Below, one piece after another: positions 1 through 64,000 of a stretch of 64,000 nt of DNA. Every line of letters begins with the position of its first letter. The stretch's first letter is position 1. Position numbers and translations under genes: made by a program. The DNA is from a virus: IMG/VR virus record IMGVR_UViG_3300030060_004277, positions 1-64,000 of that record; one strand, written 5' to 3'. A model generated the notes under the pieces. That model searched no databases, had not been told where the DNA came from, and was given only the letters and a program-made list of their open reading frames with translations.

Positions 1-1452
1 GAGTTCGGGGAACAAGGAGAGAAGATGGATGCGGATGTTCGCACATGGTGGATTGAGAACTTCGACGAGTTCGTTGACTACTGTGTGCGTGACACCACTC
101 TCCTCAGAAGATGCACGGAGAAGGTGAGTGCAATACCCTTCTTCACTACCATGCAGAAGTTCTGTGGTGTGAGATTTCAATCCACACACAACGTATCCAA
201 TTACATTCGAGGGCTGATAGGCAGGAGGACTGACCTGAAAGGCCCATCACTATTCAACAGAAAGAGGGAGGAGATGACGGCAGCGTACGTGCCCTCACCG
301 AAGCCGGGTAGATGGCCGGGAGTCGCTTGTATTGACTTCGCTGCTATGTACCCTCAGATTATCGTAGATGCCAACCTCTGTATCACTACTAAGGAGAAAA
401 GAGCAGGAGAGGGCATCAGAACAATCGAGAACAACACCCATTGGAATCAGAACAAGGTAGGAGTTCTACCCTCCCTCATCAGCGAGATGATGGAACTCAG
501 GAAGAAGTACAAGCGCAAGATGAACGAGACCGAGGATGAGGATACGAAGTTCAAGTACAACATGCTTCAATTGGCTGTCAAGGTCAACAGCAACGCTTGC
601 TATGGATACGTTTCACAGAAGGCTGTCGGTGGCGGCTGGATAGACCCAGACATCGGTGCTACAATCACTCATTACGGTAGGAGATGCATCAATATGCTAC
701 TATCGGAGAGTGAGGTGCTTGGATACAAGGCTCTTGCCGGGCATACGGACTCTGGATATGTTCAGTGTCCTTTCAATGAAGTCGATGACCTCGTAGGCAA
801 ACTGAACGACAAGATACAGACGTCTCTTGACCTACCGGGTATGAACATAGAGTTCGAGGCTTACTTCGACTATTGGACCACAGCCAATGTCAAGAACAGG
901 AACTTTGGCATCATCACTTGGCCTGAGAACAAGAAGGGCACAATGAAGGTGACAGGTTTCGCATACAAGGCGTCTAGTGTATCTCCGCTAACTAAAGAAG
1001 TCTCAGAGGTTCTCTTCAGGAAAGTAGGCACGGGAGCGGAGGAAAGAGAAGTGACAGATGCAATCAGGGATTTCTCAGTATCAGTCTTGAGTGGAGATTG
1101 GGGCATGGACAGACTTGCTCCCTATGGTAGGATAGGCAAGGAGAACTACAAGAACACACCACCGCTCTCAGTCAGAGCAGCGAGGTATTACAACGCCCAC
1201 ATGGACCCCATAGACCCCGTAAGGGTCGGGGATAGCATCAGGTGGTTGTATGTATCTAAAGTACCAGAGGATATGCCATATACAGAGGTAGCAGCATTCA
1301 GGAACCCAGTTGAGTTAGAGGGCTTCTCAGTCGATTACGGATTGATTGTTGACAAGTTCATCAAGGCCAAGATAAAGAGGGTCTACGACACTCTGGGTTG
1401 GGAGTCTCTCGATGAGGCATGTGGGGCCAAGATGCCCAAGAGTCATTGGTGA
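1..1452 (+). CDS. polB: Family B DNA polymerase, 5' partial
   Basis: This is the replicative DNA polymerase of the virus. The frame is open to base 1, so the gene begins upstream and the ATG at 25 is internal. At the visible N-end YCVRDTTLL resembles the Exo III motif (YxxxD) of the proofreading domain. The palm motifs follow: A as DFAAMYPQII (nt ~334-363), B as KVNSNACYGY (nt ~580-609) and C as GHTDSGYV with the two-residue DTD core changed to TDS (nt ~739-762). The rest, to residue 475 counted from base 25, is thumb. I see no C-terminal PCNA-binding box. It heads the visible rightward replication cluster and is followed after 4 nt by a nucleotide pyrophosphohydrolase. A second free-standing exonuclease lies at 6942-7550. 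Family assignment is firm; whether the Exo I and II motifs are intact cannot be judged here. Confidence 0.95.
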   Translation, partial: EFGEQGEKMDADVRTWWIENFDEFVDYCVRDTTLLRRCTEKVSAIPFFTTMQKFCGVRFQSTHNVSNYIRGLIGRRTDLKGPSLFNRKREEMTAAYVPSPKPGRWPGVACIDFAAMYPQIIVDANLCITTKEKRAGEGIRTIENNTHWNQNKVGVLPSLISEMMELRKKYKRKMNETEDEDTKFKYNMLQLAVKVNSNACYGYVSQKAVGGGWIDPDIGATITHYGRRCINMLLSESEVLGYKALAGHTDSGYVQCPFNEVDDLVGKLNDKIQTSLDLPGMNIEFEAYFDYWTTANVKNRNFGIITWPENKKGTMKVTGFAYKASSVSPLTKEVSEVLFRKVGTGAEEREVTDAIRDFSVSVLSGDWGMDRLAPYGRIGKENYKNTPPLSVRAARYYNAHMDPIDPVRVGDSIRWLYVSKVPEDMPYTEVAAFRNPVELEGFSVDYGLIVDKFIKAKIKRVYDTLGWESLDEACGAKMPKSHW

Positions 1453-1456
1453 TATT

Positions 1457-1708
1457 ATGAGTAGGATAGAGGATGAGGTATGCAAGAGAATACAGGAGAG
1501 AGCGGAAGTAGGCAAGAGCAAGTACGGCGTCACGATGGAGACCGCTCCTCTCTCACAACTAGAGTGGTTGATTCATGCACAAGAGGAGGCCATGGACCTA
1601 GCGGTATACTTACAGAAACTAATAGAGGCTGAGAAAGAGAGGCAGGAGATAAAGAACATTAGAGCGGATTATATCAGAGCGAAGTTGAGGGAGTTGGAGA
1701 GCGAATGA
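1457..1708 (+). CDS. MazG-like NTP pyrophosphohydrolase, 83 aa
   Basis: A small all-alpha protein of the MazG/phage NTP-pyrophosphatase type, which hydrolyses (d)NTPs to monophosphates and pyrophosphate. The helix QEEAMDLAVYL carries the EExxD metal-binding pattern, and KSKYGV before it is common in phage members of the family. I chose ATG 1457 because it lies just after the polymerase stop; the frame is open further upstream to 1412, but that would overlap polB. The stop overlaps the ATG of the next micro-gene (ATGA). It probably adjusts the nucleotide pool during replication. Family assignment comes from motif pattern and length only. Confidence 0.7.
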   Translation: MSRIEDEVCKRIQERAEVGKSKYGVTMETAPLSQLEWLIHAQEEAMDLAVYLQKLIEAEKERQEIKNIRADYIRAKLRELESE

Positions 1709-1830
1709 TATCTAAGTGCAACTGCGGATGGCAGGGTCTGACTGGCACGATGATAGTGAAAGGCACACCCATGTGTCCTAATTGTCGCAAGCCATTCTCA
1801 CAGTTCAGATGCGAGGGGTGTGGAGAATGA
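1705..1830 (+). CDS. Micro zinc-ribbon protein, 41 aa
   Basis: A tiny ORF whose ATG overlaps the stop of the gene before it and whose TGA overlaps the ATG of the Cas4-like gene, so it is translationally coupled on both sides. It encodes three cysteine pairs, KCNCGW, MCPNCR and RCEGCG, enough for at least one zinc ribbon in a 41-residue protein. Comparable Cys-rich micro-proteins sit at several other places in the window. No specific function can be read; nucleic-acid or protein binding is the usual role of such ribbons. The tight two-sided coupling and dense CxxC pattern make it a credible gene. Confidence 0.75.
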   Translation: MISKCNCGWQGLTGTMIVKGTPMCPNCRKPFSQFRCEGCGE

Positions 1831-2768
1831 AGTTCAACCCCAACAAAACTGCCTTCTTCGAGAACAAGGAGTATCACGATGATGAGTTGCTCAAGTCTTA
1901 CGAAAACAGCACGTACGCTTGGGACCCATCGATGAAGGACAAGATACTCAGGGTGAGCAAGTCCTCGATGGGCACTCACGGCTTCTGCCAATACCAATAC
2001 AAATTACAATACATACATCAAATGCCCGTAGATGAAAACTACACTATGATACGTGGTACTAACGTACACGCCATAGTCGAGTATTTCTGGGACCATGTGG
2101 ATGAGGTATTGCCACAGGTTCTGGAGCACATAAGTAAAGGCAACGAGTATGCAGCACAGGAAACACTGAGAAGCGTCATACCAAAGCCACCCGAACCCTA
2201 TGCATATGGAGAGGATGCAGTCATAGAGAAGTGGCTGGAGTGGCAGTTCAAGAGACTACTATTGCTAGATGATGGAAAGAATTGGAAGCCTGTGGGTAAT
2301 GAGGTATCTTTCCACGCAAAGAAGGATGTAGATATTGGTGGAACAGTCTATCCAATACACATGAGAGGTTTCATTGATACTATCTTCTCAGATGGTGAGG
2401 GTGGCTTTGTCTTAATGGAATTGAAGACAGGTAAATGGAACTTGAAGAAAGCCGGACAGATGAGACCGGAGATGCAATTCTACAGGCTGGCCCTAGAAAT
2501 GGGACAGTTCACTAAGTTCCTACCAGTGACGCACTGGGCTTGGGAGTTCCCGAATGGACATGAGAATGGCATCAAGGACGAATGGGAAATAGAGGAAATC
2601 GGTACTAGGAAGACGAGTTATGCACCGAGGACCGTAGAGAACAAACTGAAGAAACTCGTCAAATCACATGTTGAGAACTCATTCCCGCCTGAACCACATG
2701 CGCGTAAATGCGAGTGGTGTGACTACATGGAGATGTGTCCGGCATGGAATGATAATGTGGAGGAATAG
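1827..2768 (+). CDS. cas4-like: Cas4-like PD-(D/E)XK nuclease with Fe-S cysteines
   Basis: A RecB-family nuclease of the Cas4 type, 313 aa from ATG 1827. The core has H81 (RGTNVHAIVEYF), D184 (GFIDTIF), E198 and K200 (MELKTGK) and the QFYRLAL helix of the QxxxY type. Four cysteines likely to hold an iron-sulfur cluster are C54 near the N-end and C295, C298 and C304 in CEWCDYMEMC near the C-end. Such enzymes are DNA exonucleases, often 5'-3', used in recombination and end processing. No Cas1, Cas2 or CRISPR array is nearby, so this is a replication or recombination protein rather than a CRISPR gene. The longer frame from 1782 would overlap the zinc-ribbon gene; ATG 1827 is coupled to it and preferred. 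Confidence 0.88.
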   Translation: MKFNPNKTAFFENKEYHDDELLKSYENSTYAWDPSMKDKILRVSKSSMGTHGFCQYQYKLQYIHQMPVDENYTMIRGTNVHAIVEYFWDHVDEVLPQVLEHISKGNEYAAQETLRSVIPKPPEPYAYGEDAVIEKWLEWQFKRLLLLDDGKNWKPVGNEVSFHAKKDVDIGGTVYPIHMRGFIDTIFSDGEGGFVLMELKTGKWNLKKAGQMRPEMQFYRLALEMGQFTKFLPVTHWAWEFPNGHENGIKDEWEIEEIGTRKTSYAPRTVENKLKKLVKSHVENSFPPEPHARKCEWCDYMEMCPAWNDNVEE

Positions 2769-2770
2769 AA

Positions 2771-3070
2771 ATGAACGAAAACTTAGAAGTAATGAAAATC
2801 CTACTAGAGGATTACATAGATAGCGCAACAGAAGAAATGATAGACGTAAGGGTGATACCCGGCAACTTAGGTGTGAGCAAAGCATTCAGAGCCACTCTAA
2901 GTAGACAGATGACCTTAGATGACTATATGGAGAAGAATGAGAAGAGCATTCCCTCTTTCCTAGTCTACGAGGTATTTGTCAATCCCCGCTTCTTTATGAA
3001 GTGGACACCCAGAAAGATGGCAATGGAAATTCGTCAGGACTTCATTAAGCAGATGCAACAAGAGGGATAG
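2771..3070 (+). CDS. Uncharacterised 99-aa replication-cluster protein
   Basis: I do not recognise this protein. It is soluble, predicted mixed alpha/beta with an acidic N-terminal third, has no cysteine pairs, membrane segment or nucleotide-binding motif, and ends in a basic helix (KWTPRKMAMEIRQDFIKQM). It starts 2 nt after the Cas4-like gene and ends 1 nt before the primase, so it belongs to the same transcript. A role as accessory factor to one of these neighbours is a guess from position. Confidence 0.75.
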   Translation: MNENLEVMKILLEDYIDSATEEMIDVRVIPGNLGVSKAFRATLSRQMTLDDYMEKNEKSIPSFLVYEVFVNPRFFMKWTPRKMAMEIRQDFIKQMQQEG

Positions 3071-3071
3071 G

Positions 3072-4184
3072 ATGCCCTTTATTGAACTGGACTTCCCTAG
3101 GGAGGTTCTTGAAATAGGCCACAATGGTAGGAATGGTGGAAGGTATCTGGTAAGGAACTGGGATGAACTAGAGAGATACTGGAAGGGGAAGAACGGCAGA
3201 GGTAATGCGTATTTCACCGCCTATGGATATAGAAGGACCAATCCACCAAAGCATCATAGGGTCGAATACAACAGTGCGATTGTCAGACACTTCGTTATGG
3301 ATTTCGATTGCAAGGATTTCAAGAATCGTGGGCAGAAGGTTGACTTTGGTTTCATGCAAGAGCAAGTGAGGAGACTCCACAAGCACTTTCTCGATAATGA
3401 CTTCAGGCACTTCGTCTGGTTCAGTGGTGGTGGCTACCATATCTACGTACCGATATCAGATACACTCACACCTACGGACGGACTAGAGGTCACTAGGATA
3501 AAGCAGGGTGGGAGAAACCTACTCAGGAAATGGCATAAGAAGTTGGACCTGTCCTGCAATGACCCTACAGTGGCTTTTGACCTAGCCGGTATGATACGCA
3601 TACCCAACTCATACAACATGAGAAGAGGGTGTTGGACCATTCCGCTCAATAGCCATGAGATACTAAACTTGTCTCATGAGGAGTTGATAGAACTAGCACA
3701 GGACCCTAGAGAGGGATACATAGGGATAGGAAGGAAGGATATTGATTTGATACTTCCTGAGAAGCGAGAGTCAAGGTTCAAATCAAGAAGAGGTGAAATG
3801 AAAGACCTTCCAAGTATATCACTTAATAACATCAAGGTTCTACCTTGTCTTGCGCAGGCTGCTCTAGGTGAGGGAAACCCGATACATCGAGCGAGGTTTC
3901 ATCTGGCATCCTATCTGGCTGACAGGCTGAGATGGTTCTTCCCACCAGAGAGCGTGCCTATCAAGAAGAAGGAAGAGCACGTCAAGCAGATAGTGGATAT
4001 ACTAAGCAAGCAGGGTTGGGTGGATTGGGATAGAGACATCACTACTACGCAGGTCTCTAGCATAGTGATGGGAAGCAACGGCCACAGTGGATATAAACAT
4101 GCTAATTGTCTGACGCTCATGCAGGAGGGACTTTGCGTGGGTAAGTGCGAGTTCTATGACGGAACCGCAGAGGTGGTCGCTTGA
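3072..4184 (+). CDS. Archaeo-eukaryotic primase fused to PriL-like Fe-S domain
   Basis: A 370-aa primase. The N-terminal AEP catalytic domain shows the metal-binding DFD (D77, D79, VMDFDCKDF), the SGGGYH motif (S118-H123) and the downstream IRIPNSYN segment near residues 176-183. The C-terminal part from about residue 255 resembles the Fe-S domain of archaeal PriL: LPCLAQA with C259, a helical IHRARFHLASYL stretch, then C346, C355 and C359 in NCLTLMQEGLCVGKC, giving four cysteines with PriL-type spacing. So one chain seems to combine the two subunits that cells encode as PriS and PriL. It makes primers for the PolB upstream. An RBS-like GAGGG precedes ATG 3072. The AEP call is firm; the PriL resemblance is by motif reading. 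Confidence 0.92.
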   Translation: MPFIELDFPREVLEIGHNGRNGGRYLVRNWDELERYWKGKNGRGNAYFTAYGYRRTNPPKHHRVEYNSAIVRHFVMDFDCKDFKNRGQKVDFGFMQEQVRRLHKHFLDNDFRHFVWFSGGGYHIYVPISDTLTPTDGLEVTRIKQGGRNLLRKWHKKLDLSCNDPTVAFDLAGMIRIPNSYNMRRGCWTIPLNSHEILNLSHEELIELAQDPREGYIGIGRKDIDLILPEKRESRFKSRRGEMKDLPSISLNNIKVLPCLAQAALGEGNPIHRARFHLASYLADRLRWFFPPESVPIKKKEEHVKQIVDILSKQGWVDWDRDITTTQVSSIVMGSNGHSGYKHANCLTLMQEGLCVGKCEFYDGTAEVVA

Positions 4185-4483
4185 ACAGATGTGTCAAGTG
4201 CAACGCGAAACTAGGGTCTAGGAATGGAAATAAGAACAAAAGGAGTTTCACTAAACTATGTGTCAAATGTTACAAGAACCCAAGTCATCAGAATAGATGC
4301 ACGTATACCAAGAAAGACGGAAGCAGGTGCAAATTGAGAAAGAGTCACAAATCAGACAAGTACTGCGGCATACACATAAAGATGGATAGTAAAAGCAAGA
4401 GAATGCGTGAACTCCTCAACTCCCATAACAAGGTATACCACATAGGCGAAATTGTAAGACGGGAGCGTGAACGTAATGGCTGA
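4181..4483 (+). CDS. Cys/His-rich zinc-binding protein, TTG start
   Basis: A 100-aa basic protein starting at TTG 4181, which overlaps the primase stop (TTGA). The N-terminal half is CVKCNAKLG followed by KLCVKCYKN, a zinc ribbon. The second half has RCTYTKKDGSRCKL and YCGIHIK, resembling the C-x(n)-Tk-G-x-x-C...yC-x-x-H zinc motif seen in small viral and plant proteins (DUF5763-like). The C-terminal helix is highly basic. Nucleic-acid binding is likely. Its end overlaps the start of the XPF-like nuclease by 8 nt, so the two are co-translated. Confidence 0.75.
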   Translation: MNRCVKCNAKLGSRNGNKNKRSFTKLCVKCYKNPSHQNRCTYTKKDGSRCKLRKSHKSDKYCGIHIKMDSKSKRMRELLNSHNKVYHIGEIVRRERERNG

Positions 4484-5177
4484 TTTAGTAATAGATAGCA
4501 ATGAGAGAGGGGCTCTACATGACTCTGTGATTAGGAAGGCAGAGAGACAGGGACTACGTGTGGAGAAGAAGGTCTTGGTCGTAGGTGACTACCTCTTGGG
4601 CAATGCATGTGTCGAGGCTAAGTCAATCAACGACTTGTTCCAATCAAGCCACAGCGGTCACCTCTGGAGACAACTCGATAACATGGATGCCAACTATGAG
4701 CGATTCTTCCTACTCATACATGGTGGTATTGACAAGTACATAGCCATGAGTAAGAAGAATGGGAAGGCACTCACATACACAAGGGTGCAGAACGAACTCA
4801 TAGGTACGATAGCGAGGATAATGTCTGACTTCGATTGTCAGGTCTTCTTCACACCCAATCTGAGCGAGGCAGCGTTGTTCATAGTCAAACTGCACAACAA
4901 ATTGCACAAACCAGCATCTGCACACGGAGCGAGAGCAATCAGGAGAGTGAGCACTAATGATGTTAGGAAGGACATGCTACTCACCATACCCGGTATCGGA
5001 GCACAGATGGCTGACAGATTACTCACAGAGTGCGGGTCAATAGAGGAGATGTGCTTTCCCGAGTCCCTCAAGACAGTGAAGGGTTTAGGTGCCAAGACAA
5101 GAGAGAAGGTAATCCAAGTCTTGACCAGCGAAGAGCAGGTTCATATCGAGGCAAACAGGCTAAAACGTATAGATTAA
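4476..5177 (+). CDS. XPF/ERCC4-type structure-specific nuclease with HhH tail
   Basis: A 233-aa nuclease of the XPF/Mus81/Hef family, which cuts flap, fork or branched DNA. The ERCC4 domain shows an early acidic motif IDSNERG (D7, E10), GDY (G37-Y39) and VEAKSINDL (E47, K49, D53), where the family usually has ERKxxxD, so arginine is replaced by alanine. The C-terminal third (TIPGIGAQMADRL and TVKGLGAKTREKV) is a tandem helix-hairpin-helix DNA-binding domain. I chose ATG 4476, which has GGGAG 10 nt upstream; GTG 4467 is too close to it. In the replication cluster it could resolve replication or recombination intermediates. It is the last gene before the promoter at ~5200. Confidence 0.9.
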   Translation: MADLVIDSNERGALHDSVIRKAERQGLRVEKKVLVVGDYLLGNACVEAKSINDLFQSSHSGHLWRQLDNMDANYERFFLLIHGGIDKYIAMSKKNGKALTYTRVQNELIGTIARIMSDFDCQVFFTPNLSEAALFIVKLHNKLHKPASAHGARAIRRVSTNDVRKDMLLTIPGIGAQMADRLLTECGSIEEMCFPESLKTVKGLGAKTREKVIQVLTSEEQVHIEANRLKRID

Positions 5178-5192
5178 AGATTGGAATAATAG

Positions 5193-5207
5193 GAATTATA
5201 ATATAGT
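5193..5207 (+). promoter_or_regulatory. Archaeal TATA-like promoter for the ATPase gene
   Basis: The 51-nt gap after the XPF-like gene is the longest in the rightward cluster and is AT-rich. The element AATTATAATATA is centred near 5200, about 29 nt before ATG 5229. That is the spacing expected for an archaeal TATA box driving a leaderless or near-leaderless mRNA. No Shine-Dalgarno sequence is visible before ATG 5229. Assignment by pattern and spacing only. Confidence 0.5.
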
Positions 5208-5230
5208 GACCAGTAATCAGGTCACTATAT
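5201..5230. promoter_or_regulatory. Perfect inverted repeat over the start of the ATPase gene
   Basis: ATATAGTGACC at 5201-5211 is the exact reverse complement of GGTCACTATAT at 5220-5230, leaving an 8-nt centre. The right arm runs into the ATG at 5229, and the left arm overlaps the end of the TATA-like element. It could be an operator that a dimeric repressor binds across the transcription start, or an RNA hairpin that hides the start codon. No other copy was noticed in the window. Confidence 0.6.
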
Positions 5231-6620
5231 GAAGAGAGTAGAGCAATACGCGATAGTGAAGAAGAACCAGATATTCAGGGGATACCTAGAGCACTTTGGT
5301 AATACATCGATAGACAATGACATACCCGGTATGTTGTCCTTTTTCTTTATTCAAGGGCAACTTGCGGTGCCTTACATCAGGATACCTTGGGGTGCCTCTC
5401 ACTTAGACCCGAGAGTACACGCCTTCTGGATTCAATCGAGCAGGACTGGTAAGTCAATCGCTTGGGAGTTCATCGGTGACATATTGAAGGATATCGACAT
5501 CCCGACTGACATCTACACAACAGGCACTGATGCAGGTCTGATAGGTGGGTTCGAGGAGTTCAAAGACGGTGATGGCAATATAGAGACCGTTGAGAAGGAA
5601 GGATTCCTCAACGGGCGTAAGGCACTGAACTTCGACGAAGGTTCAATCATCCTCAATCCGAACAAGCACAGTCAAGAGACTGTCCTGTATCTACAATCAG
5701 CCTGCAACCCCGTTGGTAGCAACAACAACATACTCGTCAAGCACACTAAGGCAGGTAGGATAGAGACCGAATCGCTGGTGTCACTGTGGATTACCACTTA
5801 CCCACCATCGGGTGTCAAGGAGTACGTTCTCACTAAGGGTATATTCCAGAGAGTACTGCTATACTGGTCTAACTGGAGTATGGATAGGAGAATGAACGTC
5901 AGCATGAGAAGGGCGGATTCAGCATTCAAAAAGATTCCAAAGACAAATATCAGTTATGAAGACATAACAACCTACTTCAGAGACCTTGAGAAGAGACTGA
6001 GGAACAAGGTCCTCGAAGTCACAGAGACGAAATTCGTCGAGTGGGACAACATGTCGAGGAAAGAGCAGGAAGAACTGCTTCAGGAGTCAATGACTGACGT
6101 CTTAAGCGCCGATGATTCATTCTACCCTGCTATGTACACAGCCATAGAGGACTACTACGCCTTGCTCACTGGTCTAGGACCGGGTATAGGTGACGTCGTT
6201 GCTTCATTCATACCAGCGATGGAGAACTACACAGTGATTCTCTCAACACACATAGCGTTGATGGAAGACACATGGGTTGTCAACGACGAACATGTGGACA
6301 TGGCCAAGGAGATTCTGTATGATTTGTTCAACAACCTCATAGAGTGGTTGGAGGGCGAAGTTGAGATAGGTGCTAAGATAGCGGAGAAGGCTAACCAGAA
6401 GGCTAGGTGGCTCGCTGCTCATGATGCCTCTAACCCATTTGACTTGGGTGGTAGAGGTGACAACTGGAGAAAGCGCTCAGATATCATGGCTGCATACATG
6501 AACCAGAATCAAGTCACAAGGGGCACAGCATACAATCACTTCAACAAGTGGGCTACAAAGATGTTTGACCAAGGAAAGGATGGCAAAATCGTATTCCTAA
6601 GATTAAGAGATGACGCATAA
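5229..6620 (+). CDS. P-loop ATPase, DUF3987/helicase-like
   Basis: A 463-aa ATPase probably acting as a replicative or primase-associated helicase. Walker A is WIQSSRTGKS (Q69-S76; the first position is Q rather than G or A) and Walker B is ALNFDEGS (D136, E137). The later pattern, a polar strand followed by YVLTKGIFQRVLLYW, resembles the sensor/arginine-finger region of DUF3987-type phage ATPases. The C-terminal ~60 residues look like a winged-helix domain (RSDIMAAYM...YNHFNKWATKMF). It starts inside the inverted repeat at 5201-5230 and stops in a TAATG overlap with the next gene. The cluster has no other helicase in view, which supports that role, but family placement is tentative. Confidence 0.75.
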   Translation: MKRVEQYAIVKKNQIFRGYLEHFGNTSIDNDIPGMLSFFFIQGQLAVPYIRIPWGASHLDPRVHAFWIQSSRTGKSIAWEFIGDILKDIDIPTDIYTTGTDAGLIGGFEEFKDGDGNIETVEKEGFLNGRKALNFDEGSIILNPNKHSQETVLYLQSACNPVGSNNNILVKHTKAGRIETESLVSLWITTYPPSGVKEYVLTKGIFQRVLLYWSNWSMDRRMNVSMRRADSAFKKIPKTNISYEDITTYFRDLEKRLRNKVLEVTETKFVEWDNMSRKEQEELLQESMTDVLSADDSFYPAMYTAIEDYYALLTGLGPGIGDVVASFIPAMENYTVILSTHIALMEDTWVVNDEHVDMAKEILYDLFNNLIEWLEGEVEIGAKIAEKANQKARWLAAHDASNPFDLGGRGDNWRKRSDIMAAYMNQNQVTRGTAYNHFNKWATKMFDQGKDGKIVFLRLRDDA

Positions 6621-6817
6621 TGAAATTCCCTGAAAGTGAAGAAGAAGAGGACAGTGATTTATTCAGCACTTGCTCCGTTTGCGGAACTGACACTGACTTT
6701 GAAGGAAGAGGCGGAATTGCTGGATATTGGGGTATCATGCCGGTGGCCTTTTGCGAGTGGTGCCTCTCGTCGATGATGGATATGGCGAGCCAGTTGCTGG
6801 GAGTTGACGAAGAATGA
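6620..6817 (+). CDS. Acidic zinc-finger protein, 65 aa
   Basis: A small acidic protein whose ATG overlaps the ATPase stop (TAATG). It carries CSVCGTDTDF and FCEWCL, a four-cysteine zinc knuckle, between a Glu/Asp-rich N-end and an amphipathic C-terminal helix. No family was recognised. Its stop overlaps the start of a 43-codon micro-gene (ATGA). The acidic ends suggest protein rather than DNA contact, but this is inference. Confidence 0.7.
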   Translation: MKFPESEEEEDSDLFSTCSVCGTDTDFEGRGGIAGYWGIMPVAFCEWCLSSMMDMASQLLGVDEE

Positions 6818-6951
6818 CTGATGATGTGGACCCACGAATAGCACTCTTTTGGATACAAGGATGCCGAACAGGAAATTCATGTGAGTATCCCACACTCGAT
6901 GTGAAACAATGGCAGAAGCAAATGGGGATTGGTGAAGAGGAATGACTGATG
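6812..6951 (+). repeat. 12-bp direct repeats flanking a micro-gene
   Basis: GAATGACTGATG occurs at 6812-6823 and again at 6940-6951. Each copy contains the ATGA stop/start overlap and the first codons of the following gene. The unit between equivalent positions is 128 bp and holds exactly one 43-codon ORF. Loss or duplication between the repeats would remove or copy that ORF and still leave the upstream stop coupled to the downstream start. Confidence 0.7.
6814..6945 (+). CDS. Micro-protein of 43 aa resembling the ATPase Walker A segment
   Basis: This ORF is coupled at both ends by ATGA overlaps. The segment DPRIALFWIQGCRTGNS (residues 6-22) matches DPRVHAFWIQSSRTGKS (residues 60-76) of the ATPase at 5229-6620 in 12 of 17 positions, but the Walker A lysine is asparagine. 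Two cysteines are present (C17, C23) and the C-end is acidic. It may derive from a partial copy of the ATPase gene, or the likeness may be chance. Its position in the overlapping chain supports translation. Function unknown. Confidence 0.55.
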   Translation: MTDDVDPRIALFWIQGCRTGNSCEYPTLDVKQWQKQMGIGEEE

Positions 6952-7550
6952 TGATGGCATTGGATATAGAGACTAGCAACTACTCATGGGAGATTGGTGG
7001 ATGGGAGAACAAGGCTCTCTTCGACCCTACGGTGGTAGCGACATGGGACGGTGATAATGCGACTGTATTCTCCAAGCAGGAGATAGACATAGATGGAGTG
7101 GAGGTGCTGCCACTACATCCTAGAATACTGGGTGACCACATCACCGATTTCGTAGAGAAGGGAGGTAAGATACTTGGGCACAATATCCTAGGTTTTGACT
7201 TCCCTGTCCTAAGAGAGTCCCTCGATTGCTGGGCTGTGGGAGACGTCATGCAGAAAACTGAGACCGTCTTTGACACGAAGACCATGTTTCAGAAAGCCTC
7301 GCTACCATACGGTGTGTTAGAGATGTCATTGAACACTCTATCCAAACACAATCTCAATCAAAGCAAGTTGATGGAAAGCATAGAAGCACCAGAGGCTTGG
7401 GCACAAGGTAGGTTTGAAGACGTAATCAAATATTGCGTAAGCGATGCACAGTTGACCTACGACCTCTACGTACATGGTAGAGACAATGGCATCATCAAGT
7501 CACGCTCCTTGGAAACCGGGGAGATAGTAGAAGTAGAAGTAGAGTGGTAA
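6942..7550 (+). CDS. DEDD-type 3'-5' exonuclease, stand-alone
   Basis: A 202-aa RNase H-like exonuclease. Exo I is ALDIETSN (D8, E10), Exo II is HNILGFDFPVL with the N...FD pattern, and Exo III is YCVSDAQLTYDLY, a YxxxD motif that places it in the DEDDy group like the PolB proofreading domain. There is no polymerase domain. The start overlaps the preceding micro-gene (ATGA) and the thermosome begins 1 nt after the stop. It may supply proofreading in trans, process ends, or degrade host DNA or RNA. The fold is well supported; the substrate is not. Confidence 0.85.
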   Translation: MTDVMALDIETSNYSWEIGGWENKALFDPTVVATWDGDNATVFSKQEIDIDGVEVLPLHPRILGDHITDFVEKGGKILGHNILGFDFPVLRESLDCWAVGDVMQKTETVFDTKTMFQKASLPYGVLEMSLNTLSKHNLNQSKLMESIEAPEAWAQGRFEDVIKYCVSDAQLTYDLYVHGRDNGIIKSRSLETGEIVEVEVEW

Positions 7551-7551
7551 T

Positions 7552-9045
7552 ATGACAGAGAACGAAAACGAAAACGCATTGAGAACGAACATAAACGCGG
7601 TGAAGACGATAGTCCACACTGTAAAGAGCACCCTTGGCCCTAACGGTAGAGACAAGATGATGGTAGACAGTGGTGGCAACGCCATAGTGACCAACGACGG
7701 TGCAACGATATTGAGGGAATTGGACGTAGCCCATCCGGGTGCTAAGATGATAATAGAGTGCGCTCACACACAGGAGAGTCTGTGTTACGATGGTACCACA
7801 TCCACAGTGGTGCTGGCAGGTCAGTTGTTGACCAATAGTGAGAACCTGATGAATCGCGGGCTTCACCCCAATCTAGTCTGCAAAGGATACAATGAGGCTG
7901 CGCATATGGCAACAGACTACCTCAGAGATTCACTATCCAAAGATGCCTCGGATGAAACCTTGACGTCTGTAGCAAAGACAGCGATTACGGGTAAGACATT
8001 AGACTCTGCAACTGAGACAGTGTCCCAACTTTGTGTGGAGGCAGTTAAGAAGGCAGGGGATGCAGAGAAAGTAAGAGTCCTCAGTCTACCGGGCGGCTCG
8101 CTCAGAGACTCTTATTTGTTCAACGGCGCCATAGTCAACAAGGACTATGTCATAGAACATGAGGTGGACATGGAGTGTGACATGTTGTTGGTCAACATGG
8201 GACTAGAGCCAGAGAAGACAGAGCAGAATGTGCAAGTTCAATTAGACATGAAGGGATACAACGCTTTCAAATCCTCTGATAGGGAGAACATGTTGGAGCA
8301 AGCAAAGAATCTCACTAAGCACTTACCCAAGGGTGGTGTGGTGTTTGTTAGAGATGGTGCTTCTGACCATGTCTGTGCTTATCTCAAGAAGCATAACATC
8401 GCAGTCGTAAGAAGACTGCCAGAAAGCACTATGAAGGCCCTATCATCCACATTAGGGCTACCCATAGCACAGATGCCCTCAGATGTAGAGTGTGCTGCAA
8501 AAGGTAAGATACACAAACAGAGACACTACGATGTGGACTACATATTCGTAGAGGGCATGGTCGACTCTGACCAATCTACACTCGTGCTACGTGGCGCGAC
8601 AACAACAACCTTGGATGAGATAGAGCGAGGCTTTGACGATGCCCTAGGGGTTGTCTCTCTTGTGATGAATGGTGACGGTGTCGTTGCTGGTGGTGGCAGC
8701 ACCTATGCTTCAATGGCCTCGTACCTACGCTCACAAGCAGCAACCGTAGAGGGAAGAGCACAAATGGCGATAGAAGCGTTTGCTGAGGCCTTGGAGATTA
8801 TTCCTGCTACCATAGCGGAGAACGGTGGCCAAGACCCATTGGATTGTATATTGAGCCTGAGACACGCAATTCAAGACGGTTCATTGGACATGGGTCCGGA
8901 TTTAGAAAACGAAGGCATAGTATCGATGAATAAATTAGGTGTCGTAGAGCCATGCTCGCTTGTCAGACAGGCAGTATTGAGCGCGACCGAGGTCACCACT
9001 GCTATTCTCAAGATTGATGATGTAATAGCAAAGAGAGGAGCATGA
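7552..9045 (+). CDS. Group II chaperonin (thermosome subunit)
   Basis: A virus-encoded thermosome subunit of 497 aa, about 40-50 residues shorter than typical cellular subunits. ATP-binding signatures of the equatorial domain are present: TLGPNGRDKM (28-36), NDGATIL (48-54), DGTTST (D80-T85), later GDGVVAGGGSTYASM, and the C-terminal TTAILKIDDVIA. The glutamate of the usual GGGAxE region is replaced. No GGM tail. Cellular thermosomes form double rings that fold proteins with ATP. A viral subunit could build its own ring or join host rings to fold large virion proteins. It sits 1 nt after the exonuclease and overlaps the next gene. Confidence 0.95.
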   Translation: MTENENENALRTNINAVKTIVHTVKSTLGPNGRDKMMVDSGGNAIVTNDGATILRELDVAHPGAKMIIECAHTQESLCYDGTTSTVVLAGQLLTNSENLMNRGLHPNLVCKGYNEAAHMATDYLRDSLSKDASDETLTSVAKTAITGKTLDSATETVSQLCVEAVKKAGDAEKVRVLSLPGGSLRDSYLFNGAIVNKDYVIEHEVDMECDMLLVNMGLEPEKTEQNVQVQLDMKGYNAFKSSDRENMLEQAKNLTKHLPKGGVVFVRDGASDHVCAYLKKHNIAVVRRLPESTMKALSSTLGLPIAQMPSDVECAAKGKIHKQRHYDVDYIFVEGMVDSDQSTLVLRGATTTTLDEIERGFDDALGVVSLVMNGDGVVAGGGSTYASMASYLRSQAATVEGRAQMAIEAFAEALEIIPATIAENGGQDPLDCILSLRHAIQDGSLDMGPDLENEGIVSMNKLGVVEPCSLVRQAVLSATEVTTAILKIDDVIAKRGA

Positions 9046-9266
9046 TGGGGCGATTGATGAAACGGTTAGAAGTTAAGTGCAGAAAATGCGGTCACGAGCA
9101 TGTACCACATCGTCTGACAGCGAGATACCACAGCGGTGACGTTAGTAAAATAAAGAATAGAATACAATTGTGGCAGTGCAAGAAGTGCGGCCATTTCTGG
9201 CAGGATTCGGTCTTCAAGAAAAAGAGAAACTTGCTGCTTAGAATGGTCAGCAGAGAAGAAAGTTGA
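9042..9266 (+). CDS. Zinc-ribbon protein, 74 aa
   Basis: A basic protein with a classical four-cysteine zinc ribbon, KCRKCGHEHVPHR followed by QCKKCGHFWQ, and a basic C-terminal tail. It overlaps the thermosome stop by 4 nt, with GGAG just upstream of ATG 9042. Such ribbons often bind nucleic acid or polymerase. No specific family was recognised; a viral transcription factor is possible but not shown. Confidence 0.75.
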   Translation: MMGRLMKRLEVKCRKCGHEHVPHRLTARYHSGDVSKIKNRIQLWQCKKCGHFWQDSVFKKKRNLLLRMVSREES

Positions 9267-9275
9267 ATAACCAAC

Positions 9276-9294
9276 CGGTGTGCTTTCTACACCG
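9276..9294 (+). other. Short hairpin before a small gene
   Basis: CGGTGT (9276-9281) and ACACCG (9289-9294) can pair around the 7-nt loop GCTTTCT. It lies in the 27-nt gap after the zinc-ribbon gene, and its right arm reaches the GTG proposed as the next start. It might be a weak terminator or a translational hairpin. It is short enough to be chance. Confidence 0.3.
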
Positions 9295-9587
9295 TGGTGC
9301 TGTTCCGATGGCTTGCTCGCAAGTTGATGTCTATCATGGGTCACTTGTATGTGTGGTTAGATAGACGTGTTGAATACACAGATGAAGAGGTTTCAGAGGT
9401 TCTCGGATTAAAGATAGACTCTGATTTACAAACATCCTCTAGGTACGAATTGTGTCGTCTCATCGAAGCCGAGTTCAAAGTTCCAAAGGACTCTTTCTGG
9501 CGCTTACACAGCACACAGAAAATACGTTTTGCAGCACAACAGATGCGTGAGATGAAGAAGCCCAGCAAGTTCGAAATGGGGTATTGA
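9294..9587 (+). CDS. Uncharacterised 97-aa basic protein
   Basis: An ORF starting at GTG 9294 or at an internal ATG at 9327 or 9336. The N-terminal segment LFRWLARKLMSIMGHLYVWL is hydrophobic and basic and may be a membrane-surface helix. The rest (TDEEVSEVLGLKIDSD and following) is helical and charged, without cysteine pairs. No family was recognised. It lies in the same transcript as the zinc ribbon before it and the micro-genes after it. Confidence 0.55.
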   Translation: MVLFRWLARKLMSIMGHLYVWLDRRVEYTDEEVSEVLGLKIDSDLQTSSRYELCRLIEAEFKVPKDSFWRLHSTQKIRFAAQQMREMKKPSKFEMGY

Positions 9588-9588
9588 T

Positions 9589-9657
9589 ATGGATAGAAAA
9601 TGTAGAATGTTTATGCGTTGCATGGATGATATATTTGCGGAGTGGTCAATCGAATGA
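9589..9657 (+). CDS. Possible 22-aa micro-ORF
   Basis: ATG 9589 follows the previous stop by 1 nt, and its own TGA overlaps the ATG of the membrane micro-protein (ATGA). It encodes a short Met- and Cys-rich peptide with a CRMFMRC core. It may be a real micro-protein or only a coupling leader for the next gene. Support is the junction pattern alone. Confidence 0.3.
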   Translation: MDRKCRMFMRCMDDIFAEWSIE

Positions 9658-9788
9658 TTGGAGAATTAATTCTTGCTTCACTCATCATACCAATCTTTCT
9701 TTTCATAATGCAGTTGAGAAGAGAATATTACTGGCTGCAAAGCATTGGGGGAATTAATGGTATTTTTGAGGCCGATGACTATGAGTGA
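9654..9788 (+). CDS. Small single-pass membrane protein, 44 aa
   Basis: The N-terminal half (LILASLIIPIFLFIM) is a clear transmembrane helix, followed by LRREYYWL with positive charge at the membrane edge and an acidic tail. With basic residues after the helix, the C-end would be cytosolic. It is coupled to its neighbour by ATGA, and the next ORF begins inside its end. Small late-positioned membrane proteins in viruses are often holin-like or membrane-remodelling factors, but nothing here proves this. Confidence 0.55.
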   Translation: MIGELILASLIIPIFLFIMQLRREYYWLQSIGGINGIFEADDYE

Positions 9789-9864
9789 AGACGACAATAG
9801 CATAGGAACTGAGTTCGGTCCTATCACCAATTGGTTGATGAGAAAAATAGGAATACTGATATGA
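9775..9864 (+). CDS. Possible 29-aa micro-ORF at the end of the rightward module
   Basis: ATG 9775 or ATG 9781 overlaps the end of the membrane protein and runs to TGA at 9862-9864. The product ends in a short hydrophobic, basic helix (NWLMRKIGILI) that could bind a membrane. Its stop abuts, with no base between, the stop of the leftward gene on the other strand. Weakly supported. Confidence 0.35.
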   Translation: MTMSEDDNSIGTEFGPITNWLMRKIGILI

Positions 9865-10437
9865 TTACCATTCCCATCCACTAATCTCAGTAACCATGCT
9901 ACCGTATTTGTTCTCTATCATTGTCTTGTAGTCCTGATTGCTCACCACGTTGCCATCATCATCCATATCCACTGTGAGCCATGTGTCGAACCAACCCACA
10001 TCCCAACTGCTTCCTGTTGGTGGTACCCATGTGTGTATATCGGCGTGCACGATTGTGAACCTGTCGTCCTTGGCACAATCGTCCCAGACCAAGTCTATCA
10101 CATCCTGTTCCCTCTCGACAACCGTAACGCTGGTCACGTCGTCTGAACCGAGCAAGGGAATGTGAATCATACCGATACCGAGCCCTGCGATGAGTATGTC
10201 ACCGGACATACGGGTCATCAACCAGTCATGCTCACCGTACTCCTGCTCGGTGTCCTGCATTATGTTGAGCCAAGAGGCACCATACCTCCTGTATAGCACG
10301 GTGTAGTCTCCCTCTGCTATGTTGCGGTAGTTAACGTAGTTCAACCAAGACGGCTCCCCAGTGGTGGTAGTGCACTGCTCGACCTTGTAGTTCCCACTCT
10401 CACCATCGGGTATTCCCGTCACTTCCCATCTACTCAT
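9865..10437 (-). CDS. SAM-methyltransferase / spermidine synthase-fold protein
   Basis: A 190-aa protein with class I methyltransferase features: motif I DILIAGLGIGM, acidic end of strand 2 VTVVEREQDVIDLV, motif II FTIVHADIHTW and WDVGWFDTW. The arrangement is closer to spermidine-synthase-like members than to DNA methyltransferases, and no DPPY or PC motif is present. ATG 10437 is preferred over GTG 10440; it overlaps the stop of the upstream gene and has AGGTGA before it. It is the last gene of the virion module, directly behind the fibre genes, so it might modify a fibre, glycan or host component. Substrate unknown. Confidence 0.6.
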   Translation of the reverse strand: MSRWEVTGIPDGESGNYKVEQCTTTTGEPSWLNYVNYRNIAEGDYTVLYRRYGASWLNIMQDTEQEYGEHDWLMTRMSGDILIAGLGIGMIHIPLLGSDDVTSVTVVEREQDVIDLVWDDCAKDDRFTIVHADIHTWVPPTGSSWDVGWFDTWLTVDMDDDGNVVSNQDYKTMIENKYGSMVTEISGWEW

Positions 10438-11000
10438 CACGTCACCTCTATATTTATGCTTAAACCGGATGCGTCAGTGCTTCCACCACTATTACTAGCA
10501 CTACAACCAACATTGAATAAAAAATCATCACCGGCAACCATGAGTTGGTATCCCCTACCACCTGAATTATGTTGGAAATGCGCCGCGTGACCCGCACTCC
10601 CACTTGTTTCGTCTTGGTCAGTAGAGGCTGTACCTACAATGTTCGAACTTGATATCGCACCGCCAGAATCGTTCACACTAGGAAGTGCTAGTCCCCATTG
10701 AAAATTCGTGGCACCAGTAGCGCGTATGAACCCCTGCACTCCGAATATAATGACTCCACTAAAGTTGGTTAGAGCATCCAAGTAAAGGGAATTGTAACCA
10801 AACGCTATGTTTACGCTGTTGGAACTGAAGGTGCTACCGTCATTGGAGGCAAGAGTGTTGGACAACTCATTGGCTTGAAAGACTATCACAGCGTTGTCGT
10901 AGTTGCCCGCTGATGAAGTGGCTATGCTGACTCCCGTCGGTGCGCTGCCACCTGCTTGTCCCTGTTGTGCGATTGTTCCTAATACGGCTGGCATTGGCAT
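10437..11000 (-). CDS. Probable fibre-tip or tail-associated protein, 187 aa
   Basis: A Ser/Gly/Asn-rich protein predicted to be beta-structured, with few charged residues and patterns typical of virion appendage proteins (VNIAFGYNSLYLDAL, GHAAHFQHNSGG). No catalytic motif. It begins 4 nt after the 1202-aa fibre gene ends, and its stop overlaps the methyltransferase start. It may be a receptor-binding tip or a fibre chaperone. ATG 11000 or the in-frame ATG two codons later could be used. Confidence 0.6.
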   Translation of the reverse strand: MPMPAVLGTIAQQGQAGGSAPTGVSIATSSAGNYDNAVIVFQANELSNTLASNDGSTFSSNSVNIAFGYNSLYLDALTNFSGVIIFGVQGFIRATGATNFQWGLALPSVNDSGGAISSSNIVGTASTDQDETSGSAGHAAHFQHNSGGRGYQLMVAGDDFLFNVGCSASNSGGSTDASGLSINIEVT

Positions 11001-11004
11001 GGTA

Positions 11005-14000
11005 TCATCCTAGCATTATGTACGCTGAAGAGGAAGTCGCAATGAACGTCTTCGCCTCATAACGAGTGGTTATGGTGGCATTTGAGGATGCACCGTTGAT
11101 TGTGTTGCCGTTTCTTGCGATAGTCACAGTTCCTGTTGTGTCGCTGATGATTACATACTGCTCTCCTCTGTTGGGGTCGGCAGGTAATGTGAAGGTAAGT
11201 GCGCTAGTGGCTATCAGGTACAGACCAGCGTAGTCGTCGTAGTCCAGTGCTTGGTTACCGGAGAATGTACGTACTTGCCCTGCCTTTGCCGCGACACCCG
11301 CAGCGGGAGTGTCACCGTGAGCGAGATTGTTGGAGCCAACTGCTAGTAGCCTTCTCTGACTGTCCTTGACTAGGATGGAGAAGTACATCTCACCGTCAGC
11401 GTTTCCGCTGGTTTGGTCAGGCACTAGCACTCCTATCCTAGCGTAGTCCCTGAAATCGTGTATCGCTGTCTCGCTACCTACCTCTAGCATACTTGAGTCT
11501 GACCCCATGAACTTAATCAACCCAATATTGTCATCGTCAGCGACTGTGGCATCCGTAGTGTTCCTTAGCAGAGAGATGACTGGTGCAGCAGCATCAGTAG
11601 TGTCATCATTGGTGAATACGAAGTGTCCTAGTCCCTTCGCCTTGAATGACATCCCAACGTCTGTTTGGTCTCCTGTTGCCTCGAATCCGGGGCCAGTCAT
11701 GCGACCTGCTCCGGCGGTGTTGTATGAGTTGTGGACTACATCTGTACCGAATAGAGTGCCAGCAGTCGTATCTGAGATACCATTCCATATCTTGATGTAC
11801 GAGTTTGCACTTGTTGTCTTACCGAACAGGAGTTGTTCATTACTAGAATCGTCATAGATACCATGACCGTCATCAATCAAGATGTTCTGACTGTTAGTAT
11901 CCAAGTTGCCACCGAGTTGTGGAGATGTGTCATCCACCAAGTCAGACATACCGCTACTACCACCACTAGCAACAAGGTCAATTGTTCCATCACCATCCTC
12001 ATAGGTAACAGTAATGTTAGTCTCAGTGTTACTAGAGAACATAGCCCCAACTATATCCTGAATCGCTTCCGTTGTTGGAATATCACTTATGTATGCAACA
12101 GTAGAGGCAGTACCCCAATCTGTATCCGCTTGGTCTGCACGATAATGATAGATTCTTTGTGTGCTAGTCTTGGAGAAAGCCAATAGGTTAGCATCACCAC
12201 CTGAGCCACCGTTGTATGTTTCTAATACCAAAGCATCAACATAGTCAGAGCCAGCAGTTGACCCGTCTTCCAAACCTGTCTTTGATGAGAATAATCCGAA
12301 GACTTGTCTTTTGCTTGAATCTAAATCCTCAGGAGCAAAATCCCTGTCATCTTGACTGTATAGGTATGGAGCATGTGCTGTTCTGAAATCGACATCAAAT
12401 GGGTCTCCATCTGAACCACTATCTATATCAGTCCAATCAATAGTCATACTACCATCATGGCTTAGGAATTTAATCTCTTCAGCGTCTGATATGGATACCT
12501 CAGTCCCATCATCATCCTCTAGAATGAATGTCATTTGAGAAGTGATGTATCCGTATCCAAGAATCTTATCTTCGACAGCAGCAGAAGTCATAATATGTGC
12601 ATCATCATTAGTAAATTCCCCTGAATCATCAATACCTGTTATTGTGTTGCCGTCTAAGACCAATCCTGTTAGAGTTACACTACCAGTTACGTCTAATGCT
12701 GTAGAAGGACTCGTATTGCCTATTCCGACATTGCCCTCTGAGTCAATACGCATCCTCTCGTTGGATGCAGTGTCATCATCGTCGTTTATGGCGGAAGTGA
12801 AGAATATCAAGTCTCCACCCTTGTCTCCTGTGCTGTGGTCTTCAGCAGCATAGGCGGCAATACCAGCAGATGCTTCTGTTGCCTGTGAAGGAGAATTACC
12901 ATCCTTTGAATCAAAACCAATGGCACCGAGTAAATCGCCGTCAGAGATAGTGGTGTTTCTATTTATTATAGTCATTCCATCATTGAAATCTCCCGCCTGA
13001 TGATACACTGTGAAAGAGGTTGATGGGTGTGCGCCGTAGTTATTGACGGCTAACTTACCATCTATGAATGTCATACCAATGCTGCTTGTTGTATCATCAT
13101 CTTGGTTTGTTGGTGAAAACATGAATTCTAAGTATCCTCCTTTATCACCTGTGCCGTGGTCTTCCCTCGCTTTAGCAACAATAGCAGCAGACGCCTCAAG
13201 CACGCTGCTTGGTACATTGCCATCAGTCGAATCGAAACCGATGCCACCGAGAAGGTCATTGCTGGCCGTTGATGAGTCGGCTCTGACAACCATTATCCCG
13301 TCGTCACCATCAGCACCAGTGTGGTCAACCTGTAGTTTATTCAACGGACTCGTAGTGCCTATTCCGACATTGCCACCATCAGTCAATATTGACAAACGCG
13401 CTATTGAAGTGTCATCATAATTTTCAGAATCTCCATAACTTGAAATCTGATTGCTATTTCCTGCTGTTAGTTCTAATCTCCCTCTCCCGAAATTATCGGT
13501 AGCAACATATCTAAGACCTGCTCCTACCCTACTTCCATCACCACCTGTGCTATCTTCTGCGTTGAAGAATAACAGAGAGCCTATCTTATCATCAGCAGCA
13601 TGAGCCGCATCCGTATTGCGTATAAATATCGAAGGAGTGCTACTACTAGCGACATCTAGATTATGGGCAGGACTCGTAGTGCCTATTCCTACATCACCAT
13701 CAGAAGCAATTGTCATTCTTGCTGTTCCGGCGGTGGTGAATGTTTGAGTGTCTGTACCAAATGTAATCTTGTTGTTGGTATCTCCTGAGTGAATCAAATC
13801 ACTAGCGATTGTGACTGTTGAAAATGTCACATCGTCTGAAGTACCAACTGCTTGGCCAATTGATATTGTTGAAGAGTAATTTCCAGTTGTAGTGCCAGTC
13901 TCAGAGCCTATTGTTACCCCTGTCCCACCTGTTAGGTCCACACCGGTTATGTCTCCACCACCAGCAGCACCTACTTGAGAAGCGACGTATGCCTTGATTG

Positions 14001-14613
14001 ATTGTTGCGTAGCCAAGGCTGTGGCAGAGTCGGAGGCCATATTGTCCTCGTCCAGAATAGTGGTGACAGCCGCTCCACTGCCGATTTTGAGTCCACCGTT
14101 AGATACTACGACGTTACCATCTTCACCGTTGATGGTGAGCATCTCTGTCATGCTGTTATTACTTTGCACCTTGAAGAACATCTTCGAGTCTCTGCTGGTA
14201 TTGTCAGAGTCCTGTATGTTGACCCTTATCTGGCCGAAGTTAGCGTCAGTGGCGTTGTGAGTCTCAGCCCTGAACAGGATGTTACCTATGTTGGTGTCAT
14301 CCAACATGGACGAACCGCCACTACCTGAACCAGCGGTATTGGTGGAAAAAAGCGCTAAGACGGGTCCTTGGTTAGGGCTGTCCGCATCCCCCATCTGTCT
14401 TTCGATAATCATGTCGTAGGAGACAACACTGTCGCCATCGCTGTCATCGTTGTCCGTGATGAGGTGAATCAGCGCCTCGTCTCTGGTAGTCTCATCAATC
14501 CTACTTGTCAGGTCACTACCTATGGTGAGTTTACCTAGGTCAGCATCGAATAGCATCTGCTTCGTAGTGCCGACTGTCAAACCTTTTCTTACCCTGAAAT
14601 TCTTCTCTGCCAT
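11005..14613 (-). CDS. Long tail-fibre-like protein, 1202 aa
   Basis: The N-end MAEKNFRVRKGLTVG is nearly the same as that of the 445-aa fibre at 16881-18218, suggesting a shared virion attachment domain. The body has recurring fibre motifs such as GDVGIGTTSPAHNLDV, GNVGIGTTSPLNKLQV and GNVGIGNTSPSTALDV, common in trimeric adhesins of marine phages. Two internal stretches of about 90 residues around LLGGIGFDSTDG and LLGAIGFDSKDG are clear repeats of each other. No S74 chaperone domain was seen. The C-end (TFTLPADPNRGEQYVIISD...) is a small beta domain known from other fibres. GGTGAGG precedes the ATG. Confidence 0.8.
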   Translation of the reverse strand: MAEKNFRVRKGLTVGTTKQMLFDADLGKLTIGSDLTSRIDETTRDEALIHLITDNDDSDGDSVVSYDMIIERQMGDADSPNQGPVLALFSTNTAGSGSGGSSMLDDTNIGNILFRAETHNATDANFGQIRVNIQDSDNTSRDSKMFFKVQSNNSMTEMLTINGEDGNVVVSNGGLKIGSGAAVTTILDEDNMASDSATALATQQSIKAYVASQVGAAGGGDITGVDLTGGTGVTIGSETGTTTGNYSSTISIGQAVGTSDDVTFSTVTIASDLIHSGDTNNKITFGTDTQTFTTAGTARMTIASDGDVGIGTTSPAHNLDVASSSTPSIFIRNTDAAHAADDKIGSLLFFNAEDSTGGDGSRVGAGLRYVATDNFGRGRLELTAGNSNQISSYGDSENYDDTSIARLSILTDGGNVGIGTTSPLNKLQVDHTGADGDDGIMVVRADSSTASNDLLGGIGFDSTDGNVPSSVLEASAAIVAKAREDHGTGDKGGYLEFMFSPTNQDDDTTSSIGMTFIDGKLAVNNYGAHPSTSFTVYHQAGDFNDGMTIINRNTTISDGDLLGAIGFDSKDGNSPSQATEASAGIAAYAAEDHSTGDKGGDLIFFTSAINDDDDTASNERMRIDSEGNVGIGNTSPSTALDVTGSVTLTGLVLDGNTITGIDDSGEFTNDDAHIMTSAAVEDKILGYGYITSQMTFILEDDDGTEVSISDAEEIKFLSHDGSMTIDWTDIDSGSDGDPFDVDFRTAHAPYLYSQDDRDFAPEDLDSSKRQVFGLFSSKTGLEDGSTAGSDYVDALVLETYNGGSGGDANLLAFSKTSTQRIYHYRADQADTDWGTASTVAYISDIPTTEAIQDIVGAMFSSNTETNITVTYEDGDGTIDLVASGGSSGMSDLVDDTSPQLGGNLDTNSQNILIDDGHGIYDDSSNEQLLFGKTTSANSYIKIWNGISDTTAGTLFGTDVVHNSYNTAGAGRMTGPGFEATGDQTDVGMSFKAKGLGHFVFTNDDTTDAAAPVISLLRNTTDATVADDDNIGLIKFMGSDSSMLEVGSETAIHDFRDYARIGVLVPDQTSGNADGEMYFSILVKDSQRRLLAVGSNNLAHGDTPAAGVAAKAGQVRTFSGNQALDYDDYAGLYLIATSALTFTLPADPNRGEQYVIISDTTGTVTIARNGNTINGASSNATITTRYEAKTFIATSSSAYIMLG

Positions 14614-14638
14614 TTCCTCACCATGATTTCACTCTCCA

Positions 14639-16879
14639 TCATTGTTTGATTAATTGAGTTGCCGTCACCGAAAATGCTCCGGTGAAGTTACTTACAGTGT
14701 TCGTAAACTGAACTGCTATATTACTTCCACTCTTAACGGCCGCTAGAGTGCCCATTGGGGTATCGTTTGAACTGATGTAAGCGTAAGTCGTCATGTGCAC
14801 GTCAGTAGCGCCGCTACCAGTCGGCCCGGTGTCTCCATCGTATGTCACAAGAATCTCGAACGCATCGGTCTCATGAGTGCTGGTGTTATGGATGTGACCC
14901 ACCAACTTCGCAGTTCTGTACGTACCGTATGCGTAAGTGAACAAATCAATAGCCGAGCCAGCGAATGACTGACTGTTGGAACTGCTGGTATCTATCACTG
15001 CGACCGAATCGACGGATAATGACGGGGTGTTGATGGTGGTGTTCGCAGTGATGGTCGCGGCTGTCAGTGTGCCTAGTGTCCCTATGTCTTTGCTGCCATC
15101 CACCACAAGGGCCTTGCTTGCAGTCGCAGTGCCTGCTGTCACGCTATCCAAGACGCCAATCTCGGCAGTCGTTATCGTGGTGCTGTCGAGTGTCAGTGAT
15201 GTATCGCCCGTCAGTGTGCCTGTGACGTTCAGGTTACCAGTGATGTCCAGTGGTTTGTTTATGGTGAACTTGGTCCCAGTGTCAGAGTACAACATAGACG
15301 CACTAGCACCATCGATAGAGAACCCTGCACCATCAGCGCCAGCAGAGTCAGCAGCACCCTTGGCTAGTGTGATTGTCAGGTCATCAACATCCAAGTTAGT
15401 CACACTGACGCTGTTGACGTCACCTGTTATGTTCAAGTCTCCAGTGACTGCTAGGTCACCAGTGACTTTAGCACCATCAGACAGGACTTCCATCCTCTTG
15501 GTGAGTGTGCCGTTTAAGGAGGTGTAGAACTCTATGTTGGAATCCTGAGTGGTGCCAGTTGAAGTGAAAGCCTCGTTCTTCACCACCTTTATCTTCCCGG
15601 AATCCACCGTGTTGCCGCTAGTGTCCTCTAGGTTGAACAGCATCGAGACGCTGCCGTTGGTGTTGTTGGAGTCACTGCGATTGCTGAGTGCCATTGCGAT
15701 GAACTCGGCATCGGTGTCCTCTGCTACCGTCAAGGGGTGAGTTATGATGTTGCCACTCACGTCGCTTGCTACACCGCTGCCTATCCCTAGCCTTCCGTCC
15801 TTCATCACTATCGTGTTGCTCAACGAGAAGGCATCAGTAGAACCAGAGCCATCAGCGCTCTTGGTGAAGAAGTCTATCCTTGAAGAGGCAGTTCCAGTTC
15901 CCCCTCCAGATTTGAGTGTTAGAGTATTACCAGTGACGTTGGTTCCCGATTTGTTTACTGGTCTGATTATACTACCATCGGACGTAATCAGGTCGTCCCC
16001 TACCGTGATGTCATCAGTAGCAGTCAAATCAGCCGCTGTGACTGTTGCGGATGCTGTGAGTGATGCTACACCAGTGATGTTGTCGGAGTCATCAATGGTC
16101 ATACCCGTGTCTTGTATCGCTGCTGTTCCATCCATACGCACCATTCTGTGGTCATTACCGCTGACTGTCAGTAGACCGCTTGTCGTCATGTAGGTCTTCA
16201 GCCTAGACATGGTGGCTTTCCTGTTAGTACCACCATCACCGTCGTCGACTGGGAACGTATCCGCGTCTACTAGAGCAGCACCGATGTCTGACAAACCGTC
16301 TATATCGAGAGTGCTACCACCAGATGATGATATTGTGACTACACCGCCTGATTCTGATAGGGTTATATTAGTGCCTTTCTTGAGCATCAGGGTCTCAGTG
16401 CTTGCTAATGTCTCATTGGCACTACCGTCGCCATTGGTATCCACAGCAATAGTTCTTCGTACTGCATTAATCTCTAATATAGCGGCTCCAGAGTTGTTTA
16501 CAGCAGCAGAGGATACGGTTATGTCAGTGCCTGCCTTCAACTCGAATGCAGGTGGTCCTCCTGATGCACCAACACGGTCTGAGAGTATTGTTACTGTCTC
16601 ACCACTGTTGAGTGTACCAGCGAGCGGTTTGCTGAGATAGATAGTGCCGGTGCCTGTATCTATGTCTGTGACTTGAGTGCCCTTCGTTATTGCTGTGTGA
16701 TGGACGTGGTCACCGATTGTGAAGGAGCCATGAGTCGCTGTGGTGAAGAAATAAGTACCAGCCACTCTATTGGCAGTGTTAGTCGTCTCGGTGCCCTTCG
16801 CCACTTGAATGGTCTTGAATGGCATCCCCGGCGAGTTGACCGCGTTAGGGGTTGTAGTGAGTATGCTTGGTTCAGCCAT
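14639..16879 (-). CDS. Tail-fibre-like protein, 746 aa
   Basis: A Thr/Ser/Asp-rich fibre protein with many repeats of the type 'ITGDLNVTGTLT' (for example LAVTGDLNITGDVN and LDITGNLNVTGTLTGD), forming a long beta shaft. The C-terminal ~110 residues (YGTYRTAKLVGHIHN...ETDAFEILVTYDG) resemble the C-terminal beta domain found in fibres of marine phages. The N-end is MAEPSILTTTP, different from the two MAEK fibres. I chose ATG 16879, which follows an AGGTGG-like RBS; GTG 16888 would overlap the gene before it. It probably forms part of the adhesion apparatus. Confidence 0.75.
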   Translation of the reverse strand: MAEPSILTTTPNAVNSPGMPFKTIQVAKGTETTNTANRVAGTYFFTTATHGSFTIGDHVHHTAITKGTQVTDIDTGTGTIYLSKPLAGTLNSGETVTILSDRVGASGGPPAFELKAGTDITVSSAAVNNSGAAILEINAVRRTIAVDTNGDGSANETLASTETLMLKKGTNITLSESGGVVTISSSGGSTLDIDGLSDIGAALVDADTFPVDDGDGGTNRKATMSRLKTYMTTSGLLTVSGNDHRMVRMDGTAAIQDTGMTIDDSDNITGVASLTASATVTAADLTATDDITVGDDLITSDGSIIRPVNKSGTNVTGNTLTLKSGGGTGTASSRIDFFTKSADGSGSTDAFSLSNTIVMKDGRLGIGSGVASDVSGNIITHPLTVAEDTDAEFIAMALSNRSDSNNTNGSVSMLFNLEDTSGNTVDSGKIKVVKNEAFTSTGTTQDSNIEFYTSLNGTLTKRMEVLSDGAKVTGDLAVTGDLNITGDVNSVSVTNLDVDDLTITLAKGAADSAGADGAGFSIDGASASMLYSDTGTKFTINKPLDITGNLNVTGTLTGDTSLTLDSTTITTAEIGVLDSVTAGTATASKALVVDGSKDIGTLGTLTAATITANTTINTPSLSVDSVAVIDTSSSNSQSFAGSAIDLFTYAYGTYRTAKLVGHIHNTSTHETDAFEILVTYDGDTGPTGSGATDVHMTTYAYISSNDTPMGTLAAVKSGSNIAVQFTNTVSNFTGAFSVTATQLIKQ

Positions 16880-16880
16880 A

Positions 16881-18218
16881 TCAACCACCTGCTCCTGATA
16901 ACGACAGACCGTTGACGTTTACTGAGTACGTTGTGACATCAGCAGAGCCATTTGTATGGTTATGACGGGCTGTGTACTCGAATATGAGAGTCATGTGATT
17001 GGTTCCAGAACTGCCGCCAGCGTCTTCATGGAAGACCCACCTGAAGTTCCCCAGTGTAGTGTTACCGCTGTGGTGTGTGACAGTGGTCTCTATACCGCCA
17101 TCTGCATTCAAGTGGCCTATGACTTTGCTTATTACCCTCCTCGTAATTGTTCCTGCCGCAGTTTTTATGCTCATGGCACAGAACGCTTCTGCTGCTTGGA
17201 AGAGGTCAGTACTAGCGTTCTCAATGTTCAAGGCCAGAACTATCACTTTACCTATCCCATCAGCGTTAGTGCCGAAACCACCACCGGGAGTTTTGCTTCT
17301 GTTGGAGACTTCAGTGACTGATAGAGTTTCACTGGTGTAGAAGTTGGTGCCATCGACAGTCAGTATCTTGTGGTTGGCTCCGACGTTGTCCTGAAGTATG
17401 CCTGTTGTGGTTCTCAACTCACCGGTGTTACCAGTACCAGCCTGTATGTTACCAGTGGCAACGAGAGTGGTCACAGTCGCCGCTGCTTGCGCTGCTCCTC
17501 CTATTGTCACACCGTCGAGAGTACCACCGTCGATGTCAGCAGTGGTAACTGTACCCAAGTCAGCGATAGTGGTACTGGCGAACGTGCTGTTCTTCCCGAA
17601 GGTGATTGTCTCTGCGGACGTATTGAAGACCATGAAATCAGCAGACCCATCAGTGATGCTCAACGCATCGGCAGAAGCGTCTTTTAGCGTAATCTTAGCA
17701 GTACCAGTATCAGCACCACTCATATCTATGTTGAGACCAGTTCCTGCTGCATCGACGCTTATGCTGTCTGCGTTTATGTCACCGACGTTGGTGATGCTGT
17801 TTTCACCGAGGCTCAAGTCGCCAGCGAGTGCTGTGATGGTGGTTGTGTCGATTGTACCGCCTGAAACCGCATCACCGCTAATTTGGTCATTGGCGAGAGT
17901 CAGTGTGCCACCTGACACGTCCAAGGTCTTACCAGTGCCTACGGTAATGTTTGATGTGGCGATGGTAGCCCCGTCTATCGTACCTCCGTCTATGTCGACC
18001 TTGGAGATGTCTACTTCACCAGTGCCCTTGGGAGTAATTGCGATGTTGATGTTGGTGTCAGTACCGTCAGCGGCTAACGTAGTGCCTGTGAGCGTAACGC
18101 CAGCGGCAGCCACGTTTGTGTCAAACGTACCAGCGAAAATACTGTGGTCAGATGGGACAGTAACATCACCATCGGCGACTATCAGTCCCTTCTGTACACG
18201 GAAGTCCTTCTCTGCCAC
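16881..18218 (-). CDS. Tail-fibre-like protein, 445 aa, GTG start
   Basis: It starts at GTG 18218 with a strong GGAGGTGAG upstream. N-end MAEKDFRVQKGLIVADG parallels MAEKNFRVRKGLTVG of the 1202-aa fibre. The shaft contains repeated 'DIDGGTLDGVTIGG'-like units (IDGGTIDGATI, SGGTIDTTTI, DIDGGTLDGVTI), a beta-solenoid-like series. The C-terminal domain from about residue 320 is globular and contains several histidines. Likely a shorter or alternative fibre with the same anchor as the 1202-aa protein. Confidence 0.75.
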   Translation of the reverse strand: MAEKDFRVQKGLIVADGDVTVPSDHSIFAGTFDTNVAAAGVTLTGTTLAADGTDTNINIAITPKGTGEVDISKVDIDGGTIDGATIATSNITVGTGKTLDVSGGTLTLANDQISGDAVSGGTIDTTTITALAGDLSLGENSITNVGDINADSISVDAAGTGLNIDMSGADTGTAKITLKDASADALSITDGSADFMVFNTSAETITFGKNSTFASTTIADLGTVTTADIDGGTLDGVTIGGAAQAAATVTTLVATGNIQAGTGNTGELRTTTGILQDNVGANHKILTVDGTNFYTSETLSVTEVSNRSKTPGGGFGTNADGIGKVIVLALNIENASTDLFQAAEAFCAMSIKTAAGTITRRVISKVIGHLNADGGIETTVTHHSGNTTLGNFRWVFHEDAGGSSGTNHMTLIFEYTARHNHTNGSADVTTYSVNVNGLSLSGAGG

Positions 18219-18232
18219 TCAACTCACCTCCA

Positions 18233-20851
18233 TCATACTGCTATGCCCTTCCATGCCACTTTAAACGTATACGCCTTACTACCGACACCGGGAGTGATTA
18301 GGAGTTGTATGTTCCCACTCGCCTCCTGTGCTGCGAAGGTGGAAAATGCCGCACCGCTATCGGTCCTTACCTGTCCGTACACGGTGATTGCAGCAGCGCT
18401 GCCACCAGACCCACCGGTGTGGCTAATCACGGCCTCATGGGTCTCGTAATCGCTATCCGTGGTATTCTCTATGGAGATGAGCAACTTGGCTCCTCTGAAG
18501 GCAGTCTTAGCGAAGAGGGTTAGTGCCTCTGCTGAATCTGAGTCGCTTGCGCTGGACCCAGTGACATACCCGTGACCAACGCTCTCGTACTGGAAGGAGG
18601 ACACAGGCGTTGCTTGGTTGACACCCACTTTGCCCGAACTGTCGACCTTAAACACACTACTGGCTATTGTGACGTCTCCGCTCCCTGTAATCGTGCCTGT
18701 ATTGACAGCATCGGAGAAACTGGTCGCCCATCTGATGCTGCTGCTACCGAGGTTCTTACTGCTGTCAGCGCTTGGGAAGAGATGCTGGTTGAACGTCCAA
18801 GAGTCAGTGGAGTCGGTGAATAGGATGGTCTTGTCGCCATCGCTGCTGTCTAGCGTGATGCCCCCACCATCGACTGCTGCGTCATTACCGACGCCGTTGC
18901 CTAGGACCATATTGATGTCCTCGACGTTCACAGTCGCGGTGTTCAGTGTCGTGCTAGTGCCACTGATAATCAGATTACCCGTAACCGTGAGGTCCTGATT
19001 AACCGTCAAGGTTCCAGCAGGGCCTATGGCTGTGACGGTATTGAGATTGGAAGGGAGGTCACCGCTTGCGATTGTATCGAAGATTATCGCATCTGGTGTG
19101 CTATTGACTTGCAGGAACTTATTGGCAGCGCCTGAGAAGTTGGCCGGTGTGTCGGTCAGTCCGACTATCGTGGTAGCACCGACGCTGTCCCCATCGAGCA
19201 GTATCTTGGTGGGGCCTGAGTAGAGCCTGTTGCTGTCTGCGCTGTTCCTCCAGAGCGAGTTCGCTGCTGTGGTCTTGTATGGGTTCTTGCCCACTGGCGT
19301 AAACTCTATGCCGGTCGGACCGAAGATTGGCTTGCTGATGTTAGCCACACCATCGATTGTTATCTTCCCCTCTCTGTAGATGGGGTCATCGTTGTTCACG
19401 GTGACGAGAGTCCCGGCACCGATGGTGATGCTCGTGGATGTGACTGCTGTCACAGTGCCTATCACATCACCTGCATTGTTCGTCCTTCTCAGGACGTCAC
19501 CGACGGATATCTTCGTGGTTGCATCCACACTATCTACCGTCATGGCAGAAGTAGTAGCAGCACTGTATCCGCCACCGTTGTTGATGAGGACGCCTGTGAT
19601 TTCCCCCTTGAGGAAGATAAGGTCCGCATCGGAGGTGTGATTACCAGCGCCGTCTGATATCTGCACGCTACTGACAACACCACTCGCTGCACCTGATACG
19701 TTACCAGAGACGAATGCCTGCCTCCAAGTGTCGTCACCGTCATACGCGAAGATAGCGCTCTTGTTGGTGGCTAGTGTGAACTTGGCAGTTCCGGAATTAC
19801 CATCTGGAGACTCATTGAATAGAACTGTGTTAGAGCCACTTAGGTTCAGCACGGTGATTACATGACTTTTGGGAAATTCTCCTACGGGGTTGAGTTCGAC
19901 ACCAGAACCACCCGGTGTCATAATGAAGTAATTGCCAGTATCGACTTTGAATGTCTGCGTGGTGGTCGCCGTCACTAGGTTATCAGGGCCCAGCCTCCAA
20001 GTGTTACGACTGGACGACTGCACGCCACTGAAGTATAGCACGGATTCGCTGTTCTCATTGCTACTCATCCAGAGAGCACCTAGGGGATTGTCCGAGTTAG
20101 TGAGAGCCCCAGTCTCATTACCTGCACCGTGCATACCATCAAGCCCTGAGGCGGATGTGATTCTGTTCGTGAATGTACCCACGGTGTCCTTGGTCATGGG
20201 TGTCATGTATATCGGTGATTGGCGAATGAAGGTCCTCATGTCGTATATCGTATCGACCTCCAAATCCAAGTCCCCACCGCTGTCGTTGTAGATGCACTTG
20301 ACGACAGCGAGAACAGTGCTCTGCTTGGAGTTTAGATTCAACGTACCATGAGTGTCGTGTGTGGCTACAGCGAGCCCGCTAGTGTCCGTTAGGAAGGACT
20401 CAGGCGTCACGGGGAACCCACTGGAGACCGGAGTGCCCATCTCCACCATGATGTGTTTGTAATTGGTCTCACCGTATGTTGACACGTACACAACGAGAAG
20501 AACAGACTGTCCACTGGTCAGGGCTGAGTTGTTTCCCTCAATCGTACTTTGTTGCAGGGTAAGTGAGTACGTGTTGGCATTGACACCAACGGTGTAGTCG
20601 CCAAAGTCAACAACCATCCCGTCTATCACAGCATACCCAGCCTTGATGTTGAGCCCGTTGGTCCCGTTCTTCGCTATCGCACCTGATAGGGATGCGGGTG
20701 TGTTGCGATTGCCGCTGGTGCTAGTCGCGCCGTCCTCAAGCAGAAGTATCCCGTTACCGTGTGTCGCTTCCAAGAGATTGGTGAAAGAGGGGGACATAAC
20801 GAAGTCCCCGTCAGTCAATCTCCCTGTGTGCCCGCTTATCCCACTCGCCAT
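18233..20851 (-). CDS. Fibre-base / baseplate-wedge-like protein, 872 aa
   Basis: The first ~200 residues (MASGISGHTGRLTDGDF...LNIKAGYAVIDGMVVDFGDY) look like a baseplate-anchored domain rather than a shaft, similar in style to fibre-connector proteins. The middle is beta-rich. The C-terminal third has shaft motifs (TVNQDLTVTGNLIISG; LDSSDGDKTILFTDS; GKVGVNQATPVSSF) and ends in a beta domain related in pattern to the end of the 746-aa fibre (AFRGAKLLISIENTTDSDYETHE). AGAGGTGA precedes the ATG. It probably joins fibres to the baseplate. Confidence 0.65.
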   Translation of the reverse strand: MASGISGHTGRLTDGDFVMSPSFTNLLEATHGNGILLLEDGATSTSGNRNTPASLSGAIAKNGTNGLNIKAGYAVIDGMVVDFGDYTVGVNANTYSLTLQQSTIEGNNSALTSGQSVLLVVYVSTYGETNYKHIMVEMGTPVSSGFPVTPESFLTDTSGLAVATHDTHGTLNLNSKQSTVLAVVKCIYNDSGGDLDLEVDTIYDMRTFIRQSPIYMTPMTKDTVGTFTNRITSASGLDGMHGAGNETGALTNSDNPLGALWMSSNENSESVLYFSGVQSSSRNTWRLGPDNLVTATTTQTFKVDTGNYFIMTPGGSGVELNPVGEFPKSHVITVLNLSGSNTVLFNESPDGNSGTAKFTLATNKSAIFAYDGDDTWRQAFVSGNVSGAASGVVSSVQISDGAGNHTSDADLIFLKGEITGVLINNGGGYSAATTSAMTVDSVDATTKISVGDVLRRTNNAGDVIGTVTAVTSTSITIGAGTLVTVNNDDPIYREGKITIDGVANISKPIFGPTGIEFTPVGKNPYKTTAANSLWRNSADSNRLYSGPTKILLDGDSVGATTIVGLTDTPANFSGAANKFLQVNSTPDAIIFDTIASGDLPSNLNTVTAIGPAGTLTVNQDLTVTGNLIISGTSTTLNTATVNVEDINMVLGNGVGNDAAVDGGGITLDSSDGDKTILFTDSTDSWTFNQHLFPSADSSKNLGSSSIRWATSFSDAVNTGTITGSGDVTIASSVFKVDSSGKVGVNQATPVSSFQYESVGHGYVTGSSASDSDSAEALTLFAKTAFRGAKLLISIENTTDSDYETHEAVISHTGGSGGSAAAITVYGQVRTDSGAAFSTFAAQEASGNIQLLITPGVGSKAYTFKVAWKGIAV

Positions 20852-20852
20852 T

Positions 20853-21197
20853 TCACTTCACCTCTATTATGAATTGCAGATTGACTTCGTTGCTATTGGT
20901 CTTCTTGATTGGTCTGAATACGTGTCTTGTGATAGGTGTAAAGTCATTAGTGCCTCTGAGTTGGATGAACACCTCTTTGAGAGTGTCATCGAATGATTCG
21001 CTACTAGGTATGTTGCCCTCGACCAAGAGAGTTGAGTTATCGAGTATCCTGATGGTTGGTGTGACGGTGATAGCAGGTCTCCCAGCGGCTCCGTCAGTCG
21101 ACGTGGCAGGCGTTCCATCAAACCCGATGACCATCTCATTGATGTTATTTGCTATGGTTTCTATCATGAGTCGCTTCAAATGGTCATTCGCAGGCAT
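20853..21197 (-). CDS. Baseplate-associated protein, 114 aa
   Basis: A small alpha/beta protein located between the hub-like protein and the fibre-base protein. It begins with a helix (DHLKRLMIETIANNINEMVIG), followed by beta strands ending in VFRPIKKTNSNEVNLQFIIEV. Position and size fit a small baseplate or tail-collar component; no family was recognised. ATG 21197 overlaps the preceding stop and has GAGGTGAG upstream, so it is preferred over GTG 21200. Confidence 0.6.
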   Translation of the reverse strand: MPANDHLKRLMIETIANNINEMVIGFDGTPATSTDGAAGRPAITVTPTIRILDNSTLLVEGNIPSSESFDDTLKEVFIQLRGTNDFTPITRHVFRPIKKTNSNEVNLQFIIEVK

Positions 21198-22636
21198 CAC
21201 ATCTCACCTCTCGTCTGAATCGGAGTTGACTTGTTCAATCCAATGCTGTTTATGTCACCCGTCACACCTGTCACTGTTTGTGCCCCACCCAACTTACCCC
21301 TATTGGTGTTTCCTCCGATGAGGAATCCACTACCGGAAACAGGGGTGACTGTTATTATGGGTAATATGTTTATCTCAAAGCCCTCGAAGAATGAGAAGTT
21401 CTCACTCTTCACTTGATTGACTTTCTCGTTGTTAGTGGTCTCAGAGGACGCTATGCTACCCTCGATGATGCCTTGGAACACACCCTCTATTCCTATGTCT
21501 GCGTTGAGGAACACGAAGTCGCTCATTCTATCTGCCATTCTGTGAATGACTTCCAAGATTGTCAATCTGCTACCGTCGTAGAACACCACGTCACCGGGCC
21601 TCAGGTCCCACAACTCGGGATGGCCATTAGATGAGATGCTGCCAGTTAGCAGGGAGTTGGTCTTGAGTATCTGCCTTGCTACCCTTCTTGCTTGTTGCCT
21701 GTTCGTGATGGATGCGTCGAAGATTGGCGATGTGCTTTCGATGATGTCGTTGTCGAATCTACCTTGTTGTCGTCCTCTGTCATCCATGGTGAGAACGAGG
21801 TTCTCGTTGAGCGCAATCGACATGCCTTGAACTGTGATTCTGTTCTCCGAATGCTCTATGGGGTTTTTGTCCTTCTCACCTACTCTGACATTAGCAGCGA
21901 TAGCGCGAACCGTGGAGGACGAATTGTATGGTGTGTATTGCAATACGCCGTACCTATCATACATGGGTATCCTGTTATCGTGTCTGGAGATGAATCTCAG
22001 AGCGCTGATGAGGTTTATGTTCTTGAAATCAGCAGACAGGAATACATTGCTCACCGTTCTTCTCTGTGAGCCTGTGTTAGTACTACGCAGCGAATTGCCT
22101 ATTGAGAATGCCGTGACTGTGCCGGTTATCGAGCGGGCCAGTTCATTTGCTAGGTCAGTGGTTCTGAGACCTACGTCTACTTTTTGACCCATTCTGACTG
22201 ACTCATCATCGAACCCTATGTCCTTCAGTTTCTTCCCTTTCATGTTGCGTAAGTCGAGCCTGAGACCATTGCTTGTCATGGTGGACGTCCTTCCAATCAA
22301 CCTCATGCTTGGGTCGCTCCTCGCATATAGGAGGGGTGTGGTGATATTCTTTCCTCTGGTTGAGAAGAGGCTGCTCTTGATAGTATGACCATCGGTCTCC
22401 TTGTGAGCGAGTATTATCGCAGACTCAGACTCGACTATGGAGTATGATTTCTCCGTTGCGACGTGATAGGTCTCTGCGTTCCTCTGCTCTATGGTGACTC
22501 TGCTCTTGCCGCTGCTCCTCGGCTCTACCTTGGCAAAGTGAACTGCGTTGTCAACGAACACAGGCCTCCTGCTTTTCGTGGCTATTGTGGTCATCGACGT
22601 GTTGAACGCCCCATTGGAGTTCTGCATCCTAGCCAT
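21197..22636 (-). CDS. Baseplate hub-like protein, 479 aa
   Basis: A protein with the style of phage baseplate hub proteins (gp27/gpD type): ENRITVQGMSI, a tail-domain repeat ARRVARQILKTNSLL and the beta-barrel phrase LWDLRPGDVVFYDGSRLTI, where 'xxPGD' before a strand is characteristic of hub proteins that reference a path or coordinate. The C-terminal ~80 residues are Gly/Thr/Asn-rich and flexible. The start is ATG 22636 in a TGATG overlap with the giant gene; the extension to TTG 22639 is unlikely. It would sit at the tail tip below the tape measure. Confidence 0.6.
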   Translation of the reverse strand: MARMQNSNGAFNTSMTTIATKSRRPVFVDNAVHFAKVEPRSSGKSRVTIEQRNAETYHVATEKSYSIVESESAIILAHKETDGHTIKSSLFSTRGKNITTPLLYARSDPSMRLIGRTSTMTSNGLRLDLRNMKGKKLKDIGFDDESVRMGQKVDVGLRTTDLANELARSITGTVTAFSIGNSLRSTNTGSQRRTVSNVFLSADFKNINLISALRFISRHDNRIPMYDRYGVLQYTPYNSSSTVRAIAANVRVGEKDKNPIEHSENRITVQGMSIALNENLVLTMDDRGRQQGRFDNDIIESTSPIFDASITNRQQARRVARQILKTNSLLTGSISSNGHPELWDLRPGDVVFYDGSRLTILEVIHRMADRMSDFVFLNADIGIEGVFQGIIEGSIASSETTNNEKVNQVKSENFSFFEGFEINILPIITVTPVSGSGFLIGGNTNRGKLGGAQTVTGVTGDINSIGLNKSTPIQTRGEM

Positions 22637-25600
22637 CAACTACCATCTCCGCTGTGTTCAGTGACGTTGTAACTCACGTCACCATCGTGTCCCTTGTTAT
22701 GAAGAGCCTGACTGAATCTCGGTCTGATAGTGTAGTCAATTCTCCTCAACTTGTCGTCGCTCTGCTCTTCCTGTCTTCTCCTAGGTGCGTCTGAGCGATG
22801 GTGTTGAAGTGTGTTCTCGCTGATTACCAATCTGGATACGGGTGTCTCTAGGCTTGTAACATCATATCCAGTCACACCCGCACCGGGTATCTTAGGTCCT
22901 TGACTATTGGGTGTGGTTGTGCTGTTATCTGGCACTATGACGTATACTGGTATATACGGCCCATTGCCATCCGGAAGGCTTCTTGACGTTGGTATGTTGT
23001 TAGTCCCCGTTCTGCCGTTCTCGACTTTGTAGGTAAAGAGCCCGTACCTTCCGCCCGACGTGCAGTAGTAGTAATTCGCATCGTATTGCGGCGAGGTGCC
23101 ATCCACTAGGAAGTTGTGGAACCTGAACACCTCTATGTGATTCTTGTCCAAGACTCTGATTGGTCGTAGCATGAACTCCACGACACTATCGCTCTCGTTG
23201 TTCCTCACAGAGTCAGAGGAGTAACTAGTCGTGTCTTGATAGGGGTTCGAGGTGGAGGTGGCTCCGGTGAGACTACCGACTCCCCAACCGGTATCATCGA
23301 AGAGACCAGCGTATGACCTAGTCTCCATTATGTAACTACCACCGTACGGTCTGAAAGCACCGGTATGGGAGAACTTGTAGGCACTGCTCAGTGTTGAGTG
23401 TGAGGATGATTGCCTAGCGAATGATAGCGCATCGTACTCTACATCAGTCAATGTGGATACCGCACTAGTCTTGACTTGGCTCCCGCCCTCCAATATCACT
23501 CTCTGACCGACGCCCCTGTCAGTGTGGAGGCTGTGAGCCTCCGTGTTTATTGCGATATGATGCTGCTCCACTCCCTCGACCGTATCTGCATCGACCCCTA
23601 TCCTCGGGCTCGTCCTTGATATCGGGTCTTTGTGAACGGAGGTACCGACGATGTCCTCTATTCTGTCACTCACCACCGCCTCCGGTTTCAGAAGCCCGTT
23701 CTCGGCTATGCCAAGCCTAGCGCTGATTCCCCTTGGCACCTCATCGGCTCCTAGGACATCGTCCCTCGGTCTCACTAGGCCATTCCCGAAGAGGGGCTCT
23801 GCTGTGTTGTGACTCAGCACCAGTCCTGTTGTGTGCACAGGTGACGAGAGTTCTGTGAGTTTGTCTTCGTTGAACATCGTGGGGTATCTAACGCCGCGCC
23901 CATTGCCCATATCACCGACTCGCAGGGAGTGGGTTGGTGCGAACACATCGACTAGGTTGTTTGCGTCGTTGTTGTTCGCGTTGTTCAGAACACCGCCGAA
24001 CCTAGGCACCGTGTTGCCTGAGGTGACGCTGACGTTGCCGTTCGAGAAGTTCACTATGCCTTTGAGATTGTAGATTGGTTTGCCGTTGTTCCAGATTCTT
24101 CTGTAAGGGGTTCTTGAGTTGGTTCTGTCCTCCTCGTACGCATTGCCACAGTCCCATGATGGCCTGATACCGAATCCACGCACTGGAGCACGTCTTACAG
24201 CCTCTCCACGTTCGTTGCCCCACCAATCTACCAGATAGTACTGCGCGGCCACAGAGAGGCTTGTAAGACCCTTTCCTTCCAAGTCCCCCCACCAGTCCCT
24301 CTCAACACCGCTCGGGTTCCTGAGAGTGCGTACTGGCGTACCGAAGGGCCTTGTCATTCTGCGACCGTCGCTGTATCTGACTTGCAGGTTGGCTTGGTCG
24401 TGTCCTAGCATGCCGGTGAAGTTGGTCAGTCTCTCCATCACACCGACGTATGTCGTTGGGAAGGTGCTGTCATTGGTGCTGTTGCCCGACCATCCCCACG
24501 CGCTGGACTCAATCTGCACGAGTGGCCCTGCTTCGTAGTCAGTGGTGTTGTTACCCTCCACGTTGGCTGTGTTCTCGTGTTGGAACCTGACTGGATTGAC
24601 ACCGTAACGAGGCTTGTTATTGGCTTGCCGTACAGCGTTACGGTACCCGTACGGCCTTCTTCTGGTGCCACCCATGCTACCGACTGCGAGGCCGCTGCTA
24701 AGTGAGTACGAACCATCATCGTCGGCATCCGTCCACTCATTGTTGGATGCTGAGGAGAAGTTGCAGTTGTCAGTAGTGGCATGGAGGTTCCATGATGAGG
24801 ATGCGTAGGAGTAGACGTCTAACCTGCTGGCATGGGCGCCTCCACGGCTACCACAGGGCCAGAAACCACTCAGCATCACGTTCGTCCCACCAACATCGTG
24901 GTCAGAATCACCCGAAGTCACCTCACCGGTCCTAGTGTTCTTGGGTGTCTTGATTAGGAAATCAAAGGGACCGGTGCTTATCACATGTGAGAAGTCGTGA
25001 TAATGTATGGTTTCGAAGTGCTCGGGTATGGAATTGTATGGGGACTTATCGATTGAATTACCAGATAGTGTTGTTCTACTATCTGAGAAGTATGTGTTGG
25101 GCCTACCTAGATTAGGATGCCACATGCAGATAAACGCATCTGGTAGGAATCCGTTGTTGGTATCTTGATTGCCGTCTATAATATCAGGCAGTATGTGTGC
25201 AAATACGCTCTTCTGCCTGTTGGTGAATATCTCTCCTGCGGGTAGAGTGTCGTATTTGTATGATAAACGAACGATTGCGCCATCGTATATGTTGTTCCAA
25301 AAGGCATCTGAGCCTGCTTGCAATTGCAGATAATCGCCCTGATTCACATCATTTACCGCACCACTACGAGAAACTAACTCCTTTGTGTATCTCACTCCGT
25401 TCTTTCCGATGTATTCTACTACTTGTGAGTAGTATGGAGATATAGGGAATGTGTTTGAGTTGCTAATTTGCACTTTACCTGAGGCATTGCTGAATGATAC
25501 GACTGTACTTTTTGGATTTATAGATATATTATTACGTATATTCGAATATATGTCAATATATGTAGAAGTATATCCATTAATTGTCAATTGATTACCTATG

Positions 25601-28600
25601 CTTCCAAAGGTACTTCTGGAGAATAGGTAGTAATCATCAGGTGCATATTGCGTTAATCCCCTGTAGTTTTGCGCCTCTGAGCCTTGTGGTCCGTTCTTAT
25701 GCAGTATTGACCACCATGGTATGTTCAAGGTATACCCCGGAGTGGCGTCTGAGAACATGCTCGCATATGGAAAACCCCTTCTGGTGAATGATGGGGTCTC
25801 AGTTAATTGCACACCGAGTGGGTTGTATGACATCAGTGGTGGTACGTTAGTAAACTGACTACCGTGGTCGGGGCTGATATCGAGCATCACCTCGTTGACG
25901 AACACCTCGCATCCCCTGACGTCTGCTTGTACCTCCTTGGCTAGAACAAGCGCTAAACCACCTATTTTCGTACTTCTGCTTGAATCTCGCTTGATTCCAA
26001 CCACTGTGTTGACTTGTTGACTTGTCAGGCTCACGGTGCTGTCATAGTTGTGATAGCCCACTAATTGATTGGAGAAGACGTTGGGTTGTATGACAATTTG
26101 ATATGCGCCGACCTCAGCAGGGTCAGGGAAGTGCCTTTCCAACGTGTAATTGGCACTTGCCTCGAGAACTACTGTGTGCCCACCTAGTGAATTCATCGTC
26201 CCAGCGGTGCCTGAGGATGCTAGAACACCATAACCATCATATTTCACACCAGTCTCGAACATCAACGTGAACGCCCCTCCATGTATATCGCTGGGCGGCG
26301 ATGGAGCGGCGTTCACACCACTGAAATTTACCTCTGCTTCCAGCGGGTTGATGTTGTCCACCAACGAGGTGCCGAGTGATGTTTCCACCTCTGAGAGCAC
26401 GTTAGTTGAAGTTGTATGCTTGTTGAAAAGACCTGCGTCAAGGAAAGAGGTTGTCGAATTAAAATCAGCCAAATGACGCTCATACAGCGATTGATAGGCA
26501 GGATGAGCCCAGTGTCCGGGTAGCATCGGCATCGTCGGTGTGACGAAATGATGCCCCATTCTAGGGTAGGGCATTGGTGTCATCTGAGGTTCGCTGTATG
26601 CGTTGTGTGCAATCGTGTCACCAGCGAAGTAGAGGGTATGTGCCATATCAGGTGAGTTGCCGCTAACCTCTGCATGGTCCCTCATTCTTCTAGCGGCGAA
26701 GAATCTGGTTGAGCAGGCTGGCACGTAGTAGGATGGCACTACCTTCAGATTGGTGACCGTCTGCCCCGCCATGAAGTCAGCGAAGTCAACATCGCCCACA
26801 ACGGTCAGAGTCGCACTACCAGCACTGGTGTAAGAGCAAACTGCGCCCTCATCGGTCGTGGGGTTGTAGACTCTCAGGAACTTCCTGCTGTCAGCGACCT
26901 CCTTGGTGCCGAACCCAGCGTCTATGACTTTAGCGTCAGGCGTGTCGCTGACCACCAACTGACTGCTGCTCGGTGTCCAACTCACAACAGACAAGTCTTG
27001 ATTTTGCAGGCTACACGCACCGGAGGAGCCAAACGAGTGTGTGTATGTAGTAGGATACCGATGAGTGTGGGAGTGACCCATCTTAGTGACATGGAACAAC
27101 AGGGTCCTGTCATGTAGTTCGTACGAGGACTTGAGTGGGTTGTTGTTGTTCCAAGCGCCGACCTCGGAGTCGAAGGTCACTGGGTTGATTCTCTCCCAAT
27201 TGTGGTCCTCGTACGTAGGTGAGTTTCTGGGACCTGCTACTGAGTTGTCGAACAGGTGACCTATGTGAGTATCGCCGAGGTCTGGGTGTATCATACCACC
27301 AGAGCCCATCGTCTCATTCTGATAAGCCTGCAATGGGTCGAAGCCAGAGCGTACGACGATATTACCGGGTATCGAGTCTGGATTGGGTAGCATCACCTTT
27401 AGGTTGGGTGTGTTACCGCTGTTAGCCAGTGCTGGTGCCTTCCCGTTGGTGCCTCTGTCCGGTGGTGTCCTAAAGCCCCTGATGATTGTCCCCAGTGGGC
27501 TACCGCCCTCTATGACGTGCTCCTGCCCAGCGTCGTCTATGACTGTGATAGACTGGAACTGTATCTCCTCATTGGGGATGTTTAGCACGCTACCCACTGA
27601 GTAGGGGTTCTTCCTCATGAACTCAGGGTGGGATAGTTCCTGCGCTTGGAGCACTGGCATCATCGCGCTGTTGGTCGTCTCGAATGAGAACCTGACATTG
27701 CCGTACAACTTCTCGCCCGTCAGGAAGGCTGTGTCCGATGAGCCTGTCGTATCTACCCTAGTGACCCAAGGAACGGCACCGAGACCACGAGCGTTGATTG
27801 CTGGTAGTGACAGGTTGCCACCATCCATCCTCTTCCACACCACGTTCTCCACCGAGAAGTTCTTCGCAGGTGAGTTTTCGTACATCTGGAATGCGTTGAC
27901 GTCACCCATCCAATACTCAGTCGGATAGGCAACGCTGTTACCAGTGCTGGCTGTGTACGCTGTGCCTGTGTACTTATCAGCAGACACGTTCCTCTGAGCG
28001 TCACCACTCTCAAGCAAGGCAGAGCCCACGCTTCTATCTAGGTCGAAGAGTAGGTCACCGGTCTTGTTTAGACCCGGTGTAGCATTCTTCAGAAGCAGGT
28101 CATTGCTGGCTGATGTCGTATCGACGAAGGTCAGCGTACCGTTTGTGACAGACCCTCCCGTTGTTGAGGCGGATAGTTCGAACTCGGTGGTGCTGGTGAT
28201 GCTCGCTATGGTGGCACCTTCCGGTATGCCAGTCCCAATCACTCTCAGACCAACGATGATTTTGTCATCAGCATCATGCGTGATGGTGGGGTCGTCGTTG
28301 TAGTCACAGGTAGCGTTGGTGAATGAGAAGTTGGTGAAGAAGTCGGACGTGAGGGTATCGGTCCAATTCGCTCCTACCGTGCCTGTTGGCACTGCTGTGC
28401 CATCCACTATCAGAGCCTCGACGTTAGGACCGGCGTTTGCTGGTGCGATGTACCTGTCTTGGTCATGGAATCTGGGGTCGAATTGCGTAGTGCCAGCAGC
28501 GCGTATCTTGTTGCTGCTGGTGGTCTTGAGATGGAGCCAATCACCGTTGCACTGTATCAGGTCACGGTCGTACTTGTTCTTGAGTGCCGTCTCGCATTCG

Positions 28601-31600
28601 TAACTGACCACTAGGAAGGCGCTGGTGTACAGACCCTGTGGGTGTGTGAGTTCCTTCGGTAGGGTCGTCCTGTAGTTCGTGGGCGATGACCAGTGTGTGA
28701 CGCTGTTGGTGGTCGTATCACTGTCTTGGAAATAGGGACTCGATGTGCCTGTCGACCAACCGTCACCACTTGAGTCTGGGAAGTTGGTATAGAATCTGGT
28801 TTTGGTTAGAGCATCTGCTACGTTAGTGCCCAGACCATCCACGGGCGCTATGCTCTCCGGACTGTGCTTCATCGGTGCGACCACTGGCACTGAGCCATGC
28901 GTTGACATCACCGTGCCAGCGGTACCGTATGGCGAGAATGCCAGATTGGGATGATAGGCACCTAGACCAGCAGCGTAACCAGTGGTAGTGGTAGTGCTTG
29001 CGTTCTTGGTGGTGGAGACGGATATCTTGAGGCTGTTGAGCAAGGAGTACCTCTCGCCATGCCACCCCACTGCTCCGATTGGCCTCGTCCTGTCAATGGC
29101 ATCCGCGATGCCTGAGAAGTGAGCCTGTGTCATGTGGTCACGGGTGCTGTCGTTCTCGTTGTTGAAGCGTATCGTACCGGCCTTGGACCACACGAAGATA
29201 GTGGCATTGCTTGCTACTGTCGCGAAATCATCAGCGCTACCCCCTACATGGTCTTCCCAAGTCGCTATATCCTCGAACTCGTTCTTGCCCTCTATTCTGT
29301 TGGGTGCTAGGAAGAACTTGATGTCACCACTTGCGTTTATCTCCCTCGAGTGGTAACAGGCCCAACTCACGGTATTGCTGACATGGGCTCTCAGCCAGCC
29401 AGACGCTGGTATCTGCTCTGCTGTGACCTGATTGGGATTGCTGGTGTCGACTGTGATGAAATTGGTGGGTGCGCTTGATTGTTGCACCCCGCTCGATGAG
29501 GTTCCGACTGACACCCAGCCGTACCTGTCCTGTCTGAGGGAGTTGCCCATTGATGGCATGTGTGTGCCACCGAGCGCCTTCAGTGCCCCAGCACCGGGGA
29601 AGGTGTTGATGGCCGCACCCAGAATGGTGGCGAACTCCTCGCCGTTCTGACAGCGCGTCGCATCTACCACTATGTACTCCATTTGGGCGTGGGCAGTAGT
29701 CACTGAATCAGATGAGCCTGTGTAGTTCAGTGTCTTGTTCAACATGGTCCCCGATACCCTGAATGCCGCTGGGTGTATCTGGTCTCCCCTAGGCCACGAC
29801 GTGCCGTTTATTCTGTTATTACTACTAGCAGAGGGATGTGGTGGGTTGAATGTGATTTGATTGTCCATCCAGTGACCGCCGGGATGGAAGCCACCATCCA
29901 TGTGCCACACCGTATCAGCGGCCATCGCTATGCCGTATGCTATGACAGGGGTGTGCATCTTCGGATGTATGGGCAATAGGTCGGTAGCGTGATGCGGTGT
30001 AGCGTCACTGAACTGCTGACCGTAGTGCCTACCGTGAGCGGGTCTCTGTAGGAACTTCCCTTTCATGCAGTACCCGGCTGGCGTCTCCCAGTTGACCATC
30101 GTTCTCCAGTGGAATCCAGCAGTGTCGTTGTAACGGGTCTTGCTCATGGGGCCGAACGTGTACTTGTCGTTGTCGATGGAGTTCGGGAACAGTAGATTGG
30201 ATTGCGTGTCACTGTCAGGCACGGAGGCCCAAGTCGAATTGTTGGTCGCCGTGACTATCAGGCCGGGATTGGGCTCGAACTTGTTACCAGCGTCTACGCT
30301 GGAGTGTGCTAGACCATTGCTGTCGTTGACCTCCCTAGTGAAGGGGAACGCCTGACCCGGCCCGAATATGACATACGTGGTCTTGTTCTCAGTGCCATCG
30401 ATGTGGTCCTCGTACCTCGCCGTGGGGTGTGGGAACCTGAGGACTAGGGGAGTGGGCTTGGCAGTGATTATGTCATTCGACAGCACTGAGGTCTTGTTCA
30501 AATCAGGAGCAAGCACGTTGTCCTTGTTGAATGCTGGTGGTGTGATGCTACCACGGTGTTGGTTGCAAAGCGCTGCACCGGGGAAGAATGCGAACATTGC
30601 ATTGGTATCGAGCATTGCGAAACTGGTGGATATCTCGCTTGCGTTCTGTATGCCTGAGACTCCCGTAGGCCCATTGGCATAAGGGTGGGTGTAGAACGAG
30701 GAGTAATCGTTCTGAGTGCCGTCATTGACGTCAAGCGTAACACCACTGAAGCCACCGCCGAAGTACAATGGCACGCTGTGGTCACGACTTCTCTTACCGC
30801 CCTTGAACATGACAACAGGTTCTGAGAATACGCTACCGACGGAGCGCAGTCCATCGAACTTCCGGGTGTGTTCCCTATCCCCCCACTTGGACCATAGGTA
30901 GTCAACGCTTGCTGATGGGCTACCACCACCGCCGGTGTGATGGGTGTCGAAGTCATCGGAACCCGTGTCTGCTACCCACTCCAAATCATACGCATCGGCA
31001 GTGGATGCTGTGGCGCTGGTCGTGTTGTAACGTAGTTCTGCTGTTGTGTTTATGTCTGGGGAGAGATACACCCTCGCTCTCTCGTTTGCGGGTTTCAGTA
31101 CCACATGTGACTGGTAGTATGGAATCAGGAAGTCCGTGACGTCCTGTGCGGTGTTGTTCACATTGGCTCTGAGTCCACCCGCTTCGTCAGTAAGGAGTTG
31201 CGGGTTGTCTATCTTGGGCAGTATGTGGTCTCCCGATGAGCGTGTGAATGATATGCCCTTCAGTCCCTCCCTCCACTTCTTGATGCTCACTGGAATGTTG
31301 CTGGAGTCTACAAGAACCGGTGTGGCTGTGTTGCTGTTGGGTCCTCTCGCAGCAGTGCGTATCTGTAGTAGAGTGTAAGGTATGTAACCGCAGTCTATGT
31401 TACGGCTCTTGTCTATGTCAGCATCCGACACTGCTCTTGAGGTGCCGAAAGCATAGCCAACTGAGCCTGTTGGTCTCAATGTCTTCTCCAACTCACCGAA
31501 CTCCAGATGCGCGGCTTTGATTCCTTGGTCGGGATGGAGAGTGGCTGAGAATGATGTGTTGAGTGGCCGTAGCGTCTTGTTTGGGTTGTAGGCCCTGATG

Positions 31601-34600
31601 GTGATTGCGGTTGGGCTGACGCCCCACTCACCAAAGGTCCTACCATCTGCTGCATACATGTCAGTGCAATCGAACTTGAGTCCCTCTGCTGAGTTTATGA
31701 TGTTGCCAGCATTGACAGCAGCAGCGGTCACAGCAGCCATGAGTTCGTCAGTGACTAGACAAGTCCAGTTAGGCCCAGCGGATATGAACTCGCCACCATT
31801 GCCACTGATTGTCGCAAGTTCTGTGGATGTGAATCCCTCGACGTCGTAGAATTTGTCTCCCTCCCTTCTGCTGTAGGACGCCACATATCCTAGGTGGACG
31901 TCATCGGCGGGTGCCACGGTGAGTTTCCTGCCATGAATGTGTATGACGCCGTTCTCCTTGGGGAAGCCGTAGTACCCGAGTATGTCTATGTCACTGGACA
32001 TATGGGAATAGGGTCTTGCATGTGTGATAGTCAGTGTCGTGCCTGAGAGACTGAGCCCACCACCATCCAATCCAACCGATGAGCCTACCGCTATGGTAGC
32101 CTCCGGTGATGGTACGCCTCTCCACCTACCGCCCTTCCAAGCGTGCTCTGTGACTGTAGGCACTGCTCTTGCCGTGCCAGTTCCAGAACCAGCCCCAGTT
32201 GCTACGAAGAACGTGCCCACGTTGCTATCAGCAGCACCCACGGTGGTGAAATCGGTGCTGCCTGTGCTTACTATTCTATAGCGGTGACCTGTGACGAAAC
32301 CACCAGCAGTGTCTACGTTGGTAAGACTGCTATCGCCGTAATCCACCGCCATTCTGCCTGTGGAGTCTCCTGAGCCGAACATGTGCTTGCCTATCGTGAA
32401 GCCACCTTGTGAGGTATCACGGTCATCGAAGAATACGCAGACTTCATCGTCTATCGTGTTCGGTAGGATTGTGTTTTCATTCGAGAAGGACTCGCTCACT
32501 TGCTTGTAGACGTATCTTACTCCGAACTCGTCTCCGGTGTTGTCCTTGAATCTGAATCCGAAGACCTGTCCGCTGCCTATGTTGTCAGATAGTTTGTCAG
32601 CACTAGGCACGTATGAGCCATAGGAGCCTGTTGACTTTCCATACCTGTTGTTGAACCCCCTCTCGTTCACCTTGCCGAAACCCCATGTACCAGCATTGGG
32701 CGCCCATCCCGGCACACCTGTCGCTACTAATCCGCCGAAGTTGACTCTACCAGTGGCTCTCGACCCTACTCTGAGTCCCTTGGTCAGTGTTGAAGATGAA
32801 CCCTTGACGTCAAGAGATTCTACGTTGATTGTGTTATGGCTTTTACCGCTGATGGAATCGGACACCGCTCTGAGCACAGTGTCATCCTCGAAATCAGAGA
32901 CGCTATGCACGTCCTCACCGCTTTCCTCTGCTGTGATGTACTGACGTAGAGTGGTGATTGGTGCGAATGGTCGACCATGCTTGTTCAGTGGCATTGGTGC
33001 TGGATGCATGTTCTCACCCTCGTTCTCTTCCGGTAACGCCCAGAAGTTCCTCCACCTCCCACCATGTCCTATTAGGAACTCAGGCTCGTACGTGTCTTGA
33101 CCAGTGCTGTTGTCCAACCATACGCAGAAGTTACGGCCCGTTGCCCCCGGAACCGTGCTGTGTACGACTATCGATACACCGGTGTCTCCTTTCAGGTCCT
33201 GAACTTCCCTGCCTATGTGTGCTCTGACGTATCCCATGTGGGTGCCCTTGTTCTTGTCATCCACATGCCAGAAGGGAGAGGGGTCATGTGCTGAGCCGTT
33301 GTTGGTTCTAGCAGTTAGGGCACCGTGTTGATTGATGAGCCTGACTACTTCCTCAGCGGCTTGTCTGATATTGACAACACCTTCCCTGTTCTTGACCTCA
33401 CCCATATCGATGGTGAGTCTTCTGACGAAGTCCATGTCCTTCCACTCAGGGAGGTGCTGCAACCTGCTCTCCTCATGCGAGGTTAGGTCCAATGACTCTG
33501 CTCTGATTCCCCTGAGGCACAGGAAGGCGGGTATCACCCTCGTGCCATCTGGTGTGTCGAAGAAGGTGGATGGGTCCCTGAGGTTGTATCCGGATGATGA
33601 TGTGGATTTCCTGTGTGTGACGAGCGCTGATGTGAAGACATCAGACGAATCCAATGGGATTCTTGTCAAGAAATGAAGCGTGTCCGCCACTTCACTCAAA
33701 GACGCACTGTCATTGGTTCTGGGCACTGTGCTGTAACCGTGTCTCAGTCCATCGACAGTGCCACCGAGTGAGTATTCCGTATGCACATGATGACCGTGGG
33801 CCTTGCCGTAAATCCTGACGCTGGTGTTATCCCTGCCATCGGTCGGTAGTTTGTAGGTCCCAGTTGGAACTGTGCTTTCCAACAGGTCGCTTGTCTGTCT
33901 GTTGGCTAAGTCATGTGCGTATGCGCTCTCTATGAACTTTGATTGCTGTGTACTCCTGATGTATGGGTTCTGTGAGAGGTATCCGTTTGTCACGTCTATC
34001 TGAGTGGTCCATGGGCTAGGAGCGGAGCCAGCGTATTGCGCATTTAATTTGTAGAGGGATGTCCTGCTTGTACCACCTGTGTCAACGACTTCCTTTCTCC
34101 ACCCCAACTGCGTGGCCTCGGGACTCGTCTGCACTTGCATGAAGATGTCTTGGAATGCGATGAACTCCCTGTCATGTGCCACGTCGTATAGCAGGACCCG
34201 AGCATGGTCCGCAGTGAAAAGATAGGGGTCTGTGTAAGCGATAGTGGGCGCTTGTGAGGCAGTGAGGCCCAGTGCTAGGTAGTTCTCCTCTATCGTCCTG
34301 TTGACGTGTTGCACGTAGTTTCTAGCAGTCTCTAGGCAGTCATTACCAATCAGGAAGTTCTCTATCGGGGTGCTGTCTCTCGGTGAGTCGCTCAATGAGC
34401 CCGAGCCTCCAGTGAACTCGGACCACACTTGTGACTCGTCATACACGCCTCTGCTCTTAGCGAATAGTCCCTCAACGGCATGTGGATTGTTGTAGGACAT
34501 ATTAGCCCATATCGTATCGCCGTTACGGAGTCCACCGGGTGCGTATGGGTTCAACCACTTGGCATTGAGTATCGCATCTCTGTCCTCATAATCACCCATT

Positions 34601-37600
34601 GCCACTGCTAGTTTCGCGTTGGATGGTATGTCTGGCGCATTGCCCGAAAGATGTATTGTGCTACCATCGACTCTAGTGACAGTCCCTATCTTCTTGATTT
34701 CATCAGTCGTGGTATCAACATAGTAGTATACCTCGTCATCCTTCTTGATGTTCATACCATGTAGGTTGTGTAATGTCTTCTTTCCTAAATCACTGCTGTC
34801 TATTTCTACGTAGGCTCTCGCGGTAGAACTGTAGGCAGTAATACCGAGAGAGGTATCTATGTGCATGTTGTTGAAGAGTTCCCTGTATACCACACCACCG
34901 TCGTAGAACGTCTGACCGGTGCCGAAGGCAGAGGTCTCCCTTATCACTCTCGCAGCCTTTCTGCTCAATGTGATTTTCTTTCCGACCAAGGAGGTGGGGT
35001 TTGTTCCTACTGCTGTGGTGTACGCTAGTGTTATGCTGTTATCAGGCGTGGTGACAGAGCCAATGGTCTTGAGATTGCCATGGTAGTGGTATCTGTGTAT
35101 GGTGCTACCATCATTGTACTGAACCTCGTAGATGAGTTCTCCCTGCTCCTTTGGCGCGTTGGCGATGTCGTCATAGCCTAGATTGGGGAACCTAGCGAAG
35201 TCCTCTGGACTGAGAGTGAGGGTGAGAGCGAACTCGCTGTTGCCTAGTGATGTCTTGAGTTCGCTCAGTGGTTTCCCAGTTGCTCTCTTTACCTCTACCT
35301 TGGGTGCGTGTGGATTGCTCTCGGGACCAGCCTTGAACTCCACGGCGGTGACATATTGCCTGAGGCCGTAATCGACGTTTCCTCCCTGTGTCTTTACACT
35401 AGCAGCGTCATAGTGGTACTCGCTCCTACCTTCGAAATCCGATGACGGTGTGAACTCGTCAGATGAGATGACGTCTATATCACTGTCAAGAAGGGGGCCA
35501 CCCAAGAACACAGAAGCACCGGTTTGAAGCGAATCGAGGAAGCCATCGGTAATGGCATAGAGCCCGCTGATGACCCCCGGCTCTCCGATTCTTATCGAGC
35601 CGTTGGTGTAGTCGATGGATGAGTACCAAGCCCATTCTCCAGTCGCTGTGAAAATCTTCCTGTATCTTCTGTGTGAGGTACCATGGTACTTCGCGTTTGT
35701 CTTAGTGGGAGCAGGGAAGACATCGATGTCATTTAGATACAAATCCAGACCATTCGTCACATCTCCCTCTATCTTGGTGATGTAAGTGGACTTGACGAAC
35801 TCCCTCTTCTCTATCGCGAAGGAGTACGCGGAACTCGCCTCCCTGTCAGTCGGTGGCCTGCTCTTGAATCTCCTACCGACTGGTGAGGGGTTGTACGTGT
35901 GTGCGGTATGCGTGGCATCGACATGAATCTTGAATCCGTTGTCAGGACCCACTGTGCTCTTGAAGAACTGGTTAGTGAAGAGCGGTATCTCGGCAATCGC
36001 TCTGGTGCTGGCGTATTGAGTGCCGAGTTGGTAGTCGTGTGACACGTCATTCAGAGCCTGATGCATCCTGTCATTCACAGTGCTACCATTCTCTATATTG
36101 GACTCATCACCGAAGTCAGGTTCGCTGAAGACAGTGAAGTTGCCGTAAATCTCAACAGCACCACTCGTATCACCCACCATCAACCCGGTGGCGTTCAGTA
36201 TCTCACCTATCGAAGTGTACTCACTCCCTGATGCGCTTATGAAATCACCAGAGCCCAGTGTGGACAATGTGAAGGTGAAAGTGGTTCCAGACTTGCTGGA
36301 GTACTTGGCACTGCTACCGTCTGGTAGGTATATCCTGCCGTATCTGGGAAAGCCATAGGTGCCCCAACTCGCTAGGTCTTCCGAGTTGTTGTTGAGTGGT
36401 TCGACGAGAAGCGTGCCCGTGCCTGTGCTGAAATCCATATCCAGTTTGACTGCTTCAACAGCATATGCCCTACGAGTGGAGTAGGACTCGTGTGCCAGCA
36501 TGCTCTTCTGATACACCGGTTTGGTGTCCATGGCCCCTTGACCGGGTCCACCTAGGGTAACCGTAACCACTGGTGCGTTGGGCTCTATCTCCTTGACTAT
36601 GTGGGAGTCAGGGCTTCCAGTGCCTACTAGGTCCACATTCCTAGATGCAGCAGACTCAGAGAGACCAACACAATTAATCACGGTGTAGTTGCCCCTATCA
36701 GCGGCATCATTCTCCCTTACGCTTCTGACTCTGGCCCTGCTCAGCAGACACATTATCCTGAACAAGGAAGGATTGTTGGTTGAGGCGCTTCTGTCAATGT
36801 AATTGCTGAGTTGGTTTGTCCTTCTTCGGTCACTAGGTTGCACCACCAGCATCATGTTGGATACGCTACCATCGGGTATGGCCACGTTGTCTATGATATC
36901 GAATACCTCGTGTGTGTTTGAGTATGACGGGGTTATGGCAGTGTCAAACTGACCGGCTGATGGAGAGCCCACCACAGTGTCCGGCTCGACCCTGCTGAAG
37001 TCACCCTTGTCAGTCAGGCTTACTCCCGCTGAGATTTTAGGGAAGGAGACCATGTTGAACACTGATTCATGCGAGCCATCCACACTAGTGGAATCCAATA
37101 TGACAGATGGTGTGATGTTCTGTGAGGCGTCATCTGCCCTAGGTGTGTAGTTTGCTGGTGATAGCGTCTCATCTATGTCAGTGTCCGCTGAGTAACCCTC
37201 GCTGTTGTCACCAATCAGACCATGAGGTTGCAACATGTTGCTGGCGCTCTGTAAATCACCAGCGTTGAACTCTAGTATGCCACCAGCAGCGTAGAGCGTC
37301 TTACCTGATGATAGCGAGTCGACTATGGCATCGTAGATGAAGGACCCTGCTCCAGTGGACACATCGGATGCAGGCACTGTCTTTTCAACCATCAGCATGG
37401 GGTAGTATGGTCTCGCAGTGCCAGTACCAGAGCCAGTCCCCGTTGCATTGAATATGGTTCCAACATTGCTGTCACTAGCACCTATAGATGTGAAATCGGT
37501 ATTGCCTGCACTGACTATGATGTATGTCGTGCCTGAGACGAATGACCCCCCAGTGACTGTTTTGTGCATGCTTGCGCCAGTTAGGTCTACGGCGTTGTAG

Positions 37601-39537
37601 TGTATCTCTACGTAAGGAGCGAACTTGACATTGGTTGACGTCAGTTGGGGAACGTGAAGCAGTGCGACTCTGCTCTTCTTGGAGGGTCTCAGATAGTGCT
37701 TTCTGATGTCGCTCTCATACTTATCACCTAACCTAGGCACTGGGCCCTTTAACGCAAATGGCCTGAAGTCGAAACTGGGACCGCCGATTGCTATCAGTTT
37801 CCTCTTGCCAGTAGGAGGACTGTTCGTATCCTGATAGGAGTTGACGGCATGTGTCACAGTTGCTGTGTTGGTAACTCTGTTCGCTGCTATGGGATTCAGG
37901 TCCCTATACACGTCCACCCTGCTGTTGATTGGTACCTGATGCTCTACGCCTTTCTGCATCTGGTCATAGACTATGTCTATCAAATCCGCTTGACCATCGC
38001 CCTTGAGATTCACTATCTCATCATTGGCATCAGGTAGCATTCTCAAATAGGAATGACCATCGACGTGGTTCTTCACATGCCTTCCGCTGTGACCTATCTG
38101 GAACTCCGTAGGCACATCAGCATACCAAGAGACCGCGAATGGATTGTCAGTGTCGGTGTCAGTGATTGACATCCTCGATGAGTAGACCAGCCCATGCACA
38201 GCATAATCGCTCTCATCTATGACCATCTGCCCTGTTCTGTCTACCATCTGCGTAGAGAAGTGAGGTGGTTGAAATGGCTTGCCGGTCCCTGAGTCTACTA
38301 GTAGGTCTGCGCCGATTACAACAAAGTAGTCATCAGAGTCAGTGGTTCTGTTTTTGTTCAGGACGCCAATCAGCCCATCATTAGCCACACCCCTGTTATG
38401 GTCCAAGTGAATGCTGGAGACGGTGAGAGTCGCTGTCCCGAACATCGTGTTTATCGAATGTAATCTCACTCTCTCTGGTGGTGAGCCATTGGGCTTCTTC
38501 GTCTTTCGGTCTATCGAATTGGGGTTGATGAGGAGGTTGTATGGTACGTGAGGAATGTACTTGTTGCCATCGCTATGATGCACTATGGTGTATTTTCCGG
38601 AACTGTACGGGGATGCTGTGAAGTCCACGTTGCCACCTGTGAAATTGCTGGTGGTCGCTGCTTTGCCAGTAAGAGCCGTCGCTAGGGCTTGAGCGTCACT
38701 GGCGCTTATGCTCATGGTGCTTAGACCACTGCTGGTGTAGTCGTTGGTGATTGATGTGAATGATATCTCATTCTCTATTGGTGATATGGGTTCCTCGAAC
38801 CTATAGAGGAGCATTGTGGTATCGTCTTTCAAAGGGGATTTGCCATCTATCATCCCCTCTTTGAAAGCGGCTTTGATATGCACTGCCTCCATTACACCCC
38901 TGAACTGACCTCCCTTGCCTCCGATGTAGATGTTGGAATTGGATTGAGACATTCTCTTCGGTCTGTCCTTGAGGCTCTTCTCCGCCATGAGTTCTCCATT
39001 GACATAGAGTTGTATCCCCTTCTGTCTCACTGCTGCTACTACGTGTAGAAGTTGCCTGTGGTTCTTGTTCAAATCAGTCGCATTGCCATACGTGCTCGTA
39101 TCGAATCTGTTGTAAGAGTCATGGATGCCCCCGAAGTTGGAGGCTGGGTATACTGTACCCTCAAATCTGTTGGAGGTTTTACTACCTGTGGTTATCTCAT
39201 GGTACTCGTCTTTGCTACCATTATTGAGGTAGATACCGAAGGTCGCCGGTCCGGGCGTGTCTATGTTTCCCACCGTGAGTTTGAACTGACCCTCCTTCTC
39301 TACGACAGTGCCACCACAGTCAGGCATCAACCAAGTCTCGATTACTATCTCGTTGGTGTACCTGCCTGAGGTGATTGACAAATCCGGATTTGGATTGCTG
39401 TCATCCAGTATCTCCCTCATGCTGGTATTGCCCTGAGCATCCCTGAAGCCAATGATGGGAGAGCCGTCGGGAACCAGTATGCTATCGCTCACACCATCGA
39501 AGAAGAATGCATGATTGGTGCGACTGATAACTGACAT
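22636..39537 (-). CDS. Giant virion/tail-tip protein, 5633 aa
   Basis: A single uninterrupted ORF of 16.9 kb, about a quarter of the window, from ATG 39537 with GAGGAAG upstream. The first ~250 residues resemble a LamG/concanavalin-A-like jellyroll (LHVVAAVRQKGIQLYVNGEL...SNIYIGGKGGQFRGVMEAVHI). A short domain recurs about 1750 residues apart: YIIVSAGNTDFTSIGASDSN near residue 680 and YRIVSTGSTDFTTVGAADSN near 2435, each followed by GSGTGTAR. The rest is Gly/Asn/Thr/Ser-rich, beta-type, with few cysteines and no transmembrane helix. Located between the post-tape-measure protein and the hub, it is most likely a huge tail-tip or side-fibre protein for host contact. No catalytic motif was recognised. 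Confidence 0.85.
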   Translation of the reverse strand: MSVISRTNHAFFFDGVSDSILVPDGSPIIGFRDAQGNTSMREILDDSNPNPDLSITSGRYTNEIVIETWLMPDCGGTVVEKEGQFKLTVGNIDTPGPATFGIYLNNGSKDEYHEITTGSKTSNRFEGTVYPASNFGGIHDSYNRFDTSTYGNATDLNKNHRQLLHVVAAVRQKGIQLYVNGELMAEKSLKDRPKRMSQSNSNIYIGGKGGQFRGVMEAVHIKAAFKEGMIDGKSPLKDDTTMLLYRFEEPISPIENEISFTSITNDYTSSGLSTMSISASDAQALATALTGKAATTSNFTGGNVDFTASPYSSGKYTIVHHSDGNKYIPHVPYNLLINPNSIDRKTKKPNGSPPERVRLHSINTMFGTATLTVSSIHLDHNRGVANDGLIGVLNKNRTTDSDDYFVVIGADLLVDSGTGKPFQPPHFSTQMVDRTGQMVIDESDYAVHGLVYSSRMSITDTDTDNPFAVSWYADVPTEFQIGHSGRHVKNHVDGHSYLRMLPDANDEIVNLKGDGQADLIDIVYDQMQKGVEHQVPINSRVDVYRDLNPIAANRVTNTATVTHAVNSYQDTNSPPTGKRKLIAIGGPSFDFRPFALKGPVPRLGDKYESDIRKHYLRPSKKSRVALLHVPQLTSTNVKFAPYVEIHYNAVDLTGASMHKTVTGGSFVSGTTYIIVSAGNTDFTSIGASDSNVGTIFNATGTGSGTGTARPYYPMLMVEKTVPASDVSTGAGSFIYDAIVDSLSSGKTLYAAGGILEFNAGDLQSASNMLQPHGLIGDNSEGYSADTDIDETLSPANYTPRADDASQNITPSVILDSTSVDGSHESVFNMVSFPKISAGVSLTDKGDFSRVEPDTVVGSPSAGQFDTAITPSYSNTHEVFDIIDNVAIPDGSVSNMMLVVQPSDRRRTNQLSNYIDRSASTNNPSLFRIMCLLSRARVRSVRENDAADRGNYTVINCVGLSESAASRNVDLVGTGSPDSHIVKEIEPNAPVVTVTLGGPGQGAMDTKPVYQKSMLAHESYSTRRAYAVEAVKLDMDFSTGTGTLLVEPLNNNSEDLASWGTYGFPRYGRIYLPDGSSAKYSSKSGTTFTFTLSTLGSGDFISASGSEYTSIGEILNATGLMVGDTSGAVEIYGNFTVFSEPDFGDESNIENGSTVNDRMHQALNDVSHDYQLGTQYASTRAIAEIPLFTNQFFKSTVGPDNGFKIHVDATHTAHTYNPSPVGRRFKSRPPTDREASSAYSFAIEKREFVKSTYITKIEGDVTNGLDLYLNDIDVFPAPTKTNAKYHGTSHRRYRKIFTATGEWAWYSSIDYTNGSIRIGEPGVISGLYAITDGFLDSLQTGASVFLGGPLLDSDIDVISSDEFTPSSDFEGRSEYHYDAASVKTQGGNVDYGLRQYVTAVEFKAGPESNPHAPKVEVKRATGKPLSELKTSLGNSEFALTLTLSPEDFARFPNLGYDDIANAPKEQGELIYEVQYNDGSTIHRYHYHGNLKTIGSVTTPDNSITLAYTTAVGTNPTSLVGKKITLSRKAARVIRETSAFGTGQTFYDGGVVYRELFNNMHIDTSLGITAYSSTARAYVEIDSSDLGKKTLHNLHGMNIKKDDEVYYYVDTTTDEIKKIGTVTRVDGSTIHLSGNAPDIPSNAKLAVAMGDYEDRDAILNAKWLNPYAPGGLRNGDTIWANMSYNNPHAVEGLFAKSRGVYDESQVWSEFTGGSGSLSDSPRDSTPIENFLIGNDCLETARNYVQHVNRTIEENYLALGLTASQAPTIAYTDPYLFTADHARVLLYDVAHDREFIAFQDIFMQVQTSPEATQLGWRKEVVDTGGTSRTSLYKLNAQYAGSAPSPWTTQIDVTNGYLSQNPYIRSTQQSKFIESAYAHDLANRQTSDLLESTVPTGTYKLPTDGRDNTSVRIYGKAHGHHVHTEYSLGGTVDGLRHGYSTVPRTNDSASLSEVADTLHFLTRIPLDSSDVFTSALVTHRKSTSSSGYNLRDPSTFFDTPDGTRVIPAFLCLRGIRAESLDLTSHEESRLQHLPEWKDMDFVRRLTIDMGEVKNREGVVNIRQAAEEVVRLINQHGALTARTNNGSAHDPSPFWHVDDKNKGTHMGYVRAHIGREVQDLKGDTGVSIVVHSTVPGATGRNFCVWLDNSTGQDTYEPEFLIGHGGRWRNFWALPEENEGENMHPAPMPLNKHGRPFAPITTLRQYITAEESGEDVHSVSDFEDDTVLRAVSDSISGKSHNTINVESLDVKGSSSTLTKGLRVGSRATGRVNFGGLVATGVPGWAPNAGTWGFGKVNERGFNNRYGKSTGSYGSYVPSADKLSDNIGSGQVFGFRFKDNTGDEFGVRYVYKQVSESFSNENTILPNTIDDEVCVFFDDRDTSQGGFTIGKHMFGSGDSTGRMAVDYGDSSLTNVDTAGGFVTGHRYRIVSTGSTDFTTVGAADSNVGTFFVATGAGSGTGTARAVPTVTEHAWKGGRWRGVPSPEATIAVGSSVGLDGGGLSLSGTTLTITHARPYSHMSSDIDILGYYGFPKENGVIHIHGRKLTVAPADDVHLGYVASYSRREGDKFYDVEGFTSTELATISGNGGEFISAGPNWTCLVTDELMAAVTAAAVNAGNIINSAEGLKFDCTDMYAADGRTFGEWGVSPTAITIRAYNPNKTLRPLNTSFSATLHPDQGIKAAHLEFGELEKTLRPTGSVGYAFGTSRAVSDADIDKSRNIDCGYIPYTLLQIRTAARGPNSNTATPVLVDSSNIPVSIKKWREGLKGISFTRSSGDHILPKIDNPQLLTDEAGGLRANVNNTAQDVTDFLIPYYQSHVVLKPANERARVYLSPDINTTAELRYNTTSATASTADAYDLEWVADTGSDDFDTHHTGGGGSPSASVDYLWSKWGDREHTRKFDGLRSVGSVFSEPVVMFKGGKRSRDHSVPLYFGGGFSGVTLDVNDGTQNDYSSFYTHPYANGPTGVSGIQNASEISTSFAMLDTNAMFAFFPGAALCNQHRGSITPPAFNKDNVLAPDLNKTSVLSNDIITAKPTPLVLRFPHPTARYEDHIDGTENKTTYVIFGPGQAFPFTREVNDSNGLAHSSVDAGNKFEPNPGLIVTATNNSTWASVPDSDTQSNLLFPNSIDNDKYTFGPMSKTRYNDTAGFHWRTMVNWETPAGYCMKGKFLQRPAHGRHYGQQFSDATPHHATDLLPIHPKMHTPVIAYGIAMAADTVWHMDGGFHPGGHWMDNQITFNPPHPSASSNNRINGTSWPRGDQIHPAAFRVSGTMLNKTLNYTGSSDSVTTAHAQMEYIVVDATRCQNGEEFATILGAAINTFPGAGALKALGGTHMPSMGNSLRQDRYGWVSVGTSSSGVQQSSAPTNFITVDTSNPNQVTAEQIPASGWLRAHVSNTVSWACYHSREINASGDIKFFLAPNRIEGKNEFEDIATWEDHVGGSADDFATVASNATIFVWSKAGTIRFNNENDSTRDHMTQAHFSGIADAIDRTRPIGAVGWHGERYSLLNSLKISVSTTKNASTTTTTGYAAGLGAYHPNLAFSPYGTAGTVMSTHGSVPVVAPMKHSPESIAPVDGLGTNVADALTKTRFYTNFPDSSGDGWSTGTSSPYFQDSDTTTNSVTHWSSPTNYRTTLPKELTHPQGLYTSAFLVVSYECETALKNKYDRDLIQCNGDWLHLKTTSSNKIRAAGTTQFDPRFHDQDRYIAPANAGPNVEALIVDGTAVPTGTVGANWTDTLTSDFFTNFSFTNATCDYNDDPTITHDADDKIIVGLRVIGTGIPEGATIASITSTTEFELSASTTGGSVTNGTLTFVDTTSASNDLLLKNATPGLNKTGDLLFDLDRSVGSALLESGDAQRNVSADKYTGTAYTASTGNSVAYPTEYWMGDVNAFQMYENSPAKNFSVENVVWKRMDGGNLSLPAINARGLGAVPWVTRVDTTGSSDTAFLTGEKLYGNVRFSFETTNSAMMPVLQAQELSHPEFMRKNPYSVGSVLNIPNEEIQFQSITVIDDAGQEHVIEGGSPLGTIIRGFRTPPDRGTNGKAPALANSGNTPNLKVMLPNPDSIPGNIVVRSGFDPLQAYQNETMGSGGMIHPDLGDTHIGHLFDNSVAGPRNSPTYEDHNWERINPVTFDSEVGAWNNNNPLKSSYELHDRTLLFHVTKMGHSHTHRYPTTYTHSFGSSGACSLQNQDLSVVSWTPSSSQLVVSDTPDAKVIDAGFGTKEVADSRKFLRVYNPTTDEGAVCSYTSAGSATLTVVGDVDFADFMAGQTVTNLKVVPSYYVPACSTRFFAARRMRDHAEVSGNSPDMAHTLYFAGDTIAHNAYSEPQMTPMPYPRMGHHFVTPTMPMLPGHWAHPAYQSLYERHLADFNSTTSFLDAGLFNKHTTSTNVLSEVETSLGTSLVDNINPLEAEVNFSGVNAAPSPPSDIHGGAFTLMFETGVKYDGYGVLASSGTAGTMNSLGGHTVVLEASANYTLERHFPDPAEVGAYQIVIQPNVFSNQLVGYHNYDSTVSLTSQQVNTVVGIKRDSSRSTKIGGLALVLAKEVQADVRGCEVFVNEVMLDISPDHGSQFTNVPPLMSYNPLGVQLTETPSFTRRGFPYASMFSDATPGYTLNIPWWSILHKNGPQGSEAQNYRGLTQYAPDDYYLFSRSTFGSIGNQLTINGYTSTYIDIYSNIRNNISINPKSTVVSFSNASGKVQISNSNTFPISPYYSQVVEYIGKNGVRYTKELVSRSGAVNDVNQGDYLQLQAGSDAFWNNIYDGAIVRLSYKYDTLPAGEIFTNRQKSVFAHILPDIIDGNQDTNNGFLPDAFICMWHPNLGRPNTYFSDSRTTLSGNSIDKSPYNSIPEHFETIHYHDFSHVISTGPFDFLIKTPKNTRTGEVTSGDSDHDVGGTNVMLSGFWPCGSRGGAHASRLDVYSYASSSWNLHATTDNCNFSSASNNEWTDADDDGSYSLSSGLAVGSMGGTRRRPYGYRNAVRQANNKPRYGVNPVRFQHENTANVEGNNTTDYEAGPLVQIESSAWGWSGNSTNDSTFPTTYVGVMERLTNFTGMLGHDQANLQVRYSDGRRMTRPFGTPVRTLRNPSGVERDWWGDLEGKGLTSLSVAAQYYLVDWWGNERGEAVRRAPVRGFGIRPSWDCGNAYEEDRTNSRTPYRRIWNNGKPIYNLKGIVNFSNGNVSVTSGNTVPRFGGVLNNANNNDANNLVDVFAPTHSLRVGDMGNGRGVRYPTMFNEDKLTELSSPVHTTGLVLSHNTAEPLFGNGLVRPRDDVLGADEVPRGISARLGIAENGLLKPEAVVSDRIEDIVGTSVHKDPISRTSPRIGVDADTVEGVEQHHIAINTEAHSLHTDRGVGQRVILEGGSQVKTSAVSTLTDVEYDALSFARQSSSHSTLSSAYKFSHTGAFRPYGGSYIMETRSYAGLFDDTGWGVGSLTGATSTSNPYQDTTSYSSDSVRNNESDSVVEFMLRPIRVLDKNHIEVFRFHNFLVDGTSPQYDANYYYCTSGGRYGLFTYKVENGRTGTNNIPTSRSLPDGNGPYIPVYVIVPDNSTTTPNSQGPKIPGAGVTGYDVTSLETPVSRLVISENTLQHHRSDAPRRRQEEQSDDKLRRIDYTIRPRFSQALHNKGHDGDVSYNVTEHSGDGS
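25537..25550. repeat. 14-bp palindrome inside an AT-rich island of the giant gene
   Basis: TATATTCGAATATA is its own reverse complement. It lies in a stretch (about 25501-25600) where only 24 of 100 bases are G or C, in a gene of otherwise roughly balanced composition. The reading frame is kept through it (residues near 4665). It may mark an imported segment, or may be coincidental codon use. Confidence 0.5.
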
Positions 39538-39554
39538 CCCATTTCTTCCTCACA

Positions 39555-40862
39555 TCATATCAGCATGTCTATCGGTGCGAATAGCATGTTGAAGTTGTAC
39601 ACGGTCTCACCCGCATCGTATGCGATGTCCATCTTCTGGACAGCGCCCTGTATGCCAGTGAAGGCATTATGAGGGTCGAAGTCAACACTGGCTGGTAGAG
39701 TGTTGTTGACGGATGTCTTTTCAAGGCCGTGTTTGCCAAAACCAGTTGGCATGAAGAAGTTCCTCGCTGTGTACAACTCACCATCTGATGAAGTTATAGT
39801 GGAGTTGTAGGGTATCTGTATACCTATGATGTAGTCCTTCTTCTCTTCATCGAATGAGCCAACGAAACTGCTTAGACCAGCGCCCGCGAGACTAGCAGAA
39901 GCGGTGAATCCACCCACAGCAGCAGGAGCGCCTAGACCAGCAGTGGCGGCTGTACCACCTAATGATGCCACCATGCCCCCTATGCCACCAATGACAGCAC
40001 CGAACCCTGCTAGTTTCCTACCTGTGTCAGTGACGCTGTTGTTGAGTATGCCATACAGGTCCATGGCTTTGTCACCTGCTGATTTCTTGCCACCGGTCGT
40101 ACCACCAGTGAAGGTACTGAACTCAGGTGCATTGAATGTAGCGGTGTTGTACACATTGGTCCCGCCTGTCACATTGAAGACCGGGGTCTGTGTGTTACCA
40201 TCGGAGCCAAATGAGACTTGTGTCACTCTGACCCCATAGGAGTCCCTGTTGTTCTCCTGATTTGACACGGTCTCGACCGCTGCCGTAAGTGTGGACGAGT
40301 GTTGTGCGTTGATGTAGGCAGCCACTGCTGTTGCTATCGTCTTGGCAAGTAGATTCTGAGCCGTGTCTACAGTGCTGTCAGAGGCGCTCTGCAAGTCCGA
40401 GGAGAGAAACACAAGCACGGTGGGTGTGCTACCAGCACCACCAGTCGCACTGTACGCAGCGACCTCACCACTGATGAGCGAACCGCTGGAGGTAAAACCG
40501 ACTGTCTTGTCGTCACCTGCTGTATTGGTGAAGGTTATTGTCCTAGTGCTTGCAGACAGTAATGCATTCACATTGCTGTAACTAGCCCAAGGCACACCGA
40601 CGCTCGACCCTCCCTTTCTACCGAAGTTGATTAGGCAACTGGCCTTGTTGCTTGAAGAGCCCTCCCTGTCGTCAGTAATGACTCCTTGAATGTTGATGAG
40701 TGCTGTGTTCACGTTGAAATCAGCACCAACCCTGAAACTGCCTGTGAACGGCATGGGTGCGCCGCCTACCTTCCTCTCTGTCGTGAGGGTCATGTTGGTG
40801 GCGTCTAACTCAATGAGTTTGCCGTTCTCCTGCACTAGTCTAATTGGAACTCCTGCTGGCAT
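39555..40862 (-). CDS. Distal-tail-like protein after the tape measure, 435 aa
   Basis: The gene lies directly after the tape measure, where siphoviruses encode the distal tail protein. The N-terminal third is beta-rich (TNMTLTTERKVGG, RVGADFNVNTALINIQGVI). A middle low-complexity hydrophobic stretch of Gly and Ala (GFGAVIGGIGGMVASLGGTAAT, within residues ~283-335) could be a membrane-active or packing segment. The C-end carries another beta region (VQKMDIAYDAGETVYNFNML). GAGGTGA precedes the ATG. The distal-tail role is inferred from position only. Confidence 0.55.
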   Translation of the reverse strand: MPAGVPIRLVQENGKLIELDATNMTLTTERKVGGAPMPFTGSFRVGADFNVNTALINIQGVITDDREGSSSNKASCLINFGRKGGSSVGVPWASYSNVNALLSASTRTITFTNTAGDDKTVGFTSSGSLISGEVAAYSATGGAGSTPTVLVFLSSDLQSASDSTVDTAQNLLAKTIATAVAAYINAQHSSTLTAAVETVSNQENNRDSYGVRVTQVSFGSDGNTQTPVFNVTGGTNVYNTATFNAPEFSTFTGGTTGGKKSAGDKAMDLYGILNNSVTDTGRKLAGFGAVIGGIGGMVASLGGTAATAGLGAPAAVGGFTASASLAGAGLSSFVGSFDEEKKDYIIGIQIPYNSTITSSDGELYTARNFFMPTGFGKHGLEKTSVNNTLPASVDFDPHNAFTGIQGAVQKMDIAYDAGETVYNFNMLFAPIDMLI

Positions 40863-40866
40863 CTAT

Positions 40867-41865
40867 TCACCTCGGTGCGTATCTCGCTCCCCCAACTGCA
40901 CGGGCAGTCTCCTCCTGAATCATTCTCCCTATCTCCGTTGCGAGGGCCCTCTTGTCCGACCTGTCCGTGATGCCACCTGCATTCACTGTGATGTTGAATG
41001 TCTGCGATACTCCACCTGAGACCGTAGTCCCACCACCACCGCCTCCGCCCCCAGTGACTAAGTCACCGACTGCTCCGGCTGCCGAACCAACAGCGCTTCC
41101 TGCTGCTTTGAAACCAGCCTTGACGCCTCCGAATATCTTTCCACCGACCTTGGCAGATAAATCGACTACTTTCTTGAGACCATCTATGATACCATCTAGG
41201 ACGTTACCGAGGAAGTCTATCACAGGACCGAGTGTTGCATCATAGATATTGGACATGCCTTTCATGACCGAGTCCCATGCACCTAGTAGACCATCTAACG
41301 CTACTGAGCCTATATTGACAAAACCGTCCCATAACGGTGATACCACTCTGTCCCATGCTCCTTGAAGCAAGTTGACGAATCCACCCCATGCCTTTCCAAG
41401 AAGGGCCATTGCACTTGAGCCAAGACCCTCAATCTTATCCCAGAGCGGTAAGACGTAATCCTCCCATAATCCCTGCATCTTGATTACCATGCCACTCCAG
41501 TCTCCGGTCAGGAAACTGTAGACCATTGAGGCATAATCCTTGAGAAACGAGAATATCGGGATAATCACTCCGTTGAAGATGTCTGCCATTGTGTTGACAA
41601 CCGCCATGAAACCGCTTTTTATGAACTCGAACACAGGTAGAGCAATCTCCAATAGTTTCTCAAACAGAGGCTTGACATGCTCGTCGAAGACTTCCTTCAT
41701 CTTCATGAAGGCCTTCTGCGCGGCTGTTGCTGCCAATGAGAATGCGCCAGAAAGAAGCGAGCCTATGCCGGATGCTATACCACCAAGGCTGCTCATGCTC
41801 CCACCGATGGATTTGAGCAATCCCTGTACCATGCCCAGTGATGTACTCAGTGCTCCCAGTGCCAT
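40867..41865 (-). CDS. Short tape measure protein, 332 aa
   Basis: This gene follows the frameshifted chaperone pair and overlaps its stop. It is helical with long hydrophobic stretches, a Trp-rich repeat region (GLWEDYVLPLWDKIEG, GAWDRVVSPLWDGFVN), a poly-Gly linker (GGGGGGGG) and a C-end FNITVNAGGITDRSDKRALATEI that is typical of tape measure C-termini. At about 0.15 nm per residue, a 332-aa ruler would set a tail of roughly 50 nm, short for a siphovirus. The tape measure is usually the longest tail gene; here the giant protein is far longer. Confidence 0.8.
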   Translation of the reverse strand: MALGALSTSLGMVQGLLKSIGGSMSSLGGIASGIGSLLSGAFSLAATAAQKAFMKMKEVFDEHVKPLFEKLLEIALPVFEFIKSGFMAVVNTMADIFNGVIIPIFSFLKDYASMVYSFLTGDWSGMVIKMQGLWEDYVLPLWDKIEGLGSSAMALLGKAWGGFVNLLQGAWDRVVSPLWDGFVNIGSVALDGLLGAWDSVMKGMSNIYDATLGPVIDFLGNVLDGIIDGLKKVVDLSAKVGGKIFGGVKAGFKAAGSAVGSAAGAVGDLVTGGGGGGGGTTVSGGVSQTFNITVNAGGITDRSDKRALATEIGRMIQEETARAVGGARYAPR

Positions 41866-42502
41866 CAGAAGTCCTCCTGATGTAGGAAGTCGTAGTCGAA
41901 GGTGACAGTCTCATTGCTGGTGCTGTTTTCCATCTCTTGTCTCTTCTGCGCTTTCCTTTCCTCGTCCTCGATGGCGAGGGCCCAGATGAGTGATTGTTTG
42001 AATACGTCCTCCCCCATACTGTACACCTCGTTCAATGATACCCCGTAATGTTTTGCCACGATGTAGGCGAACAACTGATTCTGCAAGTCTATGTCTTCAG
42101 TGGATTTTATTGTCTTCCTCTGTAAGAATTGCTGAACCTTCAGTTGTTCGCCTTCGTAAAACCCCCTTGCATTGCCTCCGCCAGTTCATCTGGCTTAGGT
42201 AGCAACGCTGCTATCTGTTGGCCTGCAAAGGCGTTGATTTGCATTAGTTCGTTCGTGCTTAGTTCTGGATTAGTCTTTACGACCCATTCCGAGAAAGCGT
42301 GATTCCAATATCCTTCCAAATCCAATGAGACGTCATTTCCGTCCATTAGAAACATATTCTGTGCTGCTTTCTGTACGTCAAAGAACGTGATGTCTCGAAT
42401 CCAGATTTCCATGATTTGCTCAGGGTCATCCGGGTCGACCTTAATCTCGTGCTTCTGTTCATTCTTCTTCTTCAGTATTGCTTGTTTCTCCACTATCGGC
42501 AT
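41865..42502 (-). CDS. Tail assembly chaperone G-T fusion made by -1 frameshift
   Basis: The G frame (42502 down) and the T frame (stop at 41865) are joined by a -1 shift at GGGTTTT (42158-42164). The T frame is open from the slip site, through YEGEQLKVQQFLQ and on to the acidic end FDYDFLHQEDF. The fusion would be 212 aa: 115 residues of G, 24 linking residues, then a 73-residue T part that would otherwise begin at TTG 42086 with no RBS. G/G-T pairs made by -1 slippage are a standard chaperone system for tape measure assembly in long-tailed phages, and the gene order here agrees (tube, SAP protein, G, G-T, tape measure). Confidence 0.8.
42140..42502 (-). CDS. Tail assembly chaperone G, 120 aa
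   Basis: The unshifted product of the chaperone gene. It is a mostly helical acidic protein (DPDDPEQIMEIWIRDITFFDVQKAAQNMF...FSEWVVKTNPELSTNELMQI) matching the size and location of lambda gpG-like chaperones. It ends just after the slip site (QGGFTKANN). It overlaps the end of the SAP-domain gene by 44 nt. Ribosomes that do not slip make this form; the G-T form shares its first 115 residues. Confidence 0.75.
   Translation of the reverse strand: MPIVEKQAILKKKNEQKHEIKVDPDDPEQIMEIWIRDITFFDVQKAAQNMFLMDGNDVSLDLEGYWNHAFSEWVVKTNPELSTNELMQINAFAGQQIAALLPKPDELAEAMQGGFTKANN
42158..42179 (-). promoter_or_regulatory. Programmed -1 frameshift site with upstream SD
   Basis: On the minus strand GGAGG (42179-42175) is followed after 10 nt by the heptamer G GGT TTT (42164-42158), read in the zero frame as GGG GGT TTT. 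The heptamer fits the X XXY YYZ rule. An internal Shine-Dalgarno 10-14 nt before a slippery site is the known stimulator of -1 frameshifting in bacterial dnaX-type signals. No strong downstream stem was found; CTGAA/TTCAG just beyond is too tight to be convincing. Confidence 0.75.
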
Positions 42503-43061
42503 TTTGTGTCACTTCCTCGGTTGCAGCCTCTTCTTCAGAGGGGGCATCCGACGAGTCATCAGCAGCCACTTCTTCAGCGGGGGCTTCAGCCTCGTCTTCG
42601 TCTGGTTCGACTGGGTCTTGTGTTAGGCCTTCGTCATCTCTCCTGAGACGCAGAACGACCTCTGCTTTGGTGCCTCGAACAGTTATTCCCCTGCTCTTGC
42701 ACTCTTCTCTTAGTTCTGCTACTGTCATTGAGTCATAGTCAGTGTCAGCGAATGGATTGTCTTGTGGTGCTATGGTCTCTGTGACTTCCTCAGTCTCTTC
42801 GACCTCCTCGACCTCTTCGACCTCTTCGACCTCTTCGACTGCCTCTAAGGTCTCTTGTGCAGCCTCTACCCAAGGGGGCGTCTCCACTTTTGGGTGGACT
42901 TCTATCGCTGATAGGACAGCCATGTCAATATCCTCCCTCGTTCTCAAAGTAACGTACGAGGGTCTCATCGGCATGTCGACTTTACTGAGAAGCCAAGAGA
43001 CGTAATCCACATGAGAAACTCGATTGTAGTGCTGCACTCTCTCTAAATCTTCTGGCCACAT
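42459..43061 (-). CDS. SAP-domain acidic protein between tube and chaperone, 200 aa
   Basis: The N-terminal ~60 residues are a helical domain (WPEDLERVQHYNRVSHVDYVSWLL). A coiled EEV repeat (VEEVEEVEEVEEVEE, residues ~75-89) follows, then a SAP motif at residues 111-142 (MTVAELREECKSRGITVRG), a DNA-binding helix-extended-helix, and finally a highly acidic tail rich in Glu and Ala. SAP domains are rare in tail genes. A small helical protein at this position is common, so it may be a tail protein with DNA affinity. It could also be a scaffold using the acidic tail. Confidence 0.7.
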   Translation of the reverse strand: MWPEDLERVQHYNRVSHVDYVSWLLSKVDMPMRPSYVTLRTREDIDMAVLSAIEVHPKVETPPWVEAAQETLEAVEEVEEVEEVEEVEETEEVTETIAPQDNPFADTDYDSMTVAELREECKSRGITVRGTKAEVVLRLRRDDEGLTQDPVEPDEDEAEAPAEEVAADDSSDAPSEEEAATEEVTQNADSGETSNTEEEE

Positions 43062-43070
43062 CTAATTCAC

Positions 43071-45134
43071 CTACGGACTCAGGATTGTATCCCTGCCAAT
43101 CACCTTGATTGACTTCGGTAGAATCTTGAGTTTGCTTCGTATGGGTCCTTTGTCCTCCGGTATGGGTAGTGGTGCTTCGGTAATGAAGTAGTCATCGATG
43201 AGTATCTCCAGATTCTCTCTTGTGGCACCGGAACCTGACTTGTTGAATGTGAGGCGTATCATGTCATCATCCGTTTGACCAGACTCGTCTGTGTCATCGA
43301 AGTTTGCCACTGCCCTTCTCATGTTGTGATAGAAGGCCGGGTCATCGACTACGATTTCCATCTCTAGGTCATACTCGGTTTTGCCTTCTACGGCTAAGGT
43401 TGGGTTTCTAGTGCCAGCGAATGGGACTTGGTCTGTGGCTGAGTCAGCGACATTAGCACCGCTTATGGTGTAGAACTGCTCTACCCCAGTGCTGCCATTC
43501 AGAGTGAAGGAGACTACTTGACCTAGGTTCTGCCCGAGCACTCTCATAGTCCCATTGTAGAACATGAATGGTTTTTGGGTGCCTTTCTCGATACCTGAGA
43601 CCTTTCTACTGAGTTCGGTGTTACCTGTGTCCTCAAAGAGCCTGTGTGTGTCATATCTGTCTCCTTTGTTGGAACTCTCCAACCTGCCGGTGTCAGTGTA
43701 GCAGAGCGCTGAATCGAAGTTGACTGTCATCCTAAGAGCAGCGTCCGTATCTGCTGTCATACTGAAGTCCTTGACCTTGCATCCACGGAAGACACGGGTG
43801 AGTTGCTTAGAATCACCAGTTCCTCCGTCAGTGGTACCGGCGTTGCTGTCCAAGTCTCTTCTTCTGACGCTGACCTCCATGGCGAAGGACGGTACCGTGG
43901 TTCTGGAGAAGTAGAGATGCTCGATGCCGTTGGTGAGTCCACCATCAGTGCCTCTGTCTGGGCTACCGTTGCTTGAGTCAGTAGCGTATCTTGCGAAGGT
44001 GACAACTGTCCCACTAACCGGATGACCGTAGTCAAGGGGCTGGTCAAGCCATATCTTGCAGTCACCGCTGCTTGCGGAGAATGAGACTATCCTCCTTATC
44101 TGCTGCTTGATTGCCTTGTCGAATATCTGCGTGGCGTTGACTGCTGGCCATGCATCAGCGACAAGACCACCACCCACCGCTGTTTCCCTGTACGTCTGAA
44201 CGTCTACCATCTCCGCTGCTGTATCTAATATGACATAGTCACCCACACCGACATTCACACTACCAAAGTTAGGATTATCCGTGCCACCGTCATCGGTGAT
44301 TTCTATATACGAGTCACCGGGACTGGCTGGTTTGCCACTGGCGAGTATGTATGTGCCTGTAGCAGCGTTCTCAGTTGCTGAGTTCAATGGCTTGGATACG
44401 TGTTGTCCGAGACAATACTTGAACCAGCGACTGTTGTGTATGTTGCACTCGAAGGAGCCACCTTGGTTGGTGAACCTGCCCGGTACTTGCACTGCTACAT
44501 CACGACCGAGACCCACAACGTGATACCTCTTGAGGTCGACCTTGGTCTCTGGTAGAGCGACAGTGCTGACGAGACCGACGAATTGGTCTGTGAGAACACG
44601 CTCTGCTGATGCATTTGCAGCGTCATTGTGAGTCATGCCGACATCGATGGTAGGAGTGGCGAATGGTAGGATTGTGATTGCATCACCGGATGCGGATGTC
44701 ACATCAGCAGCGATGTTGCCTGATTTGAGAGCAGGTGTGACCGTAATCTCAGTCTTGCCATCGTTGTCGTTGTCGGTATCGTTCGCTACCTCCTGCTTCA
44801 CTATGGTGTAGATACGACCTGTCGAGTTGTAGTCATCAGCAGAGAAGTTCCCAGATGCGTTGAATACCAGTCTGCTACCAACGAGCATGCCGTTCGGGTA
44901 TCGTAGAATGCCCGCATTGACAGGAGTGTTCGAAGCCCCACCGGTGAATGTGATGACGCTCGTATCCTTGACCAAGTCATGGTGCGGCGCATTGGCTGCG
45001 TTGCCACCAGTATCGAAACTGCAAATGATTCTGAATGTCCCTGCATAGTCATGCTCTAGGAACAGACTAGTCTCATGGCCGAATGTAATCTCGCTTAGGT
45101 CACCCTTGTATACTGTCGACGGCATCTTCTTCAC
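43071..45134 (-). CDS. Major tail tube protein with large inserts, 687 aa
   Basis: Tail tube features in the second half: TRVFRGCKVKDFSMTADTD followed by AALRMTVNFDSAL and a further barrel region (TEYDLEMEIVVDDPAFYHNM). The gene order (neck, tube, chaperone, tape measure) fits. Typical tubes have about 150-250 aa; the N-terminal and central additions here are beta-rich (GTYILASGKPASPGDSYIEI) and could decorate the tail surface. GAGGTGA precedes the ATG. No sheath gene was found, so the tail is probably non-contractile. Confidence 0.65.
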   Translation of the reverse strand: MKKMPSTVYKGDLSEITFGHETSLFLEHDYAGTFRIICSFDTGGNAANAPHHDLVKDTSVITFTGGASNTPVNAGILRYPNGMLVGSRLVFNASGNFSADDYNSTGRIYTIVKQEVANDTDNDNDGKTEITVTPALKSGNIAADVTSASGDAITILPFATPTIDVGMTHNDAANASAERVLTDQFVGLVSTVALPETKVDLKRYHVVGLGRDVAVQVPGRFTNQGGSFECNIHNSRWFKYCLGQHVSKPLNSATENAATGTYILASGKPASPGDSYIEITDDGGTDNPNFGSVNVGVGDYVILDTAAEMVDVQTYRETAVGGGLVADAWPAVNATQIFDKAIKQQIRRIVSFSASSGDCKIWLDQPLDYGHPVSGTVVTFARYATDSSNGSPDRGTDGGLTNGIEHLYFSRTTVPSFAMEVSVRRRDLDSNAGTTDGGTGDSKQLTRVFRGCKVKDFSMTADTDAALRMTVNFDSALCYTDTGRLESSNKGDRYDTHRLFEDTGNTELSRKVSGIEKGTQKPFMFYNGTMRVLGQNLGQVVSFTLNGSTGVEQFYTISGANVADSATDQVPFAGTRNPTLAVEGKTEYDLEMEIVVDDPAFYHNMRRAVANFDDTDESGQTDDDMIRLTFNKSGSGATRENLEILIDDYFITEAPLPIPEDKGPIRSKLKILPKSIKVIGRDTILSP

Positions 45135-45135
45135 C

Positions 45136-45585
45136 TCATGGGATTAACTCTGCGAAGATAACAACTTCTATCTGATAGGTCATTCTGAACAGTTTTTTGC
45201 TCCTATCTGACAAATCCGTCCTCGTCTTGTAGACCAATCTGTCCATGTTCGTGCCATCTCCTTTTCTGAATAAGTGAATGAGTCTTCGCACCTCGTTCTC
45301 CATGAGTTTGAAGTGGCCCCTGCTCCTCATGGTACGCATGTCGACCGTGATGTTGATTCTGGTTGTGACGAAGTCGTAGAGCAATTCTGGTGTCTCCTCA
45401 TTGTGTGCCGTCTCGAAAACTAGGACGTAGTCGGTCCTGTCTAGGTCAAGCCTCTTGCCTCTCTCAGGACCAGTCTCAGCGATATCGATTATGACAGGCT
45501 TGAAGTTGGCAGTGTTGCCCCTGTTCCAGTTGTCACTGAGGGTATCGACCACTAAGTCGATGCCTTCTTTGAATGTGGCTACCAT
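45136..45585 (-). CDS. Tail terminator / neck protein-like, 149 aa
   Basis: An alpha/beta protein with the pattern of tail-terminator (gpU-like) proteins: a starting helix (FKEGIDLVVDTLSDNW), strands (YVLVFETAHN, TTRINITVDM), a helix (ENEVRRLIHLFRKG) and a final strand (YQIEVVIFAEL). It overlaps the gene before it by 7 nt and ends 2 nt before the tube start. The call is from position and secondary-structure pattern. Confidence 0.55.
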   Translation of the reverse strand: MVATFKEGIDLVVDTLSDNWNRGNTANFKPVIIDIAETGPERGKRLDLDRTDYVLVFETAHNEETPELLYDFVTTRINITVDMRTMRSRGHFKLMENEVRRLIHLFRKGDGTNMDRLVYKTRTDLSDRSKKLFRMTYQIEVVIFAELIP

Positions 45586-45953
45586 TCCTTGACCTCCATT
45601 TCTCTCTCATATAGCGCAAAGTCGGGTGCTAGTTTTCCTCCCCTCTGCACCACCTTGTGCTCTCGGAGGGCAGGAGACTCATTTAACATACGGGTATTCA
45701 CGTTGTTGTTTAACGACAAGACTTCATCCATGGATGCGGGTGTGCCGTTCAATCTCTCATAACCATCAGGAGTCTTCCTGAGACCCGCTACACCTGCTTC
45801 CTGCCTCTCTATAATCTCCCTGAACTCAGAGGGAGTCTGGGTTATGACCATCTTGAGTTGTTCCTGCACTTCACCCTTTTCGAACTCCTTGCTGATGGCT
45901 TCCATGTAATCAACATAAGTCGGGTCATTGCGGTCATACGCCTTATTACTCAA
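45579..45953 (-). CDS. Head-tail connector-region protein, 124 aa
   Basis: A small charged, helical protein (DYMEAISKEFEKGEVQEQLKMVI...PSEFREIIERQEAG). It lies between the adaptor-like protein and the terminator-like protein and overlaps both neighbours by 7-8 nt. It may be a neck or head-closure component. No family was recognised. Confidence 0.55.
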   Translation of the reverse strand: MSNKAYDRNDPTYVDYMEAISKEFEKGEVQEQLKMVITQTPSEFREIIERQEAGVAGLRKTPDGYERLNGTPASMDEVLSLNNNVNTRMLNESPALREHKVVQRGGKLAPDFALYEREMEVKEW

Positions 45954-47628
45954 AGGTAATCACCTCTATGTACCGAGGAAGGGTCCTGTCGATGTCTTGT
46001 CTGTATAGTTGAATCTTAGACGCTAGGTCCACGTTCTGTGTTCCCTCTGGTATGAGGACACTCCTGTCGTCACTCATGAGCAACTCGATGGCAACCATCT
46101 TGGTACATACGTCCTCGATGGCCTGCTCGACGTATCTCTCGCCGTAGATGTACGCGACCTTGATTGCGTTCCACTCGAAGAACGGGTATGAGTTGTTGAA
46201 GTAGACTATTCCCATCTCAGCGTCGAGCCAGAAGTCCCTGAGCCTTCCCTTGTCGCCGCTGGCGCTGCCCCCTTGCAGGTCTATGGCGAATCTATGCTGA
46301 GTGACTGTGGCACTCGCGCTGCTCATTGTAGTAGCGTTGCCACCGTTATAACTCCCAACTTGCTTACAACTGATGAATACAGTATCAGTCCTGCTCTCGT
46401 AGAAAACTACGTCTGCGGCATCAGAGCCGACGAGAAGACCGGATGGCGCGAAGCCCTCTGTGGAATCGACCACTATATCCATCGTACCAGCGGTTATATC
46501 ACCAGTAGACGAGGCTGTGGTCGCTGTGCTGGTGTGAGTTTGGGAGATTTCTATGTTAGTGCTCGGGCTGCCAATCACAGCGATTGAAGAGTCCTCACCG
46601 CCGACGGAGTCCCTCATGCTGGATATCTTCACTATCCCCGAGCCGTAGTCGGCATTGGCACTTGCGAGGAACTCGTTGTGGACCGCCACGTTCGACGTCG
46701 AACCCGGCATGGTGAGTGCTGTTCCACCTAAATCTGCGAACTCGATTGCAGTTGCTGATACCCTGTCCTCCTTGTTGATGAGGTCAGCGAGGCTCTGTGC
46801 ATTGCTCATGTTGTCCAAGTCTATTCTGAACTTGGCATTGTCATGAGCAACTGCTCCTCCATCGGGTATTTGCACTGCTTCCAGTGTAGCAAAAACCCCT
46901 GAGCCGTTGGCTAGGAATACCTTATTGGTATTCTGCATGAAACTCCCAACAACGGATGAGTCAACTGAGGTTTTCTTAGCGAATCTGAGGCGAGCCTCAG
47001 CAGCGCCTATCTCCCTGTAGTCGTCGCCCTGCCACAGTTCGACCCTCAGCAGTTGCTGCACGTTGCGGAATAGGAGTGGGGCTGTGCCTACGTAATCCGT
47101 GTAATATCGTCGCCTGTATGGTTTGTAGGTATCGAAGTTGATGTACTCGGCAGAGACCAGATTGGGTCTCCATGAGTTGTGAGTGATGTTGTCTATCTTG
47201 TCCTGCATCCTAGTGATGATTGTATTGACCTTGTCTTTGGTAAGCCCTCGTGACCTACCATTGGTGAACGATGCCTTGTTCTGAACGTATCCATTGTCCG
47301 TGGTCTCGTATAGACCGGGGTTGATAGCGGATGAGAATGCGAGTTTGACACCGTCTGCACTTGTGGTGATTGCAGTGATATCACGGTCAACACCCAAGGG
47401 GTCTGCGTCTGAGTACAGTAGTAGAGTGTCTCCTACTGAGAATCCGATGTTCCTGTAGTCCGCTCCTGTCACGAATACGGCGTTAGCCTCTGCGTTAGCG
47501 GACATCAAGACTGCTTCTTGTGGTCCTAAGTCCAATAGGTCTGCAACTTTCTGCGCTGTGGTATACACTATAGCAGTGGGGTCTAAGGGTCTCGTCTCAG
47601 GTTCACCCGGACTGAATACTTGTGGCAT
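45946..47628 (-). CDS. Head-tail adaptor with large inserted beta domain, 560 aa
   Basis: The ends look like a phage head-tail adaptor: an N-terminal helical start (TTAQKVADLLDLGP), RGLTKDKVNTIITRMQDKIDNI in the middle and, near the C-end, IKVAYIYGERYVEQAIEDVCTKMVAIELLM. About 250 residues of Ser/Thr/Gly-rich beta sequence (approximately 225-480) are inserted before the C-terminal helices, and another beta insert sits near the N-end. Standard adaptors have about 100-180 residues. It overlaps the zinc-ribbon gene by 1 nt (TAATG). It likely forms the portal-tail junction ring. Confidence 0.6.
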   Translation of the reverse strand: MPQVFSPGEPETRPLDPTAIVYTTAQKVADLLDLGPQEAVLMSANAEANAVFVTGADYRNIGFSVGDTLLLYSDADPLGVDRDITAITTSADGVKLAFSSAINPGLYETTDNGYVQNKASFTNGRSRGLTKDKVNTIITRMQDKIDNITHNSWRPNLVSAEYINFDTYKPYRRRYYTDYVGTAPLLFRNVQQLLRVELWQGDDYREIGAAEARLRFAKKTSVDSSVVGSFMQNTNKVFLANGSGVFATLEAVQIPDGGAVAHDNAKFRIDLDNMSNAQSLADLINKEDRVSATAIEFADLGGTALTMPGSTSNVAVHNEFLASANADYGSGIVKISSMRDSVGGEDSSIAVIGSPSTNIEISQTHTSTATTASSTGDITAGTMDIVVDSTEGFAPSGLLVGSDAADVVFYESRTDTVFISCKQVGSYNGGNATTMSSASATVTQHRFAIDLQGGSASGDKGRLRDFWLDAEMGIVYFNNSYPFFEWNAIKVAYIYGERYVEQAIEDVCTKMVAIELLMSDDRSVLIPEGTQNVDLASKIQLYRQDIDRTLPRYIEVITFE

Positions 47629-47927
47629 TAGAGCCTTGCCTCCTCATTCCTGTTTCCTAGATTGTACTCCATAGGTCTATCACAAGAACCACATGTCTCT
47701 CTCCACATGAAATGAAGAAAGCCGCAGTGCTTGCATCTGGTGCCAGAGCCTATGTTCAATATGTCTGCGACGTCCTTGACTCTCTTGTGCTGCTTGCGCA
47801 CAGTGCCTTTCAATGGATTGGGGTTGTCCCCAACCACACCGTCGTCGTATTTTATGTCTGAACGTACGTTTTTCTTCTGTGCTCGGGAGATGTCTTCGAT
47901 ATCAAGTTCTCTCAATTCGAAACCCAT
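47628..47927 (-). CDS. Zinc-ribbon neck-region protein, 99 aa
   Basis: The first half is charged and helical (DIEDISRAQKKNVRSDI). The second half is a zinc ribbon, RCKHCGFLHF followed by TCGSCDRPM. It lies between the adaptor-like gene and small head proteins, so a structural role as a zinc-stabilised neck or head component is possible. No family was recognised. Confidence 0.65.
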   Translation of the reverse strand: MGFELRELDIEDISRAQKKNVRSDIKYDDGVVGDNPNPLKGTVRKQHKRVKDVADILNIGSGTRCKHCGFLHFMWRETCGSCDRPMEYNLGNRNEEARL

Positions 47928-47942
47928 TCATACCCCTCACCA

Positions 47943-48137
47943 TCAAACGTATGTCACCAATATGTAGATGTTGCCTAAGACCGTAAAAGGGTCCGATGCT
48001 ATCAGGCTGGTGGTGCTTGACGCATCACCCAACGTGCCCACAGCAGTCGCTATGGTTGTTGACAGCGTGGACGTGTCAGTGAACTCCTTCGGTGAGAAGG
48101 GTCCAACGACTTTGTACTTCGGTGTTAGGTCAGCCAT
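47943..48137 (-). CDS. Small virion protein, 64 aa
   Basis: A short Thr/Ser-rich protein (TDTSTLSTTIATAVGTLGD) with a C-terminal beta segment ending in NIYILVTYV. It resembles capsid-linked accessory proteins in composition. The gene before ends 14 nt earlier. Recognition is limited to composition and place. Confidence 0.5.
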   Translation of the reverse strand: MADLTPKYKVVGPFSPKEFTDTSTLSTTIATAVGTLGDASSTTSLIASDPFTVLGNIYILVTYV

Positions 48138-48150
48138 CTAGGTCACCGCC

Positions 48151-48432
48151 TTAACTGCGGTGTCCCATAGCGAACCATGTGCCGTCTTGCCCGTTTACGT
48201 TCTGGATGACTAGGGAGGTGCCGTTGATGAGTGCGAACACTCCATCGACTCCTGCTCCAGTTCCAGCGGTACCGCTTCCTGCAACCGCGTTGCATGCAAC
48301 TATGTCGGCTAGTAGACCAGATAGGTCAATGCTGCCTCCTGCATCGCTTCCGCCATTGGTAAAGGTTCCAGTAACCATTAGTAGGTTACCGACTGTGTGT
48401 GGTCGTGTGTCTATTGTACTTGCAAATGCCAT
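48151..48432 (-). CDS. Possible capsid decoration protein, 93 aa
   Basis: A beta-rich, Gly/Thr-rich small protein (NLLMVTGTFTNGGSDAGGSID; VFALINGTSLVIQNVNGQDGTW). Location behind the major capsid protein and composition fit a head decoration or head-fibre protein. No family was recognised. Confidence 0.5.
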   Translation of the reverse strand: MAFASTIDTRPHTVGNLLMVTGTFTNGGSDAGGSIDLSGLLADIVACNAVAGSGTAGTGAGVDGVFALINGTSLVIQNVNGQDGTWFAMGHRS

Positions 48433-48437
48433 TTATC

Positions 48438-48851
48438 TCATTCCTCCTGTATTGTCTCCTCGACTGGTTCTTCGACTGCTTCCTCGACCACTGGTTCTTC
48501 AACCACTGGCTCTGCTACGGGTTCAGGAGCAGGCGGGTTAAGGACATTGTCCACGAGACCGAGTAGTCTGGTCTTCGTCTTGTATCCTCCACCCACGCTG
48601 CTTCCACTGTCCTCTAGCCACTTGATGATGTTGGCTCTAGTCCAACCCTCATCAGGGATTCCGTCTTCACCTTTGTCGTGGTGAACACCTTCGTCGCCTT
48701 CAACCAGAAAATGCTGGTCACTAATCTTCCTACGGTTAGAGTCGAGCCAATCTTGACTGACTTCCCTTACCTGCCCACGGATGAAGGCCGGGACTTTGGG
48801 GTCCGGGCTCTTCCTCTCGTAGAAAGGACCTTTGTAGGTTATAGTAGGCAC
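48438..48851 (-). CDS. Head-region protein with HeH-like motif and acidic tail, 137 aa
   Basis: The N-end (TITYKGPFYERKSPDPKVPAF) is a beta/loop segment. Residues near 65-108 (GIPDEGWTRANIIKWLEDSG...KTRLLGLVDNVLN) resemble a HeH/LEM-like helix-extended-helix. The tail is a repeat of Glu, Pro and Val (EPVVEEPVVEEAVEEPVEE). The same plan, a HeH/SAP-like motif beside an acidic repeat, appears in the protein at 42459-43061. A decoration or internal protein is likely. Confidence 0.55.
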   Translation of the reverse strand: MPTITYKGPFYERKSPDPKVPAFIRGQVREVSQDWLDSNRRKISDQHFLVEGDEGVHHDKGEDGIPDEGWTRANIIKWLEDSGSSVGGGYKTKTRLLGLVDNVLNPPAPEPVAEPVVEEPVVEEAVEEPVEETIQEE

Positions 48852-48862
48852 GAAGAGTCACC

Positions 48863-49291
48863 TCAGACTACCACTAGCAGTAGTTCTGCTCCAGTCGTGT
48901 CGTTAGTGGTACCATCAGTCGTCGCTTCTATGTCGAAGGTTAGCACGAGGTCGCTGGTTTTTGCCACTGCAAAGTTAGCAGTTGCGTCTGCGTGCTGTCC
49001 TACTACTGTTAGGATTTTGCTGCACTCGCCGCTTAGGGTTAGTGTCTCACCCTCGGCTAGAGCGCTGTTCATCGTAACAGCGAGAAGTCTTGGACTCCTT
49101 CTGTTCACTACCTGTGTGTTTGATGCTGCGAATCCACCAAGGTTACCGGGGTAACCGTCGGTTGATTGTCCGTCGAGCCATAGTGTCTCGCTTTCATCGC
49201 TACCAGCCCATAGACCAAGGTCTAGGTTGACCGTGGTGGTTGCGCTGCCGCTTGTCGTGTATGTTATTCCTCTGTGTGTTGTTGCTGCCAT
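48863..49291 (-). CDS. Possible head decoration protein, 142 aa
   Basis: A beta-rich protein with an Ig-like or jellyroll-like composition (TVNLDLGLWAGSDESETLWL; GETLTLSGECSKILTVV; DLVLTFDIEATTDG), next to the major capsid gene. The RBS is AGGTGA before the ATG. The 37-nt gap upstream has an AT-rich segment and holds only this RBS. Likely capsid-surface protein. Confidence 0.55.
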   Translation of the reverse strand: MAATTHRGITYTTSGSATTTVNLDLGLWAGSDESETLWLDGQSTDGYPGNLGGFAASNTQVVNRRSPRLLAVTMNSALAEGETLTLSGECSKILTVVGQHADATANFAVAKTSDLVLTFDIEATTDGTTNDTTGAELLLVVV

Positions 49292-49328
49292 ATCTTTTTC
49301 ACCTTACCTTTTTATCTCCTCTGCAACC

Positions 49329-50465
49329 TCACTTTAGGTCACGAATACTCCCTTGTGCTCCGAAGAAGGTGGTCCATATTTCTCCCATCGTTCTGTAGAG
49401 TCCTTCCTGACCTAGCCTGTTGATGGCGAACGGGTCGCCAGTCTCGATTCCCGACTCGAAATACTGGGTCGGTATCGCAGTGCTGAAGTAGAGGTAGTCT
49501 GTGTCTAGGTAGTAAATCTTGGATAGGTTTCCATCGTCATCCATGTCCTTGGTTGGGATGATTGGCACACCGTTGTAGGTCGCTACGATGAATCCGGCTT
49601 CCATACCGGGTACACCCTTCACGCCGTTGTAGGTTGGTGTGACTCTCTTCTCTTCCATGAACCTCTGCTGGGACTGTAGCAGTTGCTGTAGTCTCATCAG
49701 AGTGTCGTATCCAGTTAGCATGACCTTGGGGTTTCCACCGCGCTCCCAGATTTGCTGGAACAAAGTGTCCAGTTGGTCTAGGGACAGTGTCCTGTCGTTT
49801 CCGCTTGAGTCACAGTTGACTTCTGCATCAGACCAAGTGTTAGCGCTTCTGTCGATGCTGTATATGTCCAAGTCTGCTGCTGTGTTCACGTGGACTGATG
49901 TGTTCATTGCTGCATCGCTTGCAGTAACTCGGTCCAATGACTCGAAGTTGTTTCCTGCTACTGTGTCAGCGTCAGTCAAGAGCATCTTGTTGACCATCTC
50001 TGCGTGGTGCTTACCCATCTCTTCCTTTAGGACTGCTCGGATGTCTCCCAATCCGTCGTCCCTGTCTGCTAGGAAGATAGCCGTCTCAGACATATCGAAC
50101 GTGTGTGCGATTGTCTTTGGCTTTGCAGCGATGTGCTGGAAGGTAGGCTTCACAGTGTCTGGTAGGATTGCATTCTCTGCAACACCACCGTGGACAACCC
50201 CTGCATTTGGCTTGTCAGTGATAACTCTCCAACCGCTCCTGTCCCAAGGTCTCTTGGGTAGGATGCTGAATGCGTTGAACTCTTGGTTCAATTGTGACCA
50301 GACCTTTCGTCCGTAGATTGCTTGGTAGGTACCAGCAGTCGTGGACAGCATAGGACTGTCAGCCTTCAATAGTTCGCTACCAGTGTATGAGTAGCCCATT
50401 GCGTTCCCGGCGCCATAGTAATAGCGCTCCATGTCAGTTATTGTGCGTACGTAATCTCTTGCCAT
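49329..50465 (-). CDS. Major capsid protein, HK97 fold
   Basis: A 378-aa protein directly downstream of the prohead protease, with strong GAGGTGA 8 nt before the ATG, as expected for a highly made protein. Typical HK97-type elements by reading: an N-arm with helices, E-loop-like strands (GWRVITDKPNAGVVHGG), a spine helix (KEEMGKHHAEMVNKMLL), an A-domain region (QIWERGGNPKVMLTGYDTLM) and a conserved late segment (YNGVPIIPTKDMDDDGNL). No separate mature N-end is visible. Forms the icosahedral head. Confidence 0.85.
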   Translation of the reverse strand: MARDYVRTITDMERYYYGAGNAMGYSYTGSELLKADSPMLSTTAGTYQAIYGRKVWSQLNQEFNAFSILPKRPWDRSGWRVITDKPNAGVVHGGVAENAILPDTVKPTFQHIAAKPKTIAHTFDMSETAIFLADRDDGLGDIRAVLKEEMGKHHAEMVNKMLLTDADTVAGNNFESLDRVTASDAAMNTSVHVNTAADLDIYSIDRSANTWSDAEVNCDSSGNDRTLSLDQLDTLFQQIWERGGNPKVMLTGYDTLMRLQQLLQSQQRFMEEKRVTPTYNGVKGVPGMEAGFIVATYNGVPIIPTKDMDDDGNLSKIYYLDTDYLYFSTAIPTQYFESGIETGDPFAINRLGQEGLYRTMGEIWTTFFGAQGSIRDLK

Positions 50466-50476
50466 ATTTTTTCACC

Positions 50477-51910
50477 TCACTCTGGATTGAAGGCCCTCGT
50501 TGCCAAGTTGTGCACCTCGCTCCAAGACATTGATGCAAGGTCCTCAGTGGAGGGCACGGTTACTGATGGTGCCTCAGCCGACTTCTGGATGGCCTCGCCA
50601 ATCTCTGGGGATGAAGTGACGCTCTCGATTCTCTCGGATAGCGCTTCAATCGATTTTTGTATGTCTGCTAGAGGCCCGCGAGCATCGTATGCTGCTGCCT
50701 CGGCCTTTGCAATCTCCTCTTCTCTCTCGCTTGCGTAGCGGGAAGCAAATTGCTTCTCAAGGGTAAGCCTGTAGTCCTGCTCTAGTGCAGCAGCCTTGTA
50801 GACCTCATATGCGGCCTCTACATCTGCATCGCTAACTACTGCTGGGTCTAGGTAGTCGGATTTCTTGACTTCCTTCTCGCCACCACCAGTGCCTAGTTTT
50901 CCTACAGCGCCGGTTGAGGGAGAGCCACTCTCCTGTGCTCGACCTTTCACCTGACCACCGAAGTAGTCAGCACCGTCTCCAATGGACTCTGGGGTAGAAC
51001 CCAAGTTTGCTTTCTCGAGGTCATCGAAGTGCGCTCTTGCACCATCGATGTCAACTCCGCCGCTCTTCAGGGTGTCTTCCATCCAGTTCAGGTACTCGGA
51101 GGAGATAACGTCAGAGAATTCCTCTGATTTCTTGGCATCGTCACCGTGGACTGCCTTGCCGTACATCCCTTTCTCTTTGTCGTCATCTTTCTTATCCTTG
51201 TCCATCATGGCCTTCTCCTTGTCGTCCTTGCTTTCTTTCTTATCAGCCATGTGCTCTTTCAGACCTGCTGGCATTTCGCCCTTGTCCACGGAGTCACCCT
51301 CCAAGGACTCGAGCCTGCCCTCAAGACGAGAAAGCACATCGCTCATCTGTTTCATCATGTCATCGTTTTCGTCTGTCATTTTTTCACCTGTGTCTTCCTT
51401 CAAAATACTAAATGTCGCTTCTGGGTTAATTCCTTTTTCGCAAATTGTTATCTCATGCAGTTCAAGTTTACTGATTTCTTGGTAGTCGCCCCTCTTTGGG
51501 TCCGATTTCCTCATTCTCTTGAACGCCTGACCGCCGATACTGAAACCCCTTAGTCCGCCTTTGCGTATTTCCGCTGAGACTTCCTTGGCCTTCTCGATGT
51601 CGTTACGTAATTGTACTACTACAAACATTCCGACATCATCGACTTCGCTCTTCCACAACCTCCCTTCTGCATCTGTATAATTTGGAATTACTTCTCCTAC
51701 CTGTATATTTGAGTGCGCTAGTTGGACGTTTCTGTATTTCGGGTCCTCCATGAACTTCCGAAATGCGTCCTTCAATGCCCCCCTTGTGATTATATCGCCC
51801 TGCTTGTCAACCAACTCGACACTGGCATAACCAGCGACGATGAGGTCGTTTCCACCCTTGAGGAGTGAAATAGACTCGTCTGCTCTGTAGAGTTGCTCAC
51901 TTAGGACCAC
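50477..51910 (-). CDS. Prohead protease fused to scaffold, 477 aa
   Basis: The N-terminal ~190 residues are an HK97-type prohead protease: VAGYASVELVDKQGDIITRGAL, H66 in LAHSNIQVGEVI, S124 in GLRGFSIGGQAF, then ELHEITICEKGINPEA. The remaining ~290 residues are a highly charged scaffold (DDMMKQMSDVLSRLEGRLE, then Lys/Asp repeats) with coiled-coil features and a C-end with SMSWSEVHNLA. A similar SWSEIH motif ends the protein at 57945-58295. GTG 51910 is the only sensible start, since the frame is closed above it. It acts inside the prohead to cut scaffold and capsid arms. Confidence 0.85.
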   Translation of the reverse strand: MVLSEQLYRADESISLLKGGNDLIVAGYASVELVDKQGDIITRGALKDAFRKFMEDPKYRNVQLAHSNIQVGEVIPNYTDAEGRLWKSEVDDVGMFVVVQLRNDIEKAKEVSAEIRKGGLRGFSIGGQAFKRMRKSDPKRGDYQEISKLELHEITICEKGINPEATFSILKEDTGEKMTDENDDMMKQMSDVLSRLEGRLESLEGDSVDKGEMPAGLKEHMADKKESKDDKEKAMMDKDKKDDDKEKGMYGKAVHGDDAKKSEEFSDVISSEYLNWMEDTLKSGGVDIDGARAHFDDLEKANLGSTPESIGDGADYFGGQVKGRAQESGSPSTGAVGKLGTGGGEKEVKKSDYLDPAVVSDADVEAAYEVYKAAALEQDYRLTLEKQFASRYASEREEEIAKAEAAAYDARGPLADIQKSIEALSERIESVTSSPEIGEAIQKSAEAPSVTVPSTEDLASMSWSEVHNLATRAFNPE

Positions 51911-51933
51911 TGGCCCCGTGTTGGTTTGTCATA

Positions 51934-51944
51934 CTACTTATACC
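51934..51944 (-). promoter_or_regulatory. TATA-like promoter before protease-capsid genes
   Basis: On the minus strand GGTATAAGTAG is centred near 51939, about 29 nt ahead of GTG 51910. The gap between the giant head gene and the protease (51911-51968) is larger than most in the leftward module. The spacing fits an archaeal TATA box for a leaderless or near-leaderless mRNA. This may give extra transcription of protease and capsid genes. No Shine-Dalgarno sits before GTG 51910. Confidence 0.4.
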
Positions 51945-51968
51945 GCTCGCAGAACTAACTGCAAGGTT

Positions 51969-54900
51969 TCATACCTCTAAATCGTCGTACTGCTCTTCCT
52001 TCTTCTTCTTTTCTTTAGGTTTCTTGGGGTAGTCTGAAGGTTTCTCTGGGTCTTGCTCAGGCCTCTCTTTCATGTCCCAGTCTGGGACTGCGTGCTCCGA
52101 AGTTAGTGAAGTTGGCCCTCGGGGACTGGCTATATCTGAGCCGACATCAATACCAAGAGCCCTACCACCGCTCATAGGGTAGTGACCGCTACCTGTCATT
52201 TTCTCGAGTTTCTCTAATGCCTTCTCTATGAGAAGAAGGGCCTTCAGCGTGTCCTTCGGTTTGAGAAGCACATTCTTGTCCTTCTTGGGTTTGAGAAGCC
52301 CACCGCTCTGATGCTCTATTCTCCTAGCACGCTCATCAGTCATGCCCTCGTTTGATTCGTCCTCATCCCAATCAGCCCTATCCAACTCCTCTTTCAGGAG
52401 TTCTTTGAAACCTTGACGCCAATAGGGTTCTAGGCTGTTAGCGAGTCTCAATGAGTAATCTGACTTGGTTATGCTGCCTATCGCTGCGATTGGGTTGACG
52501 GGTTCCTCATCTACTATCTCGTACTTCACCAAGTCCTCCGGTAGATGGAGAATGAAATGCCCCCTGTCCATCTCCATTGCGAAAGGTATGTGGATTTGCT
52601 CCTGTGCTTTTGCAAGCAGAACCCACTTCGGGTGTCTCTCCTCGCCTTTCATGTAAGTAGACTTGGCATCTCTCAAGAGTAGTTTCTGCCCACCACCACC
52701 GAGGTCCTTGACTGCTTCCTCGAATCCCACATCGTCCGTGACACGTATGGATTCAGGGCTTGGGACATGCACAGGCTCATGACTGTCGAACTGTCCCCTG
52801 ATTAGTTTGACCCTCTCTCTGGTAGTGAGGTCTGTGACGTCCGTGTCATCGTATAGCAGGATGTCATTGATGTGAATATCATCATCCACTATGGTGCAGT
52901 CGATTACGTAATCCCTCTGGCATACCTTCCTGAGCGCTGCTCTCATGTCATCGTCCACTCCGATTTTTTCGCCATCCTCATCGGTGATTTCTATCCTACT
53001 GCCCTTCTTCTTGACCTTGACCCTCTGACCCTCGTGATACTTCGATACGACCCACTCGCCAGTGAATCCGCGTAGTTCCTCCATGTCATCGATTTCGAAT
53101 ATCCTGTGAAGCGGGTCTATCAGTGGCATCTCCTTGGGCAACTCCGCCTTGAGCATCTTACCAATCGCATTGAAGTCGTCTATTGGTGCCATTCCGGTGT
53201 TCGGGTCCACAGCCATCTGGTTGTTTTGCAGACCTGATATCTGGGATAGTCCCGGTTGTGAGTAGAGGTCTTGCGTCCACTCGTCTCCGAATACGTAGTT
53301 CATCCAAGGCATGGAGACCGAGTTCAACAGAGTGTCACTGGGCATGTTGGTGCCAACCATGGGACTTCCCCTCGAATTGTACTCGACACCTATGCTAGGT
53401 GACATCGAGAATCCGAAGTCCATCCTGCCTGAGTTGTATATTGGTGAGATTACATTGCCCTCCATCTCAGGAACTGGTCTTATCGGCACAGACATTCTAC
53501 CGTGGACTGGTTTTGTCACACTACCAGCGCTGGCCTCCTCAAGGGGACCCGATTGCCCCTCATCAAATGTGAAGATGTGACTGGAGAGTGCCTTGTGCCT
53601 CTCCCTCTCCTTGGTCGTCGAGTCGATGTCCTTGTTAGGCGTCGGATGCTCCTGATGGCCGAGACCGTATGCGGTCATGTCACCCATCCTAGCCAATTGA
53701 CGAAGGAAGCCAAGAGAGCGATATGCCGTGTTGCCTGTGTTGAAGGCCTTAGCCTCCCTTAGGTTTCTAACAGGCACATTCTCAAAGCCATCGATGTGCT
53801 CTCTGAGGTTGTCTATGTCCTTGAACTCCGAGAACATGTTGTCCATCCTCGGATGAAGTTCCTCACCCATCGTGGTGACTTGTCCGAAGGTAGCAGCCTT
53901 CGTAGGACCGACTAACGTGGCTAGAGTGTCTTCGACTTGTTTGTTGTGGAACTCGTCATCAGGTAGACCTAGAGCCTGTCTTGCCTCCTCCACTTCCATA
54001 TCAGGAGTCAGTTCCGTGCCTTTGTCCCTCAAGGCCATAGCGAGTTTCTTGTGAGGGGATGACTGTCCTCTGGATTCCAGTCTCTGTTCTAGGCTTTCCC
54101 TAGTCTCTTCCTTCTCGTGATACCCGTGGGTGCTGAGGTCATGGTCACCATCCACCATCAATCCTCGACTAGCGTCATGAGCGAGCCTCATCGCATTCGC
54201 CATGGCTGTGACCGGGTCACCTGTGTTGAACGCATCAGGGTTCTCCTTGAGCAACATGGGCAGTAGTTTTGTCTTGGCATACTCAGCAACTGCTCTCTTG
54301 TCAGCATCCAACTTCTCGGAGAACTCTCTGCTTAGTCTCTTACCGGATACTGTTGAGTCTGGTTCCAACTGTCCCATTCTGTATTGCTCATCCTGTGCTG
54401 TTAGTTTGTCTAGGTCGCCTCTCAGGATTTGCAGTTCCGCATCCCTTCTACTACTAGGGACTTTTCCGGACTCGATGTCCTCTATCCTCTCCATGATGTC
54501 ATTCATCTCTGACAGCATGCCTCTACGATTATCGGTATCTGAGATTACCTTTCTCGCGTCTCCCAGATGCTGTAGGAACTCGGAGTGAAGAGTAGGTCTC
54601 GGTCCCAATTGAGGGTCGTTATAGAGGTCTCCGTAAGTGTGAACGAACTTACTCGATGGATTGAGTGGGTCATTGTACCTACCAAGGGCGAAGGCTAGTC
54701 TATGTGCGGAACCGGACCTATTCATGAGGGAGGCATCGCCCCTAGTCTCCGAGCCTATACCCGCATAGGGATGGAACTGCTGGAAGTCAGCGGCAGTCTC
54801 CCTGTCGAACTTCATGTCTTGGAAGTGAGTGTCAGATGTCGGTAGTTGGTTGTGTACGCTCCCCATCACCGAGGGGAAGAGCGTAGTGAGGTCATCGGTG

Positions 54901-57161
54901 TAGTTGTTGTGACTGCTTCTCGCCTTGTCGCTACCCTCGATGTCCCTCCTAGATACACCATATCTGCTGAGTATCTGCAAAGGGCTCATCGGTGACCTCT
55001 GTCCGGGCAGGATGGGAGATATGTGCAATCCACCGTACAGCCCCACTGTATCCGTTCTTGGCTCCAGAATACTCGTCTTCACACCTCCAAGGAGCGACTG
55101 CTCCCCTTCCGGGGTACCGAACTCCGGTCCACCTACTTCTGCTGGTCTTGGTTTTGGTGTGACTGACTGTTCCCCTTCTTTCTTGGTCATGAATGAGGAT
55201 TCTTCACCCTCACCGTATCTGTGATGATTGTGGATGAACTCACCATAGGTCGCTGGGTCTCTACCTAGGCCACCCCTGTCACCATAGTACTTGGTAGCCA
55301 GATGGCTGAGTCCCCTCATCTTGCCATCCATCGTGATGTAGTGGTCCTTGTGTCCATCCGGTAGGTCTGCTGCTCTGGGCGCGTTGAATCCTGACCTTAT
55401 GAAACCGTATCCGTTCTTGATGTCCTTGGATTGCATGCCCAGTGATACGTTTTGGTCATATTTGGATAGGACCTGCTCGACCACATCCTTACCCAGAAGT
55501 GGCCCATCATAGACCTCATCAGGTAGTGTGGAGTGCTTATCAAGGGGATTCAACTGATTGTCATATCCGGCAAGACTGAGGAATCCTTCCCTACTGAGTG
55601 CTGCTTCATTGGAACTATTCGCATGGTCCCTGAATGCCTTTGCTGGTGACTCGTTGGTCTCCAAGAATGACTTCAATCTATTTCGACCGAAGTCATCATG
55701 AGTGAAGAGATTGGGTATCTCATGAATGTCATCCATGTCAGAGCCTTGATTCAAGAGTGAGGTCAGTCCGTTGAGCAGGTTGTCATAGGCATTGGTCTTG
55801 TCATCTACGCTGACATTCCTGAGAGCAGATGCTATGCCACCTTCCGAGCCTTTGAACTTGGAGTCTGACTCGGACTCGATGGTCTTCGGCACATTAGGCG
55901 CTGAAGCCCCATGACCCCTGCTGAACCAATGCTTCTCAGGTCCAGCGTTCATCTCTAGGTTCTTCTTGAGTCTGGTCATGGGGAACTCCTTGCCATCAGA
56001 TAGGGTGACCAACTGATGCTCGGGGTCATCACTCCCATTGTCATCAAGATGCTGGAGTATCTTGGTTCGGTCCTCTGGCTTCAGGAAGTACATGCCTTTC
56101 TTCAGAGTGTCCCAACCCATGGAATGACTGTGCTTCATTGGATAGGATTCCGCTGCCTCTGGACCGAACTCAGTGACGAAGTCTGCTCTCTCTTGGTCGG
56201 TCATGCCCTCAGTCGGGTCGACAGTCGTAGTGGTAGTACCACCCAATGACATCTTGTCCATCCTGTCTTTGAAGTGCTGCATCTGCATGGCTCTCTCCTT
56301 GCTCTCCTCTGACAATCCAGAGAATTTTTCCTCGAGAGCAGCCATATCAGTGGCCTCCTCTTCCTTCCATCTCTCATAGTCGTTCATGCGTGTCGTTTCC
56401 ATGTGGTCATAGGGGCTGTCGACGTTGTTCGACTTGGGACCACCGAGGAAGGAGTATGCGATATCACCACCACCCCTGTCTACACCTTCGTATATCGGGG
56501 AGCCTAGTTTTCTGTGGTGCTTCTCATGAGCATCCTCGACTCTCATGGCTTGCTTGGCGAAGGACTCCTCTTCAGGAGCCTCTGCCATCTTCTCATGGAA
56601 GTCATCCTCCCACCATGGTGTGTCATCGTGGCCGAAGTACTTCTCGAAGAGCATAGACTCGTACTTGGGTCTACCAGTCACTGTGTTCTGCATCCTCATA
56701 GGATGGATATCCTCATGGAAGGGATGGTGAATTGGATAGTGGCCATCTTCGTCAGGTTTCGCTCCGGGCCATTTCCCGTGGGCCATACCTGTATCATGAC
56801 CACCTGTCATTCTCCCTTGGTAATGATGGTCAGTCATGTACTGGGGTAGGAGTCTGGAGATGTTTCTTGTGAAGGAAGAGGGTTTGCCTCTCGGTTTTAT
56901 GGTCCTCTCGACATCAGGCTCGGTGCGCTCTAGGTAATCTACCAGTTCCTGTCCCGAGAGAGTCTGCTTCAGGATGTCTGTAGCGGCTTTGAGACAAACT
57001 AGGTCATCATTGGTGGCTTCGTAGTCCATGCCTGAGCGAATTATGTTCTCGACCGAGACTAGGTAATGACCAGCCTCTTGCTCGTAATCATAGCCCTGTG
57101 TGATTGATTTGAGTAAATCGGCTCTGTTCCTCGCAAGAACCTCTAGCCCATCCTCTCGCAC
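51969..57161 (-). CDS. Large head-associated protein with degenerate ligase-like domain, 1730 aa
   Basis: The N-terminal ~1300 residues are charged, His- and Met-rich, with no family recognised. From about 1345 to 1460 and on to ~1530 there is a nucleotidyltransferase-like region: KYHEGQR (K1374) at motif I, YVIDCTIVDDD (1418-1428) at motif III, then KLLLRDAKSTYMKG and HPKWVLLAKAQ at motifs IV and V. Normal ATP ligases have KxDG, DGE and EG at the key places; here the first is altered in spacing and the glutamates are replaced (T1423 at motif III, Q at motif IV). So it is probably inactive. The C-end is Lys-rich. It lies between the small head proteins and the protease; start GTG 57161 has AAGGTGG upstream. 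Confidence 0.75.
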   Translation of the reverse strand: MREDGLEVLARNRADLLKSITQGYDYEQEAGHYLVSVENIIRSGMDYEATNDDLVCLKAATDILKQTLSGQELVDYLERTEPDVERTIKPRGKPSSFTRNISRLLPQYMTDHHYQGRMTGGHDTGMAHGKWPGAKPDEDGHYPIHHPFHEDIHPMRMQNTVTGRPKYESMLFEKYFGHDDTPWWEDDFHEKMAEAPEEESFAKQAMRVEDAHEKHHRKLGSPIYEGVDRGGGDIAYSFLGGPKSNNVDSPYDHMETTRMNDYERWKEEEATDMAALEEKFSGLSEESKERAMQMQHFKDRMDKMSLGGTTTTTVDPTEGMTDQERADFVTEFGPEAAESYPMKHSHSMGWDTLKKGMYFLKPEDRTKILQHLDDNGSDDPEHQLVTLSDGKEFPMTRLKKNLEMNAGPEKHWFSRGHGASAPNVPKTIESESDSKFKGSEGGIASALRNVSVDDKTNAYDNLLNGLTSLLNQGSDMDDIHEIPNLFTHDDFGRNRLKSFLETNESPAKAFRDHANSSNEAALSREGFLSLAGYDNQLNPLDKHSTLPDEVYDGPLLGKDVVEQVLSKYDQNVSLGMQSKDIKNGYGFIRSGFNAPRAADLPDGHKDHYITMDGKMRGLSHLATKYYGDRGGLGRDPATYGEFIHNHHRYGEGEESSFMTKKEGEQSVTPKPRPAEVGGPEFGTPEGEQSLLGGVKTSILEPRTDTVGLYGGLHISPILPGQRSPMSPLQILSRYGVSRRDIEGSDKARSSHNNYTDDLTTLFPSVMGSVHNQLPTSDTHFQDMKFDRETAADFQQFHPYAGIGSETRGDASLMNRSGSAHRLAFALGRYNDPLNPSSKFVHTYGDLYNDPQLGPRPTLHSEFLQHLGDARKVISDTDNRRGMLSEMNDIMERIEDIESGKVPSSRRDAELQILRGDLDKLTAQDEQYRMGQLEPDSTVSGKRLSREFSEKLDADKRAVAEYAKTKLLPMLLKENPDAFNTGDPVTAMANAMRLAHDASRGLMVDGDHDLSTHGYHEKEETRESLEQRLESRGQSSPHKKLAMALRDKGTELTPDMEVEEARQALGLPDDEFHNKQVEDTLATLVGPTKAATFGQVTTMGEELHPRMDNMFSEFKDIDNLREHIDGFENVPVRNLREAKAFNTGNTAYRSLGFLRQLARMGDMTAYGLGHQEHPTPNKDIDSTTKERERHKALSSHIFTFDEGQSGPLEEASAGSVTKPVHGRMSVPIRPVPEMEGNVISPIYNSGRMDFGFSMSPSIGVEYNSRGSPMVGTNMPSDTLLNSVSMPWMNYVFGDEWTQDLYSQPGLSQISGLQNNQMAVDPNTGMAPIDDFNAIGKMLKAELPKEMPLIDPLHRIFEIDDMEELRGFTGEWVVSKYHEGQRVKVKKKGSRIEITDEDGEKIGVDDDMRAALRKVCQRDYVIDCTIVDDDIHINDILLYDDTDVTDLTTRERVKLIRGQFDSHEPVHVPSPESIRVTDDVGFEEAVKDLGGGGQKLLLRDAKSTYMKGEERHPKWVLLAKAQEQIHIPFAMEMDRGHFILHLPEDLVKYEIVDEEPVNPIAAIGSITKSDYSLRLANSLEPYWRQGFKELLKEELDRADWDEDESNEGMTDERARRIEHQSGGLLKPKKDKNVLLKPKDTLKALLLIEKALEKLEKMTGSGHYPMSGGRALGIDVGSDIASPRGPTSLTSEHAVPDWDMKERPEQDPEKPSDYPKKPKEKKKKEEQYDDLEV

Positions 57162-57173
57162 TTGACCACCTTC

Positions 57174-57326
57174 TCACCCCATCGCTGGTGCGTACTGTGC
57201 ACATTCACTCAGACTCTGTCCTTCATGACCGGGTACTTTGCAACCCTCGTACGCATTAGCACCACACCTAGCGCAGGGGCCCATTACGGCTGGTGCCTTT
57301 CTTACTGCCACATAACCCACGTTCAT
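57174..57326 (-). CDS. Micro zinc-ribbon protein, 50 aa
   Basis: A small ORF whose ATG overlaps the stop of the Cys-rich protein before it (ATGA). It contains CARCGANAYEGC and a further cysteine at SLSEC, a possible zinc knuckle with H35. It ends 12 nt before the giant head gene's GTG. Coupling and cysteine spacing support it. No function can be named. Confidence 0.65.
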   Translation of the reverse strand: MNVGYVAVRKAPAVMGPCARCGANAYEGCKVPGHEGQSLSECAQYAPAMG

Positions 57327-57943
57327 CCCTCTGTCTGGTGACCGGGGGCAGGATTATCGTGTGGATTCTGGTTCCTGTTCAAAGACTCGAGATTTACAGT
57401 GGAGGACGATGCGCCTTTGTTGGCGACGTCCTCTGAATCCAGTAGGCTGTTGTTAGTGCTGTACTGTTGATGGTAGGTATTACCACCGGTCTCAATCATG
57501 AACTGTGTGGACTCAGGATTCGTGTTGAAAGTCTGTATCTTGTGCTGTGAGCCTTTCTTCATATCAACCGATGCCTTGCCCATGCAACCCATCTTCATGC
57601 ACATGCCCTTCTCCATGTCCATCTTCTTCTCACCACAGGTTGGGCACATTCCCATGCCCTTTCCCTTCTCGACTTTGTCGACGCTCTTATCACATTGCGC
57701 TTTTTCCTTTGCCGTGCACTCAGAGTATTTCTTACCGAAGTTCTTCTGACAGTATTTGTCTTTCTCACTCATGTCGGCTTTCTTCTTCTCGTCTTTAGCA
57801 CCCTTGCCATCTGCCGCGAATGCAGGAACCTTCTTGCCCTCATGTTCGACCATATCCAATTTTTCAGCCTTCTCAAGTAGGCTCTTGGCTCTCTTTAGCA
57901 GTTCAAATGCCTCGCCTGAGGCCGGGCTTGGTATGGGTCTCAT
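57323..57943 (-). CDS. Cys- and Met-rich head-region protein, 206 aa
   Basis: The protein begins with a helical segment (EAFELLKRAKSLLEKAEKLD), then a Lys-rich part with a CxxxxxxxxxxC group (YCQKNFGKKYSECTAKEKAQCDK), and a CPTCGEKK plus CMKMGCMG cluster, together likely to bind metal. The C-end is Asn/Ser/Gln-rich and disordered (TGGNTYHQQYSTNNSLLD). It lies in the head or scaffold neighbourhood. The metal site with so many methionines is unusual; its role is unknown. Confidence 0.65.
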   Translation of the reverse strand: MRPIPSPASGEAFELLKRAKSLLEKAEKLDMVEHEGKKVPAFAADGKGAKDEKKKADMSEKDKYCQKNFGKKYSECTAKEKAQCDKSVDKVEKGKGMGMCPTCGEKKMDMEKGMCMKMGCMGKASVDMKKGSQHKIQTFNTNPESTQFMIETGGNTYHQQYSTNNSLLDSEDVANKGASSSTVNLESLNRNQNPHDNPAPGHQTEG

Positions 57944-57944
57944 T

Positions 57945-58295
57945 TCAATACAACTCCTTTACTTCTCTGGTCTGCTCGGCCATCTCGTGGATTTCCGACC
58001 AACTTAGATTGTGTATCTCCTCATTGCTGTACTCGTTGTTATCAGACTTGGTAACAGCACTGGCATCATCGACTGGTAGGTCACCGCGTAGTGGGTCATA
58101 ACCGACATCGACACTGAGAGGAGTTCTTGCGGTGACGTATCCCGCCTTCTTCAGCAGAGCGGCGGGTGAATCTACCATTCTCTTTAGTGCGGCGTTCTCT
58201 GCCTTTAGAATTTGAACCTCGTTGTCGATGCTCTCCATCTTGGTGATGAGAGTATTCATCAGTTTCTCTGCGCCGCCCTCTTCCATCAGTTTCAC
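57945..58295 (-). CDS. Scaffold-like coiled-coil protein with SWSEIH C-end, 116 aa
   Basis: An N-terminal coiled coil (LITKMESIDNEVQILKAENA) followed by flexible sequence and a C-end of EEIHNLSWSEIHEMAEQ. This end matches EDLASMSWSEVHNLATR at the end of the protease-scaffold. The shared motif could bind the capsid or portal, or be cut by the protease. Its start overlaps the stop of the preceding gene (ATGA). Confidence 0.65.
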   Translation of the reverse strand: MKLMEEGGAEKLMNTLITKMESIDNEVQILKAENAALKRMVDSPAALLKKAGYVTARTPLSVDVGYDPLRGDLPVDDASAVTKSDNNEYSNEEIHNLSWSEIHEMAEQTREVKELY

Positions 58296-58657
58296 TCACC
58301 GGGTCCGACGTATCTACCGAATGTGCTTCTTGCTTTCTGCATTCGTGAGTTTGTTCTCGCTGACATTATTGTTCCGGGTAGTTGAATATCCCTGTTCGCT
58401 GGGTCGAATGACGAGCCAGATTCGTTGAAGGATGCTGTTGGGACACCGTTTGCGAATACAGTCAGAGGGTCAGATGCGGCCTCCTCTGCTTTCTTGATTG
58501 CGTAGACAAGGTCCTCCTCTAGGTAAGAACTGAGTTTCTTTATCTCAGAAAGGTGCATTCTTGCTGCCTCTGGTTCTCCCGCTTCTATGGCCTTGGCAAA
58601 GGCCTCATTGTGTACGTTCATTTTTCTTGCCATAGGGTGCATCTTGACTAAGTCCAT
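58292..58657 (-). CDS. Helical head-region protein, 121 aa
   Basis: Largely helical (NEAFAKAIEAGEPEAARMHL; LSSYLEEDLVYAIKKAEEAA), with a C-terminal basic tail (SARTNSRMQKARSTFGRYVG). It is placed just downstream of the portal. It may be a small scaffolding or internal head protein. No family was recognised. Confidence 0.6.
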   Translation of the reverse strand: MDLVKMHPMARKMNVHNEAFAKAIEAGEPEAARMHLSEIKKLSSYLEEDLVYAIKKAEEAASDPLTVFANGVPTASFNESGSSFDPANRDIQLPGTIMSARTNSRMQKARSTFGRYVGPGE

Positions 58658-58695
58658 GGTAATCTCGCCCTGCTCGTAAACGTCACGACTTTTAA

Positions 58696-60471
58696 TTATG
58701 CACCCCGAAACCGTCTCGCATTCATTAAAGCACGACTATTTTGCTCCTGCTGTGAGGGTTGCGCACCTCGTTGTTGAACTGAAGATATTGGAGAGCCAGA
58801 GCCAGCCACTGTTCGACGTTGAGGAGCGGCTGGTCCTCTGGGTGTTCTGATACCAACACCCTCTCCTCCGGGTTGTGAGGGTGGCATCATTTGCCTCATC
58901 ATATTCGGTGGTAGTTGTTGGTTAAGGCCAGTTGCGCCGACAGGACCACCCGGTATCGGTGGTGCCTGACCGGGTGGCATACCCATCGCACCCATGGGTG
59001 GCATACCCGGTGGCATACCCGGTGGCATACCCTGTTGCATTCCATCCTCAGGCTGTATTTTTCTGTAGGAGAACCTGATGTCCCTGTCTCCTTCCTCTAG
59101 TAATTCAGGCTTGTATCCGAGCATCTGCATCCTCTGAGCGAGGTTGACTTCCATCTCGTCTCTCCTGAGTCTGGTAATCTCGTCCTCTTCCTCATTCGGA
59201 TAGAGGGTAATCTTCCAATCCGTTATGCCCATCTCTCTTAGCATTCTTGGGAATAGTATGTCCGTGTATACCTTCTGACCGAACTCCACTGCTCTGTTCG
59301 TGACTAGAATCTGCATGCCTTCGTTGCCGAGCCCACCGCTCTTCCCGCTATCGACCATGAAGATGCTGCTAACACCATAGTAGGCTGCTATCCTGTTTCT
59401 AATCTCATCCCTGACAGCGGTGTACTGCATCTCCTCTAGGGTGTCCATGAACTTGACCCAATTCACTCCACCTCTGCCGGTCTGACTCTCAATACCGACT
59501 TTAGGGATGTAATGAGGGTCTCTTTCCATCTTCTCATCGACCGATTTCCAGAACGACTTCATTGACTCTAGGTTGTCAGTTGTGACCGATATGATACCCT
59601 TTGGCGTCCTTCTCTTCTGGTATGCTGTGTACATGTAGTTATCCATGGCGGTCAAGGTCATCGCTTGACGCCACATAGTATTGACTGGGCTCCTGCCATA
59701 CAGTTTGCTTGGTGAGTACTTGCTGATGTGAATGACCTCACCTTCTAGGTAATACTGGGTCTTGCCACTACCAGCCATGTTAGCATAGTGCGCATCCTGC
59801 ATGTGGTTACCACACACAGTGCACTTCTCCTCCTGTCCGGGGTAGGCGATTTGGTCTCTGTGAATCGGGCAGACCTTGTACCTACCACCTCTGACTCCCC
59901 TCTTGTCTGATATGATTCTCATGAAGATGGGGTCACCGCGAATGACCTCTCTTATTCTATAGTGTTGTATCTCGCCGGTATCAGGGTCGATGTAATAATC
60001 CTTGACGAGTATGAGGAAGGCATCATCCACGACGTTCAGGTCCTTCTCCAATTCGAACATGACTTGCATGAAACCCTGCTCCATCGAGTTCTCGCCCCTC
60101 AACAGCCATTTCGCGTATGTGGTCTGATGAGGGTCGGGTCCTCTTACCTCACCACCGCAGATATCACAGACATCCAAGTCGAATTGATACTCCTCATCAC
60201 ATTCGACGCATTTCTTCTGGAACTTCTTCTCCCAGTAGTATCCTCTTCTGAAAATCTCCTGTTGAAGTTTTGAGATGACTGTCCTAAGAATCAGATTCTC
60301 GTGTGACACTGCATATAGCGCAGGTATGGTAATGCCCTGAGCCAGAACAGGCTCTTGTATGCCTGTGGTGTATAACGGCATCTGAGGCTCAGGGGTCGAA
60401 CGAATCCTGAAAGGACCCCTTATTGCGTCTATAAATCGGCCTATTGGGCCCCTCTCTGTTTCATCAGCCAT
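58696..60471 (-). CDS. Portal protein with two zinc-ribbon inserts, 591 aa
   Basis: Portal of the HK97/SPP1-type position, after the terminase and before the head proteins. Portal-style segments include ALYAVSHENLILRTVISKLQ, EGEVIHISKYSPSKLYGRSP and MDNYMYTAYQKRRTPKGIIS. Two zinc ribbons are inserted: C88, C91, C102, C105 and C201, H204, C217, C220. The C-end is Pro/Met/Gly/Gln-rich (MPPGMPPGMPP) and probably disordered. ATG 60471 overlaps the stop of the preceding gene (TAATG) with GGAGAG upstream; GTG 60489 would add 6 residues. It forms the DNA gate on which the terminase docks. Confidence 0.88.
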   Translation of the reverse strand: MADETERGPIGRFIDAIRGPFRIRSTPEPQMPLYTTGIQEPVLAQGITIPALYAVSHENLILRTVISKLQQEIFRRGYYWEKKFQKKCVECDEEYQFDLDVCDICGGEVRGPDPHQTTYAKWLLRGENSMEQGFMQVMFELEKDLNVVDDAFLILVKDYYIDPDTGEIQHYRIREVIRGDPIFMRIISDKRGVRGGRYKVCPIHRDQIAYPGQEEKCTVCGNHMQDAHYANMAGSGKTQYYLEGEVIHISKYSPSKLYGRSPVNTMWRQAMTLTAMDNYMYTAYQKRRTPKGIISVTTDNLESMKSFWKSVDEKMERDPHYIPKVGIESQTGRGGVNWVKFMDTLEEMQYTAVRDEIRNRIAAYYGVSSIFMVDSGKSGGLGNEGMQILVTNRAVEFGQKVYTDILFPRMLREMGITDWKITLYPNEEEDEITRLRRDEMEVNLAQRMQMLGYKPELLEEGDRDIRFSYRKIQPEDGMQQGMPPGMPPGMPPMGAMGMPPGQAPPIPGGPVGATGLNQQLPPNMMRQMMPPSQPGGEGVGIRTPRGPAAPQRRTVAGSGSPISSVQQRGAQPSQQEQNSRALMNARRFRGA

Positions 60472-61613
60472 TACAATCTCTCCTGCCACTTAGCAACGTC
60501 GTCGGCACTTACGCCCCACTCTGCGAGTAGGGTCTCGCTCTTTGCCTTGTCGTCGCTCCAGTTCGAGTACCTTACTACCCTTTTGAGTTCCTCTTTTCTC
60601 ATGGAGTCATCCTCCTCAAGGAAGGCAAGCACTGCTTTTGCCTGTGTTTTCTTCATCTGTAGATGAGGCATAATCTTGTCGAGTAGTTTCCTGATATCAC
60701 CTTTGGAGTAGAACTGCAATCTGTGTTGACTCCTCTGGCTGTCCTTATACACCTTCTGGTCCAACTGAAGAACACCGCAATCAAGGACTTTTCTGAGTTC
60801 TTCGCAATGCAGCCTGCCCCTCGTACCGGTGGCAATAAACCCTGCTCGGGGCTCACCCCTCTTGGTTATGGTGATATATCCGTCAGCATCGAGGAATCCG
60901 GCAGCGTATGCATACGGGTCTTTGAGCACAAGACCGTTCTTGTCCATCTTTACGAAAGTGCCTCTCTGTGCACCGTTGACTATGTCCACCTCCTCACCAT
61001 ACAATGAGAGCAGTTTGGATAGTTTGTTTGCAGTGAGACCGGGCATCTTCTCGATGTTGTCGGATTCGAAGAGTGCTCTGGCACTCATCGGCCCGTTCAT
61101 CTTCAGGAGACTAGAACACTTGGCTATCGTCTCCTGTTCCTTTTCCGTGAGTCTCGTCATCTGGGACAACGTGGACTTCCACATCTTCCTAGCATCCTTC
61201 CTCATGTTCATAGAGTCTACCCAAGCGACTCTTTCCTCATCACCCCAGACATCCTCGTGGTCTGCGAGCATCTTGAGAGTCTCCTCTCCCTTTCTCCAAA
61301 GCCTGCATGCTTTGATTAGACTGACTTTCCTAGAGTCGGAGAACTTTCTCAGAGACTTCAGACTCCTGTCGGACAAGTCAAAGTTCCTTATCTCCTTGAT
61401 GTAGTCGTTAGCCCAGTCTATCTCATTGAGAGTCATCTGCACTTCCATTGACTTGAGTGTTCGGACATCCTCAATCAGAGCGTCTATGTCCTGCTTCTCA
61501 TCCTTGTTATGCCTTCTCGCTTTCCGCAGTCTGTGCACTACGTCAGTGGCAGAGATGCCGAGGTTGTCCTCGAACCACCCTTCGCCACTCTTGGAGAAGT
61601 TGCTCATCTCCAT
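60471..61613 (-). CDS. LAGLIDADG-domain protein between terminase and portal, 380 aa
   Basis: The N-terminal ~165 residues are helical and charged, unrelated to homing enzymes. Residues ~168-222 look like a winged helix (LLKMNGPMSARALFESDNIE...LTANKLSKLLSLYG). The LAGLIDADG motif is AYAAGFLDADG (235-245), followed by a typical tail (RLHCEELRKVLDCGVLQL; RLQFYSKGDIRKLLDKIMPH). Only one motif is present, so it would act as a dimer if it is a nuclease. It is an independent gene in the packaging operon, not an intron or intein insert. ATG 61613 or ATG 61607 may be used. Confidence 0.75.
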   Translation of the reverse strand: MEMSNFSKSGEGWFEDNLGISATDVVHRLRKARRHNKDEKQDIDALIEDVRTLKSMEVQMTLNEIDWANDYIKEIRNFDLSDRSLKSLRKFSDSRKVSLIKACRLWRKGEETLKMLADHEDVWGDEERVAWVDSMNMRKDARKMWKSTLSQMTRLTEKEQETIAKCSSLLKMNGPMSARALFESDNIEKMPGLTANKLSKLLSLYGEEVDIVNGAQRGTFVKMDKNGLVLKDPYAYAAGFLDADGYITITKRGEPRAGFIATGTRGRLHCEELRKVLDCGVLQLDQKVYKDSQRSQHRLQFYSKGDIRKLLDKIMPHLQMKKTQAKAVLAFLEEDDSMRKEELKRVVRYSNWSDDKAKSETLLAEWGVSADDVAKWQERL

Positions 61614-61669
61614 ACCGTCCTGTTCTCATTGTCATCCTTTACGTGAGTTGTATTGTTGTTCATCTTCAT
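61604..61669 (-). CDS. Possible 21-aa micro-ORF after terminase
   Basis: ATG 61669 follows the terminase stop directly (TAGATG), and its TGA overlaps the ATG at 61607 of the LAGLIDADG gene. The product MKMNNNTTHVKDDNENRTVW is polar and without motif. It may be a coupling leader rather than a protein. Only the neat junctions support it. Confidence 0.3.
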   Translation of the reverse strand: MKMNNNTTHVKDDNENRTVWR

Positions 61670-63175
61670 CTATGGCACCATCCATGATGGGACTTTGCGG
61701 TCCCCTCTGAACCAGTTGTCGAAACCCGGCATATAATCATCGAGGAGCATTACTGAGCCTTTGAACTCCTTCGACGCCCAATTCGCCAGTGCTATGCTGA
61801 CAGCCAAGTCGTCATGAGTACCCACACTCTCCAACTTGCCGTTCTTATGCATACCGAACCTGTTGAGTTCCTGCATGAGTTGGTCGGTGTACTTCCTGCT
61901 CCTCTCATCTCCGTATGGTAGTTTGACTTGTCCTTGTTCAAACGCAAGGAGAAGCGACATGAACAGTGACTCTTTCTTTGTGCGTGTGGTCATGAAGACC
62001 CTGATTGGCATGTCAGAGGCTAGTTCCCTCATCTCCTGCTCCAGCATCCTCTGGAAGTTGTTGCCCTCGAGTTCTATCAGGTCAGGCTTGAATCTGTTGT
62101 TGAGCATTACCATCATTCGTTTTTGCGCCATCGAGGACATGCCCCTCTCGTGAACGACGTGGACTATCTCCTTGATATCGCTGTCAGGCTTTATCCTCAT
62201 GACGGTCATGGCTGTGAAGTCAGCGTTCTTGTCGGATGAGATAGCAGGGTCGTGTCCGATGAAATGCTGTCCGAAGACACCATCCGCTTCCCCTTCCTCG
62301 TTATAGAAGGTCTCGGCTCTGTCGAGCAAGACGAGGTTAGTGTCCTTGGCCTTCTCTAAGATGTCCATCGGGAACATACTCGCAACATCGTGAATCGGCT
62401 CGCATAGATACTCACGGCTGAATTGTATGGCAGGCATGGAGAGTCTCCTCTGATTCAGTGATTCTAAGTCCCATCTGCCGGGCCAGAGAGCCTCGCCCTT
62501 CTCATTGATAGCAGGGTAGGTCTCGACTCTGAAGGTCTCCTTCTGCTCCAGTTCCGCGTACAAGTCGTTGTAAGAGAACGGTGTGCCAACCATCATCAGT
62601 TTGCTGCTGTGGTGGAGAACCGGAAGTAAGACACCGTAGAACCAGTCCGCAGTCTTGGCCAACTCGGTGGATGTGGTTCCCCACAGTATATCGTCACACA
62701 CGACGATGTCGGGGTGGAAACCACGGGTAGCACCGCCGACCGACTTGGCCATCAGACGAGAGCCGTTTGTGAAGTTGAAGTATGACTTGGCCCATCTGTC
62801 ACCATCATCCTTGAGATGCCTCAGTATGGGTGTGCCCTCTATGAGGTTCCTGATGAATCGCATGTGCTCTAGCGTCTGCTCTAGGGAGTGTGAGAATATC
62901 ATGATGTGGGTGTTGGGCTTGAAAGCCGCAATCCAGAGGGCGTAGGACATGAAGAAGACGGACTTGCCGTGGTCACGAGACGCCTTGACGCAGTAGTACT
63001 GGTGATTCGCAAGACCATCGTGCCATGATTTGTGATGGTCGTTGTACATGAACTCGAGCAACTCAGTGAAGAAGTACTCAAACGATTTTTTCGCCATCTC
63101 CCTGTCCATGTTGAGGATGAACTCTTCCATGTTCTCCTTATCGGAAATGATATCACGCTCCTGTGGACTGGTCAT
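61670..63175 (-). CDS. terL: Terminase large subunit
   Basis: The DNA-packaging motor, 501 aa. The ATPase domain has Walker A ASRDHGKS (A65-S72) and Walker B DIVVCDDIL (D161, D162); motif III is LMMVGTPFSY. The nuclease domain includes IGHDPAISS, DLIELEGNN and a final acidic site GTHDDLAVSIALANW. It overlaps the end of the upstream gene by 23 nt. Downstream partners are the LAGLIDADG protein and portal. It pumps DNA into the prohead and cuts concatemers. Confidence 0.95.
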   Translation of the reverse strand: MTSPQERDIISDKENMEEFILNMDREMAKKSFEYFFTELLEFMYNDHHKSWHDGLANHQYYCVKASRDHGKSVFFMSYALWIAAFKPNTHIMIFSHSLEQTLEHMRFIRNLIEGTPILRHLKDDGDRWAKSYFNFTNGSRLMAKSVGGATRGFHPDIVVCDDILWGTTSTELAKTADWFYGVLLPVLHHSSKLMMVGTPFSYNDLYAELEQKETFRVETYPAINEKGEALWPGRWDLESLNQRRLSMPAIQFSREYLCEPIHDVASMFPMDILEKAKDTNLVLLDRAETFYNEEGEADGVFGQHFIGHDPAISSDKNADFTAMTVMRIKPDSDIKEIVHVVHERGMSSMAQKRMMVMLNNRFKPDLIELEGNNFQRMLEQEMRELASDMPIRVFMTTRTKKESLFMSLLLAFEQGQVKLPYGDERSRKYTDQLMQELNRFGMHKNGKLESVGTHDDLAVSIALANWASKEFKGSVMLLDDYMPGFDNWFRGDRKVPSWMVP

Positions 63176-63914
63176 TCATCTTGTCCCTTAGTTCCTCATT
63201 GAGTTTTCTCTGCTCTTCCTCTTTCATCTCTTTCTGTTTCTCTCGCTGTTCTTCCTGCTTCTCCTCTAGTTCCTTTGCTTGTTTTGCAGGGTCGGGAAGG
63301 ACATTCTGCAAAGCACCCGCCATATCCTCACTGGCCTTGGGTTGAGGGGTGAACTCACCAAGGCTGCTTTGTCTGGTGTTGTCCGCAGTCATGGGAGGCG
63401 CTGGAGTAGGCGATGCTATGGTCTGTCCTCCCTCCACTCGGGCTGGGAAGAATTCATCCATTGTCGCCTGCCTAGTGCCTTGTGGCGAGCCGAGGTCTCT
63501 GAATGCTCTTTGAGCACCATACTGCGCACCGAATCTGGTTGCCAATGGCCTCAGGAATTGCTGCGCACCATATGCGCTAGATGCCATACCAGCGAGACTG
63601 GGTGCTTGCCCTTGCAAGGAGGCATCGTAGATTGTTTTACCAGCAGAGCCTAGTATTGAGGCGATGAGAGCAGCCCGATTGGCTCTTGATGCCGCTGTTG
63701 TTGCACCTTGTTGGACTGCTTGTTGTGTCTGTTGTGGTAACTGTCTGTCGCCAAGCACACCCATGGCTGCCTGCATACCAGCCTCCTGTGGTGCTATCGG
63801 CTTTTCAGGGGATATGAGTAGACCACCCTGCGGTCCGCCAACAACCGCTTGGGTCTGTAAGGTGTTAGGGATGAAACTTTCATCTTGCTTTCTAAGAACG
63901 TATACTCTACTCAC
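63153..63914 (-). CDS. Packaging-operon protein with two PCNA-box-like motifs, 253 aa
   Basis: It starts at GTG 63914, right after the stop of the preceding gene (TAAGTG). The body is Ala/Gln-rich and helical (QQTQQAVQQGATTAASRANR) and the C-end is a long charged helix (KELEEKQEEQREKQKEMKEEEQ). Two motifs fit the PIP box: QATMDEFF (149-156) and QSSLGEFT (182-189), each after R and before P. PIP boxes dock proteins on the PCNA sliding clamp. The gene lies just before the large terminase. It may be an accessory terminase subunit or a head-assembly protein. Confidence 0.65.
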   Translation of the reverse strand: MSRVYVLRKQDESFIPNTLQTQAVVGGPQGGLLISPEKPIAPQEAGMQAAMGVLGDRQLPQQTQQAVQQGATTAASRANRAALIASILGSAGKTIYDASLQGQAPSLAGMASSAYGAQQFLRPLATRFGAQYGAQRAFRDLGSPQGTRQATMDEFFPARVEGGQTIASPTPAPPMTADNTRQSSLGEFTPQPKASEDMAGALQNVLPDPAKQAKELEEKQEEQREKQKEMKEEEQRKLNEELRDKMNDQSTGA

Positions 63915-64000
63915 TTACTCGCCTCCAAATGCTGTCTTGACGACCTTGACGACCTTGTCGCTGTATCCGTACTTCTTGCTGATTCTGGTCCAGTCCCCCT
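63915..64000 (-). CDS. Partial HTH-like protein, possible small terminase
   Basis: The last ~27 residues of a protein that begins beyond the window: WTRISKKYGYSDKVVKVVKT followed by AFGGE and a TAA at 63915-63917. The helix pattern resembles a DNA-binding helix-turn-helix. In a packaging operon the gene just before terminase is often the small terminase, but only this fragment is seen. The next gene starts at the base after the stop. Confidence 0.55.
   Translation of the reverse strand, partial: GDWTRISKKYGYSDKVVKVVKTAFGGE

Follow-up and report, generated by a model that had tools for sequence, protein, structure and literature searches.

Why should a virus carry a group II chaperonin of its own, and which proteins would that chaperonin serve? 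The question is raised by a complete open reading frame (ORF) of 497 amino acids with an ATG start, located at positions 7552–9045 on the plus strand of a 64,000-nucleotide stretch of DNA (the window), which comprises bases 1–64000 of a 91,599-base IMG/VR record. The protein matched Pfam Cpn60_TCP1 (PF00118) with an E-value of 6.8e-123 and 411.4 bits against a cut-off of 34.3, over profile positions 3–488 of 490, and is the only PF00118 match in the whole record. The frame has 500 codons from stop to stop, so the N-terminus could be extended by about three residues at most. Its best solved relative is the Thermoplasma acidophilum thermosome alpha subunit (E 3.9e-88), and the 60 PDB sequences among the matches listed are all archaeal group II chaperonins or CCT. 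NCBIfam scores lie nearer to the thermosome (394–415 bits) and CCT (231–290 bits) models than to GroEL (at most 108.9 bits), which places the protein in group II. The curated NCBIfam thermosome cut-offs were missed (alpha, 414.7 against 450; TIGR02339, 400.9 against 671.1; beta, 394.4 against 400), and the protein is thermosome-like but outside the thermosome subunit proper as NCBIfam defines it.

An AF2 model built from a 40-row alignment (mean pLDDT 84.5) had its best PDB match in 3rus_A, the Methanococcus maripaludis chaperonin Mm-cpn (Z 44.5, rmsd 4.0 over 485 residues, 35% identity). The built-in lid of group II chaperonins, a helical protrusion, is present as helix 233–257 of the model and in the alignment to lidded structures, its detail being weak, especially at the start of the lid helix, since mean pLDDT is 51–59 at residues 221–240. 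Taken together, the full-length profile match, the intact ORF and the fold bear out the initial annotation of a complete virus-encoded group II chaperonin. Ten matches at E ≤ 0.001 came from a Foldseek search of BFVD; 'Thermosome (Fragment) [uncultured virus]' ranked first at 38% identity, and most of the others were named GroEL or HSP60. In a phage collection, 27 records matched the chaperonin, none covering more than 80% of the query, and those with annotation were GroEL/cpn60; blastn of window positions 5000–12900 against this collection gave no match, and a first scan of genome contigs with the single window protein as query returned no relative.

Comparisons were made with 81 viral loci from IMG/VR searches, one of which was capped at the best 80 of 487 relatives, and with a sample of cellular proteins drawn from the best 80 of 574 relatives. 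Counting identical proteins once reduced 80 viral loci to 60 distinct proteins, or 61 with the window protein; the partial protein of locus L008 was excluded from trees. Apart from the latter, the viral proteins among the matches listed are 495–510 residues long and approximately 60–99% identical to the query.

The residues that power group II chaperonins are conserved throughout this set. Mm-cpn D60, D91, G92, T93, T94, K161 and D386 are all matched in 61 of 61 viral proteins among the matches listed, including the catalytic Asp49 (Mm-cpn D60), which lies within a stem loop modeled with strands at residues 35–38 and 44–47; the other sites are given in Table 1. The available text of PMC5635000 gives roles to the corresponding residues in a group III chaperonin: two aspartates activate water and a basic residue acts as sensor. 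More broadly, 90 of the 124 columns that are at least 95% conserved in cellular proteins are kept by both the viral majority and the window protein, and 34 differ. The earlier reading that most ATP-binding motifs are kept stands, as does its remark that the GGGAxE region has altered letters (GGGSTY in the window protein). A disabling effect of this change does not follow, since the E site also varies in cells: it is Y in 45 and F in 16 of the 61 viral proteins among the matches listed, and E in 52, L in 18, A in 8 and M in 2 of 82 cellular proteins (two not listed). We reject a disabled ATPase on this ground and on the conservation of the catalytic residues in all 61 proteins.

Matches to a terminase, portal, head protease, major head protein and tape measure identify the 91.6-kb record as a tailed virus. 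The major capsid protein (MCP) is 33–35% identical over 99% of its length to those of the HVTV-1 and HCTV records. In an MCP-led sample of 23 records from the best 80 of 539 MCP relatives, seven had a chaperonin, in open frames of 502–519 amino acids. None of the five records on the haloarchaeal side (MCP 66–100% identical to HVTV-1), four of which are 102–104 kb long, carried one. Among the 18 records on the non-haloarchaeal side, all four longer than 80 kb (G053, G066, G067, G068) had the gene, as did 3 of the 14 shorter ones, the 11 without it being incomplete at 41–71 kb. ERCC4 occurred in 7 of 23 records, in six at 57–72% identity. The record combines a family B polymerase, opposed replication and structural clusters, tailed-virus capsid genes and kinship to Druskaviridae with a length of 91,599 bases. 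These are the traits that ICTV profiles give for Magrovirales-type viruses of Poseidoniales, with genomes of 90–110 kb (PMC10768690, PMC12999244), and the record, a candidate for this group, fits the descriptions of Aoguangviridae/Apasviridae as viruses of Poseidoniales in those sources. The host is presumably a member of the Poseidoniales (Marine Group II, MGII), archaea that are probably marine, judging from the relatives named in the comparison.

Table 1. Positions in the window of the replication block, the major capsid protein gene and the chaperonin features discussed in the text.
Feature	Positions	Strand	Evidence or remark
Family B DNA polymerase, C-terminal part	25..1452	+	Pfam 3.7e-26; PHROG_262 1.2e-42
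PD-(D/E)XK nuclease	1782..2768	+	Pfam 4.9e-22
Primase-like ORF	3072..4184	+	PHROG primase family 1.2e-6; NCBIfam PriL/PriS weak, far under cut-off
ERCC4 (XPF-type) nuclease with helix-hairpin-helix	4467..5177	+	Pfam ERCC4 1.2e-18
463-aa ORF, conserved in block	5229..6620	+	74 of 81 loci
3'-5' exonuclease-like ORF, 202 aa, directly upstream of chaperonin	6942..7550	+	Pfam DNA_pol_A_exo1 E 0.0012, under cut-off
Stem loop, residues 35–50	7654..7701	+	Neighbor contact and nucleotide sensing, role as in the available text of PMC5635000
Phosphate-binding motif Y-D-G-T-T, residues 79–83	7786..7800	+	D80, G81, T82 and T83 invariant among the 61 viral proteins
Lys148 (Mm-cpn K161, nucleotide-sensing loop)	7993..7995	+	61 of 61 viral proteins among matches listed
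Apical (client-binding, lid) domain, residues ~198–344	8143..8583	+	Strongly diverged
Catalytic Asp363 (Mm-cpn D386)	8638..8640	+	61 of 61 viral proteins among matches listed
Ala419, aligned with Mm-cpn R442 and the Arg of GroEL PLRQI	8806..8808	+	Ala in 61 of 61 viral proteins among matches listed
Zinc-ribbon ORF, 74 aa	9042..9266	+	Start overlaps chaperonin stop (ATGA)
Major capsid protein	49329..50465	-	PHROG_24667 1.5e-60; nearest haloarchaeal Druskaviridae

The chaperonin had been described as coded between replication genes. It is in fact second-last in a plus-strand run of eight genes, in the order family B polymerase, PD-(D/E)XK nuclease, primase-like ORF, ERCC4 nuclease, 463-residue ORF, exonuclease-like ORF, chaperonin and zinc ribbon, so that replication genes precede it and what follows is the zinc-ribbon ORF, a 97-residue ORF and then convergent structural genes on the minus strand. 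This order is kept in all 46 loci, among the matches listed, that have all eight genes, which indicates that the chaperonin gene travels with the replication genes; the arrangement suggests that it may also be expressed together with them. The exonuclease-like ORF was found at 76 of 81 loci and lies within 150 nt upstream of the chaperonin in 47 of 74. The zinc-ribbon ORF is present at 80 of 81 viral loci, and in 71 of 80 cases it is no more than 150 nt downstream of the chaperonin. The 463-residue ORF had no family match over cut-off in Pfam or NCBIfam, and all Pfam matches of the zinc-ribbon ORF were under cut-off. Its cysteines C13, C16, C46 and C49 are at least 90% conserved in 81 rows, and it could possibly be a chaperonin partner or a transcription factor.

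On the minus strand, a single 5633-residue ORF (22636–39537) takes up more than a quarter of the window, and pieces related to it lie near the chaperonin in 23 of the 81 viral loci. Also on this strand are a 1202-residue ORF (11005–14613) with repeated VGIGTTSP-type motifs, which we take to be associated with tail-fiber proteins, and a 191-residue ORF (9865–10440) whose glycine-rich stretch resembles spermidine-synthase-like folds by eye; neither had a Pfam match. Auxiliary gene content includes an HMGL-like lyase (Pfam 1.2e-17) at record bases ~76189–77040 (L009, 12189–13040, minus strand), a type of gene that the Aoguangviridae profile lists too. At L010, a SNF2-type helicase gene (2026–4365) overlaps a gene for an ArdC-like anti-restriction metallopeptidase (4334–5362), both on the plus strand.

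A tree was built from 143 rows, 82 of them cellular and 61 viral, the window protein being among the latter. A branch with SH-aLRT support of 100 separates the viral rows from the cellular ones, and the stems on either side of the midpoint root are 2.43 and 1.39 changes per column long. The gene is under strong constraint, with dN/dS of 0.009–0.020 between the window gene and four close relatives and 0.092 for a more distant pair (L092–L094), dS being high or saturated in several pairs. When nine adjacent genes are measured against the same three relatives, dN/dS is lowest for the chaperonin (0.009–0.018, against 0.024–0.098 for its eight neighbors, some neighbor pairs of which gave no dS through saturation).

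The best cellular matches, among the best 80 of 574, are Poseidoniales thermosomes at 38–41% identity, other archaea being barely lower at 36–39%. Seven Poseidoniales-clade genomes each have three or four PF00118 matches; six of the seven have a single canonical thermosome plus one copy each of two divergent paralogs, also of group II, which we call P2 and P3 (rows L172–L178 and L179–L184, respectively), and the seventh has the canonical gene, a short P2 and a third PF00118 match. All six P3 proteins have Val in place of the first Thr in GDGTT, and their sensor Lys is variable (K in three, R in two, T in one), which may mean an altered ATPase. Besides these group II genes, G007 encodes a GroEL, as does another genome of the same phylum. 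For comparison we used 21 rows, among L011–L035, that were grouped as MGII canonical from their titles and their place in the 143-row tree.

In a tree without the host paralogs P2 and P3, a branch with support 94.9 sets the viral and MGII canonical proteins apart from the rest. When P2 is included, freely found trees join the viral clade to P2 with SH-aLRT of 84 and 96.7, an association that carries a long-branch warning, and the tree held to a viral plus MGII canonical grouping scored 5.73 lnL above the freely found one with a p-AU of 0.751, so that the trees lean but leave the choice between P2 and the canonical gene undecided. Residue 79 is aromatic only in viral and MGII canonical rows of the 186 compared: Y in 61 of 61 viral proteins and Y in 14 and F in 7 of the 21 MGII canonical proteins. 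The 91 other archaeal rows have G (88) or A (3) at this site, P2 has R in five, G in one and Q in one, and P3 has G in 6 of 6. Rare residues held in common with the viral proteins, at the same thresholds, number nine for MGII canonical, six for P2 and seven for P3; these counts are not one-sided, so this signature also leans without deciding. The identity of the viral proteins to P2 is approximately 32%. The viral gene is likely an old capture of the canonical Poseidoniales thermosome, a reading that rests mainly on residue 79 and two of the tree results.

Departures from the cellular pattern are shared across the viral clade. The N-terminal segment of P-I-F-I-L-K-E-G-T type is absent from the window protein and from 80 locus proteins with complete starts, and the C-terminal tail is likewise absent, the viral proteins stopping within about 10 residues of the I-D-D motif; the window protein thus has neither the P-I-x-I-L-x-E-G-type segment nor the longer C-terminal tail of thermosome subunits and is indeed shorter, as first described. 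The first element of its model is a helix that starts at residue 3, in a stretch of low confidence (residues 1–10, mean pLDDT 60). In the group III structure, as presented in the available part of PMC5635000, the N-terminal strand enters a four-stranded sheet between neighbors only when the ring is closed, and the open ring is held by the stem loop and C-terminal strand. Both of the latter sequences are retained in the viral proteins.

Two otherwise conserved equatorial sites in the inter-ring region have also changed. Mm-cpn R442, whose place is taken by Ala419, is R in 21 of 21 MGII canonical proteins and R in 69 and K in 16 of 91 other archaeal rows. It aligns without gaps to the Arg of GroEL PLRQI in two alignment modes, one of the two GroELs aligned itself lacking this Arg; the residue is presumably the inter-ring R452 in E. 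coli GroEL numbering. R452E is one of the four changes in the single-ring mutant SR1, according to the available text of PMC12696368. The site of Mm-cpn E426, which residue offsets to the group III paper would place near the ring–ring interface, is A in 52, S in 4, P in 3 and G in 2 viral proteins, against E in 21 of 21 MGII and 90 of 91 other rows. Several points caution against over-reading these changes: the viral proteins retain the matching Asp (D428) and a hydrophobic residue at 430, close to the 'ball' of group III; the stacking register of group II rings is different; and the group III 'ball' mutant L439A still made double rings. Loss of ring-contact residues, which had been proposed at the outset as a refuting observation, was therefore found in part: the N-terminal segment is gone and the E426 and R442 sites differ in 61 of 61 proteins, but the sequences of the stem loop and of the C-terminal strand persist. 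The N-terminal loss and the Ala at the R442 site could weaken assembly.

Divergence is concentrated in the apical domain. Viral and MGII canonical proteins are 51.7% identical in the equatorial, 41.7% in the intermediate and 22.2% in the apical domain, within domain limits taken from Mm-cpn; alignment doubt may inflate the apical divergence. The ratio of apical to equatorial identity is 0.43 for this comparison and 0.92 between MGII and other archaea. Apical change is raised in the host paralogs as well, but less (P2 to MGII 0.61, P3 to MGII 0.64, within P2 0.68, within P3 0.65).

We consider it rather probable that the gene encodes a working, virus-specialized group II chaperonin captured from the thermosome of a Poseidoniales host. 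An ancestor of this tailed-virus lineage would have acquired the main thermosome gene of its host and retained the ATP-driven equatorial and intermediate domains, the stem-loop and C-terminal-strand contact between ring neighbors, and the built-in lid, with which no GroES would be needed, while the N-terminal segment and C-terminal tail would have been lost and the apical, client-gripping domain rebuilt. Group II chaperonins form double rings of 8–9 subunits that ATP drives closed; the viral ring may be double or single. Self-assembly is the most likely main mode for the viral subunits, whose ring would bind virus proteins made during replication, shut in response to ATP and let them go once folded. 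The main rival to this explanation is that the viral subunit instead enters host thermosome rings and steers them to viral proteins. The hosts appear to have several subunits to mix with, canonical, P2 and P3 in six of the seven genomes, and the motor and ring domain has stayed closer to that of the host than the apical domain (51.7% against 22.2% identity); the N-terminal strand that would complete a mixed sheet is, however, absent in all viral proteins seen, and for self-association the contact of stem loop with C-terminal strand might be enough, leaving such a swap unlikely in our view.

Folding of virion proteins, whether the capsid protein or the 5633-residue giant, is an improbable function for the gene. 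Host GroEL and gp31 fold the capsid protein of phage T4. Beyond this precedent, some viruses need chaperonins for particle assembly, as stated in the available text of PMC5332604, and large structural ORFs lie nearby. The chaperonin gene nevertheless belongs to the replication block, which is coded on the opposite strand and keeps its order in 46 of 46 loci. The initial suggestion of a giant tail protein as client is unsupported, though not disproved, given that the 5633-residue product far exceeds the chaperonin chamber, that its gene belongs to the opposite-strand cluster and that the chaperonin gene travels with the replication genes. A decoy that poisons host folding in a dominant-negative manner would suit the N-terminal loss and the inter-ring-region sites changed in 61 of 61 proteins, but an inhibitor hardly needs a full ATPase, and since all 61 proteins retain every catalytic residue tested and dN/dS is the lowest of nine genes, we hold this role to be very unlikely. 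Homology to a host gene would also be expected of a decaying or accidental acquisition, the probability of which is close to nil against a long-stemmed clade of 61 proteins, conserved synteny and dN/dS of about 0.01–0.02 in close relatives. A recent host gene with disabling changes, envisaged when the gene was first annotated, is contradicted by the same tree and dN/dS values together with the kept catalytic residues, and we reject a recent host gene and a pseudogene alike.

Genes of this kind were already known, from reports by Nishimura et al. (2017) and RaFAH and from the viral thermosome fragment in BFVD. The available text of Nishimura et al. (2017; PMC5332604) reports that 38 of 58 genomes of marine group II viruses encode chaperonins, with thermosomes in 18 of 18 clade 1 genomes and GroEL in 20 of clades 2–4, and the RaFAH study (PMC8276007), as far as its text is available, describes thermosomes in predicted archaeal viruses. 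Clade 1, to which the window virus presumably belongs, resembles it in being archaeal tailed viruses with a group II chaperonin and a family B polymerase, and its chaperonins were grouped with those of MGII; unlike for our set, the available portion of that paper describes no N-terminal loss, apical divergence, inter-ring-region changes or zinc-ribbon companion. A literature search found no study of the particular features of the window protein beyond the works cited here, and in the main text of a magrovirus paper (PMC10160649) the terms chaperon-, thermosome and GroEL are absent. The Aoguangviridae (PMC10768690) have the same presumed host group, a chaperonin of their own, a replisome, an HMG-CoA-lyase gene and opposed clusters, but their chaperonin is a group I GroEL/GroES, whereas that of the window virus is group II; a search for GroEL-bearing magroviruses with the GroELs of L216 and L215 as queries returned one weak locus. 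Phages phiEL, OBP (PMC5934643) and AR9 also carry their own chaperonins, some of them single-ring, but infect bacteria, and those of phiEL and OBP are GroEL orthologues according to the available text of that source. Among cellular proteins, the Poseidoniales canonical thermosome shares the aromatic residue 79 and gives the best matches, but has the PIFILKEGT segment, the C-terminal tail and an apical domain only 22% identical, and Mm-cpn and the T. acidophilum thermosome share the fold, ATPase residues and built-in lid at 38% identity, whereas the viral protein is without their terminal segments and without R442 and E426.

What is new is therefore the detail and not the kind, the features shared across the clade of viral chaperonins being apparently undescribed. 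The domain-wise divergence shows which part the virus rewrote and turns an oddity into testable claims, and Poseidoniales-clade hosts are shown to carry several group II paralogs. It is a doubtful but conceivable extension that viral thermosomes are a distinct functional class, with the motor of the host, a replaced client domain, a re-engineered ring–ring interface, single or loosely coupled homo-rings and a zinc-ribbon partner; if true, these viruses would have single or loosely coupled rings devoted to replication proteins, with the zinc ribbon co-translated. The available text of PMC12696368 calls a reconstructed ancestor the first reported single-ring group II structure. The uniform terminal loss and the two inter-ring-region changes make the viral proteins a test case for a group II chaperonin with a weakened or single ring.
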